Shown here in pieces: positions 1-55,261 of a stretch of 55,261 nt of DNA. The position numbers and the translations under genes are program-made. The stretch lies in the NCBI RefSeq assembly GCF_000711885.1, contig NZ_JONK01000033.1:1-55261 (forward strand), in the 5' to 3' direction. Under the pieces are notes generated by a model. The model ran no database searches. It was not told the DNA's origin and saw only the letters and a program-made list of their open reading frames with translations. How positions within the stretch are numbered: the first letter of the stretch is position 1; each line of letters opens with the position of its first letter. Source of the stretch: Chromobacterium haemolyticum DSM 19808. GTDB lineage: Bacteria > Pseudomonadota > Gammaproteobacteria > Burkholderiales > Chromobacteriaceae.

Positions 1-234
1 CAGCCCTTCGCGCAGGGAGTGCGGGAGATTCTGGGCGGGTATGTGACGGTACAGATCGCGAAGAGAAGCGAGCTGCATACGTTCAAGGTGATGCCAAAAC
101 GATGGATTGTGGAGCGCAGCTTCGCTTGGTTGGAAAAGAGCAGAAGGCTGTGGAAGAACTGTGAGCGGAAACTCAATACCAGCTTGCAGTTCATCCACTT
201 GGCTTTCCTGGCTCTATTGCTCCGGAGATCGTAA
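1..234 (+). CDS. IS5-family transposase, C-terminal part
   Basis: Frame 1 is open from the first base to a TAA at 232-234, giving 77 residues of a transposase C-terminus. It carries the segment WIVERSFAWLEKSRRLWKNC, which is the region of IS5-family DDE transposases containing the third catalytic acidic residue (the E of VERSF) with downstream basic residues. The catalytic aspartates lie upstream of the window. The IS copy at the other edge contains a seven-A run that may be a frameshift site, so this could be an orfB-type product rather than the end of a single long frame. The gene is broken only by the window edge; no damage is visible. Confidence 0.85.
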   Translation, partial: QPFAQGVREILGGYVTVQIAKRSELHTFKVMPKRWIVERSFAWLEKSRRLWKNCERKLNTSLQFIHLAFLALLLRRS

Positions 235-242
235 ACAGGTTC
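1..242 (+). mobile_element. IS5-family insertion sequence, 3' end (partial)
   Basis: The right end of an IS cut by the window edge. It ends with the inverted repeat GATCGTAAACAGGTTC (227-242), the exact reverse complement of the first 16 bases of the IS at the right edge of the window. The next three bases, TTA (243-245), fit a TNA target and are shared with the short repeat element that starts at 246. The transposase stop codon lies inside the terminal repeat. Confidence 0.85.
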
Positions 243-245
243 TTA

Positions 246-389
246 GAGCCAGTTCAAAGTCTCGCGAGCCAGAGCGAGACAAGGCGAAAACGAGCGAAAA
301 AGCAGAGTGTACGAGGGGTACATGAGCATTTTGATGCTTGTACTCACCGTGCAACGCTCCACGAAGCGCAGCAGACTTTGAACAGGCTC
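246..389. mobile_element. Short non-autonomous element (MITE-like), copy 1
   Basis: A 144-bp element with ends GAGCCAGTTCAAAGTCT and AGACTTTGAACAGGCTC, which are inverted repeats with one mismatch, flanked by TTA on both sides (243-245 and 390-392) as a 3-bp target duplication. The right-hand TTA is the stop codon (TAA on the minus strand) of the aminotransferase gene. The IS to the left abuts it directly. The interior contains the block AGAGCGAGACAAGGCGAAAA common to this family. It encodes nothing convincing. Confidence 0.85.
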
Positions 390-1583
390 TTACTGCACCG
401 CGGCGAAAGCCTTGGCCACATAAGGCGCGTTGGCGCGGGTCAAGCCGGCCACGCACATCCGGCCGGTACCCACCAGGTAAACGCCGAAACGCTCGCGCAG
501 TGCATCCACCTGCGCCTGGCTGAATCCGGTGTAACTGAACATGCCGCGCTGATGGACCAGATAGGCGAAGTCCTGCTCCGGCAGCGCCTGCTTCAGCACT
601 TCCACCAGAATGCCGCGCATTTCCAGAATGCGACCGCGCATCTCGTTCACCTCGGATACCCACAGCGCTTTCAGCTCGGCATCGCCCAATACCGTGGCGA
701 TCAAGCGCGCGCCAGTGGTGGGTGGGTTGGAGTAGTTGCGGCGCACCGTGGCCTTTAGCTGGCCCAACACCAGCTCCGCCTCGGCTTGGTTCGGACACAC
801 CACCGACAAGCCGCCGCAGCGCTCGCCGTACAGCGAGAAGATCTTGGAGAAGGAGTTGCTGACCAGGAAGGACACGCCGGCGTCGGCCATCGCGCGGATG
901 GCGTAAGCGTCCTCATCCAAGCCGGCGCCAAAGCCCTGGTAGGCAATGTCCATGAAGGGAATCAGCTGCTTGCGCTTGGCCAGCGCCACCACCTGGTCCC
1001 ACTGCGCATTGTCCAGGTCCGAGCCGGTGGGGTTATGGCAACACGGATGCAGCAGCAGGATGCTCCCGGCCGGCAGGGTTTCCAGCGTGTCCAGCATCGC
1101 CGCGAAGTTCACGCCGCGGGTTTGCGCGTCGAAATAGGGATAGCGGTTCACCGCGATGCCGGCGCCTTCGAAGATGGCCACGTGGTTATCCCAGGTGGGA
1201 TCGCTAACCCACACTTGGGCGTCGGGAAAATACCGTTTGAGGAAGTCCGCGCCCACTTTCAGCGCGCCGGAGCCGCCCAGGGTCTGGATGGTGGCGACGC
1301 GGCCGGCGGCCAGCGCCGGGTGTCCCTCGCCGAACAACAATTCCTGCACCGCCTTGCGGTAGGCCGGCAGACCATCCATCGGCAGATAAGTGCAGGGCGG
1401 CGTCGGCTGAGCCGCCAGTTTGGCCTCGGCCTGCTGCACCGCGTTCAGACGCGGAATGCGGCCCTGCTCATCGTAATACAGGCCGATGCTGAGGTTGACC
1501 TTGTCGCCGCGCGGGTCCTTGCCGAAAGCGTCGACCAGCGACAGGATGGGATCGCCGGCGTAGGCGTCGACGTGCTGGAACAT
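390..1583 (-). CDS. tyrB: Aromatic-amino-acid/aspartate aminotransferase
   Basis: A 397-residue fold-type I PLP aminotransferase of the AspC/TyrB family, transferring amino groups between aromatic amino acids or aspartate and 2-oxoglutarate in the cytoplasm. Family marks are visible: NPTG at about residue 184, D212-x-x-Y for PLP, and the Schiff-base lysine in [13 protein letters not shown] at residue 247. The ATG at 1583 is preceded by AAGGAG and begins MFQHVDAY, the usual start of this family; an upstream in-frame start has no such support. The C-terminus AKAFAAVQ is the normal family ending, so the gene is full length although its stop codon is the target-site TAA of the adjoining mobile element. 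TyrB versus AspC specificity cannot be decided from sequence alone. Confidence 0.9.
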
Positions 1584-1628
1584 GCGTTTCTCCTTGAGTA
1601 GTGTGGTATCGCCTCGTGCAATCATTCA

Positions 1629-1667
1629 GAACCGGTTCATAGTCTGCTGCGCTTCGTGAACAGGTTC
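1629..1667. mobile_element. Internally deleted MITE-like remnant, copy 2
   Basis: Only 39 bp remain: GAACCGGTTCATAGTCTGCT at the left and CTTCGTGAACAGGTTC at the right, followed by TTA. These are the two ends of the repeat family with the centre missing. It lies 45 bp upstream of the aminotransferase start, so it sits in that gene's promoter or 5' leader. Left flank is TCA and right flank TTA, so the target duplication has drifted or the element is a recombination product. Confidence 0.65.
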
Positions 1668-1720
1668 TTACGCCGCCCTCTGAACGGGGCGGTAATAACA
1701 CGCTATTGTGCCAGACGGAT

Positions 1721-2020
1721 TCAGGATCCGGCCGCCAGATCGTCACGCTTGAGCGCCAGCATCATCGCCGCGATCCAGGGCAGGATCAGCCAACCGCCCA
1801 GCACGTTAAGCGCCGCCACCAGCTTAAGCCTTGGGCTGCCCACCAGCGCCGCGGTCAGGGTAGGCACCAGGTAGGCGCCGCCCAGGGCCAGCGCATTGCC
1901 CAGATACATCGCCCATTGCTGCCATTGCGGCTCGCCGCTGTAAGCGCCGTAAGCCCACAGCGCCAAGGCCGCGGCCAGCACCGTGAAGAACAGCTTGCGC
2001 GCCATCGTCAGTATTTTCAT
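1721..2020 (-). CDS. Small membrane protein, possibly Imm-like
   Basis: A 99-residue protein from the ATG at 2020, chosen because it has the ribosome site AAGGAA seven bases upstream and begins a hydrophobic segment (MKILTMARKLFFTVLAAALA); the longer upstream frame is rich in unlikely residues. About three membrane segments are seen. The last part, YLVPTLTAALVGSPRLK followed by NVLGGWLILPWIAAMMLAL, recalls the N-x-x-x-G-W pattern of the superinfection immunity (Imm) membrane family, which blocks phage DNA entry. That match is weak and recalled, not computed. It stands alone between the aminotransferase and the divergent dipeptidase, outside the phage tail region. Confidence 0.6.
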   Translation of the reverse strand: MKILTMARKLFFTVLAAALALWAYGAYSGEPQWQQWAMYLGNALALGGAYLVPTLTAALVGSPRLKLVAALNVLGGWLILPWIAAMMLALKRDDLAAGS

Positions 2021-2314
2021 ATTCCTTCCGTTCCCGCCGCGGCGGAACACGCCGCCACAATGAAATGCCAAGCTTAATAAGACTTCCGTCCGGATGGCAA
2101 AATCAATTGCATAAATCAGACACTTTGCGCCACATTTTAATGAAACAGCGCAAGATTGATATGCATCAGGCAAGCATGGGATTCTCATTTCAACTAACGC
2201 GAACCATCTGCCTACAATCTGCTTGCCCTCACCGCCAAACCGCCGCACGCAAAGCGCGCGGCCGCCACGAGCCGTCACCCCCCGCGACTGACCGCTCCAT
2301 AAGAGGAATGCATC

Positions 2315-3799
2315 ATGACGCCGCGCCCTACCCTGCTTGCCCTGGCCACCGCCCTTGCGCTGGCCGCTCCGCTCGCCGACGCCTGCTCATCGCTGATCGT
2401 CGGCAAACAGGCCTCCGCCGATGGCTCCATCATCATCGCCCGCAACGAGGATTATTACATCAATAACTGGAACAAGCGCCTGGTGCTTCACCCGGCGCGC
2501 GCGGCGGCCAAGGAGGAAACGCTGAGCTTCAAAAACGGCCTGAAAGTGCCGGCTCCGGCACAGTTCTACCGCTACAGCGGACTGATGGACTGGAACGGCG
2601 ACACCGCAGGCGGCGACGGGCTGTACGAGGAACGCGGCGTCAATGAATTCAATGTGGCGGTATCCGCCACCAATAGCGCGGAAATCAACGCCCGCGCCAA
2701 AAAAGCGGACCCCTTGCTGGACAACGGCGTGGTGGAAGCGGTGATTCCCTCGCTGATCCTGCCGCAGGCCAAGACCGCGCGCGAAGGCGTGGAGCTGCTG
2801 GGCCGCTATCTCAACCAATATGGCGCCGGCGAAGGCAACGGCGTGCTGATCGCCGATCCGAACGAAGCCTGGTACATGGAGATCGGCTCCAGCCACCACT
2901 GGCTGGCCTACCGCGTGCCTCAGGATAGTTACTTGATGGTGGCCAACGGCCTGCGCCTGCACGACATCGACCTCGCCGACCGCGCCAATGTGATCGCCAG
3001 CCCCGGCCTGGCCGAGTTCACCGCCAAACACCAGCTGCTGGCCAAAGTAGACGCCAAGCGCTTCAACTTCGCCCAGGCCTTCGGCGTCGTCGGCGACAAA
3101 TACAATGTGGACCGCGAATGGCTGGGCCAGCACCTGCTGAACCCGGGGCTGCGCCAAGCCACGCGGCAGACTCAATACCCGCTGACGCTGAAGCCTGAGC
3201 GCAAAATAGCGGTGGCCGACGTGGCCAAGGTGCTGCGCGCCACCTTCCACGGCACCGCGCTGGCCAAACTGAAGGACGCGGACCGGCCGATGGGCGTGGA
3301 CCGCACCATAGAAACCCACGTCATCCAGCTGCGCGCCGGCCTGCCCAAGGAGCTGGCGGCGCTGACCTGGCAATCCTTCGGCAGCCCGGCCGGCGCGGTG
3401 CTGGTGCCGATGTACGAAAACGCGATGAAGGACATCCCCGCGCCGCTGCGCGCCGGCGTGGCCACTTACGAAAGCAGCTCCGCCTACTGGGCCTTCCGCG
3501 CCAACGCCACGCTGGCCCAGGCCAAGCCGGACAAGTATCTGCCGGTGCTGGCGCAATGGCAGACGCGGCTGGAACAGCAGTTCCAGGGCCAGCAGCCGGC
3601 GGTGGACGCGATGCTGACCAGCCTCTACGCCAGCCAGCCGCAAACCGCCATCGGCTTCGCCGGCCAATGGAGCGGCGGCAATATGCTGAGCGCGGTGCAA
3701 TCGGCGCGCGACGTCCAGGCCGGCCTGCTCACCGACCTGACCAAGGCCAGCGAGAAGAAGTACAGCCCGGAGGAGCTGGAAAAAATCAAAAATCTATAA
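2315..3799 (+). CDS. Secreted C69-family dipeptidase
   Basis: A 494-residue N-terminal-nucleophile hydrolase of peptidase family C69 (PepD-like), likely releasing amino acids from dipeptides. A signal-like segment of 23 residues (ALALAAPLADA) is followed by CSSLIVGKQASADGS; Cys24 would become the N-terminal nucleophile after processing, as is typical of this family. Further family features include IIARNEDY and FNVAVSATNS. An RBS (AAGAGGAATG) lies just before the ATG. The protein is probably periplasmic or exported. Its TAA stop codon at 3797-3799 is the left target duplication of the element that follows. It is divergent from the small membrane protein, with about 290 bp between them that probably holds both promoters. 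Confidence 0.88.
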   Translation: MTPRPTLLALATALALAAPLADACSSLIVGKQASADGSIIIARNEDYYINNWNKRLVLHPARAAAKEETLSFKNGLKVPAPAQFYRYSGLMDWNGDTAGGDGLYEERGVNEFNVAVSATNSAEINARAKKADPLLDNGVVEAVIPSLILPQAKTAREGVELLGRYLNQYGAGEGNGVLIADPNEAWYMEIGSSHHWLAYRVPQDSYLMVANGLRLHDIDLADRANVIASPGLAEFTAKHQLLAKVDAKRFNFAQAFGVVGDKYNVDREWLGQHLLNPGLRQATRQTQYPLTLKPERKIAVADVAKVLRATFHGTALAKLKDADRPMGVDRTIETHVIQLRAGLPKELAALTWQSFGSPAGAVLVPMYENAMKDIPAPLRAGVATYESSSAYWAFRANATLAQAKPDKYLPVLAQWQTRLEQQFQGQQPAVDAMLTSLYASQPQTAIGFAGQWSGGNMLSAVQSARDVQAGLLTDLTKASEKKYSPEELEKIKNL

Positions 3800-3942
3800 G
3801 AGCCTGTTCAAAATCTAGCGAGCAAGAGCGAGACAAGGCGAAAACGGCTGAGAAAGCGGAATGGTCAAGTGGTACATGAGCATTTCGAAGCGGTACTCAC
3901 CGTGTCACGCCTCACGAAGCGCAGCAGATTATGAACAGACTC
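3800..3942. mobile_element. MITE-like element, copy 3 (intact)
   Basis: A 143-bp copy with ends GAGCCTGTTCAAAATCT and AGATTATGAACAGACTC and exact TAA duplications at 3797-3799 and 3943-3945. The left TAA is the stop codon of the dipeptidase gene. This copy is among the best preserved and is a good reference for the family. No coding capacity. Confidence 0.9.
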
Positions 3943-4043
3943 TAAGCGACTAACAGCAGGGAGCGGCGCCGGCAAGCCGGTCCGCTCCCGCCAGCCCGAG
4001 CGTGTTATCTTTATGGCATTCCCCTCGCCCGGCTGGCTGCGCC

Positions 4044-4496
4044 ATGATCCTCCACATCGACACCGACCCCGCGCGGCTGGACTGCGAGCGTATCTACCGC
4101 TACCTGTCTGAACAGTCCTACTGGGCGCGCCAACTGCCCCGCGACATCTTCGAGCGCTCGCTCGCCCATTCGCTATGCTTCGGCGCCTACGCCGCCGACG
4201 GCGAACAGATAGGCTTCGCCCGCGTGATCACCGACTACGCTACCTTCGGCTATCTGGCCGACGTGTTCGTGGTCGAAGCCTGGCGCGGCCAGGGCGTGTC
4301 CAAGCAATTGATGGCGGCGGTCAATGCCCACCCCGGCCTGCAGAACCTGCGCCGTATGCTGCTGGCCACCGCCGATGCCCACGGCCTGTACGCTCAGTTC
4401 GGTTTTGGCGCGCTGTCGCGGCCGGAGCGGCTAATGGAGCGGCTGGACGCCGAGGTTTACCAACGGCTGGCGGCGGACGCCGGAAGCGCGGCATGA
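4044..4496 (+). CDS. GNAT family N-acetyltransferase
   Basis: A 150-residue GNAT acetyltransferase. The acetyl-CoA loop is seen as VEAWRGQGVSKQLM (the R/Q-x-x-G-x-G/A signature) after the strand YLADVFV, and the C-terminal part LYAQFGFGAL fits the last GNAT helix-strand. The ATG at 4044 gives a normal-length protein; an in-frame GTG at 4002 would add 14 residues and cannot be excluded because neither has a strong ribosome site. The stop overlaps the AlaX start by ATGA, so the two are translationally coupled. The substrate is unknown; small enzymes of this shape often act on amino acids or tRNA-related metabolites. Confidence 0.8.
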   Translation: MILHIDTDPARLDCERIYRYLSEQSYWARQLPRDIFERSLAHSLCFGAYAADGEQIGFARVITDYATFGYLADVFVVEAWRGQGVSKQLMAAVNAHPGLQNLRRMLLATADAHGLYAQFGFGALSRPERLMERLDAEVYQRLAADAGSAA

Positions 4497-5140
4497 GCGT
4501 GCGCAAACAGTTCTGGGCCGATCCCTACCAGACCGAGCTGCACACCACGGTGGCGCGGGTGGACGGCCCTCAGGTCTGGCTGGACGCCACCGTCTTCTAC
4601 GCCTTCTCCGGCGGCCAGGAAAGCGACGCCGGCAGCATCGCCGGGCTGCCGGTGCTGCGCGCGGAGAAACAGGGCCTGGACATCGCCTACACCCTGCCGG
4701 ACGGCCATGACCTGAGCGCCGGCGACGCGGTGACGGTGGCGATAGACTGGCCGCGCCGCTACCGGCTGATGCGGCTGCACTTCGCCGCCGAACTGGTACT
4801 GGAAACCATTTGCCGCGAGCTGCCCGACGCCGAGAAGATTGGCGCCCACATCGCCGAGAACAAGGCACGCATCGATTTTGCGCTGGCGCAGCCCATCACC
4901 CCTCTATTGCCCGCCATCGCCGCCAAGGTGCAGGCGTTGATAGACGCCGATCTCGCCATCGTCAGCGCCTATTCCAACGAAGCCGAGCAGCGCCGCTACT
5001 GGGAACTGCCCGGCCTTTACCGCGTGCCCTGCGGCGGCACCCATTTGCGGCGCAGCGGCGAAGTGGGAGAACTAAAGCTCAAACGCAAAAACGTGGGCCA
5101 GGGCAAGGAAAGAGTGGAAATCACGCTGGCACGGCCATGA
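4493..5140 (+). CDS. alaX: AlaX-like alanyl-tRNA editing protein
   Basis: A 215-residue stand-alone relative of the AlaRS editing domain, which removes mischarged serine or glycine from tRNA(Ala). The FYAFSGGQESDAG segment (residues 35-47) and the zinc motif CGGTH (Cys180, His184) are present. The first zinc motif, usually H-x3-H, reads H-F-A-A-E (His96, Glu100), so one His ligand is replaced by Glu. That may be a subfamily trait, or may change metal binding. It is coupled to the preceding acetyltransferase by a 4-bp overlap. Downstream lies a parS-like site and then the convergent tail fibre chaperone, the first gene of the tail cluster. Confidence 0.85.
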   Translation: MSVRKQFWADPYQTELHTTVARVDGPQVWLDATVFYAFSGGQESDAGSIAGLPVLRAEKQGLDIAYTLPDGHDLSAGDAVTVAIDWPRRYRLMRLHFAAELVLETICRELPDAEKIGAHIAENKARIDFALAQPITPLLPAIAAKVQALIDADLAIVSAYSNEAEQRRYWELPGLYRVPCGGTHLRRSGEVGELKLKRKNVGQGKERVEITLARP

Positions 5141-5156
5141 AAAATCGGCGCGGGTG

Positions 5157-5170
5157 GTTTCACGTGGAAC
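5157..5170 (+). promoter_or_regulatory. parS-like site 1
   Basis: GTTTCACGTGGAAC, the reverse complement of GTTCCACGTGAAAC, matching the widely conserved ParB-binding core GTTNCACGTGAAAC. It lies between the alaX stop and the tail fibre chaperone stop, at the border of the tail cluster. See also 23214 and 35671. Confidence 0.65.
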
Positions 5171-5189
5171 GGCGCTTTACTTCAAATCC

Positions 5190-5774
5190 TCAGGCCGGCA
5201 GCCTCGGCCAGTCTGCCTCGCTCAACCGCGGCCAAGCGGCCCGCTGCGGCAGGCGCGACAGCTCAACGCAGTAACGCTTCCATGCGCTCAGCAAGCCTTG
5301 CTCCTGCGCCGTCGCCAGCCCCAGCTCCTGCGCGTCCTCCAAGGGCCGGCGCTGCGCGTAAGCAGTAGCCAAGCGCTGCTGCAGCTCCTGCTGCGCCTGC
5401 GCCGTCAGCGCCGCGCGCTCTGCGTCGGCATCCACTTCCCAGGCTTTCTTGTTCCATACCGCGAAGGCCGGCGGCTCTAGCTCGGTAGCTTGCAGACTAT
5501 CCGGCGTATCGCCGATTTGCACCGTCACCGGCTGCGCGCTGGCCTTGCTCCACAGCTTGAGGGCGCGGAAATCCACCGCCAGCTGCCAGCCGCCATCACG
5601 GTAGACCGCTACCTGCCGCTCCCCCGCCTGTGGCGGCTCCTGCTCGGTGGCGTTGGCCGGAATCAACCAGGTTTCCTCAACATCCAGCGGCGACAAGTCC
5701 GCCGTGGTGGTGCCCAGATACTCGCCGGTTTCCGGATGGTAGGCGTAGACGGTTTTCTGTTTGCGTTCTTGCAT
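5190..5774 (-). CDS. Tail fibre assembly chaperone (Tfa), copy 1
   Basis: A 194-residue Tfa-like protein of the caudovirus tail-fibre-assembly family. It begins MQERKQKTVYAYHPETGEYL and ends in the conserved block WKRYCVELSRLPQRAAWPR, both shared with the second copy at 9211-9792. Such chaperones help trimerise or cap the fibre encoded just upstream, here the collar-domain fibre at 5785-6783 (10-bp gap). A central DGGW segment and a Gln/Ala-rich coiled region are typical. Last gene of the minus-strand tail cluster. Confidence 0.85.
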   Translation of the reverse strand: MQERKQKTVYAYHPETGEYLGTTTADLSPLDVEETWLIPANATEQEPPQAGERQVAVYRDGGWQLAVDFRALKLWSKASAQPVTVQIGDTPDSLQATELEPPAFAVWNKKAWEVDADAERAALTAQAQQELQQRLATAYAQRRPLEDAQELGLATAQEQGLLSAWKRYCVELSRLPQRAAWPRLSEADWPRLPA

Positions 5775-5784
5775 GGCGGTTTCC

Positions 5785-6783
5785 TTAGTATTTGATGCAG
5801 GCGAGCAGGGCGATGTTGCGGGGGCGGGTTTCTAATGCACCGGTACGCTCAGAGAAATAACGCCCTATTCGCAAATTGCTTATCCCAGGCCCGGAATTGT
5901 CTGCCGAAACAATGCCGTCTCCAGAGTTGTCATTGATGGTAAATGCAGCCATGTTGAACACCTCTATCGTGGTGATTCCATGCCCATGGGCCTCTATGCT
6001 TTGGGATTGAAATGAACCGAGCGCTCGCGCATTATCCACCCGCCGCCCATCATCAAAACCTCGTATAAACTCTCCACGTAAATCCGGAAGACTGAACGTC
6101 GTCGAGCCATCCCCTGCCCCATACGTTGTCCCAATCGCGGCGAACAAGGCCGGATAAGTACTACGACTGACCGGTGAGCCATCGCACTTCAACCAGCCAG
6201 GCGGCGCGTAAGGCATCGCAAAATGAGCTACCAGGCCCGGCGCACCGGACATGGTCAGCAAATTGGTGGTCGGACCGTCCTCGCATTGGGTCAGGTCCAC
6301 GTAAAAACCGCGGGCCTTGACGCCATCGTTGTTAAATACACGGAACTGGTTGCCCCAGACGTCGATATTCACGTCGTTGAGCTTGGTGTCGCTTTGTGGC
6401 GCTTGCAGTTGCAGTTGGCCACCCTCCTTGCCGCCCTCGGCCAGGAAGCGAGAGTTAGGCTGAAAATCCACCCGGCCATCCATCTTGCCGCCACTCAACG
6501 GCAAGGCGTCGGTGATGCCGTAACCGGCCAACGTATTGGGCTTGCTGTTGCCTCCCCAAGCCAGCTTCTTCAGCGCTTGCAGCAACTGGTCCTTGCGCGC
6601 CGGGTCCGCGCTCTGGCCGCTGTCGCGGATCACCGTCAACAACTCGTCCTGGCTGGACTGGGCGGCGGACTGGACATTGTTCAGCCATTCCGAGGTCACC
6701 ACCGTGCCCAGTTCGCCGGTGTAGGGGTTGCCGTCATGAAACAGCCCGTCCGGGCTGTTGATCGGCTTCATCGTATTTTGCAT
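5785..6783 (-). CDS. Tail fibre with collar domain (fibre A)
   Basis: A 332-residue putative receptor-binding fibre. Residues 1-95 are closely shared with the fibres at 7015 and 9803 (KPI-x-(S/T)PD, LFHDGNP, GELGT, WLNN-Q, DSGQ, QLLQA, AWGGN-KP, TLAGYGI), presumably the particle-attachment part. The C-terminal half is a phage tail collar domain: APPGWLKCDGSPVSRSTYPALFAAIG, then FSLPDLRGEFIRGFDDG, ending RPRNIALLACIKY. In this family the terminal collar-like tip often binds the cell surface. It is paired with the Tfa protein that follows. Similar genes in the same array differ mainly in the middle. Confidence 0.87.
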   Translation of the reverse strand: MQNTMKPINSPDGLFHDGNPYTGELGTVVTSEWLNNVQSAAQSSQDELLTVIRDSGQSADPARKDQLLQALKKLAWGGNSKPNTLAGYGITDALPLSGGKMDGRVDFQPNSRFLAEGGKEGGQLQLQAPQSDTKLNDVNIDVWGNQFRVFNNDGVKARGFYVDLTQCEDGPTTNLLTMSGAPGLVAHFAMPYAPPGWLKCDGSPVSRSTYPALFAAIGTTYGAGDGSTTFSLPDLRGEFIRGFDDGRRVDNARALGSFQSQSIEAHGHGITTIEVFNMAAFTINDNSGDGIVSADNSGPGISNLRIGRYFSERTGALETRPRNIALLACIKY

Positions 6784-6964
6784 CGCGCTCTCGCTCCATT
6801 TACAGGGTTGGCCCGCTGGCCGGGCTGGCGGCTTGGGGCGGACTCCGGGCCGGGCGGGTGATTAGCAAACTACCCGCTGACCTGCTTCGCTAGTGAATCA
6901 ATACAGTGATTTTGCCGGGAAGCGACGCGCGTCAGCAGTGGACGGATGTCAGTGGTGCGCGGGC

Positions 6965-6994
6965 AAAAAAAATGGCAATCCCGTGGGATTGCCA
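6965..6994 (-). terminator. Intrinsic terminator after fibre B
   Basis: On the minus strand the stem TGGCAATCCC/GGGATTGCCA is followed by eight T residues. It lies downstream of the fibre at 7015-8016 and would separate it from fibre A, so fibre A may need its own promoter or read-through. Confidence 0.8.
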
Positions 6995-7014
6995 TCACTG
7001 AAAGCGAAAGTGGT

Positions 7015-8016
7015 TTACGGCGCGATCGGCGCTTTGTGCACATAGCCAAGATGGTTGCCGGATACGGCCGACGGCAAGGCCAGTTGGAAGATCGAGTTAT
7101 TCTCGGCATAAACATGGCTGATGCTGTAGCCGCCGCCCCACTCCGCCACCCCGGCCATGTGCACCCAGCCATCACTTGGCGTGATGCGCCTGTTCTCCAT
7201 GGGCTTGCCATTACGATATTGGCCGTAATCATAGTAGATAGACCCACTGATGCAACGCAGCCAGTTCATAAAAGTGACCGGCCCTTCAGTGCCAACCCCA
7301 TACGCCATCGCCACCGCCATATTCTTGCCATCAATCAGCACTGGCGAATAAGTCAATGCGGCGCACCGCAACTCGGCAATATGAAACTCGTAACCATAGC
7401 GCTTTTGATCACGTCCCATGCCATTCAGCAAGTCCAAAACTGGCTGCGCCAACTTCGGACCCGCGCCCTCATACGAGCCATTATCGTGAATGAAACGCCC
7501 CACCGAACCAACACTCTGGCTATAGGAAACAGCATGCATGGTCGTGGCAAACGGTGCGGTAATCTGGTTGGTTCGTGCCTGCACGATGCCCTCGGGCGTG
7601 AACGGATCAAAGAAACGGCCGCCATCCGCCAGCAGGTTGCGACGTGGCAGCATGGCCACGGTAATGCCATCCCGAATGCCGTAACCCGCCAGGGTGCTGG
7701 CCTTGTCGGCCTTGACCGACACCTCGGCCTTGGTGGCGCCGTCGCTAATGCCGTAGCCCGCCAGCGTGGTGGGCTTGCTATTGCCACCCCAAGCCAATTG
7801 CTTCACCGCCTGTAGCAGCTGATCCCTGCGGCTGGCGTCCAGTGTCTGGCCGCTGTCCTTGATCAGCGAGATCAGCTCTTCTTGGGCTGAGCGCGTCGCT
7901 AGTTGCAGGTTGTTCAACCAGTCGGCGCTGACAATGGTGCCCAGCTCGCCAGTGGTGGGGTTGCCGTCATGAAACAAAGCGTCCGGCGTGTTGATGGGCT
8001 TGAGTGCTTCTTGCAT
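7015..8016 (-). CDS. Tail fibre without collar domain (fibre B)
   Basis: A 333-residue fibre that shares the first ~95 residues with fibres A and C, then has two TLAGYGI repeats of the phage fibre type. The rest differs: there is no GWLKCDG/PDLRGEF collar domain and no RPRNIALLACIK end. The C-terminal 200 residues include VSYSQSVGSVGRFIHDNGSY and HMAGVAEWGGGYSISHVY, which I do not recognise. No Tfa gene adjoins it; the next gene downstream is fibre A. It is probably an alternative receptor-binding protein using the same attachment module, flanked by its own terminator. Confidence 0.82.
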   Translation of the reverse strand: MQEALKPINTPDALFHDGNPTTGELGTIVSADWLNNLQLATRSAQEELISLIKDSGQTLDASRRDQLLQAVKQLAWGGNSKPTTLAGYGISDGATKAEVSVKADKASTLAGYGIRDGITVAMLPRRNLLADGGRFFDPFTPEGIVQARTNQITAPFATTMHAVSYSQSVGSVGRFIHDNGSYEGAGPKLAQPVLDLLNGMGRDQKRYGYEFHIAELRCAALTYSPVLIDGKNMAVAMAYGVGTEGPVTFMNWLRCISGSIYYDYGQYRNGKPMENRRITPSDGWVHMAGVAEWGGGYSISHVYAENNSIFQLALPSAVSGNHLGYVHKAPIAP

Positions 8017-8145
8017 GGAATCGCCTCCCGCGGAAATGAAGAATCGGCCATGGCCGATGACAGGTGTCGTTACTGAAAGGATTGGAGGGGATTTTGCGGG
8101 AAGCGTGCATGGGCCGGCAGCCGACGAATGTCAGTGCGTGATGAC

Positions 8146-8171
8146 AAAACGCCGCGGCTGTAACCACGGCG
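8146..8171 (-). terminator. Intrinsic terminator after small gene 8179-8505
   Basis: Minus-strand stem CGCCGTGG/CCGCGGCG with a short loop, followed by TTTT. It would end transcription of the small gene just upstream and insulate fibre B. Confidence 0.7.
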
Positions 8172-8178
8172 CTCTGCC

Positions 8179-8505
8179 TTATATCACATCGGAAATCTGT
8201 ACAAAGCCGGCTTGCAACTCTTGGCGGATAGGCTCCAGCAGCGCCGCCATTTGATCGCAATTGACTTGCTTATTCTCCTGGCTGTCCTGCAGCAGCGTCA
8301 TCAGTGCGTGCAGGCCCTGGTTGGCGGCGTGAACGTGGAGGATGCCATGGATCAGGCCTTCATCGGCCTGCAAGTAGCGCTGCTCCAAAAGCTTGACCAG
8401 GTCATAGACTTCGTCCTGACCAGCGGTGATGATGCGCAGTTGCTTGATCTGCTCATGCAGCTGCTGCAAGCGCGACAGTTCCAGCTTGGCGATGGGGGCC
8501 CTCAT
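8179..8505 (-). CDS. Small helical protein of unknown function
   Basis: A 108-residue protein from the ATG at 8505. It is predicted almost wholly helical, with heptad-like patterns (LSRLQQLHEQIKQLRIITAG, LLEQRYLQADEGL) and three cysteine-poor helices. I recall similar small proteins annotated as DUF1484 in Ralstonia and Chromobacterium, but this is not secure. It lies inside the fibre array, with its own terminator at 8146-8171 and a long upstream intergenic region, so it is probably transcribed on its own. Its N-terminal start is the last ATG before the conserved helix; longer in-frame starts exist but run into AT-rich leader sequence. Confidence 0.65.
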   Translation of the reverse strand: MRAPIAKLELSRLQQLHEQIKQLRIITAGQDEVYDLVKLLEQRYLQADEGLIHGILHVHAANQGLHALMTLLQDSQENKQVNCDQMAALLEPIRQELQAGFVQISDVI

Positions 8506-9047
8506 GGCTGGGCCTCTGTTGCTACGGACCGGGGATGACGAGGGTGTTGTCGGCAGAAAATAAATATATTCATTGTGGCCTCCACAAACATCTGCATAAG
8601 GATGCCTGCGCGGCACGCGCGGAAGGCGTGGGCAGGCTCATGACAAAGTGGGAGGACCGCAACAGGAACGGCAGCCCCCTTGCGGGGACTCAGTGCCATG
8701 GCCTGCCCTGCTTGCGGCAGACGCATGGACGTAGCCAGCCGCTTACCCAGCGACCGACTACCCTGTTGAAAATAGGACCTCCCAGTCCCGCGGCTGTGGA
8801 TTGTCACAGCGCAAGGGCGAGAGTAAGGGGGGATGGCGGGAGCGTCAAGGCGGCGACGGGCCGGGGGCGGAGAGTACCGTAAAAACCGCTATACCCTGTG
8901 CAAAATCTGGCGAATCGCCTTTAGCAAGACATATATGGTGCGTGAGCTATAAGCGGAGCTCGTACTTGGTCCCTCCTGTTTCTGAAACGTAGCAAGGTTC
9001 TATCCCTCCTGCCCCAATGGATCAGACAACACTCCACAGTGGCTTAA
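8506..9047. other. Long intergenic stretch in fibre array
   Basis: About 540 bp without a convincing gene. The part near 8550-8590 is AT-rich (AAATAAATATATTC) and is the likely promoter region of the small gene at 8179-8505, reading minus. The remainder has short open frames on both strands, but none has a ribosome site, family likeness or sensible composition. No IS gene remnant was seen. Confidence 0.5.
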
Positions 9048-9159
9048 GACCCGCTAACAAAACCCCTGATCCTGCGTTGCGCCTCCTTGTCGTACCACTT
9101 GTACTGCCTGCGTCGGCGCGCCTTGGCTCAGGTACGCTGCGAGGTTTTGTTAGCGGCTC
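9048..9159. mobile_element. Second MITE-like family, single copy
   Basis: A 112-bp element with ends GACCCGCTAACAAAACC and GGTTTTGTTAGCGGCTC, inverted repeats of 17 bp with one mismatch, and TAA on both sides (9045-9047, 9160-9162). Ends and TNA duplication resemble IS5-group transposition but the ends differ from the main repeat family in this window, so a different IS probably mobilised it. It lies between the small gene and the second Tfa gene. No coding capacity. Confidence 0.8.
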
Positions 9160-9210
9160 TAAACAAAAAACGGCAGCGCGCGGCTACCGTTTTGATTCTT
9201 TAACTCTGGG

Positions 9211-9792
9211 TCAGGCTGGCTGCTTCGGCCAGTCCGCCTCCACCAGCCGTGGCCACATCGCCAACTCCGGCAAACGTGACAGCTCAACGCAGTAACGCTT
9301 CCACCCCAGCAGCCGCGCCAACTCCGCTTCCGTCGCCATGCCGATTTCCGCCGCATCCTCCAAGGGACGGCGGCTGGCATAGGCCTCGGCCATACGCTGC
9401 TTCAACTGTGCTTGAGTTTGCGCCGCCAGAGCCGCTGCCTGGGCCGCCTTGTTGATGATCCAGCCTTTGCCATCCCAAGCCGCAAACTCGCAGGGCTCCA
9501 GCAAGGTGGCACGCAAGCTGTCCGGGGTCTCGCCCAGCTTGGCCTGGACCGGTTGCGCGGTCTGCTGGCTCCACAGTTTGGTACTACGCCAATCCGGCAT
9601 GACCTCCCAGCCGCCATCGCGGAATACTGCGGTCTGACGTTCCGCAACAACCGGCGGCTGTTGTTCGGTGCTATGAGCCGGCAGCAGCCAGACATCCTTT
9701 TCCAACGGAGACAGGTCCGCCTGTGTGCCCCCCAAATATTCCCCGGTTTGCGGGTGGTAAGCGTAGACGGTTTTGTTTTTGATTTCTTGCAT
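9211..9792 (-). CDS. Tail fibre assembly chaperone (Tfa), copy 2
   Basis: A 193-residue homologue of the protein at 5190-5774, with the same start (MQEIKNKTVYAYHPQTGEYL) and end (WKRYCVELSRLPELAMWPR). The ATG at 9792 is chosen because AAGGAGA stands just upstream. It follows fibre C at a 10-bp gap, the same spacing as in the other fibre/Tfa pair, so these two fibre cassettes look like duplicates that have diverged. The expected role is assembly of fibre C. Confidence 0.86.
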   Translation of the reverse strand: MQEIKNKTVYAYHPQTGEYLGGTQADLSPLEKDVWLLPAHSTEQQPPVVAERQTAVFRDGGWEVMPDWRSTKLWSQQTAQPVQAKLGETPDSLRATLLEPCEFAAWDGKGWIINKAAQAAALAAQTQAQLKQRMAEAYASRRPLEDAAEIGMATEAELARLLGWKRYCVELSRLPELAMWPRLVEADWPKQPA

Positions 9793-9802
9793 GAGGGTCT
9801 CC

Positions 9803-11551
9803 TTAGAACTTGATGCAGGCAAGCAGAGCGACGTTGCGGGGACGTGTGGAAAAAGCCCCATTATCTCCACCGCCAGGGACAGCAGAGGCAGCTGCAACGT
9901 AGAAAGTGGTATTGCTCAGATCCGTGGGTGTTTTGTTGCCCTCGACATTGGTGGACCACCCCTCCGTATTCCAAGCCCCGATGGCGGAAGTACCTACCGG
10001 ATAACTTCCACTCAACTTGTCGATCAAATTGCGAATGTAGGTAGGATTCTGAGATGCCCCCAGATTACGTCCCGCATCGACCCCTCTCCCATCATCCCAA
10101 CCACGGATGAATTCCCCTCGCAAGTCAGGCAGATTAAACGTAGTCGCCCCATCCCCAACGCCGAACCTGGTGCCTATCGCCGCGAATAAAGCGGCGTATT
10201 CGGTTCGGCTTACCGCGGTGCCGTTGGCCTTCAGCCAGCCCTCCGGCGCATCGCCCGTGGCAAAGTAGGCGACTTGCCCGGTCAGATGGCCGTCATGTAT
10301 CAAGGTATGCCAGGGGTTCCAGCGCTTGGCGTCGTCGTTGCGGGTACGAAAACGCATGGTGCTTCCCCGCTGATAGTCGGCAGTCAGTTGGCAGGAGTAG
10401 TCAATCTGGCCTCCCAGCCCACCAAAGGCAATGAACGGGCCGGTAACGCCGCTGGAGGTGCCATAGTTGAATCCCATTTCCCCGCCGGTGATAGAGGTAT
10501 CCAGAGAGGTCCCATCCTGCGGATCAATACGGAAACGGCGCTTTTTGAGAAACTGTCCATCGTTCCCGGCATGCCATACCCGGAACTCATTCCCCGTAGC
10601 TTCCTTCAACACCAGTGTGTCATCGCCATAGTTCATGTGTACCAAGGCCACCGCGCTATATCCCGGCCGATGCAGGCCTAAAGATGGGAAATCCACGCCG
10701 GCGGAGCGCAGTTCCATCGTGCCGCTGCTGAATATATTTGCGTCGTAGTTATTCGGTGTGGTCTTTTGAACATGCACGGTCTGCGGGGTAGACAACGCCA
10801 AAGTATTGATACCGTAACCCGCCAGCGAATCGGCCTTATCCGCCTTGCCGGCCAGCTTGTTGGTGATGGTGGCGGCGAAGTCCTTGTCATTGCCCAGCGC
10901 CGCAGCCAACTCCTGCAAGGTATCCAGCGCGCCCGGCGCGCCGTTGACCACGCCATCCACCGCGGCCTTCAACTCGGCCTTGGTCGCGCCATCGGTAATG
11001 CCGTAACCGGCCAACGTGGAAGCGGCGTCGGCCTGTTTCTGCCACTGCGCCCAATTACCCAAGTAACAACAGCGGTACCAGATGCCAGCATTGTTATAAG
11101 CCTGATAGCTCTGATACACCATCTCCTCATCGGCATAGACTTGCAACTTGCCCGCATAGGGCATTGGATAGTTCTTGCCGCTGGTAGCTTTGGCGTTTTC
11201 ACGCTGATTATAGATGCCGGGAGCGATCATATCGTTCAGATCCACCACACCCAACGCCGGTTTCAACGGCAAAGCGTCAGTGATGCCATAGCCTGCCAAC
11301 GTAGTTGGTTTGTTGTTGCCGCCCCAGGCAATCTGCTTGACCGCCTGCAGCAGTTGGTCCTTGCGCTTGGGATCGGCGCTCTGGCCGCTGTCCTTGATCA
11401 CGGCCAGCACTTCGTCCTGAGTGGCCTGCGCGGCGGACTGCATGCCATTCAGCCATTCAGCGCTGACGATGGTGCCAAGTTCGCCACTGACCGGGTTGCC
11501 GTCGTGAAACAACTTGTCAGGCGTGGGAATGGGCTTGATGGTTTCTTGCAT
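9803..11551 (-). CDS. Main tail fibre with collar domain (fibre C)
   Basis: The longest fibre, 582 residues. It has the shared attachment module (residues 1-95), a PLKPALGVVDLNDMIAPGIY segment, GYGI repeats, a region typical of phage fibre shafts (ALDTLQELAAALGNDKDFAA), then WHTLIHDGH and a collar domain (APEGWLKANGTAVSRTEYAALF, FNLPDLRGEFIRGWDDGRG), ending RPRNVALLACIKF. It follows the gp48 gene directly, the place of the host-range fibre in Mu-like phages, and is followed by a Tfa gene, so it is the best candidate for the primary receptor-binding protein. Confidence 0.88.
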   Translation of the reverse strand: MQETIKPIPTPDKLFHDGNPVSGELGTIVSAEWLNGMQSAAQATQDEVLAVIKDSGQSADPKRKDQLLQAVKQIAWGGNNKPTTLAGYGITDALPLKPALGVVDLNDMIAPGIYNQRENAKATSGKNYPMPYAGKLQVYADEEMVYQSYQAYNNAGIWYRCCYLGNWAQWQKQADAASTLAGYGITDGATKAELKAAVDGVVNGAPGALDTLQELAAALGNDKDFAATITNKLAGKADKADSLAGYGINTLALSTPQTVHVQKTTPNNYDANIFSSGTMELRSAGVDFPSLGLHRPGYSAVALVHMNYGDDTLVLKEATGNEFRVWHAGNDGQFLKKRRFRIDPQDGTSLDTSITGGEMGFNYGTSSGVTGPFIAFGGLGGQIDYSCQLTADYQRGSTMRFRTRNDDAKRWNPWHTLIHDGHLTGQVAYFATGDAPEGWLKANGTAVSRTEYAALFAAIGTRFGVGDGATTFNLPDLRGEFIRGWDDGRGVDAGRNLGASQNPTYIRNLIDKLSGSYPVGTSAIGAWNTEGWSTNVEGNKTPTDLSNTTFYVAAASAVPGGGDNGAFSTRPRNVALLACIKF

Positions 11552-11657
11552 GAGGCGCTCCTGAGGAAAAGGATAAAGAGCACAGGCTCCCGCCCGCTGA
11601 GGACGGGGCTGTGAGGGGAAGGGGGATACGGCGGGAGGGGCCGCGCGGGAGCGCGGT

Positions 11658-12236
11658 TTAAGGCTGGTAGGCGAAGTAAACGTGGGTGTGGGCCGGCTTG
11701 AGGTCCTTGAACAGGTCTTCCAGCCGCGGATCGCCGAAGGTGGTGAGACGCTCCCCCGCCAGCGACTGGCCGGCGCGGAAGAAGTACGGCCGGGTCTTGG
11801 CGCCGAACACGGTGACTTGCCACACCCAGGGGATGTCAGCCGTCCACAGCTGCTGACCGGCGCGGTTGATGCCGGCGCGGAAGGGCTGCGGCTCGCTGAT
11901 GGCGATGCGGTAGCCCATGCCAGCCGCCAGCCGGGTGAAGTACGGGATGGACAGGCCGCCGGTTTCCGCCAGCTTGGCCAACACCGCCTGCTGGCGCTGC
12001 TGGTAGGGCGCGTCCGTCGGCGGGGTCAGCCCGCAAACCCGCTCCCAGTCCGGCAGCAGGCCTTCGGCCAGCAGCGGCGTGGTGGCGCCCACCAACTGCC
12101 GGGCGCTGTTCTGCGCCCGGTCCAGCGCCGCGCCTTCGCTGCCCAGTTCGGCTTGCAGCCGCGGCCCGTCAGGACTGTAGCTGACCGGCGGCAGCAAGCG
12201 CGTCAGTAGTTCGCTATGCGGGGTTTGCGGGCTCAT
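11658..12236 (-). CDS. Mu gp48-like tail protein
   Basis: A 192-residue protein of the Mu gp48/YmfQ (DUF2313) type, linking baseplate and fibres. Its second half, RAGINRAGQQLWTADIPWVW and LKPAHTHVYFAY, matches the family's typical ending in which the His is conserved. The ATG at 12236 overlaps the stop of the baseplate J gene by four bases, supporting this start over an upstream one. It precedes fibre C as in Mu-like genomes. Confidence 0.85.
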   Translation of the reverse strand: MSPQTPHSELLTRLLPPVSYSPDGPRLQAELGSEGAALDRAQNSARQLVGATTPLLAEGLLPDWERVCGLTPPTDAPYQQRQQAVLAKLAETGGLSIPYFTRLAAGMGYRIAISEPQPFRAGINRAGQQLWTADIPWVWQVTVFGAKTRPYFFRAGQSLAGERLTTFGDPRLEDLFKDLKPAHTHVYFAYQP

Positions 12237-13297
12237 TGCATCCCCTTCACCGTGAGTTTGCCCAGGCGCAGCCATTCCACCGTTGTTTCGTTTACCGTCG
12301 GCTCGATATTGACGCCAGGCGACAGCAGTTGGCGGTCCACCACGCCGGGCAGGTCGGAGATCAAAGCCTCCAGCCTGCTCTTGTACAGCTTGCTGCCGGG
12401 GGCCAGGCTGGAGAAGTGGGCGGCCAACACCTGGCGCAGCGGTTCGGTAAGCGCCTGGAGCGTGGTGCCGTCCACCGCCAGCCCCACTTCAATGTCCACC
12501 GGCCGCGGTGTGGGCGCCAGCACCAGGCAGTTTTTGGCGGTGACGGGGCGCAGGTCTTCAATATGGGCTTGCACCGCGGCCAGGGTGTCGGCCGAAGGCA
12601 GGCTGTTCTGGGCTGTGATCACCACGTCCACGGTGCCTAGGCCTCGGCGCAGCGGGTAGACGTAGGCGGCGGACACGCCCGGCACTTCCAGCGCCCAGCG
12701 GCGGTAATCGTGGCGGTTGCCGCCCGCCGGCGGACGACGGATCAGTTCCAACAGCCGCGCCAGCAGGGCGGCGTCGTCCTCTTCGTCCACGCCGCCGTCC
12801 ATGTTGACGAAGCTGACGCGGCTAGCCAGGCCGCTGGGCGCGGCCATCAGTTCGGCAACCGTGCCGGCCGGCACGTTGCCGGCCAGGCCGGGCAGATCGG
12901 CAGCCACCGCCACGCGGGCCTGGCCATCCACATCCAGCTGGCCGCCGGCCTGAGTGGTGTAGAGCTGCTCGCCCAGCCGTACTTTCAGGCCGGCGGCGAA
13001 ACCCGCGCCGGGATTGCCGCTCAGTTGCAACAGGCCCTTGGCCGCCACCGGAGGCTTGCGGCTGAGGCCCCGCACACGGGCGTGCTGTTCCAGATAGTCG
13101 CGGTCGGCGCTGTCCGGAAAGATCTGGCGGGCGATCCAGCTTTGATGCTGGTACAAGCCTTCCACCGCGCTGGCGACCGAACTGGCGCGCACGTAGAAAT
13201 CGCTGTCGGGGCCGACGTCGGCGTCGGCGCGCAGGTTTTGCAGATCGCGCAGCAGCGCGCCGCGTATGGTTTCAAAATCCGGGGTGGACAGGGGCAT
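12233..13297 (-). CDS. Baseplate J-like protein (Mu gp47)
   Basis: A 354-residue baseplate wedge protein of the gpJ/Mu gp47 family. Typical parts are the N-terminal helix with DFYVRASSVASAVEGLYQHQ, the DSADRDYLEQHARVRGL segment, the beta-rich middle with GTVAEL and VSFVNMDGGVDEEDDAALLAR, and PRRGLGTVDVVI. Its start overlaps the stop of gp46 (TGATG) and its stop overlaps the next start, indicating tight coupling. It has normal family length. Confidence 0.92.
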   Translation of the reverse strand: MPLSTPDFETIRGALLRDLQNLRADADVGPDSDFYVRASSVASAVEGLYQHQSWIARQIFPDSADRDYLEQHARVRGLSRKPPVAAKGLLQLSGNPGAGFAAGLKVRLGEQLYTTQAGGQLDVDGQARVAVAADLPGLAGNVPAGTVAELMAAPSGLASRVSFVNMDGGVDEEDDAALLARLLELIRRPPAGGNRHDYRRWALEVPGVSAAYVYPLRRGLGTVDVVITAQNSLPSADTLAAVQAHIEDLRPVTAKNCLVLAPTPRPVDIEVGLAVDGTTLQALTEPLRQVLAAHFSSLAPGSKLYKSRLEALISDLPGVVDRQLLSPGVNIEPTVNETTVEWLRLGKLTVKGMQ

Positions 13298-13647
13298 CAG
13301 GCTATCCTCACGTGGTGTTGGAAATGTCGGGTCTGGCCGCCGGCCTCTTCCACTTCGACCAACAGCAGCAAACGGCCGCTGCCGGGACGCTGCGCCTCAA
13401 CGCCGACACGGCGAGCGCGGCCGTCGCGCAATAGCGGCTGCAAGGCTTGCTCGGCGTATTGGCAGGCCAGCAGGTCGATCTGGCTGCTGTCCTTGCTGCG
13501 GGACAACAGGTGCAGGCGGGAACCGAGTTCGGGATCGGCCCACCAACCACCCAGCGGGGTCATCAACCTCAGGTAGACGGCGTTGGCCAGGGTGTCGGTG
13601 GCGCCGCCGGCGTAATCGCCGGTAATGGGGTCCAATAGAGGGTCCAT
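13297..13647 (-). CDS. Mu gp46-like baseplate protein
   Basis: A 116-residue gp46-family protein (DPITGDYAGG start, TLANAVYLRLMTPLGGWWADPELGSRL core). The ATG at 13647 gives the standard family start; upstream in-frame codons fall in the remnant of a mobile element. It corresponds to the gpW/gp25-like wedge component of contractile baseplates. Unlike its neighbours it is not coupled to the upstream gene, because a truncated repeat element occupies the 177 bp between it and gp45. Confidence 0.88.
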   Translation of the reverse strand: MDPLLDPITGDYAGGATDTLANAVYLRLMTPLGGWWADPELGSRLHLLSRSKDSSQIDLLACQYAEQALQPLLRDGRARRVGVEAQRPGSGRLLLLVEVEEAGGQTRHFQHHVRIA

Positions 13648-13740
13648 GGCGTTATTTTCCGGGTTTGAAAGGATTGGGGATAAGGGACGCGGGTCAGTGC
13701 CGGCAGGCGTTCCACCAAGCGATATCAACGGCGCTCTTGG

Positions 13741-13824
13741 CGAAAACGGCAGAAGAAACTGAATGCATGTAGGGTAAGTTTTCAACGCTGTATCGCTGAC
13801 GCGCAGCAGATCGTAAACAGGTTC
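13741..13824. mobile_element. MITE-like element, copy 4 (left end missing)
   Basis: Only the part from CGAAAACGGC to the right end AGATCGTAAACAGGTTC remains, followed by TTA at 13825-13827. This end is identical to the IS end over 17 bases. The TTA is the TAA stop of the gp45 gene. It lies inside the tail operon, between gp45 and gp46. Confidence 0.75.
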
Positions 13825-14448
13825 TTACAACGGCGGACTGGTCGTACCATGCACGCCGTTATGCTGGTGGCCCACCAGACTCTTGCCTCCGGCCACCACG
13901 TCGCCGCTCACGGTGACGCTGCCCTTGACGCTGGCGCCGTTGCCGCCCTGAATGGCCATCCCGCCGTTGCCGTTGATCTGGCCTTGGGCCACCAGCTGCG
14001 CGCTGGTGCTGAGCGTGGGGGTGGTGAAGCTGGCTTGTTCACTGGCGTTGACCTGCCAGTTCTTGCAACGCAGGCTGAAGGTGTCGCACTCCACCTCAAT
14101 CAAGCGGCCACGCTTGAGCACGATCTTGCTGCCTTCGTCGCTGTACAGCGCCACTTCGCCGGGTTTGAGCTGTTTCAGCCGGTAGCTGCCGTGCTCGGTG
14201 GCGATCACCACGCCGTGACTGCTGCGCCCGCCCAAGGGCAGCACTACCGCCATGCTGCCCGGCGGCGGATTGGCGCTGTAGCCGTAGTGTTGAAACAGTT
14301 CTGCGTCCTGCAACTGCTCGCCGGCCAAGGCGTCGGCCTGCACGGTTTGCACATCGCCGGCGCTGTCCACGCGGGTCAGCACCGCGCGAAAGCCTTGCCT
14401 CACATTGCTGAAGGCGCGGCGGATTCTTTGGTCTACGTCATTCCACAT
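13825..14448 (-). CDS. Baseplate spike protein (Mu gp45, gpV-like)
   Basis: A 207-residue gpV/gp45-type spike protein. It begins with the family segment DQRIRRAFSNVRQGFRAVLT, has the OB-fold-like PPPGSMAVVLPLGG and GVVIATEHGSYRLKQLKPGEVALY, and ends in a repetitive beta-helix with GNGG, GGNGASVKGSVTVSGDVVAGGKS and GHQHNGVHG, the metal-binding His tip typical of membrane-piercing spikes. The stop codon belongs to the target site of an inserted repeat, but the tip motif and end look complete. Confidence 0.9.
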   Translation of the reverse strand: MWNDVDQRIRRAFSNVRQGFRAVLTRVDSAGDVQTVQADALAGEQLQDAELFQHYGYSANPPPGSMAVVLPLGGRSSHGVVIATEHGSYRLKQLKPGEVALYSDEGSKIVLKRGRLIEVECDTFSLRCKNWQVNASEQASFTTPTLSTSAQLVAQGQINGNGGMAIQGGNGASVKGSVTVSGDVVAGGKSLVGHQHNGVHGTTSPPL

Positions 14449-14467
14449 CGTTTCAACCTTTCTATCG

Positions 14468-15526
14468 TCAGCGTTTGTGCATCGCCGGCAGCCAGCGGCC
14501 GTCCTCTTTCAGCGTCAGCCGGGTGGTGCAGCCCTGCCCGCGCCCGCCGCTGAAGGTGCGCGCCATCAGGAAATAAGTGCAGCCCTTGATGCCGTGCGGC
14601 TCGCTTTCCACCTGGATGCGCTGCCCGGGGGTCCACAACTCGCCGGCGCTGTTGCGGTGGCCGGCCACGGTGGCGCTGAGGGTGTAGCCGGCCAGCCGCG
14701 CGTCGGCCAGCATTTTGTCCGCGCGCGCCGCCAGTTCCGCCGGGTTGGCGGCGTCCGGCTCCACCACGATGCGCGGTTTGTGATAGCGGACATCCGGGTC
14801 CGCGGACTGGTGCTTGAGATCGTGTCTGCCCGGGGTCAAGGCCTGACGGTGGCCCTGGCCCAGCAGGGTTAGCTGCGAGTAGCGCGGCGCGTGGGAGCGG
14901 GTTTCCATCAGGCTGAGCACATTGTTGCCCTTGCCGTCGCGGCGCAAGATCAGCTTGGCCTTGGCCGGCGCGCTGTAATCCGGGCCGCCCACCACCAGAG
15001 TGCCGTCCGGATCGAACCAGGCGACGAGGCCGTTGGCCGCCGCGGCGCGGGTGAGCACGTCCCAGGCGCTGTTGCCCGGATCCACGCTGATTTTCTCGAT
15101 CTGGCCATTGCCCTTGGCGTCCACGCGCAGGCGGCTGACGCCCAGCGGCTTGATCACGTTCTCCAGCACATCGCTCAACGTCATGCCCTTGCCGGTAAGC
15201 AACGGCGCGCTGCAGTCCAGCAACATGCCGGCCAGGTCCCGGCCCGACAGCGTCAGCTGATGGCTGCCGGCGCTTATGCTGTGGCTGATGTCGTCCACGC
15301 GCCCCAGCAGCACGACGTCCGCGCCCACCAGCACTTTGACCTCGGCACCAGGCTCCACCGCCGGCGGCACCTCGCCGCCGGGCAGGCCCAGCGACACCTG
15401 CCAGGCGTCGGCGGCCACGGTCAGATCGGAATCGATGCTGTACTGGGTCCAGTAACGATGGGTCTTGCCGGCGATCTGCAGACTGACCTCGTTTTTGTCC
15501 GACGCGGGCTTAGCGGGCGTAGCCAT
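14468..15526 (-). CDS. Baseplate hub protein (Mu gp44/P, gpD-like)
   Basis: A 352-residue baseplate hub of the Mu gp44 (P) family, related to the T4 gp27 and phage late control D fold. Visible parts are the N-terminal LQIAGKTHRYWTQYSIDSDL, GRDLAGMLLDCSAPLL, and WDVLTRAAAANGLVAWFDPDGTL, all usual in this family, and the C-terminal WTPGQRIQVESEPHGI. It overlaps the gp43 stop by 17 bp and lies 20 bp before gp45. It would form the central hub onto which the spike docks. Confidence 0.9.
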   Translation of the reverse strand: MATPAKPASDKNEVSLQIAGKTHRYWTQYSIDSDLTVAADAWQVSLGLPGGEVPPAVEPGAEVKVLVGADVVLLGRVDDISHSISAGSHQLTLSGRDLAGMLLDCSAPLLTGKGMTLSDVLENVIKPLGVSRLRVDAKGNGQIEKISVDPGNSAWDVLTRAAAANGLVAWFDPDGTLVVGGPDYSAPAKAKLILRRDGKGNNVLSLMETRSHAPRYSQLTLLGQGHRQALTPGRHDLKHQSADPDVRYHKPRIVVEPDAANPAELAARADKMLADARLAGYTLSATVAGHRNSAGELWTPGQRIQVESEPHGIKGCTYFLMARTFSGGRGQGCTTRLTLKEDGRWLPAMHKR

Positions 15527-16817
15527 GGATCAGCTCTCCTGCTTGCAGATGGTTGGGATGCGCCAGCTGCGGATTCAAGCGCAGCAGTTCGGCGGCGCGG
15601 CCGCTGTCGCCGTACCACAGGTGGGCCAGCTGACGCAGATTGGCGGCGGACTCCACTTTACGGGTAACGATGGGCGGTTTGGCGGCCACCAGGCCGGCGG
15701 CGCTGCGTTGCACCTGCAGGCCCAAATCCCGCAGGCTTTCAATCACCTGGCGCGCGTCCTCGCCCGGCAGCGCCTTGCGCCATTGCTCTATGGTTTGTTG
15801 CAGCGTGGCGCGCACGTCGCCCGCCACTTGCTCCAGCGCCGGCGGCGTCAACGTGGGTTGTGCGGCTTCCGAACGGAACAGGTCGGCGGCGGCGTTCGCC
15901 ATTGAGGTGGATACCGTCAGTTTGAGCAAGGCGTCGATGCGAATCTCGTCCTCGGTCCATACTTCCAGCGCCTTACCGGCTTGGTTCAAGGTATCGGACG
16001 CGCGGCCGATTTTCTTGGACACGCCGTTGAGCCTGTCCTTCATCGCGTTCCAATCAGCCAGAGTGGCCTGCGGCAGCTTGGCTTCCGCCTCCCACTTCAG
16101 GCCCGGCCAGATATCCAGTTTGACGCCAAAACGCCAATTGGCGACCTCGTCCACCAAGGACGTCACCTGGCCGATGAAGGCTTGCGGGTAGGCCAACAAG
16201 TCCACCACCTGGGCAATGCCTTGCTGCGCCATGCCGGCAAGCTGCCGCACGGTGTCGCTCAAGCGCACGCGCAGCGCGCCCAGGCGAGTCAGCGCCGTAT
16301 TGGCGTTTTGCAACAGGCCCTGAGCCTTGGCGAAGGCCTCGCCGCCCAAACTGCGCGCCTTGGCCGCCAAGGCGCTGATGGCCTCGACCTGCTGCAGGGG
16401 ATGCTGGCTGGCGAAAAAGGGATTGCCCGGCGTGGCCTCCACCCAGTTCACTTCCACCGTGCAGGAGTCCGGCGCGTCGGCCTCGTGACTGATCTGGTAA
16501 TCCAGCACCTGAGCCTTGGGCATGCTGCCAAATACCGGGTGAATCAATTCGCCCGGCCCGGCCTGGTCCAGCGCGGCGACAAAGTCACGTAGCCGCTGCT
16601 GATAATCGCGGCCCCAGAAGAAGACGCTAAGCGATACCTTGCGCGCCTTGCGGCCCAGGTCTTCTACGTCGGCGCCGTCCAGATAAGGGTATTCGTGCAT
16701 CGCCTGGTCTCGCTGGGCGCTGTCCACGCTGCGCAGGCATTCAAAGCGCACACCACGAAAACTGGCGTCCACCAGCGCGCCGGCGGCGGAGCCGGTAAAC
16801 AGACCGAGATTGAACAT
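15510..16817 (-). CDS. DNA circulation-like tail protein (Mu gp43/N)
   Basis: A 435-residue Mu gp43 (N) family protein with the DNA_circ_N domain at the start: FRGVRFECLRSVDSAQRDQAMHEYPYLDG and VFFWGRDYQQRLRDFVAALDQAGPGELIHPVFG. The C-terminal part HLWYGDSGRAAELLRLNPQL with LQAGELI resembles a LysM-like fold used in tail proteins to join hub and tube. Despite the domain name its role in Mu-like tails is in tail assembly at the tube/baseplate junction. Its start overlaps the stop of the preceding gene (TGATG). Confidence 0.88.
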   Translation of the reverse strand: MFNLGLFTGSAAGALVDASFRGVRFECLRSVDSAQRDQAMHEYPYLDGADVEDLGRKARKVSLSVFFWGRDYQQRLRDFVAALDQAGPGELIHPVFGSMPKAQVLDYQISHEADAPDSCTVEVNWVEATPGNPFFASQHPLQQVEAISALAAKARSLGGEAFAKAQGLLQNANTALTRLGALRVRLSDTVRQLAGMAQQGIAQVVDLLAYPQAFIGQVTSLVDEVANWRFGVKLDIWPGLKWEAEAKLPQATLADWNAMKDRLNGVSKKIGRASDTLNQAGKALEVWTEDEIRIDALLKLTVSTSMANAAADLFRSEAAQPTLTPPALEQVAGDVRATLQQTIEQWRKALPGEDARQVIESLRDLGLQVQRSAAGLVAAKPPIVTRKVESAANLRQLAHLWYGDSGRAAELLRLNPQLAHPNHLQAGELIHGYAR

Positions 16818-18565
16818 CAGCTTCTCCTTTGTTGTTGGCTATTGGCGGCGTTGACGGCGGCGACGATATTGCCGTTTTGGACGTCGACGGTGACTTGGAT
16901 GGGTTGGGACAGCACACTGCTGAGCTGAGCCAGGGTAGATTGGAGCTGGCTAAGAAGCGCTTGTAATGCAGGGACCTCTTGATCTACCTTTGCCGCCATT
17001 GCCGTGGGATTGCCTCCCTTAACAGCATTTACAGCCTCTGAGCTTGGGGTCGCCCTTTTATTTGCTGCAATGGCTTTGCCGGCTGCAGGTTTGTTCCCCG
17101 CAGGCTTGGGTGTCACAGCCTTAGCTGGCTTGCCAACTGAAGCCGGTGGCTTAACGATTTCAGCAGGCTGTTTCGATGGCTTTTGCTCTATCGATTTATG
17201 GCCGTTAGAAGAAACTTCGATTCTTCCTTGTTTAAAGCCTTCCACCTTTTTCATGCCATCTAGCAAAGCTTCAAACTCGTTGGGCTTCAGATCCTTAATC
17301 TTTTTCCCATGTAAATCCAAGTTCCGACTTGCAGCCAACTTATGAATATTTTTTGCATAAGCAGCCACATCTGCCGTTCCTGAGTAATCGGAAATTGCAT
17401 ATTTTGGCAACATTTGCTCAATGGTTTTATTGCCATGTTGTCTAGTCAACAATTGAGACTTCGCTGCACGTCCAGCAGCCTCTGTTTCAAAGATGGCATT
17501 CCCCCACTGATCAAGGTCTATTACACCCTGATAGCGTTTACTTGCATCAGAGAGGGCTTGTTTTTTACTGCGCTTACTCTTATCTGTTTTATCAGCACTT
17601 CCGGCATAACCGAATTTCAGGTTACCGGGGTTATTATTACGCCATGAGACAGTGCCATCACTTCTGGTTTGCACTGAGCCATCTTTCATTTGATAAGTTC
17701 GAGTCTTACCAACGCTGGAAAGCAAGCCGACAATAGTTTGAGACTCACGACTATTTCCTGACCTTGTCACGCCAGCTTTAGGTGAGGTATCAGCTTCTTT
17801 TTTTATTGCAGCAATAGGTTTTTTTTCTTTCCCAGCCAAAATATTAAGCTGTTCTGACACATGATCAGAAGAGTGTCTGTTCTCAACTTGGTCAATAGCT
17901 GCACTTAGCAGTTGACCTGTCACCCCCCCTACAATAGCGCCTGGTATTTTTTGCTTCCACGTCATCTCTGCTTTCGGCAACGTAGTTTTTGACCCTAGAT
18001 GCGGCCCAGTCAAACCAGAAACGGCACTACCATCAACCACATAGTTTTTAAACGTCTTCGGCATGCCTTTCCCTACTGCAGGCAAGCCCAAACTCTTATT
18101 CTTTTCTTTATACTGCGGAGTTTTAACCACAGCACCTGCAGCAGCAGGATCTATCGTTGCTCCATCAAAGCCAAAAGATTGGGATACTGCTTGTGCAATT
18201 GCGCCACCTAAAGAGTGTCCTGTTACTAGAATATTTGCATTTTCCCCAGCTTCTTTTTTTATCTGCCGTGCAAAATCCATCCCCTGGCGAAACTGTTCAT
18301 CATAACGTCCACGTGCAATGTTTAAATCAGCTCCTGACACATCTCCTAAATCATCTGTTCCACGGTATGCAATCACTATTTGACCATCATTTTTATTACG
18401 AAACGAGACAGCGGCGAAGGAACCCTCTACTTTAGGCCATAGATTTAGCTCCCAATCTTTAAACTTCGGATCGCTTGCTAGCGCTTTAACAATGGTTTCT
18501 TCATCCTTGTAGGCTAGTTTAGAAAACTCTCCGAGCAATGCATCGTTTCTAACAGATGAAGTCAT
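16817..18565 (-). CDS. Lipase/peptidoglycan-hydrolase chimera at tape-measure position
   Basis: A 582-residue protein between the tube and gp43 genes, where Mu-like tails carry chaperone gp41 and tape measure gp42. Residues 1-200 form a class 3 lipase-like alpha/beta hydrolase: YRGTDD (68-72), GHSLGG (116-121, Ser118 nucleophile), Asp139 and His189 as candidate triad members. Residues 305-450 contain WRNNNPGNLKFG and a helical region with AIFETEAAGRAAKSQLL, as in phage-type peptidoglycan hydrolases. A Lys/Pro/Ala-rich linker (460-505) follows. Residues 525-582 (SQPIQVTVDVQNGNIVAAVN) look like the tail of Mu-type tape measures. DNA from about 17000 to 18560 is visibly AT-richer than either flank, while the last segment is GC-rich. 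There is no signal peptide or long coiled coil. Read as a recombinant cargo/tape-measure protein; its actual role is unknown. Confidence 0.75.
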   Translation of the reverse strand: MTSSVRNDALLGEFSKLAYKDEETIVKALASDPKFKDWELNLWPKVEGSFAAVSFRNKNDGQIVIAYRGTDDLGDVSGADLNIARGRYDEQFRQGMDFARQIKKEAGENANILVTGHSLGGAIAQAVSQSFGFDGATIDPAAAGAVVKTPQYKEKNKSLGLPAVGKGMPKTFKNYVVDGSAVSGLTGPHLGSKTTLPKAEMTWKQKIPGAIVGGVTGQLLSAAIDQVENRHSSDHVSEQLNILAGKEKKPIAAIKKEADTSPKAGVTRSGNSRESQTIVGLLSSVGKTRTYQMKDGSVQTRSDGTVSWRNNNPGNLKFGYAGSADKTDKSKRSKKQALSDASKRYQGVIDLDQWGNAIFETEAAGRAAKSQLLTRQHGNKTIEQMLPKYAISDYSGTADVAAYAKNIHKLAASRNLDLHGKKIKDLKPNEFEALLDGMKKVEGFKQGRIEVSSNGHKSIEQKPSKQPAEIVKPPASVGKPAKAVTPKPAGNKPAAGKAIAANKRATPSSEAVNAVKGGNPTAMAAKVDQEVPALQALLSQLQSTLAQLSSVLSQPIQVTVDVQNGNIVAAVNAANSQQQRRS

Positions 18566-18693
18566 TTAACCCCCAAGCATAGCCATGGCAAGCCCATGTT
18601 TGGACTTGATATTTAGAAGTATTGAAGCGCGTAGAATAAGCCGGCTCGGTGGAAAAAATTCCACCGGCCAAGCTAAACAGTTACTTCATTTAA

Positions 18694-19068
18694 TTACTCA
18701 ATGATTTTACGCAGCGACAACAGCTTGATATCGCGACGCGCTTCGCTTTCCACGCCGTATTTTTCGCCCACTTCCAGCGTGAAGCAGTCCAGGTAACTGG
18801 TGCGCTTGCCGCCTGGCGCTGCGGGGAACTCGGTCAGCTTGGCGCCTTCGATCGCTTCCCAGTCCAGCTCGCCGGACAGCGGGATGGAGACGGTGACGGA
18901 CAGCTCGTATTCCGAGATGCCGCGCGCGAAGCCGCGGGCGCGGCCGCTGCTGTTCATGGTTTTCACCAGCTTGCGGCCGGTCTTGCTGCTGACGTTCAGA
19001 TCAATGACGTCGATTTCCTGGCCGTTGACTTCCAGTACGATCGAACCTGCGTATTCTTTCAAAGCCAT
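18694..19068 (-). CDS. Tail tube protein (Mu gpM-like)
   Basis: A 124-residue tail tube protein of the Mu gpM family. It opens with YAGSIVLEVNGQEIDVIDLNV and has the usual KTGRKLVKTMNSSGRARGFARG and LSVTVSIPLSGELDWEAIEGA segments. It lies directly downstream of the sheath gene, the standard order. An RBS (AAAAGGAC) precedes the ATG at 19068. Next comes the lipase chimera after only 128 bp, too short to hold a gp41-type tail assembly chaperone. Confidence 0.9.
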   Translation of the reverse strand: MALKEYAGSIVLEVNGQEIDVIDLNVSSKTGRKLVKTMNSSGRARGFARGISEYELSVTVSIPLSGELDWEAIEGAKLTEFPAAPGGKRTSYLDCFTLEVGEKYGVESEARRDIKLLSLRKIIE

Positions 19069-19254
19069 GTGAATGTCCTTTTCGGTTTCATGTGGGCGGC
19101 CCGGCCGGTTTGGCGGCGGGCAGCCGGATCAAGCGTTAACGGGGAAAACTTGGTCCGCTCGGGTAAAAGCGCAGGGGTCAGCCGCGCCGCCGCGGACCGT
19201 GGGTTTGCTACGGCAAGGCGACGCAGAGCACCCGGCGCGTTTACCCCGCGCCGC

Positions 19255-20676
19255 TTACAGCAGCAGATCGATGCGGCCGGCGAACACATGCAGGCCGTTG
19301 ACCACGTCCACCGGGATCTTGGCGTCCAGACGGTTCACGTCTTGCGCGTCGCGCTCGACGATCAGGCCGTCCTTGTTCGCTTCCACCGCCTCGATGATTT
19401 CCAGCTCTTCCAGCTTGTAGAGCACGTCCAGCAGCTCAGAGCGGACCTTGGACGGGGTGCGGTCGGACAGCTTCTCGCGCGGGAAACGCAAGGCCACGCG
19501 TTCGCGGCAGGCGCGGCGCACGTAGTCCAGGGTGCGGATCGTGGTCAGATCCAGCAGCGACACATCGTCCACGCCCTGGGCGTCCTTGGTGTAAGTGCTG
19601 ATGGAGCGCACGATCTGCACGCGTTCGCCCGGGCCTACTTCCAGCGGAGTCACGCCGTTGTAGAGCGCGTTTTCCTGCTCGGTGCGGCTGGTGCGGGCGG
19701 CCAGTTCCACTACGTCCAGGCCTTTGAGTTCCAGGGTATTCAGCGGACGGGCCGGATCTTCCTCGCTGGCGATCACCGCGGCGTAAGCGGCGGCCAATTC
19801 GCCCGGCAGCTTGGAGGAACCGCGATACCAGGCGGCGCTCACGCGGCCGCAGGCCAGTTTGGACGCGACGGCGCTGACTTCCGACAGCGCGCCGACGGCG
19901 CCGACCACGCCGATGGCGCCGCGTTGCTCCATAGGGCCGGACACGAAGTCCAGATGGGTGCGCAGCGCGGTGAAAGCGGCGTCGTTATTGAACGGGTTGA
20001 CCACAATGTGGTGGCCGCCGCTCACCACGGCAGCCAGCGCCGGAGCAATGTCCGGATCGGCTGCGCCGCCCTTCATCGCGCCCACGGTGATGCCAAGACC
20101 GGCAATCTGTTCCTGCGCTTTCAGCGTGATGGCGTTGCCTGCGGCGCCCTTGTGACGGGCGGTGAGGGTCAGCACTTCCTTGGCGACCGCGGCGGTCACC
20201 GGCAAATCCGCCAACTTATCTACAGCGGCCTTGGCGGCGGCGGCGATTTTGGCGGCGTCGTCGCCGGCGGCCACGGCCACGTCGATACGGCGGCCGCCGA
20301 TAAACAGGCTGGCCACGCCGGCGCCGGTGGCCGGGCCGGTAAAGGTGAAGGAGCCGACGGCGGCGGCGGCGCTGTCCGCGTCGTCAACCGAGATCACGCT
20401 CAGTTGCAGATAGGGGTTGGCGTTGATGGCGGCGCGGGCCAGCAGGTGGGCGTAGGAGCCGCGGCCGAAAGCCTGGGCGGCCTGCTCGTCGCTGAACACG
20501 TCCAGCGCGGCCAGAGCCGGCTGAGCGGCGTCGGCGAAACGCTGGCCGATCACCAGTACGCGTTGCGGGTTGCCCGGCAGGGTGCGCACCGCCAGCTTGG
20601 TGTTGAACTCAAAGTATTTGCCCGGCTTGCGGATGGACGCCGGAATCTGGTCGAAGCTGATGTTGGGGCTGGCCAT
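19255..20676 (-). CDS. Contractile tail sheath protein (Mu gpL-like)
   Basis: A 473-residue sheath protein, the defining component of contractile tails. Family segments include the start ISFDQIPASIRKPGKYFEFNT, FSDEQAAQAFGRGSYAHLL, NPYLQLSVISV and the C-terminal RTLDYVRRACRERVALRFPREKL, DRTPSKVRSELLDVLYKLEE. An RBS (AGGAGCCC) stands upstream. Followed after 186 bp, with no gene seen in the gap, by the tube gene. Its presence makes this an R-type (contractile) particle rather than a flexible one. Confidence 0.93.
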   Translation of the reverse strand: MASPNISFDQIPASIRKPGKYFEFNTKLAVRTLPGNPQRVLVIGQRFADAAQPALAALDVFSDEQAAQAFGRGSYAHLLARAAINANPYLQLSVISVDDADSAAAAVGSFTFTGPATGAGVASLFIGGRRIDVAVAAGDDAAKIAAAAKAAVDKLADLPVTAAVAKEVLTLTARHKGAAGNAITLKAQEQIAGLGITVGAMKGGAADPDIAPALAAVVSGGHHIVVNPFNNDAAFTALRTHLDFVSGPMEQRGAIGVVGAVGALSEVSAVASKLACGRVSAAWYRGSSKLPGELAAAYAAVIASEEDPARPLNTLELKGLDVVELAARTSRTEQENALYNGVTPLEVGPGERVQIVRSISTYTKDAQGVDDVSLLDLTTIRTLDYVRRACRERVALRFPREKLSDRTPSKVRSELLDVLYKLEELEIIEAVEANKDGLIVERDAQDVNRLDAKIPVDVVNGLHVFAGRIDLLL

Positions 20677-20751
20677 AAAGTATGGGCTCCTGATTGATGC
20701 GGTTGGGGAAAAGTCGCCGCGCCGGACGGCGCGACGGGATGCTGCGAAAAA

Positions 20752-21450
20752 TCAACTAACGGGCGGCTTGGGCTGCAGCACGACATCCTGGGCTTTGACG
20801 CCCGGCTTGCCGTCCAAGCGATAATCCAGCCGGGTGCTGCGCCATTCGGCGGCGGTGCCTTCCAGCCGACCGCCAAAGCGGGCGAACAACTGGTCCGGAT
20901 CGGCCTCGCCCTGAGGCGACGGCCAATGGCCGTTGTCCAGCGCTTCGTCCAGCCAGTGAGTGGCGAAATCGCAGGCCACTAGGCTCCACGGTTCGCCGTC
21001 GCGCTGCGCCTGGCCCAGAGGGCGCACTTGCTCGGGCATCAAGGGCGACACCGCCAGGCCGAAATCCTGAGCCGCCAGCAAGCGGCGCACCGCGTAAACC
21101 AGCTGCCAGACGCCGGCGCCGGCGTAGCCGCGATCCGCCTGCAGCCGATCTCCGACAATGACGGTGAAACGGGCCTGCGTCTTGTAGCGCTGGCGTTGGC
21201 TGGCCGAGGGCTGGCAGGCGGTGACGCCGCCGGCTACGGTCCACAAGGCCGGCAAGCGCGCCAGCGCCTGCGGATTCAGGCCCGGACTGCCCGCCGCCGG
21301 CGTCAGCCGGCTTTGGTGACGGCCTTGCGCCAGATCCAGCCCGCAGAGCCCGGTTTCGTCCAAGTCGGCCGCCACTTCGCGCACCATGCGGCCCAGACCC
21401 TGGCGCAGGCGGTCGGCGATGGCGTCTTGCAGTTGGATCAGCTGGGACAT
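20752..21450 (-). CDS. Mu gp37-like protein (DUF1834 type)
   Basis: A 232-residue protein in the position of Mu gp37, upstream of the sheath. Family-type features are QLIQLQDAIADRLRQGL at the start, the RYKTQARFTVIVGDRLQADRGYAG segment and GVWQLVYAVRRLLAAQDFGL. Gp37-family proteins resemble tail terminator or completion proteins. Here it may cap the tube of a particle with no head. It is the first structural gene after the LamG fibre, and all head genes normally found before it are absent. Confidence 0.82.
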   Translation of the reverse strand: MSQLIQLQDAIADRLRQGLGRMVREVAADLDETGLCGLDLAQGRHQSRLTPAAGSPGLNPQALARLPALWTVAGGVTACQPSASQRQRYKTQARFTVIVGDRLQADRGYAGAGVWQLVYAVRRLLAAQDFGLAVSPLMPEQVRPLGQAQRDGEPWSLVACDFATHWLDEALDNGHWPSPQGEADPDQLFARFGGRLEGTAAEWRSTRLDYRLDGKPGVKAQDVVLQPKPPVS

Positions 21451-21566
21451 GATTTCCTCAATGATTCATCGGTTTATCGATAAGGCTATTGTCTCGCGCC
21501 CGCGGTTGTGGGCTTAGCTGAGCGATGTCAGTGGAATGGGCTAGCCGCGGGCGCGGCCGGGGAGGA

Positions 21567-22847
21567 TCAGGCCTTGATGCAGGCCAAGAGGGCTATGTTG
21601 CGCGGGCGAGCTGCGCCGACCGAGCTGACGTAGTTGCTCAGCGCGCCCTTGACGCCGGTTACGTAGTGCATTTCCAGGCCTGGGTAGCCCGCCAGGTCTG
21701 GAACATCCGCGCCGAAGGCGGCGGTGCCGGCGGCGGCCTGCCCTGTGCCCACATTGGTGCTGATGTTGTAGAGCTCGTTGTCGCTGAAGTACTCGTTGAC
21801 GGCGACCAGAGTGCCTTTCTGCGCACTGCCGAGCTTGCGAGCCAGATCCACGCCGCGCCCATCATCCCAGCCGCGGATGAACTCGCCACGCAGGTCGGGC
21901 AGTTGAAACAGCTCCGTGTGTTCAGGGCGAGAGGAGCCGGTCTGCTCGCTAGGCGGAGTGAACTCGACCAGATAGCGGCATTTCTTGGAGATCATCCAAT
22001 CCTGAAAGTAGCCGCCGGCAGAGTCGGCGTAAACCGGGTCGTGACCATCTACTGAAAACACAATGGTGTTGTCCGGAATATTGACCTTCAGCTCAGTCTT
22101 CAAGCTCCACACCAGCTTGCCGTCGACAAAGAGTCGATAGGTCGCGCCGTCGTAACACAGCGCGATGTGGTACCAGCGGGTCTCGGGAAAAGTATTGGCC
22201 AGGCCCTGCACGCCTTCACAGATGAAACCGGAGCCTGGGCCGGCCAGCCAAACCATTGGTGCCTTGGTCTGCGAGTGGATACCTAGGCCGATCTCGCCCC
22301 AAGGCGCCGAAGCGTTCATGCCGAAGACCCAATTGGGATGACCGGTGAACATCGGGTAATGCCAGCCTTCAATGGTGAAAGCATCCGGGTTGAACTTGCT
22401 TTGTACAGTGAAACGGGCGTAATTGCCCTTGGCCTTGGTTTGCAGACTGGTTTTACCGAATTTGCTTTGTTCGGAGCTCTGGCTCGCGGAGCCTACCAGC
22501 ACTGCCTCTTTACCGCTGACCAGATCGATCAGTTTGTTGCGATCGTCAAACTTGAGCAGCGCTTGGATATCCGCGTCCATTTCCTTATTAGCGAACATGT
22601 CGCCAATGGCTTGGTACAAGGACGCGTACTGCTGTTTGGACACCAGCGTGCCATCCGCCTTGAGCCAGCCTGCCGGCGCTTCCTTTCGGGCGAAATACTG
22701 GATGGCGCCGCTCGGAACCGAAGCGCCCGAGTTTGCGCCGTCGTTGCAGCAGCCCTGATTCATTTCGATACGCACGGGGTTGGTTTCAGCTTGCCCCAGG
22801 ACATTGACCTGGAATTGCGGTTTGATACAGACAGTCGTGTTCGACAT
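21567..22847 (-). CDS. Fibre with LamG-like domain inside collar (fibre D)
   Basis: A 426-residue fibre unlike the other three at its N-terminus. Its collar domain is split: SGAIQYFARKEAPAGWLKAD and YASLYQAIGDMF stand at residues 46-87, and FQLPDLRGEFIRGWDDGRG only at about residue 320. Between them is a concanavalin/LamG-like domain with SKFNPDAFTIEGWHYP, RWYHIALCYDGATYRLFVDGKLV and VFSVDG, a common carbohydrate-binding fold. The C-terminus RPRNIALLACIKA is the same as in fibres A and C. It sits at the opposite end of the tail gene set, before gp37. Probably a glycan-binding receptor protein or a tail tip decoration. Confidence 0.8.
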   Translation of the reverse strand: MSNTTVCIKPQFQVNVLGQAETNPVRIEMNQGCCNDGANSGASVPSGAIQYFARKEAPAGWLKADGTLVSKQQYASLYQAIGDMFANKEMDADIQALLKFDDRNKLIDLVSGKEAVLVGSASQSSEQSKFGKTSLQTKAKGNYARFTVQSKFNPDAFTIEGWHYPMFTGHPNWVFGMNASAPWGEIGLGIHSQTKAPMVWLAGPGSGFICEGVQGLANTFPETRWYHIALCYDGATYRLFVDGKLVWSLKTELKVNIPDNTIVFSVDGHDPVYADSAGGYFQDWMISKKCRYLVEFTPPSEQTGSSRPEHTELFQLPDLRGEFIRGWDDGRGVDLARKLGSAQKGTLVAVNEYFSDNELYNISTNVGTGQAAAGTAAFGADVPDLAGYPGLEMHYVTGVKGALSNYVSSVGAARPRNIALLACIKA

Positions 22848-23004
22848 CTGATTCTCCTTCTCTGGGTTAATTGAATACGTTGAAGAATCGGCATCGCGCC
22901 TTGGCGTTGTTACCGACTTGAAGCGCGTGGATGAGGATAGGAAAATGGCTTGGAATCGGCGTCGAAATGCTCGTGCCGCATTTGCGCCAAAGCTGTTTGC
23001 AAGC

Positions 23005-23220
23005 TCAGTGGATCAAGCGCTTGAGAAATTCCCCCAGCAGCGTCACCGCCAACGCGGACAAAGCGCCGGACATGGCGCCGCTGCGCGCGGCCTGGACTTC
23101 GACGTCTCGCAGGCGGCCATCCAGTTCTTCCAGTTTTTTGTCTTGTTTGGCGAGGTGCGCCACGATCATGTCGAGCTTGCCTTCTATGCGGCCCAGGGCC
23201 ATCAGATTGTCATGTTCCAC
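23005..23220 (-). CDS. Small XhlA-like coiled-coil membrane protein
   Basis: A 71-residue protein starting at GTG 23220, chosen because AAAGGTGGG stands upstream at good spacing and translation follows the preceding gene's stop by 14 bp. It has a coiled coil (GRIEGKLDMIVAHLAKQDKK and LEELDGRLRDVE) and a C-terminal membrane segment (GAMSGALSALAVTLLGEFL). This plan matches XhlA/BhlA-type proteins that accompany phage holins. The start codon lies inside a parS-like sequence. It lies at the end of the lysis block. Confidence 0.72.
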   Translation of the reverse strand: MEHDNLMALGRIEGKLDMIVAHLAKQDKKLEELDGRLRDVEVQAARSGAMSGALSALAVTLLGEFLKRLIH

Positions 23221-23227
23221 GTGAAAC
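23214..23227 (-). promoter_or_regulatory. parS-like site 2
   Basis: GTTCCACGTGAAAC on the plus strand, a full match to the ParB-binding core GTTNCACGTGAAAC; with flanks it reads TGTTCCACGTGAAACC. It overlaps the GTG start codon and leader of the XhlA-like gene. Confidence 0.7.
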
Positions 23228-23234
23228 CCACCTT

Positions 23235-23432
23235 TCAGCCTTCGGCCAGTTGTTGGCAAATCACGCAGCGGGTGCAACTGGGCATGATTGCCCTGCGCGC
23301 GGACGAGATGGGGTCGCCGCAATCCTCGCAGTGGCTGTAGCCGGCCTGATCAAACTGTTGGTAATGACGGGCAATGGCTTGCTCGCGGAACTCGGTCTCC
23401 AGCTCGCTGGCCCGATCGAAAAAATCGCTCAT
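23235..23432 (-). CDS. TraR/DksA-like zinc finger protein
   Basis: A 65-residue protein with a four-cysteine zinc finger, CEDCGDPISSARR then CTRCVICQ, the pattern of phage TraR/DksA-like proteins. The N-terminal part (DRASELETEFREQAIARHYQ) is helical. Full DksA inserts into the RNA polymerase secondary channel; small phage forms such as TraR mimic DksA with ppGpp and shift transcription. An RBS (AAGGACC) precedes the ATG at 23432. It lies between the spanin and XhlA-like genes. Confidence 0.85.
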   Translation of the reverse strand: MSDFFDRASELETEFREQAIARHYQQFDQAGYSHCEDCGDPISSARRAIMPSCTRCVICQQLAEG

Positions 23433-23434
23433 GG

Positions 23435-24007
23435 TTATGGTCCTTCGGAAGTAAACAGCCCGCCGAGCGCCGTCAGCCTTTGTTCCAGCTGTTGGCACCA
23501 GGCGCCGTAGTCGGCGGCATGAGCCAGGAGGTCTGCTGCCGGTAGCCCGGCGCCGGCGGCGGCGGCTTGATTGGGATTTGCAATAGAAACGGAGTCGGTT
23601 GCGGACATTGAGGGGGCGGAATAACCGAGGACTTGCCGGTAGAGGCGCAGGCTGTCAGGGCCAAGGCCGCCATAGCGGCCGCCATCCTGTTGCACGACAT
23701 ATTCGATCCTTTGTTTCTGGTCTTGCAGCCGCTGCTGCAGATCCTGTTGTTGACTCAGCAAGCGCGCTTCTTGCCGGCCCAGCAGTTCGCGCAAGCGTTG
23801 CTGCTGTTGCAAAGCGGCCTGCAATTGCCGTTGGGCGCGCTCGGCCTCGGCGGCCTGACGGCCTTGATCCGCCGCCCGCTGTTCGGCCAAGCGCGCGCGC
23901 CAGCCCTCCGCGCCGTGGCGCAGCCCCAGCGGATAGGCCAGGCACGCCGCCAACAACGGCGGCAGCAGCCAGCTTCCCAGCTTCAACCATGCGGGCACCG
24001 GGCCCAT
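23435..24007 (-). CDS. Inner-membrane spanin subunit (Rz-like)
   Basis: A 190-residue protein with one N-terminal membrane segment (LKLGSWLLPPLLAACLAYPL) and a long Gln/Arg/Glu-rich periplasmic coiled coil (about residues 35-110), the layout of Rz-type i-spanins that fuse inner and outer membranes in the last step of lysis. The start at 24007 overlaps the holin stop (TGATG). A second frame inside it encodes the matching lipoprotein. It ends by TAA three bases before the DksA-like start. Confidence 0.83.
   Translation of the reverse strand: MGPVPAWLKLGSWLLPPLLAACLAYPLGLRHGAEGWRARLAEQRAADQGRQAAEAERAQRQLQAALQQQQRLRELLGRQEARLLSQQQDLQQRLQDQKQRIEYVVQQDGGRYGGLGPDSLRLYRQVLGYSAPSMSATDSVSIANPNQAAAAGAGLPAADLLAHAADYGAWCQQLEQRLTALGGLFTSEGP
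23473..23700 (-). CDS. Outer-membrane spanin lipoprotein (Rz1-like), embedded
   Basis: A 75-residue frame lying wholly inside the Rz-like gene in another reading frame. It has a short hydrophobic start and a lipobox (ALALTAC), then a proline-rich mature part (VIPPPQCPQPTPF and IPIKPPPPAPG). Embedded, proline-rich lipoproteins are the classic Rz1 arrangement. The exact start among ATGs at residues 1, 6 and 10 is uncertain. Partner of the Rz-like protein above. Confidence 0.82.
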   Translation of the reverse strand: MSCNRMAAAMAALALTACASTGKSSVIPPPQCPQPTPFLLQIPIKPPPPAPGYRQQTSWLMPPTTAPGANSWNKG

Positions 24008-24231
24008 CAGCGGCCGCCTCGATCCCGCCAGGCGGCGATCAGACGCAAACCCGCGGAGTAGCCGCCGACAATGCCGAGATAAATCAGCCAGATATCCGCG
24101 CCCAAGGTGCCGCGCAGCCCTTCCACCACGAACAACAGCGTGGCGGCCGCGCAGGCGATGTTCGCCCACAGCCGAGAATGGCTCAGCCGGCGGCCGCCGG
24201 GCCGGGTCAGCAAATCGGACAGACGCATCAT
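24007..24231 (-). CDS. Putative holin
   Basis: A 74-residue protein with two hydrophobic segments (LWANIACAAATLLFVVEGL and IWLIYLGIVGGYSAGLRL) and a basic N-terminus (RLSDLLTRPGGRRLSHSR). Between the endolysin and spanin genes, this two-segment plan points to a small class II-like holin, although holins share little sequence and the call rests on place and shape. It overlaps the endolysin stop by four bases and the Rz start by one to three, so the lysis genes are coupled. Confidence 0.72.
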   Translation of the reverse strand: MMRLSDLLTRPGGRRLSHSRLWANIACAAATLLFVVEGLRGTLGADIWLIYLGIVGGYSAGLRLIAAWRDRGGR

Positions 24232-24650
24232 TTCTTCTCCTTGTCGAGGCTGGTCGAATTCAACTCAAAGTGGGGAAACTCGCGGAACGGCGCGTCGGCC
24301 CTGCCGTACCAGTTCAGGCCCAGCGCGGCGCCGATCTCGCCCATCACCTGCCAGTGCGGATGGTGGGCGTCCCAGACCGGCTTGCCGCCGATCAGCGGGA
24401 CTACGTCGAAAGCTCGCGCCGCCGGACTGCCGTGCAACATGGCGTTGTGCGCGGACTGGCCCGCGCGGGCGTTGGTCACCTTCGGCCCAGGCCGGGAACG
24501 GCCCTGAGCGAACAAGGCGTCCTGTTCCGCGCCGGAACGCCAGGTGCAGGTGATCAAGGCCTCAACGCCGGCGTCGCGGCAGCGCCGTACAAACGCCTCG
24601 GCCAAGGGTTGCAACTGCGGATGCAGGTCGGAAATAGCTCTGCTGGCCAT
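24228..24650 (-). CDS. M15-type endolysin (L-Ala-D-Glu peptidase-like)
   Basis: A 140-residue peptidoglycan peptidase of the M15 (VanY/endolysin) type. Zinc-ligand motifs are SAHNAMLHGSPAARAFDVV (His and Asp of the S-x-H-x(n)-D pattern) and the late H of REFPHFEL. GRSRPGPKVTNARAGQS matches the family loop before the first ligand. The ATG at 24650 starts MASRAISDLHPQLQPLAEAF, the usual beginning of this endolysin group, with an AAGGAG site upstream. There is no signal peptide, so release would depend on the holin that follows. It would open the cell to free the tail particles. Confidence 0.87.
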   Translation of the reverse strand: MASRAISDLHPQLQPLAEAFVRRCRDAGVEALITCTWRSGAEQDALFAQGRSRPGPKVTNARAGQSAHNAMLHGSPAARAFDVVPLIGGKPVWDAHHPHWQVMGEIGAALGLNWYGRADAPFREFPHFELNSTSLDKEKK

Positions 24651-24790
24651 GAAGACTCCTTGTTGTTGACGAAACGTGGCACATTGGCCGGCCGTCATGC
24701 GCGGCGCGCGCGCAGCCCTGCCAGGCATGGACGGAACCGGCTAGAAACAAACAGGAGAAATCGGAAGAGAGGGGGAGGCGGCGTATAGCC

Positions 24791-25204
24791 TTAATGCAGA
24801 TCTTGGCTGGGCGTTTTCAGCACGCGCCACACCATGCGGTCGCTCAGTTGGAAGCGGATGGCCAGCACGCTGACCGCCTCGTTGGCGCCCAGGCCTTGCT
24901 CCAGCAGTTGGTCGAAGTCATTCAACAACTGCTGATTGCGCGCCAGACGCAAGGCCTGGCTGCAACGCGGCACGTACAGGATGTCGCCGCCAAAGTGATG
25001 AGTCAGGCTGGCGGCGGCGTCTTCGCCTATCACTTCCACTAAAGCGGCAAAACGCAACTGACCCGCCTTGCTTTGGTTTTTGGAAATGGGCAAGGTAGTG
25101 CCGCCCAAGGCCTGCACCAGTTGCAAGGTGCGCGGCAAGCCGATCAGCTCAGCCACCAGGCGCATGGTTTCGGGCAGGGCCGGGGCGATATTGGCTACGG
25201 TCAT
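24791..25204 (-). CDS. Mor-type transcription activator
   Basis: A 137-residue activator of the Mor/C family of phage Mu, which turns on middle and late promoters by DNA bending and contact with RNA polymerase. Characteristic parts are LGGTTLPISKNQ, HHFGGDILYVPRCSQALRLARNQQL, DFDQLLEQGLGANEAVSVLA and RFQLSDRMVWRVLK, the last being the helix-turn-helix. It is the first minus-strand gene after the control region and is divergent from the S24 repressor, so it is the natural switch for the lysis and tail genes. An RBS (AGGAGATC) lies upstream. Confidence 0.9.
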   Translation of the reverse strand: MTVANIAPALPETMRLVAELIGLPRTLQLVQALGGTTLPISKNQSKAGQLRFAALVEVIGEDAAASLTHHFGGDILYVPRCSQALRLARNQQLLNDFDQLLEQGLGANEAVSVLAIRFQLSDRMVWRVLKTPSQDLH

Positions 25205-25243
25205 CGCGGAGATCTCCTAGGAATCACGGGACAAAGACGATAA

Positions 25244-25251
25244 GTTCTAAA
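25244..25251. promoter_or_regulatory. Operator half-site
   Basis: GTTCTAAA, identical to one arm of the dyad at 25290-25309, about 40 bp upstream of the Mor-like start. It lies close to the possible -10 region reading toward Mor, where bound repressor could block transcription. Confidence 0.5.
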
Positions 25252-25289
25252 TGAGTTATAATTAATCAAGGCCAAGCACGCCATTTGCA

Positions 25290-25309
25290 TTTAGAACTGC
25301 TGTTCTAAA
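25290..25309. promoter_or_regulatory. Candidate repressor operator (perfect dyad)
   Basis: TTTAGAACTGCTGTTCTAAA: eight-base arms TTTAGAAC and GTTCTAAA, perfectly complementary, around TGCT. It lies between the divergent Mor-like and S24 repressor genes. Symmetry and place fit a dimeric repressor site; binding by the neighbouring protein is inferred. Confidence 0.65.
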
Positions 25310-25533
25310 CACGGGCAAGCCCATGAATTATATTGAAATCGGATGTGTTGGCAGCCCCTGAGACACATGACTGGCTGAACCCCGGTTACTTTTGAACTTT
25401 TCTCGAATTCATAAGTGCTATTTTAGTTCAAAACATAAAACTGATCAATTAGTACGATGTCACTCCCTGTCCTTTTGTACAGGGCATTTGACCGGGCCGT
25501 GGCGCCGGCCTAGCACGCCAAATGGAGTTCTAC

Positions 25534-26253
25534 ATGGAAAAAAACTTGGAACAGAGTGACTTCAAACAGCGGCTGGAACTGCTGATTGGGGCGGAGAAGC
25601 CCTACGCCTGGGCTACCCGCATTGGAATCAACAAAGGTTCGTTCACCAATATGTGGTATCACGGCGGCGTGCCGCGCGCAGCCACCGCCAGCAAGATCGC
25701 GGAGGCTAGCGGGTGCAGGCTAGAGTGGCTTTTGCACGGTAGCGGCCCGCAGTACGACGCAGCCCCTCCGCCCGGCGCGTCCATCCGACTAGAACGAGAT
25801 CCGGATTGTTTTGTACCGGACAACGTTCATGAAGAGTTCTGTTTTATCCCGCGCTATAACCTGAAAGCCTCGGCCGGCTTCGGTTCCAATGCCAGCGAAG
25901 AAGCGCCGATGTTCTATATGGCGTTCCGAAAATACTGGATCAAGAACCACCTGAACGCCTCCGCCCGGGATCTGGCGGTAATCAGCGTCAAGGGCGACAG
26001 CATGAGCGGCGTGCTGGAGGACCGCGATACCATCTTGGTCAACACCGCCGAACACTCTCCCGGCGAAGGGCTTTACGTGATCCGCATGGGCGACGACATC
26101 TTCGTCAAGCAGTTGCAACGTTTGCCAGGCGGCGCGGTGCAGGTTCGCAGCGCCAACCCCTTGTACGAGACCTTTACCGTGGACTTGCAGCGCAATACCG
26201 GCGAGTTCGAAGTCATCGGCCGCGTGGTCTGGTTTGGGCGGCAGATTGGCTAA
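25534..26253 (+). CDS. S24-family phage-type repressor
   Basis: A 239-residue LexA/CI-like repressor. The N-terminal ~70 residues form a helix-turn-helix (ATRIGINKGSFTNMW, then ASKIAEASGCRLEWLL). The C-terminal S24 domain has the Ser of VKGDSMSG (156) and Lys of IFVKQLQR (192), with an Ala-Gly pair in KASAGFG (114-115) as likely self-cleavage site. Such repressors are cleaved with RecA help after DNA damage. The ATG at 25534 is preferred because GGAG lies six bases upstream; an in-frame ATG at 25522 contains that site. Divergent to the Mor-like activator. The TAA stop is the target site of a repeat element. Confidence 0.88.
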   Translation: MEKNLEQSDFKQRLELLIGAEKPYAWATRIGINKGSFTNMWYHGGVPRAATASKIAEASGCRLEWLLHGSGPQYDAAPPPGASIRLERDPDCFVPDNVHEEFCFIPRYNLKASAGFGSNASEEAPMFYMAFRKYWIKNHLNASARDLAVISVKGDSMSGVLEDRDTILVNTAEHSPGEGLYVIRMGDDIFVKQLQRLPGGAVQVRSANPLYETFTVDLQRNTGEFEVIGRVVWFGRQIG

Positions 26254-26375
26254 GAGCCGGTTTGCGCTTCGCTTAGCGTCACACGGTGAGCGCCGCTCCG
26301 AAATACGCGTGGGTTCCGCTGTCTCAATCGTTTTCGCCTGGTCCCGCTCTTGTTCGCGAGAGCGCAAACAGGTTC
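26254..26375. mobile_element. MITE-like element, copy 5 (diverged, inverted)
   Basis: A 122-bp shorter copy in reverse orientation with ends GAGCCGGTTTGCGC and GCGCAAACAGGTTC, flanked by TAA (repressor stop) and TGA. It carries the family block in reverse (GTTTTCGCCTGGTCCCGCTC). It marks the boundary between the tail cluster and gmhA. Confidence 0.75.
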
Positions 26376-26436
26376 TGAGCCCGACGTTGCGGGTGTAAAC
26401 TGCGGTTTTGCCGCACCGCATGAAACGGACACCACC

Positions 26437-27021
26437 ATGATTCAACACATCGAAGCCAGCCTGGTCGAAGCTCAAACCGCCTTGGCCAATCTGCTGGCCA
26501 ACCCGGAAGCGCTGGCCAGCATCGACGCGGCGGCGCAAACCCTCATCACCAGCCTTGCCGCCGGCGGACGCATTTTTTCCTGCGGCAACGGCGGGTCGAT
26601 GTGCGACGCCATGCATTTCGCCGAAGAGTTGACCGGCCGCTACCGCAAGAACCGCCGCGGCATGGCCGCCGTCGCGATTTCCGACCCCAGCCACATGACT
26701 TGCGTGGCTAACGACTACGGCTACGAGTTCGTGTTTTCGCGCTATCTGGAAAGCCACGCTCGCGCCGGCGACGTGCTGATCGGCATCAGCACCAGCGGCA
26801 ACAGCCAGACCATCGTCAACGCCGCGCAGGTGGCGCGCGAAATGGGCGTCAAGGTGATTATCCTCACCGGCCGCGCCGGCACGCGGCTGGAGCCGCTGGC
26901 CGATGTTTACGTCAACACGCCAGGCGGCCAGTTTGCTGACCGGGTGCAGGAGTTGCACATCAAGGTGCTGCATATTCTGATCGAACTGGTGGAACGCCAC
27001 TTCTGCCCGGAAAACTATTGA
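26437..27021 (+). CDS. gmhA: Sedoheptulose 7-phosphate isomerase
   Basis: A 194-residue SIS-domain isomerase converting D-sedoheptulose 7-phosphate to D-glycero-D-manno-heptose 7-phosphate, the first step toward ADP-heptose for LPS core. Family segments include FSCGNGGSMCDAMHFAEELTGRYR (with the catalytic Glu in HFAEELTG), GISTSGNSQTIVNA and the late ADRVQELHIKVLH carrying the catalytic His. DiaA is a close relative, but the residues shown fit GmhA better. The ATG at 26437 gives the family length. No operon partner is adjacent; it follows the tail cluster. Confidence 0.87.
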   Translation: MIQHIEASLVEAQTALANLLANPEALASIDAAAQTLITSLAAGGRIFSCGNGGSMCDAMHFAEELTGRYRKNRRGMAAVAISDPSHMTCVANDYGYEFVFSRYLESHARAGDVLIGISTSGNSQTIVNAAQVAREMGVKVIILTGRAGTRLEPLADVYVNTPGGQFADRVQELHIKVLHILIELVERHFCPENY

Positions 27022-27110
27022 GTTTCCCCGCTCCGTCACGCTTGCCATTATGCTGACGGCACGCCCCGCACCCTAAGCGACGCCTGTCAGTACAAAGGCA
27101 TGCGCCGGCC

Positions 27111-27147
27111 GCAAAAAAACCGCCGCCCGGACTCTCCGGCGGCGGTT
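27111..27147 (-). terminator. Terminator of alpha/beta hydrolase gene
   Basis: On the minus strand, AACCGCCGCC and its complement GGCGGCGGTT form a stem followed by seven T residues. It serves the hydrolase at 27201-28136. In the plus direction there is no T tract, so it is a weaker stop for gmhA. Confidence 0.8.
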
Positions 27148-27200
27148 CCGCGTTACAACTGCCCACCGCGCTCCGCAAAGCGCGGCAAACATTGAATAGC

Positions 27201-28136
27201 TCAACGGTTGAGGAAGGCGCCGATGCGCTGATACACCTCGCGGCAAACCTCCGGCACGATGGCCTCCAGATTGAGAAAGGCGTGCACCATGCCTTCCAGG
27301 TGCAGGTGCTCCACCTCCACTTCCGCCGCGCGCAGCTTGTCCGCGTAGAAAAACGCCTCGTCGCGCAGCGGGTCGAAGCTGGCCGACACCAGCAAGGTTG
27401 ACGGCAGCTTGCGGCTGAACCCGCCATGCAGCGGCGAGGCCTGCAAGCGGTTCTCCGCGTGCTGGAAGTAGTTATCGAAATACCAGGCCACCCGCGCCTT
27501 GGTCAGCAAATAGCCTTCGCCGTTCTCGTCCACCGACGGCTGGCTCAAGGTGTAGTCGACGCTGGGATAGATCAACACTTGGCGCTTGATCCGCAAGGAT
27601 GCGTCGTACTGGCCCAAAGCGCTGAGGCTGGACGTCAGCGCGCCGCCGGCGGAGTCTCCGGCCAGGGACAGCTCGCGCGCATAGGGCAGACCGCGCGCGT
27701 CCAGCGCCTGCCACAAGCCCTTGGCCACGACGGCGGCGTCCTGCAAACCGGCCGGGTACGGGCTTTCCGGCGCCAAACGGTAGTCGGCGGCCACCACCAC
27801 GTGCTGGCTGGCGGCGGCGAGCCGCCGGCAAATCGGATCGTAAACGCTGACGCTGCCCACCATGTGTCCGCCGCCATGGAAAAACGCCAGCACCGGCAGC
27901 GCGCGCTGCGGGTTCGGGTGGTAGATGCGCACCGGCACGGTGAAATCGCGCCCAGGCACCAGGTCGTCGTTGACCCAAGCGATGTCCGGTCCCGACGTCA
28001 CCATCTGTCTCGTCAGATTGGCCAGCGCTTCGCGCGCGCCGATCGGGGTCGCCTTGTAACCTTTGGCCACCAGTTCGGCCAGTTCTCGATTGTATGCTTC
28101 CAGCCAGACGGCCAGAGCGGGATCAAGCTGATGCAT
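27201..28136 (-). CDS. HSL-family alpha/beta hydrolase (esterase)
   Basis: A 311-residue esterase of the hormone-sensitive-lipase group (family IV). HGGGHMVGS is the oxyanion-hole motif, GDSAGGAL holds the Ser nucleophile, FDPLRDEA carries the Asp and the His of GMVHAFLN completes the triad. No signal peptide, so probably cytoplasmic. It likely acts on short-chain esters. Start at 28136 with an AGGAG site; upstream codons are not supported. Stands alone with its own terminator. Confidence 0.88.
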   Translation of the reverse strand: MHQLDPALAVWLEAYNRELAELVAKGYKATPIGAREALANLTRQMVTSGPDIAWVNDDLVPGRDFTVPVRIYHPNPQRALPVLAFFHGGGHMVGSVSVYDPICRRLAAASQHVVVAADYRLAPESPYPAGLQDAAVVAKGLWQALDARGLPYARELSLAGDSAGGALTSSLSALGQYDASLRIKRQVLIYPSVDYTLSQPSVDENGEGYLLTKARVAWYFDNYFQHAENRLQASPLHGGFSRKLPSTLLVSASFDPLRDEAFFYADKLRAAEVEVEHLHLEGMVHAFLNLEAIVPEVCREVYQRIGAFLNR

Positions 28137-28343
28137 GCAAACTCCTATCGGCCCAGCCGTGACGGACGGCGCGCGGGCGCAAGCGAAAGAAAGAGGAATG
28201 CCCGGCATGGGCCGTTGCCGCGCCCGGCGCAGGCGATCGGTCCGTCTGGGGACTTGAGCAGCTTATACCATTGGTATTGCCGTGCAAGCGCGCCAGGAGG
28301 CTTGCCATGGCACTTGCGCCGGCCGGGCCGCGCCGGCGCCCCT

Positions 28344-29219
28344 TCAGCCGAACAAACGCTCCAGCAGGCTGGGTTTGCGTATTTGCAACAACTGCTCGGC
28401 GCCCAACAGCAAATCGTCTATCAGCCCTGGGTCGCTACGCGGCTGGCGAGCCAGCGCCGGGTTGGAATGGCCTGACGGGGCCAGTTCCAGCAGCGGGCCG
28501 CGCCGCGTCAGCCTGTAGCCGCCGGCGCAGCTGGGGCAGAAGATCTCCTCGCCGTCGGCTGCCGCTCGCGGCACGGCGATGATGGGGCCGCAGCCCGCGC
28601 AGGATTGCAAGGGAATGCCCGGCTCGCTATGGCCTATGACGTGATCGAACCGGCCAGTCTCGCCCAACTGGATGAAACGTTCGCCCAGTTCGCGGTCGAA
28701 TTGGGTGCCCAGATTCTCCCGTATGATGGCCAGCGCGCGTTCCTTGGGCATGCCCCGCCGATACGGCCGGGTGCTGGTCATCGCGTCGAAGGCGTCGGCG
28801 ATGCCGACGATGCGCGCCGCCAGCGGTATCTCCTTGTCTCTCAATCCCTGCGGGTAACCGCGGCCGTCCGGCATTTCGTGGTGGCTCAGCACCGCGTCCA
28901 GCGCCAACTCAGCCAAAGGATGATCGCTCAGCAAGTCGGCGCCCACTCGAGGATGGGTCTTGATGACCTCGTATTCGGCGTCGCTCAACTTGTCCGGCTT
29001 GTTCAACACCGCGTCAGGGACGCCCACCTTGCCCAGGTCGTGCAAAAAGCCGCCCAGCGCAATGCGCTCCACCTCGGACTGCGGCAGGCCCAGCTTGTCG
29101 GCCAGCGCATAGCACAAGCGCGACACCCGCCATAAATGCCCGCCGGTATAAGCATCGCGCGCCTCCACCATCATCGCCATCGTGTACAGCGTTTTCAGAA
29201 GCTCCCGCGCTTGTCGCAT
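28344..29219 (-). CDS. HD-GYP phosphodiesterase with zinc ribbon
   Basis: A 291-residue cyclic-di-GMP phosphodiesterase of the HD-GYP type. HD motif in GGFLHDLGKVGVPDAVLNKP (near residue 60), HHEMPDGRGYP near residue 112 and the ADAFDAMTSTRPYR segment are all intact. There is no N-terminal receiver or sensor; instead the C-terminus has a Cys4 ribbon-like pair (CAGCGPII and FCPSC, about residues 212-235), which is unusual. The protein is likely cytosolic. The start gives a compact protein beginning at the first helix of the domain. Confidence 0.88.
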   Translation of the reverse strand: MRQARELLKTLYTMAMMVEARDAYTGGHLWRVSRLCYALADKLGLPQSEVERIALGGFLHDLGKVGVPDAVLNKPDKLSDAEYEVIKTHPRVGADLLSDHPLAELALDAVLSHHEMPDGRGYPQGLRDKEIPLAARIVGIADAFDAMTSTRPYRRGMPKERALAIIRENLGTQFDRELGERFIQLGETGRFDHVIGHSEPGIPLQSCAGCGPIIAVPRAAADGEEIFCPSCAGGYRLTRRGPLLELAPSGHSNPALARQPRSDPGLIDDLLLGAEQLLQIRKPSLLERLFG

Positions 29220-29502
29220 CTTTCATCCCCGCATGCCAATGGAACCCGGCCGCTAGAGCGATATCTGCAAGCGCTCCCGCGGCGACTCAGGCCGAATGAT
29301 TTCAATATGGCATATCAATGCGGCTTTGCTGCGCTGGCAGCAATACGACAGTCGAGCGCCCGGAAATAGAGCAATCATTCCATTTGCATGAAATTTTCAT
29401 TTTTCTTGGCTAGCCTAGACGGCACGCGGATCGCGCGCCGCCAACGGCGCGGTCCATGCGTTCGCGCCGTCGCCTGACGGCGCCCCACACGAGGAGACAA
29501 CA

Positions 29503-30867
29503 ATGAAATCGCTGCTATTGCTGGGCCTTGCCCTGAGCCCGCTGAGCCACTCCGCCGCCGCCGAACCGGTTCAGCCCGACCCTCGCTACAGTCACGTGCT
29601 GTCTTCGTCCGGCCCGCTCAGCCGCGAACAGCTTTTGAGAACGGCCCCGCCGGCGCCCATGAGCCGCGCCGCGCGCGGCGACGCCAATATCGAGCTGATG
29701 TCGGTGCCCGGCCCCTCCACCTATACCTATCTGCGCTGCTATTACCGCACCGGCGACGCCGCCAGACCCACCACCGACTACGTGTGGGGCCTGGACCCCA
29801 GCAGCGGCGACTACTACCGCTTGAACGGCTATTGGTGGTCCAGCAGCGCGCTGGACTGGAAGAACATGTACTACACCGACGTGGCGCAAAGCACGCTGCA
29901 GTCGGTTTGCCGCAACACCTTGCAGAAAAAGGGCATTCAGCAGAACCCGGCGATGGTGTTCGCCGCGGACAACCAACTGTCGTTCAACTACACGGTATGG
30001 ACCAACGACAAGGCCGGCCAGGGTTCCGGCATCAACAAGATCGTCGCCTTCGGCGATAGCCTGTCGGACAACCAAAACGTCTACAACGCCTCCATGTGGA
30101 CGCTGCCCAACCGCAACAGCTGGTTCCTTGGCCACTTCAGCAACGGCCAGGTGTGGGTGGAATACCTGGCCGGCCGTCTGCAGTTGCCGGTGTACAACTG
30201 GGCGATAGGCGGCGCTGGCGTGGACACGCAAAAACTGGTGATTCCCGGCGTGCAACAGCAGGTGCAGTCGTGGAAAGACTACATGAAGCAGGCTCGAGAC
30301 TACGATCCGGCCACGACGCTGTTCACCATGCTGATCGGCGGCAACGACTTCGTGAACTACAACAACTCGGTGGATAAAGTGATCAGCGGCCAGAGCCAGG
30401 CGCTGACCAGCCTGATAGACGCCGGCGCGCGCAACATTCTGGTGCTCAACCTGCCCGACGTATCACGGGCGCCAGTGTTCCAGTTCAAGTCCGGCGCGGC
30501 CCAGGTGGCCGTCCAGGTGCGCGACTACAACCAGCGTCTCAACGCCTTGGCCGCTCAGTTGCGTCTCAAATACGGCAGCGGCCTCAAGCTAAACGTGTTC
30601 GACAGCTACGCGCTGTTCAACAAGGTGCTGGGCAACCCCTCCGCCTATCAGTTCAACAACACCACCCAGTCTTGCCTCAACATCAACGTGGACTCCAGCA
30701 CCAACTATCTGAGTTCGCAGAGCCCGCGGGCCAACTGCGTGAATCCCGACAGCTTTGTGTTCTGGGATACCCTGCACCCCACCACTCGCACGCATAAGGT
30801 GCTGGCGGACGAGGTGTACGGCTTCATGAACGGCTCCGCCGGCTTGGCCGCCCTGCCGCGACGCTGA
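29503..30867 (+). CDS. Secreted GDSL lipase/hemolysin-like, paralogue 1
   Basis: A 454-residue exported SGNH/GDSL hydrolase related to thermolabile hemolysin/lecithinase. Signal peptide 1-20 (LLLLGLALSPLSHSAAA). An N-terminal domain (residues ~75-165) with TYTYLRCYYR, LDPSSGDYYRLNGYWWS and two cysteines precedes the catalytic domain: FGDSLSDNQN (Ser186), IGGAGVD, LIGGNDFVNY (279-282) and the late DTLHPTTRTH with Asp and His. An RBS (GAGGAG) precedes the ATG. Its TGA stop is the target of a repeat element, which separates it from a likely terminator at 31045. A closely related gene lies at 32470. Confidence 0.88.
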   Translation: MKSLLLLGLALSPLSHSAAAEPVQPDPRYSHVLSSSGPLSREQLLRTAPPAPMSRAARGDANIELMSVPGPSTYTYLRCYYRTGDAARPTTDYVWGLDPSSGDYYRLNGYWWSSSALDWKNMYYTDVAQSTLQSVCRNTLQKKGIQQNPAMVFAADNQLSFNYTVWTNDKAGQGSGINKIVAFGDSLSDNQNVYNASMWTLPNRNSWFLGHFSNGQVWVEYLAGRLQLPVYNWAIGGAGVDTQKLVIPGVQQQVQSWKDYMKQARDYDPATTLFTMLIGGNDFVNYNNSVDKVISGQSQALTSLIDAGARNILVLNLPDVSRAPVFQFKSGAAQVAVQVRDYNQRLNALAAQLRLKYGSGLKLNVFDSYALFNKVLGNPSAYQFNNTTQSCLNINVDSSTNYLSSQSPRANCVNPDSFVFWDTLHPTTRTHKVLADEVYGFMNGSAGLAALPRR

Positions 30868-31002
30868 GACCGTTCAGTGCCTGCCGCGCTTTGTGAACCA
30901 CCATACGGCCACCATCGCTGCGCGATGCGCCCTATGCGTATTCCGCTTTCCCTGCGGTTTCCGCCTTGTCTCGCTGTGGTTCGCGAAGCTTTGAGCAGGT
31001 AC
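30868..31002. mobile_element. MITE-like element, copy 6 (decayed)
   Basis: A 135-bp decayed reverse copy between TGA (30865-30867, stop of the GDSL gene) and TAA (31003-31005). Family sequence is clearest at the right (CCGCCTTGTCTCGCTGTGG and the end GAGCAGGTAC). Many substitutions suggest an older insertion. Confidence 0.65.
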
Positions 31003-31044
31003 TAAAACCGCTTGAATCGAGCAGCGGCCAAGCCGCGCCACCAG

Positions 31045-31075
31045 ACAGGCCGCCTGCGGGCGGCCTGTTGTTTTG
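31045..31075 (+). terminator. Terminator, probably of GDSL paralogue 1
   Basis: CAGGCCGCC and GGCGGCCTG around a short loop, followed by TTGTTTTG. It lies about 180 bp after the GDSL stop codon, with a repeat element between, as if the insertion moved it away from its gene. Confidence 0.7.
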
Positions 31076-31194
31076 CAAGGGCTTTTCCGGACACGCATTT
31101 GAGCGCGACGACGGCAGCGCATACAATGAAGGATTTTCCGGCGCGCCCGCCTCCGCGCAGCGAGCCGGCCCGGAACCGCAAGCGAAGGCCCCCG

Positions 31195-32208
31195 ATGTCC
31201 TCCCTGACCCCATTGCTGCAAAGCGCCGAAGCCGCGCGCGCAGAACTGATCGCCCGGCTGCAAGCCGAAGACACCAATTGTTATCGTCTATTCCACGGCA
31301 GCGTGGAAGGCATGCCCGGCCTGACCGTAGACCGCTACGGCGAACAGTTGCTAGCCCAGACCTTCCACCAGCCGCTGAGCGAAGACGAGCTGGCGGCGGT
31401 CCGCGCCCATTACCAGGCCAGCCACCCCGGCTTGCCGCTGGTCTACAACGACCGCAGCGCCGGCAACTCCCGCATCGGCAACGCGCTGACGCTGGAACAG
31501 CAAGCCGAGGCCGAAGCCGACCACACCATTCGCGAACTAAGCGTCAACTACCACTACCGCGCTCGCCATAAAGGCCAGGACCCGTGGCTGTTCCTGGATT
31601 TGCGCGCCGCGCGCCGCCGCGTGATGGAGCTGGCGGCCGGCAAAAGCGTGCTGAATCTGTTCGCTTACACCTGCGGCGTCGGCGTAGCCGCGGCCAAGGC
31701 CGGCGCCAGCTTCGTGATGAACGTGGACTTCGCCGAATCCAGCCTCAGCGTGGGCCGCGCCAACGCCAAGCTCAATCTGCTGACCACCCGCCCGCGCTGC
31801 GTGCAGAGCGATGTGTTCGCCGCCATCCGCCAGCTGTCCGGCATCGGCCAGCCCGAGCGCGTGCGCGGCAAGAAAATGCCGCCCTTCCCCAAACTGGAAG
31901 CGCGTCAGTTCGATCTGGTGTTTCTGGACCCGCCGCGCTACTCCAAGAGCCCCTTCGGCGTGGTGGACCTGATCAACGATTACCAGGCGCTGTTCAAACC
32001 GGCGCTGCTGACCACCGCGCCGGGCGGCACGCTGATTTGCTGCAACAACGTCGCGCAGGTGGACGGCGACGCCTGGCTGGATGCGCTCAAGCGCAGCGCG
32101 GCCAAGGCCGGCCGCGAAGTGCGCGCGGCGGAATGGATCATCCCGGACGCGGACTTTCCCAGCCCGGACGGCAAGCATCCCTTGAAGATTGTCGCGCTCA
32201 GCGTCTGA
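31195..32208 (+). CDS. SAM-dependent rRNA-type methyltransferase (RlmI-like)
   Basis: A 337-residue class I methyltransferase of the RlmI/RlmK-like group (Methyltrans_SAM family) that adds methyl groups to large-subunit rRNA cytosine or guanine. SAM-binding motif: SVLNLFAYTCGVGVAAAKAG; acidic loop: MNVDFAESS; catalytic-type motif FLDPPRYSKS. The N-terminal region has the GLTVDRYGE segment usual in this group. The ATG at 31195 has AAGG at six bases; upstream in-frame residues are low-complexity. It lies between two paralogous lipase genes with a strong terminator downstream. The exact rRNA position modified is unknown. Confidence 0.82.
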   Translation: MSSLTPLLQSAEAARAELIARLQAEDTNCYRLFHGSVEGMPGLTVDRYGEQLLAQTFHQPLSEDELAAVRAHYQASHPGLPLVYNDRSAGNSRIGNALTLEQQAEAEADHTIRELSVNYHYRARHKGQDPWLFLDLRAARRRVMELAAGKSVLNLFAYTCGVGVAAAKAGASFVMNVDFAESSLSVGRANAKLNLLTTRPRCVQSDVFAAIRQLSGIGQPERVRGKKMPPFPKLEARQFDLVFLDPPRYSKSPFGVVDLINDYQALFKPALLTTAPGGTLICCNNVAQVDGDAWLDALKRSAAKAGREVRAAEWIIPDADFPSPDGKHPLKIVALSV

Positions 32209-32270
32209 TCTGTGCTCTTGACGGCTGCCGGTCCCGGCCGGATTGCCGCGGCCAGATCCAATCTCGCCAA

Positions 32271-32295
32271 ACGCCCGCCTTGCGCGGGCGTTTTC
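32271..32295 (+). terminator. Intrinsic terminator after methyltransferase
   Basis: ACGCCCGC/GCGGGCGT stem with a short loop followed by TTTT. Ends the methyltransferase transcript about 60 bp after its stop. The next ~170 bp are AT-rich and likely hold the promoter of the second GDSL gene. Confidence 0.85.
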
Positions 32296-32469
32296 GCATA
32301 AAAAGCCACAGCATTTAAGCTATATGGCATTTTTACTCACATCTTAAAATTACCGTTTATTTTCACCTGTAAATACTTAAAGATCCCGATACGGCGCCAC
32401 GCCGAAACAGCCGCGCTAGACGGCATGCAACAGACAGCTTGACTCAAATCACGTATCGGGAAAGTCACT

Positions 32470-33804
32470 ATGAAACTTCAACTGCTACGCGGCCTGCTGG
32501 CCGCCGCAGGCCTGTTCACCGCCTGCCAGGCTCACGCCCAGCTGGACCCGCAATTGGACTATCTGTCCCCAGGCGGGCCGCTCAGCGAAGCCCAGGTCAA
32601 GGCCGCTGCGGCCAAACCGGCCGTGGCACTGGGAGCCGCCACCTATACCTATCTGCGCTGCTATTACCGGCTGGACATGAGCCCCGCCAAGCCGCAAACC
32701 AGCTACCACTGGGCGCTGGACCCCAGCAGCGGCGACTACTACCGCGTCAACGGTTACTGGTGGTCCGGCAGCATCGTCGCGCTGAAGAATATGTTCTATG
32801 GCGATGTGGCTCAGGACACCCTGGCCGCCGTCTGCCAGAAAACGCTGGCGGCCAAGGGAATCAACCGTCCGGTGGCGCTCTACGCCGCCGCCAACAACCA
32901 GATGTCCTACAACCACACTATCTGGAGCCAGGACAGCGCCAGCCAGCCGGCGCGCGTCAACAAGCTGATCGTGTTCGGCGACAGCCTGTCCGACACTCAG
33001 AACATGTACGGCGCGTCCCAATGGCGGCTGCCCAACGCCAAAAGCTGGTTCATCGGCCGCTTCAGCAATGATCGGGTGTGGGTGGAATATCTGGCCGAGC
33101 AGTTGAAGCTGCCGATCTACAATTGGGCGATCGGCGGCTCCGCCGGCGATCAGCATCTGGTGGTGCCAGGCCTGCTGCAGCAGGTGGAGTCGTGGTCGCA
33201 ATACATGCAGAAAGCCGCCAATTACCGGCCGGAGAACACTCTGTTCACCATGTTGATCGGCGGCAACGACCTGCTCAACTACGGCCGCACCGTGGACCAG
33301 GTGATCGCGGACCAAGGCAAGGCGCTGGAACGCATCATCACCGCCGGCGCGCGCCACATCGTGGTGCTGAACCTGCCCAACCTGGCCCGCACCCCGGCGG
33401 CCCAGGCCAGCGGCAAGGCCGCCGCGCTGGCGCCGCAGGTGCGCGACTACAACGCCAAACTGGCGCTGCTGGTGGCGCAATTGCAACAGAAATACGGCAG
33501 CACGCTGAAGCTGAACCTGTTCGACAGCAACGCCCTGTTCGACGACCTGCTCGACAACCCGGCCAAGTATCAGGTCGGCAATGCCACTCAGTCCTGCCTG
33601 GACATCGCCGCCAACGCCAGCCTGCCCTATATCTGGGAACAGAAACCGCGCGCGGAATGCGGCAATCCGGACGCCTTCGTGTTTTGGGACGTGCTGCACC
33701 CTACCACTCACACCCATAAGCTGTTGGGCGCCTACATCGCCAACTTCGTCAAGGCGGCGGATCCAGCGGTCTCCGCCACGGCGGCGCTGAAGACGCGCCG
33801 CTAG
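32470..33804 (+). CDS. Secreted GDSL lipase/hemolysin-like, paralogue 2
   Basis: A 444-residue paralogue of the gene at 29503 with the same domain order. Signal peptide about residues 1-23 (LLAAAGLFTACQAHA). Shared N-terminal domain (TYTYLRCYYR, LDPSSGDYYRVNGYWWS), then FGDSLSDTQN (Ser172), the LIGGNDLLNYG block and DVLHPTTHTH. DNA identity is high in several blocks. An RBS (GGGAAAG) lies upstream. The AT-rich 5' region suggests its own promoter. Probably a secreted phospholipase or esterase; the two copies may differ in substrate or timing. Confidence 0.88.
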   Translation: MKLQLLRGLLAAAGLFTACQAHAQLDPQLDYLSPGGPLSEAQVKAAAAKPAVALGAATYTYLRCYYRLDMSPAKPQTSYHWALDPSSGDYYRVNGYWWSGSIVALKNMFYGDVAQDTLAAVCQKTLAAKGINRPVALYAAANNQMSYNHTIWSQDSASQPARVNKLIVFGDSLSDTQNMYGASQWRLPNAKSWFIGRFSNDRVWVEYLAEQLKLPIYNWAIGGSAGDQHLVVPGLLQQVESWSQYMQKAANYRPENTLFTMLIGGNDLLNYGRTVDQVIADQGKALERIITAGARHIVVLNLPNLARTPAAQASGKAAALAPQVRDYNAKLALLVAQLQQKYGSTLKLNLFDSNALFDDLLDNPAKYQVGNATQSCLDIAANASLPYIWEQKPRAECGNPDAFVFWDVLHPTTHTHKLLGAYIANFVKAADPAVSATAALKTRR

Positions 33805-33879
33805 GCGAATGAGCTCCCAGGCTGCCGCCATCGCGCGGCGGCTTGGGGTAAGATGCCGGTTTTAGCCGGACATCCCGCC

Positions 33880-34071
33880 ATGAACCAAGCTCCGCAAACT
33901 GTCCTCAAACCCTGCCCCAAATGCGGCGCGCCCGCACTGCTGGTCAAGGCGGGCTCCCGTCGCTTCTGGGTGCAATGCAGCCGCTACCCGGACAACGGCA
34001 ATTGCAGCGCCATCGGCGCTCAGGCCGACAACAAAAAAGAAGCCGTCGCCAACTGGAACGCCTCCCGCTGA
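33880..34071 (+). CDS. Lar-like zinc-ribbon protein
   Basis: A 63-residue protein with CPKCGAPALLVKAGSRRFW, then VQCSRYPDNGNCSAIGAQ and a KEAVANWNASR end. This is the plan of Lar-like restriction alleviation proteins: Cys4 ribbon with a terminal A-x-x-x-W-N. Lar of Rac prophage dampens type I restriction. The ATG at 33880 is used because the preceding residues are outside the family pattern. The gene stands between a lipase and a small membrane protein, not in the tail cluster, and no restriction system is in view, so its role here is open. Confidence 0.72.
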   Translation: MNQAPQTVLKPCPKCGAPALLVKAGSRRFWVQCSRYPDNGNCSAIGAQADNKKEAVANWNASR

Positions 34072-34080
34072 GCACGCATC

Positions 34081-34428
34081 ATGAATCTCTCGCCCTATCT
34101 TCTGACGCCGCTGCTGCTGGTGTTGTCCAATGTGTTCATGACCTTCGCCTGGTACGCCCACTTGAAGGACATGTCGTCCAAACCCTGGTGGCTGGCGGCG
34201 CTGGCAAGTTGGGGTATCGCCTTGTTCGAGTATTTGCTGCAGGTGCCGGCCAACCGCGCCGGCTACGGCGTGATGACGCTGTCGCAGCTGAAGATCATTC
34301 AGGAAGTGATATCGCTGTCGGTATTCATACCGTTCGCGGTCTTTTACATGAACCAGCCTTTCCGCTGGGACTACGTATGGGCTGGGCTGTGTCTGGTGGG
34401 CGCGGTCTACTTCATGTTCCGCGGCTGA
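34081..34428 (+). CDS. DMT-type small membrane protein (DUF486)
   Basis: A 115-residue protein with four membrane segments, of the DUF486 family (half-size DMT-like): FMTFAWYAHLKDM, FEYLLQVPANRAGYG and LKIIQEVISLSVFIPFAVFYM are typical. The function is unknown; the fold suggests a dimeric transporter. It begins nine bases after the Lar-like stop, so the two are probably co-transcribed. Its TGA stop abuts a repeat element. Confidence 0.85.
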   Translation: MNLSPYLLTPLLLVLSNVFMTFAWYAHLKDMSSKPWWLAALASWGIALFEYLLQVPANRAGYGVMTLSQLKIIQEVISLSVFIPFAVFYMNQPFRWDYVWAGLCLVGAVYFMFRG

Positions 34429-34573
34429 GCGCTTGTTCAAGGCGCTGCTGCGCTTGGTAAGGCGTTGTACGGCGAGAACACGCTCGAAATGCCCGTATAC
34501 CACTCAACCATTCCGCTTTTTCGCTCGTTTTCGCCTTGTCTCGCCCTTGCTCGCGAGACTTTGGAGCTGGCGC
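34429..34573. mobile_element. MITE-like element, copy 7 (inverted)
   Basis: A 145-bp reverse copy between TGA (stop of the DUF486 gene) and TAA. The left end is diverged (GCGCTTGTTCAAGG) while the right side keeps GTTTTCGCCTTGTCTCGCCC and CGCGAGACTTTGGAGC. It lies between convergent genes. Confidence 0.75.
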
Positions 34574-34583
34574 TAAAACCTGG

Positions 34584-35375
34584 CTACTGGTTGGCGCGCA
34601 CCCAGCGGTGCCATTGGGAAAACAGCTCCGGATTCAGCGCGGCGATGGCGGAGCGCTTCCAGATCACATCGCTCCAGTAGTCGTCGCTGTTGAGGCTGGC
34701 GATCTGGCCGCCGGCCTCCTCCAGAATCACCGCTCCGGCGGCGTAATCCCACAAGCGCTGGCCGCCGTGCAGGTAAAGATCGTAGCGGCCAGCCGCCAGA
34801 TAACACCAGTCAAGCGTGCTGGAGCCCAGATTGCGCAAGCTGCCGCACGGGCAGGTGCTGCCGATGCGCGCGGCCAGCTTGCCGGAGCGCAGATATTTGA
34901 CCTCCACGCTGGCAATGGCGTCGCACATGGTGTTGACCACGGTTTTCAAGGGCAGCCGCTGGCCGTTCAGAAAGGCGCCCTCGCCGCGGCTGGCGTAAAA
35001 CATTTCCTGGGACACCGGGTTGTAGATCACGCCCAGCCGGCTTTTGCCGCCCACCATCAGGCCGACGGAAATAGCGAAATACGGCAGTCCGTTGACGAAG
35101 TTGGTGGTGCCGTCTATCGGGTCCACCACCCACAAGCCGTCCTGATTCTCCGCCCACAACCGGTCTTGCTCGGCCAATTCCATCTCCTCGCCCAATACCG
35201 GGTGAGGCAGAATGCGGGGCAAAGCGGCCTGCAAGGCTTGCTGGCAAGCCATATCGGCTTCGGTGAACAGCGTGCCGTCGTCCTTGCGGCTTTTGCCCAC
35301 GTGCAAAAAGCGCGGCATCACCTCGTCGCGCGCCACTTCCCTGAGCACCTGCATCACCTGTTCCAGCACCTGCAT
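34584..35375 (-). CDS. Inositol monophosphatase family protein
   Basis: A 263-residue metal-dependent phosphatase of the IMPase/SuhB family. Metal and substrate motifs: LGEEME (Glu), WVVDPIDGTTNFVNG (Asp-x-Ile-Asp-Gly-Thr) and RLWDYAAGAVILEEAGG. Such proteins hydrolyse myo-inositol-1-phosphate, and SuhB also assists ribosomal RNA antitermination in Escherichia coli. Length is standard. Alternative substrates such as histidinol or 3'-phosphoadenosine phosphates cannot be excluded. Divergent from rsmE with about 90 bp between. Confidence 0.9.
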   Translation of the reverse strand: MQVLEQVMQVLREVARDEVMPRFLHVGKSRKDDGTLFTEADMACQQALQAALPRILPHPVLGEEMELAEQDRLWAENQDGLWVVDPIDGTTNFVNGLPYFAISVGLMVGGKSRLGVIYNPVSQEMFYASRGEGAFLNGQRLPLKTVVNTMCDAIASVEVKYLRSGKLAARIGSTCPCGSLRNLGSSTLDWCYLAAGRYDLYLHGGQRLWDYAAGAVILEEAGGQIASLNSDDYWSDVIWKRSAIAALNPELFSQWHRWVRANQ

Positions 35376-35466
35376 TCGTTTTCCCCCAAGGCCGCTGCAA
35401 TCCTATTTGCTGCAATCGCAGCAAACAAAGCAAAATACCGGTATCAACAGCGACTTTCAATACGTC

Positions 35467-36192
35467 ATGCCCAGGTTTTACATTGACGCCGACCTCTGCG
35501 TCGGCCAAACGCTGGCCCTGCCAGACACGGTGGTGCGCCATGTACAGGTGCTGCGGCTCAACGCCGGCGACGCCGTCACCCTGTTCAACGGCCGCGGCGG
35601 CGAGTACTCCGCCGTGCTGGACGCGGTGATGAAGCGCGACGCCCATTGCCGCATCGAAGGCTTCGACGACGTTTCACGTGAAACGCCGATTTGGCTGGGC
35701 CTGGCCCAAGCCATTTCCGGCGGCGACAAAATGGAGTTTACCTTGCAAAAGGGCGTGGAAATGGGCGTGTCCGCGTTTCAGCCCATCGCCGCGGAGCGCT
35801 CCATCGTCAAACTGTCCGGCGAGCGCGCCGACAAGCGCGTGGCGCGCTGGCAGGAAATCGTGATTTCCGCCTGCGAGCAAAGCGGTCGCAACGCCATTCC
35901 TGAAGTATTGCCCATTCTGTCGCTGGAGCAATGGCTGAAACAGGCGCCGAGCGCCGACGCGCGGCTGATCCTGTCCCCGGTGGGCAGTCAGCGCCTGGCC
36001 GACATCGCCGCCGAGCCTAAACGCGCCTGGCTGATGGCCGGCCCGGAGGGCGGTTACTCCGCCCGCGAAGAGGCCGCGGCGCTGGACGCTGGCTGGACAC
36101 CGCTGAAACTGGGGCCGCGCATCCTGCGCACCGAAACCGCGGCGCTGGCCGCGGTGGCGGCGATACAAACGGTGTGGGGGGATTACCGCTAG
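35467..36192 (+). CDS. rsmE: 16S rRNA m3U1498 methyltransferase
   Basis: A 241-residue SPOUT methyltransferase that methylates U1498 of 16S rRNA. Family signatures are MPRFYID at the start, HVQVLRLNAGD, SGGDKMEFTLQKGVEMGVSAFQP, RWQEIVISACEQSGRN, and the knot segment LMAGPEGGYS with LGPRILRTETAALAAVAA. The start at 35467 is the canonical one. The coding sequence contains a perfect parS-like palindrome at 35671-35684, encoding DVSRET. Confidence 0.93.
   Translation: MPRFYIDADLCVGQTLALPDTVVRHVQVLRLNAGDAVTLFNGRGGEYSAVLDAVMKRDAHCRIEGFDDVSRETPIWLGLAQAISGGDKMEFTLQKGVEMGVSAFQPIAAERSIVKLSGERADKRVARWQEIVISACEQSGRNAIPEVLPILSLEQWLKQAPSADARLILSPVGSQRLADIAAEPKRAWLMAGPEGGYSAREEAAALDAGWTPLKLGPRILRTETAALAAVAAIQTVWGDYR
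35671..35684 (+). promoter_or_regulatory. parS-like site 3 (perfect palindrome)
   Basis: GTTTCACGTGAAAC, a perfect 14-bp palindrome equal to the core of the universal ParB-binding site. With one base on each side it reads CGTTTCACGTGAAACG. It lies within rsmE. This is the strongest of the three sites. Confidence 0.85.
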
Positions 36193-36218
36193 CCGGAGCG
36201 GCGCGGGGGCTAGGCCCG

Positions 36219-37433
36219 CTATAGAAAGCGCAGCGGATCAATCTTCCACTTGTCCGGCGACTCGTGTTTGACAATGCGGTCGCCGCCGCCAAACCCCATG
36301 CCGCGAGACAAATCCACCATCTCCGGCGGAATGTAGACATTGCTCTTGGTGCTGAAAAACACCTTCACCTTGGGCGAGATCAGGTTGCTTTCGTTCTGCT
36401 CCACCACCACGCCCAGGCGGCCGCTCTCCAGCCGCACCAGGGTGCCGATAGGATAAATGCCTATGCTGCGCATGAACGCCTGCACCAACTGCGGATTGAA
36501 GTGGAACTTGGACCACTCGTAGATCTTGCGCAGGGCGTCGGTGGGCGCCATGCCCTTGTGGTAGCAGCGGTCCGAAGTCAGCGCGTCGTATACGTCGACG
36601 ATGGCCGCCATCTGTCCCAGCTGTGAAATCTCCTCTCCCTTGAGGCCCGCCGGATAGCCGCTGCCGTCGTGACGCTCATGGTGCTGCGCCGCCACCAGCA
36701 CCGCGGTTTCGGAAATACCGGTGGTTTGCAGCAGAATCTGCTTGCTCTCCACCACATGGCACTTCATCACCACGAACTCCTGCTCGGTCAGTTTGCCCGG
36801 CTTGTTGAGAATGCGGTCCGGAATCTTCATCTTGCCGATATCGTGCAGCATGCCGCCAATGCCGGCGTGATGAATCACCTCCTTGCTCATTCCCATTGCA
36901 TTGCAAAAACTGACCATCAACGCGCCAACGCTGACCGAATGCTGGAAAGTGTAATTGTCCTTGTCCTTGATGCGGCACAGCGACAGCAGCGCGCCGCCGT
37001 TGCGGAGAATGGACGAAGTCATCTTGGTCACCGACGGCTCCACCATTTCCAATTCCACCTGTTTGCCCAGACGCACGTCTTTGAGAATGCCCTGGATGAT
37101 CTGATTGGCTTCGCTGTGGATCAGTTGAGCGCGGCCAAACTCGGAGCCAGCCTCCACCTGCGGCTCCAGAATGGTCTCGTTGCTGCCGAATTCGCGGATC
37201 TGCTCCTCCAACAGCTTTTTCACTTCGGTGGCGCTGGGCGCGGAGGGCAAATCCATTCCCTTGCGCGTGTCGATGTACACCTCGTGAATGCCGGAATCGG
37301 CAATCTTGCGGATTTCTTCCTCATCCTTGATCAGGAAACGCTTAAGCAAAAAGGGGTGCGACATCCAATCGCAGTTCAGATCGTGGATGTACATGCCCAC
37401 CTTGAGATCGGCCACTTCTATGCACTTGATCAT
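36219..37433 (-). CDS. HD-GYP phosphodiesterase with DUF3391
   Basis: A 404-residue cyclic-di-GMP phosphodiesterase. The N-terminal ~125 residues are a DUF3391-type domain (VADLKVGMYIHDLNCDWMSHPF, then FLIKDEEEIRKI). The HD-GYP domain follows with MLHDIGK (His197, Asp198) and HHERHDGSGYP (251-261), both intact. The C-terminal GTLVRLESGRLGVVVEQNES is typical of this subfamily. The start at 37433 is the first ATG of the conserved domain. Role: lowering c-di-GMP, likely affecting motility and biofilm; the nearby chemoreceptor gives weak support. Confidence 0.92.
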   Translation of the reverse strand: MIKCIEVADLKVGMYIHDLNCDWMSHPFLLKRFLIKDEEEIRKIADSGIHEVYIDTRKGMDLPSAPSATEVKKLLEEQIREFGSNETILEPQVEAGSEFGRAQLIHSEANQIIQGILKDVRLGKQVELEMVEPSVTKMTSSILRNGGALLSLCRIKDKDNYTFQHSVSVGALMVSFCNAMGMSKEVIHHAGIGGMLHDIGKMKIPDRILNKPGKLTEQEFVVMKCHVVESKQILLQTTGISETAVLVAAQHHERHDGSGYPAGLKGEEISQLGQMAAIVDVYDALTSDRCYHKGMAPTDALRKIYEWSKFHFNPQLVQAFMRSIGIYPIGTLVRLESGRLGVVVEQNESNLISPKVKVFFSTKSNVYIPPEMVDLSRGMGFGGGDRIVKHESPDKWKIDPLRFL

Positions 37434-37926
37434 TCTGTGCTCTTTATCCCGCCGCGCGTCTGTGCCGCCGGCCGCGCGCATGCGTCTCCGCCACCCTGTC
37501 ACCGGGACCCCGCCGGCCGCAATCGCCGGCGCAAATGGACCTGCGCGCCCAGTGCCGCCCGGGCGCGCCTTCTTTCAGCATCAACTCCGCTATCGGCATT
37601 TGCAAGGTATTCCATTAGCCCGGCGGCTAAATAAGCGGCGCACAATGACATGCGAATTCGACGTCAAACTCGCGCAAAGCCTGCTAGATAACGCAATGCG
37701 CCGCCGCTTGTCACGCTGCTGTAAATATTGCCGCCGCGGCCGTTGTGGCGCGGTTTCCACGTTCCGCCGAGCAACGTCCGCCTTTTAGCGCGTCGGCATG
37801 GACCGGTGCGGGCTTATCGCTTTAATGTCTATAAATAAGGGCAAGACACCGAACCTCGCCTCCGCTCGCGCGCGGCCGCGGCAAGCCGCCATATAACAAG
37901 CTTCGCAAGCTACTGGGGAAAGAAGA
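37434..37926. other. Divergent intergenic region upstream of MCP
   Basis: About 490 bp between the HD-GYP gene and the chemoreceptor gene. No supported gene. It contains AT-rich parts near 37610-37640 and 37820-37850 that may be promoters and an AAAGAAG ribosome site just before 37927. I did not find a convincing flagellar sigma-28 promoter by eye. Confidence 0.5.
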
Positions 37927-40002
37927 ATGGAACAGCAGAAATGGGGCCGCCTGAGCACCCGCATCATTCTGGTGGCCGCCGCCGCCATCGCCGTCGGCTT
38001 CGCCGTCATGATCGGCCTGATCGCCTGGCAAAGCTACCGCTCGGCGGTGGAGCAAGGCTACAAACTGGCCTCTGAGCAGGCCAGCAGCTACGCCAAGGAC
38101 GCGGAAAGCGATTTTGCCCGCAACTTCACTCTGCCGCGCCACCTGGCCGACGCGGTATTGGGCATACAACGCGTCGCGCATCCGGACCGCAAACACACCG
38201 ACAACACCATCCAGCAGATGCTGGACAACGCGCCTCAGTCGGTGGGCCTGTGGATGCTATGGGAGCCGAACGCCTTCGACGGCAACGACAACAGCTTCCG
38301 CATGGACTGGCCTCGCCACGACCCCACCGGCCGCTATCAGCCCTACATCACCAAGAACGACAAGGGCAAAGCGCAAATGGACGTGATGATGTCGGCGGAC
38401 CGCGTCAAGGAATTCCCCAAGTTCAAGGATCACCCGGAAAGCTATCAGCCCGACTACGAAAAACCGGGCTGGGGCGATTTCTACTACGTGCCCAAGCAAC
38501 GCGGCCGCGACACCATCACCGAGCCCTACCCCTACGAGGTGCAGAACCGCAAGATCCTGGAAAGCTCGCTGGCCGTGGTGATCAAAGACGCCGCGGGCAA
38601 AATGCTGGGGGTCTCCGCCACCGACATCGCGCTGGACGACCTGCAAAAGAAATTCGGCCAGATCCGGTTATATGAAACCGGCTATGTCAGCATGCTGTCC
38701 GAAGGCGGCCTCTACGTGGTCAATCCAGAGGCCAGCCTGCTGGGCAAACCCGCGCCCAAGGACAGCCCGCTGACGCCCTATCTGGGCAAGATCAAGCAAG
38801 GCGAGGACTTCGTTTACGAAGCAGGCGGCTTCACCCACTTCTTCCACCCTGTGAAAGTCGCCAATACCGGCCAGTTCTGGACGCTGGGCGTCAGCATACC
38901 CACCGCGGCCATCACCGCCGACGCCAAGCGGCAAAGCCTGACCGCGGTGCTAATAGGCGCGGTGGCGCTGGCGCTGATTCTGCTGGTGCTGGCCGGCGTG
39001 GTGCGCGCGCTGACCCGGCCGCTGAACCATCTGGCCGCCACCATGGAGCAACTGGCCTCCGGCAAAGGCGACCTGACCATCCGCATCCCGATCAGCAACC
39101 GCGACGAAATCGGCCGCACCGCGGACGCCTTCAACCGATTTATCGCCAGCCTTCGCGATATGTTCGTGGAGGTGCGCGAACAGAGCCAGGCGGTCACCGC
39201 GGCGGCGGTCTCCTTGCAAGAGTCCGCTCGCCAGGTGGAAAGCGCCTCCGCTTCGCAATCGGACGCCGCCAGCGCCACCGCCGCCGGCGTGGAGGAAGTC
39301 ACCGTCAGCGTGCAGCACATCGCCAACACCGCGCAGCTGGCGGAGAGCACCGCGAGGGAAACCGGCAGACTGACCGAGCAGAGCGTTTCCACCGTCAACC
39401 AGGTCACCGCCGAAATCCGCCGCATGACCGACAATATGCACGCGCTGGCGGATCGGGTGAATGTCCTGGGCGCGCGCTCAACCGAGGTCAGCACCATCGT
39501 CAACGTGATCAAGGACATCGCGGACCAAACCAATCTGCTGGCGCTGAACGCGGCGATCGAAGCCGCGCGCGCCGGCGAGATGGGCCGCGGTTTCGCCGTG
39601 GTGGCGGACGAGGTGCGCAACCTGGCCGGCCGGACCGCCGAGGCCACGGTGGAGATCAGCCGCATCGTCAACGCCATCGGCCAGGAAACCCGCGACGCCG
39701 TCAGCGACGTGCAAAAGAGCAGCCAGTTGGTGGGCAACAGCGTCGCCATCGCCGAAGACGCCAACCAGGCGATGCAAACCGTGCTGGATCGCAGCCACGG
39801 CCTGGTGGGCAGCATCGTCGACATCGCCTCCTCCACTCGCGAGCAGTCCGCGGCCAGCCTGGAGATCGCTCAGAACGTGGAGCGCATCAGCAGCATGGCG
39901 CAGAGCAATAGCGACGTGGTGCGCCAAGTGGCCGCCTCGGTCAGCCATCTGCGCGAACTGTCGGCGCGGCTGGAAGCGCTGGTGGGCGATTTCCGTACCT
40001 GA
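37927..40002 (+). CDS. Methyl-accepting chemotaxis protein, Cache sensor
   Basis: A 691-residue chemoreceptor. One membrane segment near residues 13-33, then a large periplasmic dCache-type sensor (about 35-330) with [35 protein letters not shown] and GVSATDIAL, often binding amino acids or small organic ligands. A second membrane segment (about 340-362), a HAMP domain ([23 protein letters not shown]) and the signalling hairpin tip [22 protein letters not shown] follow. No C-terminal CheR pentapeptide. RBS present. The ligand is unknown. Confidence 0.93.
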
Positions 40003-40030
40003 ACCGCCAAACAATGAAAGGACAGCCCTG

Positions 40031-40645
40031 ATGACGGCAATCGACTGGTGGCCGTTTGTCGCCGCCTCGCTGCTGCTGGTGGTCACGCCGGGCGCCGGCA
40101 CGCTGTCCATCCTCGGCGCGCTCAGCGGCGGCGGGCTGCGCGCCGGCTACGCGGCCCAGGCCGGTTTGCTGGCCGGCGATCTGATCCTGATCGCGCTGGC
40201 CGGCGGCGGCGTGGCGGCGCTGCTGGCCGCTCACCCCGGCTGGTTTGAACTGCTGCGCTACGCCGGCGCGTTCTATCTGGCCTGGCTGGGCGCGCGCTTG
40301 CTGTTCCGCCGCGACGGCGGAGCCGCGGCCGTGACCGCGCCGGCGCAACACAGCGCCGGCGCCTGCTTCCGCCGCTCGCTGTTGATCACCCTGGCCAACC
40401 CCAAGGCCATCCTGTTTTTCATGGCCTTCTTCCCGCAATTCCTGGAAGCCGGCCGCGCCGGCCCGGCCGGCTTCGCGCAGCTGGCCGCGGTATTCTGCCT
40501 GATCAATATGCTCTACTTGGCGCTGCTGGTATGGCTTGCCGGCCGCCTGCGCCGCCGCGCCTTCGCTCCCGGCGCCCGCCTGCTGCTCAACCGCCTGCTG
40601 GGCGTCTGCTTTCTCAGCCTGGGGATCAAATACGCGCTGCGCTGA
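40031..40645 (+). CDS. LysE/RhtB-family exporter
   Basis: A 204-residue membrane exporter of the LysE/RhtB group, usually expelling amino acids or homoserine lactones. Family marks are VTPGAGTLSILGALSGG near the N-terminus, YAGAFYLAWLGARLLF, and LLITLANPKAILFFMAFFPQF. About six membrane segments. An RBS (AAAGGACAG) lies upstream, 28 bp after the chemoreceptor stop, so the two may form an operon. Its TGA stop is followed at once by a remnant of the repeat family. Confidence 0.88.
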   Translation: MTAIDWWPFVAASLLLVVTPGAGTLSILGALSGGGLRAGYAAQAGLLAGDLILIALAGGGVAALLAAHPGWFELLRYAGAFYLAWLGARLLFRRDGGAAAVTAPAQHSAGACFRRSLLITLANPKAILFFMAFFPQFLEAGRAGPAGFAQLAAVFCLINMLYLALLVWLAGRLRRRAFAPGARLLLNRLLGVCFLSLGIKYALR

Positions 40646-40671
40646 GGAACTGTTCATAGTCTGCTGCGCAG
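40646..40671. mobile_element. MITE-like remnant, copy 8 (one end)
   Basis: GGAACTGTTCATAGTCTGCT matches the terminal 20 bases of reverse copies (compare 1629 and 54793) directly after the TGA stop of the exporter gene. The remainder of the element is missing. Confidence 0.55.
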
Positions 40672-40778
40672 GTGGAAGTGTCCTTTTTCTGCCATCAATT
40701 TTGATAAATGCGACACGGGTCTTACCGTCGTGCAGGAATTGGGATTACAATCCCGCAATTTTGTTCGGACCACAGGCA
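40672..40778 (+). promoter_or_regulatory. Probable pyr operon promoter
   Basis: Contains TACAAT near 40747 as a good -10 sequence, with TTACCG about 18 bp upstream as a poor -35. TTGGGATTACAATCCCGCAA spans an inverted repeat over the -10 (GGGATT/AATCCC). Direct evidence of transcription is lacking. Confidence 0.5.
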
Positions 40779-40895
40779 ATGACCCACGCAAAAACGCTTC
40801 CCGCACGACGCACCGCCCGCCACGGCGGCGACCTGGCGTTGGCGCGAGCCGTTGCCGTTCCCGAACCCCGACGCAGTAATAAAACAAGCTCCTGA
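40779..40895 (+). CDS. Candidate pyrBI leader peptide
   Basis: A 38-codon open frame (start MTHAKTLPARRTARHGG, end RRSNKTSS) between the promoter region and pyrB. Its TGA stop at 40893-40895 falls inside the ascending arm of the terminator hairpin, the arrangement in enterobacterial pyrBI, where a ribosome closely following RNA polymerase prevents the hairpin. Six of 38 codons are Arg. The U-rich pause tract of the Escherichia coli leader is not seen, so the mode of control may differ. The frame may also be chance. Confidence 0.5.
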   Translation: MTHAKTLPARRTARHGGDLALARAVAVPEPRRSNKTSS

Positions 40896-40914
40896 TTCCA
40901 GGGGCTTTTTTTTT
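40887..40914 (+). terminator. Attenuator-like terminator before pyrB
   Basis: AGCTCCTG and CAGGGGCT form an eight-pair stem (one G-U) with loop ATTC, followed by nine T residues. It lies 40 bp before the pyrB start and overlaps the end of the leader frame. A strong intrinsic terminator in this place suggests attenuation. Confidence 0.85.
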
Positions 40915-40953
40915 ACCCGCGACTCATAAAGCCAATATTGAAAGGACGCGACC

Positions 40954-41874
40954 ATGGCCAACCCCCTCTACCGCAAACACATCATTTCCATACCGGACTT
41001 CAGCCGCGAGGAACTGGAGCTGGTGGTGGCCACGGCAGCCCGCCTGAAACAACAGCCTCGCAACGACCTGCTGAAAGACAAGCTGGTGGGGAGCTGTTTC
41101 TTCGAGCCCTCCACCCGCACCCGTCTGTCCTTCGAGACCGCGGTGCAGCGGCTGGGCGGCAGCATCATCGGCTTCGCCGACGGGGGCAACACCAGCGCCA
41201 AGAAAGGCGAAACCCTGGCGGACTCCATCAAGATCATCGGCTCCTACACCGACGCGGTGGTGATGCGTCATCCCAAGGAAGGCGCGGCGCGCCTGGCCAG
41301 CGAGTTCTCCGCCGTGCCCATCATCAACGGCGGCGACGGCTCCAACCAGCACCCAACCCAGACCCTGCTGGACCTGTTCACCATTCGGGAAACCCAGGGC
41401 ACGCTGGAAAACCTGACCGTGGCCTTCGTCGGCGACCTCAAGTACGGCCGTACCGTGCACTCGCTGACCCAGGCGCTGTCGTTGTTCGGCGCCCGTTTCT
41501 ACTTTGTGGCGCCGGAGCAACTGGCGATGCCGGACTACATCTGCGAGGAGCTGGACGAAAAAGGCATCCAGTACACCGTGGTCGGCAGCTTGGACGACGT
41601 GATTCCGCAAGTGGATGTGCTGTACATGACCCGCGTGCAACGCGAGCGTTTCGACGAGGCCGAGTTCAAGAAGATTCAGGGCAAGTTCGTGCTGCGCGCG
41701 GACATGCTGCACAACGCCCGCAGCAATATGAAGATTCTGCACCCGCTGCCGCGCGTCGACGAGATCGAAACCAGCGTGGACGCCACGCCGCACGCTTATT
41801 ACTTCGAACAAGCCAAGAACGGGGTCTATGCGCGCCAGGCGCTGCTGTCGCTGGTGTTGAACGAGACCGTCTGA
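40954..41874 (+). CDS. pyrB: Aspartate carbamoyltransferase catalytic subunit
   Basis: A 306-residue catalytic chain that joins carbamoyl phosphate and aspartate to carbamoyl aspartate, the committed pyrimidine step. Key motifs are intact: [11 protein letters not shown] (carbamoyl phosphate binding), [44 protein letters not shown] and [10 protein letters not shown]. An RBS (GAAAGGA) lies upstream. It is followed after 20 bp by pyrI, so the enzyme is the Escherichia coli-like class with regulatory chains. Confidence 0.97.
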
Positions 41875-41894
41875 TTCAGGAAAAGGAAACCATC

Positions 41895-42353
41895 ATGCAA
41901 TATACCCGCACCGTAGAAGCGCTGAAGCAAGGCACCGTCATCGACCACATCCCGGCCGGCCAGGGGCTGGTCATCCTGCGTCTGTTCAAACTCAGCGAAA
42001 CCGGAGAGCGCGTCACCGTGGGGCTGAACCTTTCCAGCCGTCACATGGGCGCCAAGGACATCATCAAGGTGGAGAACATCGCGCTGTCGGAGGAACAGGC
42101 CAACGAACTGGCGCTGTTCGCGCCGCAGGCCACCGTTAACGTGATCGACAACTTCGAGGTGGTCAAAAAACACAAGCTGGCGCTGCCGGACACCATCGAA
42201 GGCATCTTCTCCTGCCCCAACTCCAACTGCATCTCGCACAACGAGCCGGTGACCAGCTTTTTCTACGTTAAACCCCAGGCGCGCGACACAAAAATGAAAT
42301 GCAAGTATTGCGAAAAGGTGTTCAGTAGGGATATCGTTGCAGAGGTGCGCTAA
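41895..42353 (+). CDS. pyrI: Aspartate carbamoyltransferase regulatory subunit
   Basis: A 152-residue regulatory chain. The N-terminal allosteric domain ([39 protein letters not shown]) binds CTP/ATP, and the C-terminal zinc domain has CPNSNC and CKYCEK, four cysteines that join the catalytic chains. An AAGGAAA site lies upstream. Translation probably follows pyrB in one transcript. Confidence 0.96.
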
Positions 42354-42420
42354 GTCGTACAAGGGTGAATAGAGAAATATCAAGAAAACACTGCGTTCGA
42401 CAGTGGTAAAAAGCACGAGC

Positions 42421-42450
42421 AAGCGCCGCAGTCATCTGCGGCGCTTCTCA
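42421..42450. terminator. Bidirectional terminator, pyrI / GNAT
   Basis: AAGCGCCGCAG and CTGCGGCGCTT, perfect arms around TCAT, followed by TCTCATTT. It ends pyrI and, by symmetry, may also end the convergent GNAT gene. Confidence 0.8.
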
Positions 42451-42458
42451 TTTCAGGC

Positions 42459-42977
42459 TCACGACGCAGACGGCCCCTCGCTGGCGCCGTCGATAAAGCG
42501 CTGCAGAAACACCAGGTCCAGCCAGCGGCCAAACTTGAATCCCACCTGCGGCAACATGCCCACCTGCTGGAAACCCAATTTCTCATGGAAGCGGATAGAA
42601 CCCGCGTTGGCGGCGTCCACCGCGCCTATCATGGTGTGCTTGCCCAGCGCCTTGGCGCGCGGAAACAAGGCTTGCACCAAGGCGGTGCCAATACCCTTGC
42701 CGCGCGCGTCGGCGGACAGGTGCACGCTGTGCTCCACGGTGAAGCGGTAGCCCGGCTTGACGCGGAAATCGCCAAAGCTGGAGAAACCCAGGATCTTGCC
42801 GTCCTCCTCCGCCAGCAGCACCGGATAGCCGGCCGCGGCGCGGTCCTGGAACCAGACGGCAAACTCGCCGGCGGACAGGGGATCGTCGTTGTAGATGGCG
42901 GTGGTGGTGGCGATAACCTCGTTGTAGATGTCGAGTATCGCCGCCAGGTCTTCCAGCGTGGCGTCGCGGATAATCAT
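42459..42977 (-). CDS. PAT-like GNAT acetyltransferase
   Basis: A 172-residue acetyltransferase of the phosphinothricin acetyltransferase-like group (IRDATLEDLAAILDIYNEVI, YTVEHSVHLSADARGKGIGTAL). The acetyl-CoA loop RGKGIGTAL is intact, and RFHEKLGFQQVGMLPQVGFKFGRWLDLV is typical of this subfamily's end. Members acetylate phosphinothricin-like or methionine sulfoximine-like amino acids; the true substrate here is unknown. Normal length. Confidence 0.9.
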   Translation of the reverse strand: MIIRDATLEDLAAILDIYNEVIATTTAIYNDDPLSAGEFAVWFQDRAAAGYPVLLAEEDGKILGFSSFGDFRVKPGYRFTVEHSVHLSADARGKGIGTALVQALFPRAKALGKHTMIGAVDAANAGSIRFHEKLGFQQVGMLPQVGFKFGRWLDLVFLQRFIDGASEGPSAS

Positions 42978-43043
42978 GTTCTGTCCCTTGCTGATGTGGC
43001 TTGTTGTGTGGATCGCGGGCGAGGACGCCGGCGCGTATCCTTA

Positions 43044-43186
43044 GAGTCTGTTCATCATCTGCTGCGCTTCATGAGGCGTGACACGATGAGTACCGCTTCG
43101 AAATGCTCATGTACCACTTGACCATTCCGCTTGCTCAGCGGTTTTCGCCTTGTCTCGCTCTTGCTCGCTAGATTTTGAACAGGCTC
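43044..43186. mobile_element. MITE-like element, copy 9 (intact, inverted)
   Basis: A 143-bp reverse copy with ends GAGTCTGTTCATCATCT and AGATTTTGAACAGGCTC and exact TTA duplications (43041-43043, 43187-43189). Nearly a mirror copy of the element at 3800-3942. It lies between the GNAT start and the NYN gene end, where no stop codon is involved. Confidence 0.9.
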
Positions 43187-43216
43187 TTAAATGCAAACAG
43201 TGTACCAGCCGTCGGT

Positions 43217-44083
43217 TCAGCCGGCAGCCGTCGGCTTTTTGCGCGGGCTGCGCTTCTTGCGCGCCGGCGTCTCCGGCGGCGGATCCGCCGCGGGCGGCGT
43301 TGCCGTGGGCGCCGCCAAGGGGGATTCGCCGTCGTGCTTGAGCCGGATTTCGCAATGCAGTTTGGAGCCGTTTCGGCTTTCCTGCACCGTCAGGAAGTCC
43401 AGCTTCTTCACCATCTGCGACAACCGGGAATGGCCGTAGACCCTCGGGTCGAACGAGGGATCGTTCTTGGCCAGATAGGTGCCCACCACCGACAGCTCCG
43501 CCCAGCCGCTGTCGCGGGACACGGCCTCGATCGCATTGGTGAACATGTCCTGCAGCGGGTGGCGCTCCTTCTCCGGCTGCGGCTTGGCTCGGCTGCGCGC
43601 GCTGCGCGTCTTGGGCTTGTCAGCCGCGATCTTGGCCACCGCCGGTTCCGGCCGCAAAATCTCGGTGAACACGAATTTGTCGCAAGCGGCGATGAAGGGC
43701 CGCGGCGTCTTGGATTGCTCGCCCAGGCCGATCACCATCAACCCGGATTCACGCAGCCGGGTCGCCAGGCGGGTAAAGTCGCTGTCCGAGGACACCAGGC
43801 AGAAACCGTCGAAATTACCGGTGTAGAGCAGGTCCATCGCGTCGATGATCAGCGCGGAGTCGGTGGAATTCTTGCCCTTGGTGTAGGCGAACTGCTGAAT
43901 CGGCGAAATCGCGTACTGGTGCAGCACTTCCTTCCAGCCCTTCAATTGGCTGGTGGTCCAGTCGCCGTAAGCGCGCTTGACCACGGCGGTGCCGTACTTG
44001 GCCACCTCGGCCAGCAACTCGGCGATCAGCGCCGACTGCGCGTTGTCCGCATCGATCAATACTGCCAGTTTGCGATTTTCCAT
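43217..44083 (-). CDS. NYN domain protein with OST-HTH/LOTUS-like domain
   Basis: A 288-residue protein. The NYN (PIN-like nuclease) domain occupies about residues 1-145: KLAVLIDADNAQ, KGKNSTDSALIIDAMDLLY, FCLVSSDSDFTRLATRLRESG with acidic residues typical of the active site. A second domain (about 175-250, DMFTNAIEAVSRDSGWAELS, YGHSRLSQMVKKLDFL) fits an OST-HTH/LOTUS RNA-binding fold. A Pro/Ala/Lys tail follows. Probably an RNA-processing nuclease; its targets are unknown. Confidence 0.86.
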   Translation of the reverse strand: MENRKLAVLIDADNAQSALIAELLAEVAKYGTAVVKRAYGDWTTSQLKGWKEVLHQYAISPIQQFAYTKGKNSTDSALIIDAMDLLYTGNFDGFCLVSSDSDFTRLATRLRESGLMVIGLGEQSKTPRPFIAACDKFVFTEILRPEPAVAKIAADKPKTRSARSRAKPQPEKERHPLQDMFTNAIEAVSRDSGWAELSVVGTYLAKNDPSFDPRVYGHSRLSQMVKKLDFLTVQESRNGSKLHCEIRLKHDGESPLAAPTATPPAADPPPETPARKKRSPRKKPTAAG

Positions 44084-44119
44084 GCTTGGTTTCCGTAAAA
44101 CGATTGAGTCATGCTAAAA

Positions 44120-44152
44120 CCGGCCGCCGCGGCTGTCAAAACCGGCGGCCGG
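44120..44152 (-). terminator. Terminator after SBP gene
   Basis: Minus-strand CCGGCCGCCG/CGGCGGCCGG stem followed by TTTTAG, just past the end of the periplasmic binding protein gene at 44159. Confidence 0.75.
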
Positions 44153-44158
44153 GCGCCG

Positions 44159-44962
44159 CTACGGCGGCGGGGCGCGCAATGTCTGCTCCACGATGGCGGC
44201 AATCCGCCCCTCGCGTTTCATCTGCTCCAAGACGGCGTTCAGTTGCCGGATGAAATCGTCCAGATAGGGAAAATGCTGTTGACCGCGCTTGGCGAAACCG
44301 ACATAGGCCTGCTCGCCGTTCAGACTGGCCGCCGCCGCCAATCCGCCGCGTTGCTCCGCGCTGATCACGCCTCGCCGCTGAAGCCGATCCAGCACGTAGA
44401 GAATGGACAGCTTGTCGTTCAAATAGCAATCAATGCGGCCATTGACCAGCTTCAGCAGATTGCCCTGAGTGTCCGGCGCCTCGTCCAAATGAATCTCGCC
44501 GCGCTGCACCGCCAGCCAGAATGCCTTGCCGCCGGGGCGGAAACCCGCGTTGTTGCCAAAGCGCAGGCCCAGGAAATCCGCCGGCCAATGCGGCCGCGGC
44601 GCCCGCATGATGTCCGCCCGGCAATACACCGCCAGTTGCTCCTGCCAGAACGGCGCCGAATAGCCCATGTAGTCGCGCTCCGGACGGTAGTACGGCGGAG
44701 ACAACGCCGGCGCGCGGCCGGCCTCCAGTTCGGAGAGGCCGCGCTTCCACGGCACAGGCCGCAGCTCGATGCGATAGCCGGACAAGCGCTGCGACGCCTC
44801 GCGCAACACTTCGTTGTAAACGCCCTCTGCCCGTCCGTCCTTCTCATAGGAATACGGCGGATAACCGTTGTCGACCAAAACCACCACCTGGCGCGGCGGC
44901 GCTGCCGCAATGCCCTGCGCCAGCCCGGCCAACAGCAGCCACAACAAGCCCGATCTGATCAT
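44159..44962 (-). CDS. Periplasmic solute-binding-like protein (SBP_bac_3)
   Basis: A 267-residue exported protein with a signal peptide (SGLLWLLLAGLAQGIAAA) and a solute-binding family 3 fold: VVVLVDNGYPPYSYEKDGRAEGVYNEVLREA, PPYYRPERDYMGYSAPFW. No transporter genes adjoin, so it may be a stand-alone sensor or scavenging protein, as often found in betaproteobacteria. The ATG at 44962 starts a good signal peptide; an in-frame upstream ATG adds ten residues. The ligand is probably an amino acid. Confidence 0.82.
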   Translation of the reverse strand: MIRSGLLWLLLAGLAQGIAAAPPRQVVVLVDNGYPPYSYEKDGRAEGVYNEVLREASQRLSGYRIELRPVPWKRGLSELEAGRAPALSPPYYRPERDYMGYSAPFWQEQLAVYCRADIMRAPRPHWPADFLGLRFGNNAGFRPGGKAFWLAVQRGEIHLDEAPDTQGNLLKLVNGRIDCYLNDKLSILYVLDRLQRRGVISAEQRGGLAAAASLNGEQAYVGFAKRGQQHFPYLDDFIRQLNAVLEQMKREGRIAAIVEQTLRAPPP

Positions 44963-45062
44963 TTGAATGACATAATCCGTGTCGATAAACACGTTATAGC
45001 CGCTACGCGCGCCAAGGAGATGGGCTGGCCGCTAAACGAACCCGTAAACGCGCGCGGCAAAC

Positions 45063-45088
45063 AAAAAGCCGCCCAGCGGGCGGCTTTG
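45063..45088 (-). terminator. Terminator after DUF2059 gene
   Basis: Minus-strand AAAGCCGCCCGCTGGGCGGC with its completing TTTTTG tract, downstream of the gene at 45109-45651. Confidence 0.85.
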
Positions 45089-45108
45089 ACGGCGAAGCGC
45101 GGATGCGC

Positions 45109-45651
45109 TTACTTTTTGGCGATGCTCTTGCCGAAGCTTTCCGCGGCGGCGCGCATCTTGGGCAACAGCACCGGCTCGGCGGCCTTCAAGGTGTCGCCGG
45201 CGATGGTGTTGATGATCTGCGGCTGCTGTTTCAGCAGTTTCTGACCCGCTGCGGTCTTGTAGAAAGCATTGATCTGCTTGAGTTCGTCGGCGCTGAACTG
45301 GGCGCTGTAAGCCTTGGCTACAGTCTGCTCGAACTGCTGCTTGGCAGTGCTGGAGCCAAAGTAATCGCTGGCCAGCTTGTGCACGTTCTCGCCGTAGGTC
45401 TTGAAGCCTTCCTGCGCCTTCTTCTGCTGAGCTTCGCTCAGCTTGATCTTGTTCTTGACGAAGTATTCCTGCAGCAGCGGCATCGCGCTGGCGGTGGTGC
45501 GCTGCGCCAGTTCCGGCAGCATATTGTTCAGGTTCAGCGTGGCGGACAACTCTTTGACGGCGGCGTCCTGGGCGGCGTCGGCGTGCGCCAGCAGCGGCAA
45601 AGTCAGCGCCAGGGCGGCCAGGCCGGCTTTGAGCGGGCGTGATGCGAACAT
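45109..45651 (-). CDS. Exported DUF2059 protein
   Basis: A 180-residue protein with a signal peptide ([18 protein letters not shown]) and a helical DUF2059 domain: INAFYKTAAGQKLLKQQPQI is the family's best-kept segment, preceded by FEQTVAKAYSAQFSADELKQ. The function is unknown. The ATG at 45651 is supported by AAAGGA upstream. Standalone unit with a terminator. Confidence 0.87.
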   Translation of the reverse strand: MFASRPLKAGLAALALTLPLLAHADAAQDAAVKELSATLNLNNMLPELAQRTTASAMPLLQEYFVKNKIKLSEAQQKKAQEGFKTYGENVHKLASDYFGSSTAKQQFEQTVAKAYSAQFSADELKQINAFYKTAAGQKLLKQQPQIINTIAGDTLKAAEPVLLPKMRAAAESFGKSIAKK

Positions 45652-45765
45652 GTGGAATCCTTTGGCTTTGAGTTGGAAACAGCTGGCGTCGGCCAGGCCG
45701 ACGCGAAAACACCGGCAGTGTGACACCGCCGCCGCCGCAGGTCAAAAAAGACGGGGGGCCTGCGC

Positions 45766-46716
45766 CTAGCGTGCCGCGGCGGGGGCCGGCGGCAACTGGC
45801 TCTGCCAGCCCTGGTAAGCGCCGATATTGGCGCGAGTGATCAGCTGCACCGGCACTAACACCAAGCTTGGCTTGGCGTTGGGCTTATCCAGCAATTGGCG
45901 GCCCAGCTTCACCGCCTCCGCGCCGATGGCGTACGGAGCTTGGCTGACGGAGGCCACAATCTGATTCTGCGCTCGCAACGCCTTTTCGATATCCGGCGAG
46001 CCGTCCACCCCAGCCACCATCACCTCCTTGCGGCCGGCTTCCCGCGCGGCCTGCTCCGCCCCCAGCGCCTGGCGGTCGTTGCAGGAGAACACGCCGTTGA
46101 TCATAGGGTAGCGCCGCAGATGCCGCTCCATCAGCCGCTTGCCGCCCCAGCTGGACGCCATGCCGCTCTCTTGATGGCTGAGCAAGCGGATTTTGGGAAA
46201 TGCGGCCAAGCTACGGCGGCAACCGGCCACCCGGTCCCAGACAGACGACACCGGCGGACCGTTCTGAATCACCATCGTCCCATGGCCGTGCATCTGCTCC
46301 GCCAGATAACGGCAGGCCAGCGCGCCAGCCTGAACATTGTCCGATTTGACCGTGCCGTCGACGCCGGGCGCATCCACGTCCACCGCCACCACTCGCACCC
46401 CGGCCTGGTGCGCGATACGCACCAGCGGCGCCACCGCCTTGCTGTCCGCGGCCACCAGCAGAATCAGCTCCACCTGCTGACGCAGCAGTTGCCGCACCTG
46501 TTCCTCCTGCCGCTCCAGGCTGAAATTGGCGGACAGGGTGGTGACTTGCGCATTGGGATTGGCCGCGCGCGCCTCGTTCAGCGCGCCGCGCGCCACGAGC
46601 TGATAGAAGGGGTTGTCCAGCGCTCCCACGGACACGCCGATGCGGCTCAAGGGGGCGGCGTAAACGGCTCCAGCCAGCGACAGCCAACAACAGGCGAAGA
46701 ATCGGCTCGGCATCAT
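45766..46716 (-). CDS. Periplasmic sugar-binding-type protein
   Basis: A 316-residue exported protein of the ribose/LacI-type periplasmic binding family (Peripla_BP_4). Signal peptide (FFACCWLSLAGAVYA), then IGVSVGALDNPFYQLVARGAL, VAADSKAVAPLVRIAHQAGVRVVAVDVDA, SDNVQAGALACRYLAEQM and VAGVDGSPDIEKALRAQ. No permease or ATPase genes are next to it, so it is an orphan binding protein, possibly feeding a receptor or a distant transporter. The ATG at 46716 is chosen over a GTG six bases upstream. Confidence 0.84.
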   Translation of the reverse strand: MMPSRFFACCWLSLAGAVYAAPLSRIGVSVGALDNPFYQLVARGALNEARAANPNAQVTTLSANFSLERQEEQVRQLLRQQVELILLVAADSKAVAPLVRIAHQAGVRVVAVDVDAPGVDGTVKSDNVQAGALACRYLAEQMHGHGTMVIQNGPPVSSVWDRVAGCRRSLAAFPKIRLLSHQESGMASSWGGKRLMERHLRRYPMINGVFSCNDRQALGAEQAAREAGRKEVMVAGVDGSPDIEKALRAQNQIVASVSQAPYAIGAEAVKLGRQLLDKPNAKPSLVLVPVQLITRANIGAYQGWQSQLPPAPAAAR

Positions 46717-46890
46717 GGCCACTCAAGAGAGGGTTGAAATACATGCCATCCCAGTTTAGACCACCTGGCTTGAAGCGAAACTACGCCGAACAATGGCTTG
46801 GGAGCCACAATGCCCCCGGCGACACCAGCGGCCTGCGGGCCTGCTCAAGACCCGCCGCGCCGCGTGGCGCAACGCGCGGCAGATGGAGAC

Positions 46891-47463
46891 TCAGGCCGCC
46901 TGGCTCAAGCTGGCCCGCACCCTTTGCGCCAGCAGCTCCAGTTGCAGCCAGCCGTCTTCCCATTGGCAGTGGCCGGACTCCACATTGATGTGGCCGGCCT
47001 GCCGCAGCCAAGCGATGGGCGTGCGCCAGTAGCCCGCCAGCCGAGCCGCGCGCGGGGTCTTGCAGAACGGATCGTTGCTGCTCGCCACCATCCTGGCCGG
47101 AAACGGCAAGGGCTGCCGCGGCGTCGGCGCGAACCCCATGAGCTCGCGCGGCACAAAGGGCCGCTCCACATCCGCCGGCGCCACCAATAAAGCGCCAGCG
47201 ATTCGCCGCGGATGGCGCTGCGCGTAATGCGCCACCGCTACGCAGCCCAGGCTGTGGGCAACGACGATGGCTGGCTTTCGCGTCCTCTCAAGCGCCTGAT
47301 CCAGGCCCTGCAGCCAGTCGTCCAGCCGCGGCGCGTCCCAATCGCTTACCTCCACCCGCTCGGCTTTCAAACGCCGCTGCCAGTGGCTTTGCCAATGCCG
47401 CGGGCCGGAGTTGTGCCAGCCAGGCTGAATGATCAAGTCGAAATCCGCCAGCGAAGGTTCCAT
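46891..47463 (-). CDS. RBBP9/YdeN-type alpha/beta hydrolase
   Basis: A 190-residue serine hydrolase-like protein of the RBBP9/YdeN group. IIQPGWHNSGPRHWQSHWQ is the family start; AHSLGC carries Ser, SNDPFC the Asp and GHINVESG the His of the triad. RBS GAGGAG upstream of the ATG at 47463. A small cytosolic hydrolase of unknown substrate. Confidence 0.88.
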   Translation of the reverse strand: MEPSLADFDLIIQPGWHNSGPRHWQSHWQRRLKAERVEVSDWDAPRLDDWLQGLDQALERTRKPAIVVAHSLGCVAVAHYAQRHPRRIAGALLVAPADVERPFVPRELMGFAPTPRQPLPFPARMVASSNDPFCKTPRAARLAGYWRTPIAWLRQAGHINVESGHCQWEDGWLQLELLAQRVRASLSQAA

Positions 47464-47674
47464 CGCTCAGCTCCTCAAAGGTTGATCTCGCACTGTAGAA
47501 TGACTTTTATATTCTTGGAAATGATATTGAACGAAAAACTTATTCCCCATACCTCTAAAGCAGTACTGTCATCGCATAGATTTATTTGGAATTTAAAGAT
47601 AAAAAACAATCACTTCTGGCTCTAAAACATTTCTGATTAGATGCAATCATCGCTTGCACTCTCAGGAAATCGCC
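47464..47674. promoter_or_regulatory. AT-rich divergent promoter region (sbp)
   Basis: About 210 bp of markedly AT-rich DNA between the hydrolase and the sulfate-binding protein. It contains TTTATATTCTTGGAAATGAT and several A/T tracts near 47570-47620 that may hold the promoter. In other bacteria such genes are regulated by CysB; no unmistakable CysB site is seen by eye. Confidence 0.55.
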
Positions 47675-48673
47675 ATGCCACGACTCACCTTCCGCCATGC
47701 CCTGCTGTCCCTCGCCTTGTTCAGCGGCGCCGCGCCGCTGCTGGCCTCGGAGCTGCTCAACGTCTCGTACGACCCCACCCGCGAGCTATACCAAGACGTC
47801 AACAAGGCCTTTGCCGAGCAATGGAAAAAACAGGGCGGCGACGTCGTCATCAAGCAATCGCACGGCGGCTCGGGCAAACAATCGCTGGCCATCCAGCATG
47901 GCCTGGAGGCCGATGTGGCCACGCTGGCGCTGGCCTACGACATCGATGTGCTGGCGGATCAGGGCCTGCTGCCCAAGAACTGGCAAAGCCGCTTGCCGGA
48001 CAATAGCTCGCCCTATACCTCCACCATCGTGTTCCTGGTGCGCAAGGGCAACCCCAAGGGCATCCGCGATTGGGGCGACCTGATCAAGCCCGGCGTCCAG
48101 GTCATCACTCCCAACCCCAAAACCTCCGGCGGCGCGCGCTGGAACTATCTGGCGGCCTGGGGCTACGCGCTGAAACAGCCCGGCGGCAACGAGGCCAAGG
48201 CCCGCGCCTACGTCGGCGAACTATACAAGCACGTGCCGGTGCTGGACACTGGAGCGCGCGGCGCGACGCTGACCTTCGCACAACGCGGACAGGGCGATGT
48301 GCTGCTGGCTTGGGAGAACGAGGCGGTGCTGGCGGTGAAAGAGCTGGGACCGGATAAGTTCGACATTGTCACCCCCTCATTGTCCATCCTGGCGGAACCG
48401 CCGGTGGCGGTGGTGGATAAGGTGGCCGACAAGAAGGGCAACCGCAAGCTGGCCGAGGCTTATCTGAAGTTCCTGTATACCCCTCAGGGCCAGACCATCG
48501 CGGCGCAGAACTACTACCGCCCGCGTGACGCCAAGATTGCGGCGCAATACGCCGGCCAATTCCCCAAGGTCAAGCTGTTCACGCTGCAAGAGACTTTCGG
48601 CGACTGGCGCAGCACCCAGCGCAAGCACTTCGCCGACGGCGGCGTGTTCGATCAACTAGTAGCCAAGAAATAA
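47675..48673 (+). CDS. sbp: Sulfate/thiosulfate-binding periplasmic protein
   Basis: A 332-residue sulfate-binding protein of the Sbp/CysP family. After the signal peptide ([18 protein letters not shown]) come [65 protein letters not shown] and [10 protein letters not shown], all typical sulfate-contact segments. The ATG at 47675 follows CAGGAAA; an upstream ATG at 47654 is less likely. No cysTWA genes are adjacent, so it must work with a transporter encoded elsewhere. Confidence 0.93.
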
Positions 48674-48686
48674 ACACCGCCCCGTA

Positions 48687-48829
48687 GAACCTGCTCAAGG
48701 CCTCGCGCGTCAGAGCGAGACAAGGCGAAAACGGCTGATGAAGCGAAATGTGCATTCGGTACATGGGCATTTCGAAGCCGTACTCACCGTGTAACGCCCC
48801 ACAACGCGCAGTAGATCGTAAACAGGTTC
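48687..48829. mobile_element. MITE-like element, copy 10
   Basis: A 143-bp copy with ends GAACCTGCTCAAGGCCT and AGATCGTAAACAGGTTC; flanks GTA and TGA no longer match. Its right end is identical to the IS end. It lies between the sbp stop (14 bp away) and its terminator. Confidence 0.85.
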
Positions 48830-48840
48830 TGACATGCGAA

Positions 48841-48866
48841 CAGCCCGGCTAGCCGGGCTGTTGTTC
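48841..48866. terminator. Bidirectional terminator, sbp / YgjP-like
   Basis: CAGCCCGGCT and AGCCGGGCTG, a perfect 20-bp palindrome, followed by TTGTT; in the other direction followed by TTCG. It lies between convergent genes, pushed 160 bp from sbp by the inserted element. Confidence 0.75.
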
Positions 48867-48882
48867 ATCCCGCGACAAGAAC

Positions 48883-49380
48883 TCAGGCCTGCTGACTTTC
48901 GCGCCAGGTCAACCACACCCGCATGTCGAACTCCAACTGGTGGTAGTCCGGCTCCATATGACAACACAGCTGATAGAAAGCCTTGTTGTGATCCTTCTCC
49001 TTCAGATGGGCCAGCTCGTGCACCACAATCATGCGCAGGAACGGCAAGGGCGCGTCGCGAAACAGCGCGGCGATGCGGATCTCGTTCTTGGTCTTCAGCT
49101 TGCCGCCCTGCACCCGCGACACGAAGGTATTGGTGCCCAGCGTGCCCTTGACCGGGTGCTGCTGACTGTCGTAGCTCACCTTGGCCGGCAAGGCGGCGTT
49201 TTTCAGATAACGCTGCTTGATCTCGGACACATACTGGTACAACGCCTTGTCCGTCTGCACATCGTGGCTGTCCGGGTACTTGCGCGCCAACCAGACGCCA
49301 AGCTGCCCGGCGTCCAGCAGCGCCTGAACCTGGCCTAGCAAAGCGGAGGGATAGTGTTGCAAATAGTTGAGAGTAGACAT
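48883..49380 (-). CDS. YgjP-like metallopeptidase domain protein
   Basis: A 165-residue protein with the zinc-peptidase core VVHELAHLKEKDHNKAFYQLCCHMEPDY: HELAH plus the downstream H typical of the YgjP/DUF45 metallopeptidase group. It also has VKGTLGTNTFVSRVQGGKLK and EIRIAALFRDAP. Cytosolic, with unknown substrate. The ATG at 49380 is preferred to one two codons upstream; the difference is trivial. Confidence 0.85.
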   Translation of the reverse strand: MSTLNYLQHYPSALLGQVQALLDAGQLGVWLARKYPDSHDVQTDKALYQYVSEIKQRYLKNAALPAKVSYDSQQHPVKGTLGTNTFVSRVQGGKLKTKNEIRIAALFRDAPLPFLRMIVVHELAHLKEKDHNKAFYQLCCHMEPDYHQLEFDMRVWLTWRESQQA

Positions 49381-49431
49381 CGCCACATTGTAAAACGACT
49401 GCGCGGCCCGGTGTTGTCGCGACGCAAACCG

Positions 49432-49962
49432 TTACAGCAACAAACAGGACGGATCATCCCACTGATAGCTGAGCGCCAGCACGCGCCGGCCCCCGGCGGT
49501 GTCCACCTCGCAGGGTGCGGACTCCACGCCGCCCAGTGCCTGGTAAAAGGCGCGGCCGTCCCGATTTGCTTGGTAAGCCCACAGGAACAAGGGCCGGCCC
49601 GGCGCAACGCGCAAGGCTTCCGCCGCCGCCGCCGCCATCAAGGCGCGCCCGATGCCGCGCCCCTGCTGCCCGGCCTGCACATGCAGATTGTCCAGATAAA
49701 CGCCCCGCTCCGGCGCCTCGTCCGGCAATAGGCAAACGAAGCCCACCGGCTCTCCCTGCCACAGCGCCAGCTGTACCCAGGGCGGACGCGCGGCGGCGAA
49801 ACGCCGCTGCCACACAAGCAGGCGCTCGTCCCAAGCGCGCAGGTCCAGATACTCATCCGGCAGGATGCCGCGGTAATGCCGCCGCCAGCTGGCGACGTGC
49901 AGCGCGGTGATCCGCTCCACATCCCCAGCATCCGCCGCGCGCAGCAATAGGTTATTGGTCAT
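49432..49962 (-). CDS. GNAT family N-acetyltransferase
   Basis: A 176-residue acetyltransferase. Acetyl-CoA loop QAGQQGRGIGRALMAAAA is intact, and LFLWAYQANRDGRAFYQALGG matches the last GNAT region. AGGAGG lies just before the ATG at 49962, so the start is well supported. Divergent from the ABM gene at 50077. Substrate unknown. Confidence 0.88.
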   Translation of the reverse strand: MTNNLLLRAADAGDVERITALHVASWRRHYRGILPDEYLDLRAWDERLLVWQRRFAAARPPWVQLALWQGEPVGFVCLLPDEAPERGVYLDNLHVQAGQQGRGIGRALMAAAAAEALRVAPGRPLFLWAYQANRDGRAFYQALGGVESAPCEVDTAGGRRVLALSYQWDDPSCLLL

Positions 49963-50076
49963 CTTCGCTCCTCCTAGTCGCGGTGGTTCCACGCCAGCGG
50001 CCAAACTGGTTCTGGCCAAGGCCGCCGGCAATCAAGACAATGCCGATTCCCCCACCTTACTCCAGGAAGGTCTTGC

Positions 50077-50376
50077 ATGCATGTCGTGATTTTCCGCGCG
50101 GCCACGCGGCAACTGGATGACGAGTACTTCGCCGTGGCGCGGCAAATGCGCCAGCTGGCGCTGGAACGCTTCGGCTGTCTTGCCTTTGTTTCCGCCTCTG
50201 AGGACGGCCAAGAGATCGCTCTATCCTACTGGCCTGACGCCGAGAGCATCCGCGCGTGGAAAGCCCACGCCGACCATATGCTGGCGCAGCAGCTGGGGCG
50301 CGAACGTTGGTATCGCCAGTATCAGGTGGAAGTGGCGCACATCGAACGCAGCTATGAATGGGAGCCGACGCCATGA
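50077..50376 (+). CDS. Antibiotic biosynthesis monooxygenase-like (ABM)
   Basis: A 99-residue single-domain ABM-fold protein (MHVVIFRAATRQLDDEYFAV, GCLAFVSASEDGQEIALSYWPDAESIRAWKAHADH). Such small proteins may be haem- or quinone-acting monooxygenases or simply dimeric regulators. RBS (AGGAAGG) upstream. Its stop overlaps the following PaiB-like start, so they are co-translated. Confidence 0.86.
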   Translation: MHVVIFRAATRQLDDEYFAVARQMRQLALERFGCLAFVSASEDGQEIALSYWPDAESIRAWKAHADHMLAQQLGRERWYRQYQVEVAHIERSYEWEPTP

Positions 50377-50984
50377 TGTATACGCCAGACGCTTTCTCGG
50401 GCCGCCCGGCCGCGCTGGCGGAACTGCTGGCCGCCCACCCCTTCGCCACCCTGATCACGCCTCAGACCAACGGCGAGCCCTGGATCAGCCATCTGATCTT
50501 GCTGGCCGATCCTGAACAGCCAGACTGCCTGCTCGGCCATCTGGCGCGCGCCAACCCGCACACTCAAGCGTTGCTGCGCGGCAGCAGCAGCGTGGCATTG
50601 TTTCACGGGGAACATGGTTATGTGTCGCCGGCCTGGTACGCTGCCGGCGGCGCCCAGGTGCCTACCTGGAACTACCGGGCAGCGCATGCGCACGGCGTGG
50701 CGGAGGAAATGGAAGGCGCGGCCTTGTTGAGCCAGCTGGAGCGGCAGGTACGCTTTTTCGAAGGCGAATCCGGCTGGCGGCTACCCAGCGAAAACCCGGC
50801 CATCCAGGCCATGCAGCGCGCAGTCGTCGGCTTCCGGCTACGAGTGAAGCGTTGGGATATCAAGGAAAAGCTGAGCCAGAACCGCAGCGCGGCGGACCGG
50901 AACGGCGTGATCGCGGCGCTGGAGCGCATGGGAGGGGAAAACGACGCCTTGGCGCGCGCGGTGCGCGACGCGCGGCGCGACTAG
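50373..50984 (+). CDS. PaiB-type FMN-binding protein
   Basis: A 203-residue FMN-binding split-barrel protein of the PaiB (negative transcriptional regulator) family. Segments HPFATLITPQTNGEPWISHLI, LGHLARANPHTQALLRG, HGYVSPAWYA and VPTWNYRAAHAHG are typical. The ATG at 50373 overlaps the ABM stop. Co-location with an ABM-like oxygenase suggests a flavin-linked redox or detox function rather than DNA binding; this is inference. Confidence 0.9.
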   Translation: MMYTPDAFSGRPAALAELLAAHPFATLITPQTNGEPWISHLILLADPEQPDCLLGHLARANPHTQALLRGSSSVALFHGEHGYVSPAWYAAGGAQVPTWNYRAAHAHGVAEEMEGAALLSQLERQVRFFEGESGWRLPSENPAIQAMQRAVVGFRLRVKRWDIKEKLSQNRSAADRNGVIAALERMGGENDALARAVRDARRD

Positions 50985-51077
50985 CCGCTTTTTATCGGAG
51001 ACCGCAGCTTCTTTAGCCTCTTTTTACGCGTCGGAGCCTAGCATTCAGCCAAGTGTTCCACCTGGAAACCTTTGGCC

Positions 51078-51281
51078 ATGACATCAAACAAACCTGTCCG
51101 TCGCGCCTTGCCGACGCGCGGCATTCCGGACTACCTGCCGGACGAGGACCCGACGCCGCTGGCGCTGCGCCGCTACATACTCGAAACCCGTTTTCCGGCA
51201 ACACGCGGCCGGGCCGAGCCGAAACTCGGCTGGCGCGCGTCCTTGCTCGCCTGGTGGCGGCTGGTGAGCGCGCGGCGATGA
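51078..51281 (+). CDS. Small basic protein 1, unknown
   Basis: A 67-residue basic protein (TSNKPVRRALPTRGIPDYLP start; WRASLLAWWRLVSARR end). No family recognised. The following small frame begins with ATGA overlap, and both end in a Trp/Arg-rich amphipathic segment, which supports a real coupled pair. No clear ribosome site; composition is high in Arg as many frames in this genome, so a chance frame is possible. Confidence 0.45.
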   Translation: MTSNKPVRRALPTRGIPDYLPDEDPTPLALRRYILETRFPATRGRAEPKLGWRASLLAWWRLVSARR

Positions 51282-51433
51282 AACGCGGCGATCTGGCGCT
51301 GCGCCACCGCCGGCTATTGAATGCCTACGCGGCCCGTCATCAACGCATGCCCTGGCTCAAACGCAAAGCGCGGCTGCCGCGCACGGTACACTCAGGCTGG
51401 CTGGCGCGTCTGCGCGCCTGGCTGCGCGGCTGA
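51278..51433 (+). CDS. Small basic protein 2, unknown
   Basis: A 51-residue, highly basic frame (KRGDLALRHRRLLNAYAARH, end WLARLRAWLRG) coupled to the preceding small frame by a 4-bp overlap. It ends six bases before the convergent YaeQ gene. No family recognised. Support is the overlap and shared C-terminal style only. Confidence 0.4.
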   Translation: MKRGDLALRHRRLLNAYAARHQRMPWLKRKARLPRTVHSGWLARLRAWLRG

Positions 51434-51438
51434 GCGCC

Positions 51439-51975
51439 TTATTTGAGCCGCAGCGGCTCCACCAGCACATTGCTTGATTCGTCGGCCAGCCACAGCTGGC
51501 CATCCTGGATGGTGGCGCTCAACTGCATGCTGCGCTGGCAGATGGCGACCAATTCCGCCAACGTGGCCGGCTCAACGCGGAACACGCTGAGCTTGTCCAG
51601 CCGGGACAGCTTGTTCTCGATCTGCGGCCACCACACCTCGCTGGCGCGGCCGCCATAGCTGTACAGCACCACTTGCTCGGCGCGGCTGCACGCTTTCTTC
51701 AGCCGTTTTTCATCCGGCTCGCCCAGTTCTACCCACAGTTCGATATCGTCGGCATAACTTTTCTGCCACAACTCCGGCTCGTCGTCTGCGCTCAGGCCAC
51801 GGCTGAATTGCAGGGTTTCACTGGCGTTGAGCGCAAAGGCGACCAGGCGCAGCATCATGCGCTCGACGGTTTCGGACGGGTGCTGGGCCAGCGTGAGCTG
51901 ATGACTGGCGTAATAGCCGCGATCCATGTCGGACACGGCAAGATTGGCTTTATAAATGGTGGCGGACAGGGCCAT
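51439..51975 (-). CDS. yaeQ: YaeQ family protein
   Basis: A 178-residue YaeQ protein: MALSATIYKANLAVSDMDRGYY start, HPSETVERMMLRLVAFAL, DEPELWQKSYADDIELWVELGEPDEKRLKKA with the D/E residues that resemble a PD-(D/E)xK nuclease-like fold, ending WLADESSNVLVEPL. YaeQ has been linked to transcription elongation by RfaH suppression. The ATG at 51975 is the usual family start; the frame continues upstream through a repeat element only by chance. Confidence 0.92.
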   Translation of the reverse strand: MALSATIYKANLAVSDMDRGYYASHQLTLAQHPSETVERMMLRLVAFALNASETLQFSRGLSADDEPELWQKSYADDIELWVELGEPDEKRLKKACSRAEQVVLYSYGGRASEVWWPQIENKLSRLDKLSVFRVEPATLAELVAICQRSMQLSATIQDGQLWLADESSNVLVEPLRLK

Positions 51976-52157
51976 GGACGGTGCGCGGCTTTGCAGAATA
52001 AAGACGCTATTGTACGGGGCCGGCGCCGGTTGCGCCCGCTCAAAGTTGCGCGGGCAAAGGAAAGACCAGCGGAAACGGCAGAAAAAGCGGCTTTGCTCGC
52101 ACGGCGCGCAACACGCGGAGGACGTTTTCGCCGCGGCGCGCTTTGAACGGCTGATTA

Positions 52158-52297
52158 GAGCCTGTTCACGATCTCGCGAGCAAGAGCAAGACAAGGCGAA
52201 AACGAGCGAAAAAGCGGAATGGTCGAGGGGCACATGAGCATTTTGAGCTTGTTTTTAACGCCGTATCGCCGCAGCGCAACAGATCGTGAACAGGTTC
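52158..52297. mobile_element. MITE-like element, copy 11 (intact)
   Basis: A 140-bp copy with ends GAGCCTGTTCACGATCT and AGATCGTGAACAGGTTC and exact TTA duplications (52155-52157, 52298-52300). The right TTA is the TAA stop of the lysozyme-inhibitor gene on the minus strand. Confidence 0.9.
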
Positions 52298-52984
52298 TTA
52301 GGGCGAAGGCTGGCTGGAACAATCCAAAGGTTCGCCGCGCCAGGTAATGCTGGCCTCGCGGCCCCTGATCCACAGCTCCAGTCCCGGCGCCGTGTAGCGC
52401 GCGCCGTTGCCGCTCAGGCCCTGGTGCAAGATGGCGGTGGAACCGTTGTACTCCAGCTTCACCGTGGGGGGGTGAGTACGGTAAAAGGTAGCCAACACGG
52501 TGCGGGTGGCGTTGCCCTTGCAGACATAGCGCAAGGGCGTCAGCGACGGCGCCAATCCCCAAGCCGCCTGCAACTGGGTGATGCGCATGATGTAGACATC
52601 GCCCAGGCACATATGCATGTCCTCGGTCTTGACGCAGTCCTTCAGGCTTTTTACCCAGCGGCGCTGCTCGGCGATCAGTTTGGCCTCGGCACCCGGACGC
52701 CCCTGCTGGGCCTGCTCCAGCGCCTGGGCGTAGACTTTCTCCAGCCGATTGTCCTGCCGGGTCAGGCTCTCGTCCTGGCACACCATGGCCTCCACCGGAT
52801 TGCCCGGCTTGTCGCAGTTGAAATCGGTTGCCACCTGCGCGTTGGCTTCCACCGCTTCCTCGGCGGCCTTGCCGCTCGCCGCCGCACGGCCATGACCACC
52901 CTCCGAGCCGCCTTTGCCGGCGGCCAGCGCCAACGCCGGACACAAAATGATCAAGCCGACCAGCCTACGGGCGGATCCAGGCAT
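52298..52984 (-). CDS. LprI/MliC-type lysozyme inhibitor
   Basis: A 228-residue exported protein joining two inhibitor-like domains. Signal peptide about 1-22 (LVGLIILCPALALAAG). Residues ~55-130 form an LprI-type domain (FNCDKPGNPVEAMVCQDESL, LIAEQRRWVKSLKDC, four cysteines). The C-terminal ~85 residues form an MliC-type domain (LRYVCKGNATRTVLATFY, VKLEYNGSTAIL, YTAPGLELWIRGREASI, LDC). MliC proteins block c-type lysozymes in the periplasm. The stop codon belongs to the target site of a repeat element. Confidence 0.87.
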   Translation of the reverse strand: MPGSARRLVGLIILCPALALAAGKGGSEGGHGRAAASGKAAEEAVEANAQVATDFNCDKPGNPVEAMVCQDESLTRQDNRLEKVYAQALEQAQQGRPGAEAKLIAEQRRWVKSLKDCVKTEDMHMCLGDVYIMRITQLQAAWGLAPSLTPLRYVCKGNATRTVLATFYRTHPPTVKLEYNGSTAILHQGLSGNGARYTAPGLELWIRGREASITWRGEPLDCSSQPSP

Positions 52985-53364
52985 ACCGATTTCCTCTGAA
53001 CTGCGTTATTCGCCGCCCATCCCGGGCGGACACATCAAAACAGGGCATCTTGCCGCCTCGGCCGCAGCGCTCCGCTGCACCGGCGACGTGACAACATGAT
53101 ACCAGTTCACCCATTCGCATTTATTAATAATATCAGCCGTCAAAACGGCTTTGCGCGGGTTTGGATTCCGCTGAAATGGATATGACAATGCGGCGACAAG
53201 TTCCCAAACCGCCGATTTGAAGGTAAACTCCGGCCTCCCGCGTGCAATTCCAATCTTTGCGCGCCGCGCGCGCTTCATCCCGAAGCGCCCATCGCATCCC
53301 TAACTTTTTCCCGTCAGCCTGGATTGGTTCGCACATACTGCGATAGGCCGTCGCAGGAGCAAAC
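52985..53364. other. Divergent intergenic region before rhlE
   Basis: About 380 bp without a supported gene. It has an AT-rich part (53110-53135) and a hairpin AGCCGTCAAAACGGCTTT at about 53135-53153 that could be a weak terminator or leader structure. The rhlE promoter probably lies in 53180-53340. Confidence 0.5.
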
Positions 53365-54792
53365 ATGTCCACACTCACCTTTGCCGACCTCGGTCTGGCC
53401 GAACCCCTGTTGCGCGCCGTCAGCGAAACCGGCTATACCACCCCCACCCCGATTCAAGCCCAGGCCATCCCGCAAGTGCTGCAAGGCGGCGACCTGTTGG
53501 CCGCGGCCCAAACCGGCACCGGCAAGACCGCCGGCTTCACCCTCCCGCTGCTGCACATCCTGATGGGCAAGCCGGCCACCCAGCCGGGCCGCCCGCGCGC
53601 GCTGGTGCTGACCCCCACTCGCGAACTGGCCGCCCAGGTGGAAGAATCGGTGCAGACCTACGGCAAGCACCTGCCGCTAACCTCCATGGTGATGTTCGGC
53701 GGCGTCAACATCAATCCGCAAACCCGCGCGCTGCGCAAGCCGCTGGACATCCTGGTGGCCACGCCGGGCCGTCTGCTGGACCATGCCGGTCAACGCAATA
53801 TCGACCTGTCCGGCGTTGAGATTCTGGTGCTGGACGAAGCGGACCGCATGCTGGACATGGGCTTCATTCACGACATCCGCAAAGTGCTGGCCCTGCTGCC
53901 GGCCAAGCGTCAGAACCTGCTGTTCTCCGCCACCTTCTCCGACGAGATCAAGAGCCTGGCCGACCGCCTGCTGGACAACCCCAAGCTGGTGGAAGTGGCG
54001 CGCCGCAATACCACCAACGAACTGGTGGACCAAAAGATCCACCTGGTGGACCGCGACCGCAAAACCGACTTGCTGATCCACCTGATCAAGGAGCACAACT
54101 GGTTCCAGGCGCTGGTGTTCACCCGCACCAAGCACGGCGCCAACCGCCTGGCGGAAAAACTGGACAAGACCGGCATCCCCGCCGCCGCGATTCACGGCAA
54201 CAAGAGCCAGAACGCACGTACGCGCGCGTTGGCCGACTTCAAGAGCGGCGAATTGCAAGTGCTGGTCGCCACCGACATCGCCGCGCGCGGCCTGGACATC
54301 GACCAACTGCCGCAAGTGGTCAACTTCGAATTGCCCAATGTGCCGGAAGACTACGTGCACCGCATCGGCCGCACCGGCCGCGCCGGCAGCAAAGGCGAAG
54401 CGGTATCGCTGGTCTGCGTCGATGAGTTCAACTTCCTGAAGGATATCGAGAAGCTCACTAAGCAATCGATCGAGCGCTTCTCGGTACCCGGCTTCGAGGC
54501 CGATCTGTCGGTGAAACCCGAGCCCATTCCGATGGGCGGCGGCAATCGCCGCGGCCAGCCGCAGCGCCAGGGCGGCGGCGGCAAGCCGCGCCACCAGCCG
54601 GACAGCAAGCCCACCGGCCACGGCCATCGCTCCCCGGCGTCCAAGCCGCGCCAGGGACAGGGTCAGGCCAAAAACGCCACAAACGGCCAGCCTGGTCAGC
54701 GCTCATCGCAAGGTCAGGGTCAGGGCCAGCGCAGCAAGCCCGCCGCCTCGCGTCCGAGCTCGGCCTTGTTCAGCCCGCCGAAAGGCCGCTAA
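53365..54792 (+). CDS. rhlE: DEAD-box RNA helicase RhlE
   Basis: A 475-residue DEAD-box helicase. All core motifs present: Q motif region [25 protein letters not shown] (motif I), [41 protein letters not shown]. The C-terminal ~95 residues are a Gln/Gly/Arg/Lys-rich unstructured tail ([20 protein letters not shown]), typical of RhlE and used for RNA binding. Role in ribosome assembly and RNA turnover. The TAA stop is the target site of a repeat element followed by an IS. Confidence 0.93.
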
Positions 54793-54932
54793 GAACCTGT
54801 TCATAGTCTGCTGTGCTTCGGCGATACGGCGTTGAAAACATCCTCAAAATGCTCAGGTACCACTTGACCATTCTGATTTTTCGCTCGTTTTCGCCTTGTC
54901 TCGCCCTTGCTCGCGAGGCTTTGAACAGGCTC
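54793..54932. mobile_element. MITE-like element, copy 12 (inverted)
   Basis: A 140-bp reverse copy with ends GAACCTGTTCATAGTCT and AGGCTTTGAACAGGCTC, flanked by TAA (rhlE stop, 54790-54792) and TAA (54933-54935). The second TAA is also the target of the IS that follows. Confidence 0.87.
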
Positions 54933-54935
54933 TAA

Positions 54936-55261
54936 GAACCTGTTTACGATCTTTTTGTGAGCGATAATGGGCTGGTGAAGAGAAAATCCTACCCAAGCGA
55001 CATTAGTCGAGAAAAGTTTGCCCAGATAGAGCCGCTACTACGTGGCGTACGGCGTAACACCAAACCGGTACAGCTGGATCTGTATGAAGTGTTCTGCGCA
55101 GTGCTCTATGTTCTACGCACAGGTTGTCAGTGGCGCTATCTACCGCCTGACTTTCCCAAGTGGCAGAACGTCTATGCGTATTGGCGCAAATGGACCGAAC
55201 CTGACTTGCACGGCGTAAGCGTGTTGGAGCTGGCATTAAAAAAATCAGGTTGGCGCGGCCC
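54936..55261 (+). mobile_element. IS5-family insertion sequence, 5' end (partial)
   Basis: Begins with GAACCTGTTTACGATC (54936-54951), the exact inverted partner of the IS end at 227-242, after a TAA. It contains the start of a transposase and runs off the window. Same orientation as the left copy. Confidence 0.87.
54957..55261 (+). CDS. IS5-family transposase, N-terminal part
   Basis: An open frame from GTG 54957 (alternative GTG 54975) to the window end, about 101 residues. It has the N-terminal IS5-family domain (DUF4096-like): REKFAQIEPLLRGVRR, LYEVFCAVLYVLRTGCQWRY and LPPDFPKWQNVYAYWRKW. A run of seven A at 55238-55244 (TTAAAAAAAT) is a likely programmed frameshift point, as in IS427-group members whose transposase is made from two overlapping frames. 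Truncated only by the window edge. Confidence 0.87.
   Translation, partial: MSDNGLVKRKSYPSDISREKFAQIEPLLRGVRRNTKPVQLDLYEVFCAVLYVLRTGCQWRYLPPDFPKWQNVYAYWRKWTEPDLHGVSVLELALKKSGWRG

Follow-up and report, generated by a model that had tools for sequence, protein, structure and literature searches.

Related contractile systems and the cluster in the window

R-type tailocins, as described for pyocins and diffocin, are headless contractile tails accompanied by lysis genes and built around a structural tape measure, and their killing is ascribed to membrane depolarisation or channel formation (PMC12090994, PMC11329794). The diffocin tape measure is reported as a trimer in the tube lumen, with its N-termini at the collar and its C-termini on the spike (PMC11329794), and tape-measure C-terminal zippers resembling the translocation motif of a T6SS effector have been described (PMC10240207). 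Wall-lytic domains are reported in phage tape measures, for example the transglycosylases of enterococcal ones (PMC10194240). Headless-tail cargo that is tape-measure-derived and diverse in its domains is described for Tme/Sle1 of actinobacterial contractile injection systems; in these accounts an N-terminal coiled-coil is the tape-measure-like half, the C-terminal half is the effector, and the proteins are tied to DUF4157, either in Tme itself or in a partner (PMC11126660, PMC13277306).

The window, i.e., the whole 55,261-nt stretch of Chromobacterium haemolyticum DSM 19808 DNA analysed here, holds a headless contractile tail cluster with lysis genes like those of pyocins and diffocin but, unlike these, has a gene for an enzyme-bearing protein (hereafter the cargo gene) in place of a structural tape measure. 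In comparison with Tme/Sle1 the domain order is opposite, with a variable N-terminal part and a short tape-measure end kept at the C-terminus, and the carrier is a Mu-like tail, putatively of the released type, in a Gram-negative genus. DUF4157 was absent from the Pfam matches of the cargo protein and of the cluster proteins scanned. As Tme/Sle1 are already tape-measure-related cargo, in the opposite domain order, we regard the Chromobacterium arrangement as a new variant and not a new kind. The wall-lytic tape measures of phages (PMC10194240; loci L020, L036, L037, and L039) share with it lytic domains in a protein inside the tube, including the RNNNPGNL domain itself; they retain the tape-measure body, whereas the Chromobacterium cargo protein is without body and chaperone and carries a lipase. 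Antibacterial T6SS and X-T4SS effectors (9cys; PF21277 on L087; PF20410 on L021-L024) have like envelope-attacking modules but use another carrier and another loading signal. Among open-licence PMC papers none was found that describes a tailocin with an enzyme in the place of its tape measure, which proves no absence.

Table 1. Features of the tail cluster and of the cargo protein in the window
Feature	Position	Strand	Evidence
Tail fibre	9803..11551	-	phrog_1858, E 3e-65
gp48-like baseplate wedge	11658..12275	-	phrog_203, E 7e-69
gp47-like baseplate wedge	12233..13297	-	phrog_6, E 1e-71
gp46-like protein	13297..13785	-	Pfam GP46
gp45-like spike	13825..14448	-	Phage_Mu_Gp45, E 2e-28
gp44-like baseplate hub	14468..15526	-	Pfam/PHROG scan
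gp43-like protein; start overlaps cargo stop codon	15510..16817	-	DNA_circ_N, E 4e-32; phrog_184
Cargo gene, 582 aa, tape-measure position	16817..18565	-	open frame; neighbours tube and gp43
Short predicted-helical stretch and tape-measure C-terminal end, residues ~531-582	16820..16975	-	alignment A1; same end on tape measures
Pro/Ala/Lys-rich linker, residues ~456-530	16976..17200	-	translation
RNNNPGNL domain, residues 267-455	17201..17767	-	alignment A4; AF2 pLDDT 85.7, pTM 0.82
Class 3 lipase domain, residues 1-245, GHSLGG at 116-121	17831..18565	-	Pfam Lipase_3 over cut-off
Tail tube	18694..19068	-	phrog_185, E 5e-27
Tail sheath	19255..20676	-	phrog_165, E 4e-179
gp37-like protein	20752..21450	-	Pfam Phage_Mu_Gp37, E 1e-42
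Collar/LamG protein, fibre-like	21567..22847	-	Pfam Collar and Laminin_G_3
Small protein, family of unknown function	23005-23322		
Rz-like spanin	23435..24169	-	phrog_1403, E 6e-28
VanY-like lysis gene	24228..24728	-	Pfam VanY, E 2e-4, below cut-off
Mor-type activator	24791..25204	-	Pfam Mor, E 3e-13
S24 repressor	25522..26253	+	Pfam Peptidase_S24, E 2e-17

On the minus strand the cluster reads Mor-type activator, VanY-like gene, small membrane protein, Rz-like spanin, DksA-like protein, and small protein, and then collar/LamG, gp37, sheath, tube, cargo gene, gp43, gp44, gp45, gp46, gp47, gp48, and fibre. It is bordered by host-type genes, which encode an aminotransferase, a C69 peptidase, an alanyl-tRNA-editing-like protein, a GDSL lipase, and a chemotaxis protein. 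The first-pass annotation had placed the cargo gene between tube and gp43; the open reading frame is real and lies on the minus strand, which had not been stated earlier. Sheath, tube, and baseplate genes, by which R-type tailocins are recognised, were all found (Pfam, PHROG), and no head family was detected among the cluster proteins scanned with the same libraries; Portal_Mu gave no match in the genome of the window. The gp37-like protein carries a PHROG 'head' label, yet in Pfam it is Mu Gp37.

The gp41 chaperone and gp42 tape measure expected at this place are missing, in line with the initial description: no chaperone was found upstream, and the cargo protein has no match to the phrog_794 tape-measure body up to E 0.1. 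Nor was a tape measure seen elsewhere in the cluster, a case that had been named as one that would overturn the proposal; the scan took in 18 ORFs, with Mor (25204) and the fibre (9803) as its limits, and these matched other families, a small one (23005-23322) matching a family of unknown function. The genes adjoining the cargo gene are Mu-type tail genes, and no T6SS carrier (Hcp, VgrG, PAAR) was found beside it. A scan for promoters and terminators gave no signal exceeding that of shuffled sequences. No gene for immunity was recognised, and there is no room for one between tube, cargo gene, and gp43; producers of tailocins are generally protected through the specificity of the receptor. The cargo protein was also considered as a lysis enzyme for particle release, which is unlikely, as the VanY-like gene and the spanin are already present.

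Domains of the cargo protein

The class 3 lipase domain and its GHSLGG motif at residues 116-121, both noted at first reading, were recovered with Pfam Lipase_3 at 22.6 bits (cut-off 22) and Mbeg1-like at 25.1 bits (cut-off 21.1). The closest solved fold to the AF2 model of this domain (pLDDT 73.7) was 9cys, a T6SS lipase effector, with an E of 5.4e-9 and a TM of 0.58. With a model strand at 112-118 and a helix at 119-131, GHSLGG is predicted to form the GxSxG elbow of an alpha/beta hydrolase fold, which the model matches. Alignment to a fungal lipase via profile A3 points to D178 and either H231 or H235 as candidate catalytic residues. Relatives of the lipase outside the Chromobacterium tailocins are weak: 33/399 genomes of the order, counting the own one, gave a match, the best in another genome showing 47% identity over ~97 residues. 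A phmmer search of the whole cargo protein against PDB sequences gave no match.

The region with the RNNNPGNL motif, of which the first residue is 309, had been likened to phage peptidoglycan hydrolases. The region is present and recurs inside phage tape measures; its identity as a hydrolase of the wall is plausible, and this we infer. The domain is also shared with T4SS (X-Tfe) effectors, and a search of phages with the whole protein returned two records, both matching residues 290-465 only. The nearest solved match to the model of the domain was weak, and its profile gave five chance-like matches against PDB sequences (best E 0.05).

As shown by profile A1, built from the last 60 residues of the cargo protein (19 rows), the C-terminal end is found in 24/61 family genomes, in 8/399 order genomes (four outside the family), and at 42 IMG/VR loci; the same 60 residues alone had no match in phages. 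The same last ~28 residues close prophage-locus proteins that match phrog_794 with E from 1e-130 to 6e-202, and both the A1 end and phrog_794 were seen in the prophage tape measures of L110, L111, L112, L118, L119, L121, and L124. Of the order loci with the A1 end, the four from other families look tape-measure-like by eye, and a motif of this end recurs at the ends of tape measures in other families. Judged from these alignments, the last ~30 residues of the cargo protein truly correspond to the terminus of Mu-type tape measures, which bears out the likeness to a Mu-type end suspected from the start. At L122 phrog_794 was matched at 1e-168 with the C-terminal end unaligned, at L131 at just 5e-9, and at L117 the tail lies in a short separate ORF.

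Body exchange and distribution of the site

A GC scan gave 0.44-0.45 over 17001-18500, rising again at the tape-measure-like end, as first described for an AT-rich body that seemed to have been swapped in; the tube-to-gp43 stretch stands at 0.455 vs. 0.621 for the whole window. Across the genus, ten of the 15 bodies other than tape measures have a GC of 0.42-0.52 and five of 0.58-0.65, thus AT-richness is not a general feature. The swap itself was supported when DNA of the window locus was compared with nine close relatives. The one with the same architecture (L026) aligned without a break at 90%. In the eight with other bodies (L048, L050, L051, L052, L087, L088, L089, and L092) identity of 91-94% continued until at most 13 bases from the tube stop codon, then was lost, and returned at 87-94% only 26-47 codons ahead of the gene end. 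The proteins of L050 and L092 are one and the same, and L048 and L087 have one extra alignment break upstream. Results of the DNA alignments showed that the body alone is exchanged between near-identical tailocins.

A quick tree computed on five core proteins for 33 loci gave at least 23 changes of architecture label, counted without a shuffled control and with labels assigned partly by eye (L107, a sibling broken into several ORFs, had its own label). The clade of nine that includes the window holds five labels, with core proteins 90-99% (mostly at least 95%) identical to those of the window.

The tube was present in 18/19 Chromobacterium genomes (own included), and the same 18 carry the A1 tail. 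Three of these 18 (L041, L042, and L049) have a tape measure at this site, 581-602 aa long and matching phrog_794 with E from 3e-19 to 1e-21, with a tail assembly chaperone upstream in all three (phrog_508 for L049; profile for all three). The remaining 15 encode another body in open frames of 543-762 aa, and a profile search found no chaperone upstream of any. The sequences behind this profile were those of L041, L042, and L049, with one round of widening; as it failed to pick up a chaperone at L122 and L131, both tape-measure loci, the absence is firmest inside the tailocin set. PF10109 (Phage_TAC_7) occurs in 19/19 genus genomes and, among the matches listed, never inside a tailocin stretch. 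A TM-like segment was seen in 3/3 tape-measure forms vs. 0/15 others. Overlapping GxxxGxxxG motifs number 9-13 in the tape-measure forms; L046, with another body, has eight.

A lipolytic or wall-lytic domain was assigned to 11/15 bodies, either through a library match or because a sibling with such a match is closely similar: the window (lipase), L040 and L043 (transglycosylase PHROGs), L044, L047, L051, L052, L053, L055, L056, and L054, the last counted by similarity alone. The other four (L045, L046, L048, and L050) have no assigned activity, with a glycine zipper below cut-off in L046. Across siblings the body domains comprise lipase, M23, GH19, NlpC/P60, glucosaminidase, transglycosylase, and VgrG3-like, of which IMG/VR siblings add the glucosaminidase (L093) and the T6SS VgrG3-like domain (L087, PF21277, E 2e-68). 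An M23 label was given by eye to the first domain of L040, L045, L087, L095, L105, and L126; the profile-comparison probability against true M23 was 2.8.

Mor and S24 genes accompany 17/17 loci L040-L056, and the neighbouring host gene is present at 12/17 of them, some stretches ending within the region; as these neighbours recur, the tailocin site is common to the genus. In a second genus of the family the arrangement was found in 1/2 genomes, at L126, which encodes 622 aa with a transglycosylase domain and has neither a chaperone nor Mor or S24 matches nearby.

Portal_Mu was searched at 35 of the 42 IMG/VR loci, seven short fragments being left out. It was found in 0/23 tailocin records vs. 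11/12 records with tape-measure bodies, these bodies being called by library match or BLAST, so body replacement was met solely in headless clusters; full prophages sharing the C-terminal end retain their tape measure. The single portal miss among the 12 is a 14.5 kb fragment. L106, one of the 23 headless records, retains tape measure and chaperone.

Proposed loading and rival readings

Our analyses thus revealed one conserved cluster site with a variable body, a kept tape-measure C-terminus, and a chaperone gone wherever the tape-measure body is gone. The reading that we consider probable is a domesticated headless contractile Mu-type tailocin in which tape-measure body and chaperone were replaced by exchangeable cargo anchored by its C-terminus. 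By analogy with diffocin, where tape-measure C-termini sit on the spike, the C-terminal stretch may still bind to the gp45 spike or to the hub within the tube and load the cargo in this way. Contraction would then drive the cargo protein out into the envelope of a target bacterium, where phospholipid would be the target of the lipase and the wall the probable target of the RNNNPGNL domain. The swap seems to exchange a membrane-inserting body for envelope enzymes; as the forms other than tape measures are without a hydrophobic segment, damage would come from enzymes and not from a channel alone. The original proposal, a cargo that attacks membrane and wall and has its C-terminal tail as a loading signal, is plausible, and the gene content suggests that the particles carry exchangeable toxic cargo instead of only punching holes. 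Opinion could be evenly divided on a broader version, by which Chromobacterium tailocins would be released, cell-free counterparts of the T6SS, with the tape-measure slot as a toxin cassette site, a C-terminal anchor, and a tube made without canonical tape measure or chaperone. The company is effector-like, with a modelled lipase fold nearest to a T6SS effector, a VgrG3-like sibling, and RNNNPGNL in X-Tfe, and it appears to favour the cargo reading. If true, a genus-wide tailocin would be a natural enzyme-loaded contractile particle that points to a short loading anchor, and two questions would become testable, namely what is needed of a tape measure for setting tail length and how the tube holds cargo. 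The length variants at one site would offer a direct test of the ruler rule.

The cargo protein could instead be a rebuilt tape measure that sets tail length and bears virion-associated lysins aiding envelope crossing, so that the tube kills and the enzymes are accessory. It has the position and C-terminus of a tape measure, its siblings span 543-762 aa vs. 581-602 aa in the tape-measure forms, the cluster has no other ruler, and both the RNNNPGNL domain within the phage tape measures named above and the transglycosylases reported in enterococcal ones (PMC10194240) are compatible with such a role. However, the lipase and the bodies without recognisable lysins fit it badly, chaperone and TM-like segment are lost together, bodies swap among otherwise near-identical tailocins, and DNA-injecting prophages retain a normal tape measure, and we consider a rebuilt ruler rather unlikely.

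Exchangeable cargo has also to be weighed against retention of the tail for DNA reasons, with the bodies as unloaded passenger genes. The gp43 Shine-Dalgarno sits within the final codons of the cargo gene, so part of the tail conservation is unrelated to loading and the invariant RR may reflect a constraint on the DNA; the tail could serve in addition as a block of recombination homology. Consistent with this, over 17 tailocin rows without L043, pS was 0.214 in the last 16 codons vs. 0.383 in the 30 codons with which gp43 begins. Yet codons -29 to -17, with a pN of 0.139 and a pS of 0.459 in tailocins and of 0.072 and 0.575 in 12 prophage rows, are clearly constrained at the protein level by this measure in tailocins and prophage tape measures alike. 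The recurrence of the motif at tape-measure ends of other families also speaks against a DNA explanation, as does L043, whose first cargo gene retains the tail although a second ORF and not gp43 follows it, and we regard this explanation as most improbable. A decayed tail that lost its tape measure and forms no particles would account for the absent tape-measure body and for the split L107 sibling. Such a one-off broken tail, raised as the alternative in the first-pass annotation, became less likely with the finding of the arrangement at one site in 15/18 tailocin-bearing genus genomes, and we find decay very unlikely: frames at the site are open in 18/18 tailocin genomes, all tail genes are retained, and tube and sheath are strongly conserved across the genus.

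C-terminal end and RNNNPGNL domain of the cargo protein

The final codons of the cargo gene contain the Shine-Dalgarno sequence of gp43, and the same bases encode an invariant RR (see table for coordinates). The C-terminal ends of cargo proteins and tape measures are matched alike by phrog_4543. This family, 145 residues long and of no assigned function, may be a tape-measure C-terminal family. The RNNNPGNL domain of the cargo protein is without its own family in Pfam; four Xanthomonadales-type records (L021-L024) carry it fused to PG_binding_1 and the secretion domain of X-Tfe (T4SS effectors).

Cargo genes of sibling loci

The cargo body of the sibling locus L087 carries a C-terminal domain similar to T6SS VgrG3 (E 2e-68). 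Two further tailocin loci depart from the one-gene layout. In L043, the interval between the tube gene and gp43 holds two ORFs, the first (543 AA) ending with the tail held in common with Mu-type tape measures and the second (440 AA) with what appeared by eye to be a divergent version of it. In L107, several ORFs stand in place of one cargo gene: wall-peptidase-like, lysozyme-like, and linker plus tail.

Collar and fibre genes

Most of the other Chromobacterium tailocin loci gave only partial matches to the collar protein. The two fibre genes are alike over their first 96 residues (76%), and the third, fibre-like ORF is variable; together they perhaps serve as spare or exchangeable fibres.

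Coordinates of the features described
Feature	Location	Remark
Fibre genes	window 5785-11551	
Third fibre-like ORF	window 7015-8016	
Final cargo codons	window 16820-16835	
phrog_4543 match	window 16820-16975	
Collar protein	window 21567-22847	inserted LamG domain; precedes gp37
Two-ORF interval	L043:7512-10605	
Several-ORF cargo	L107:4132-6096	
VgrG3-like cargo	L087:4369-6150
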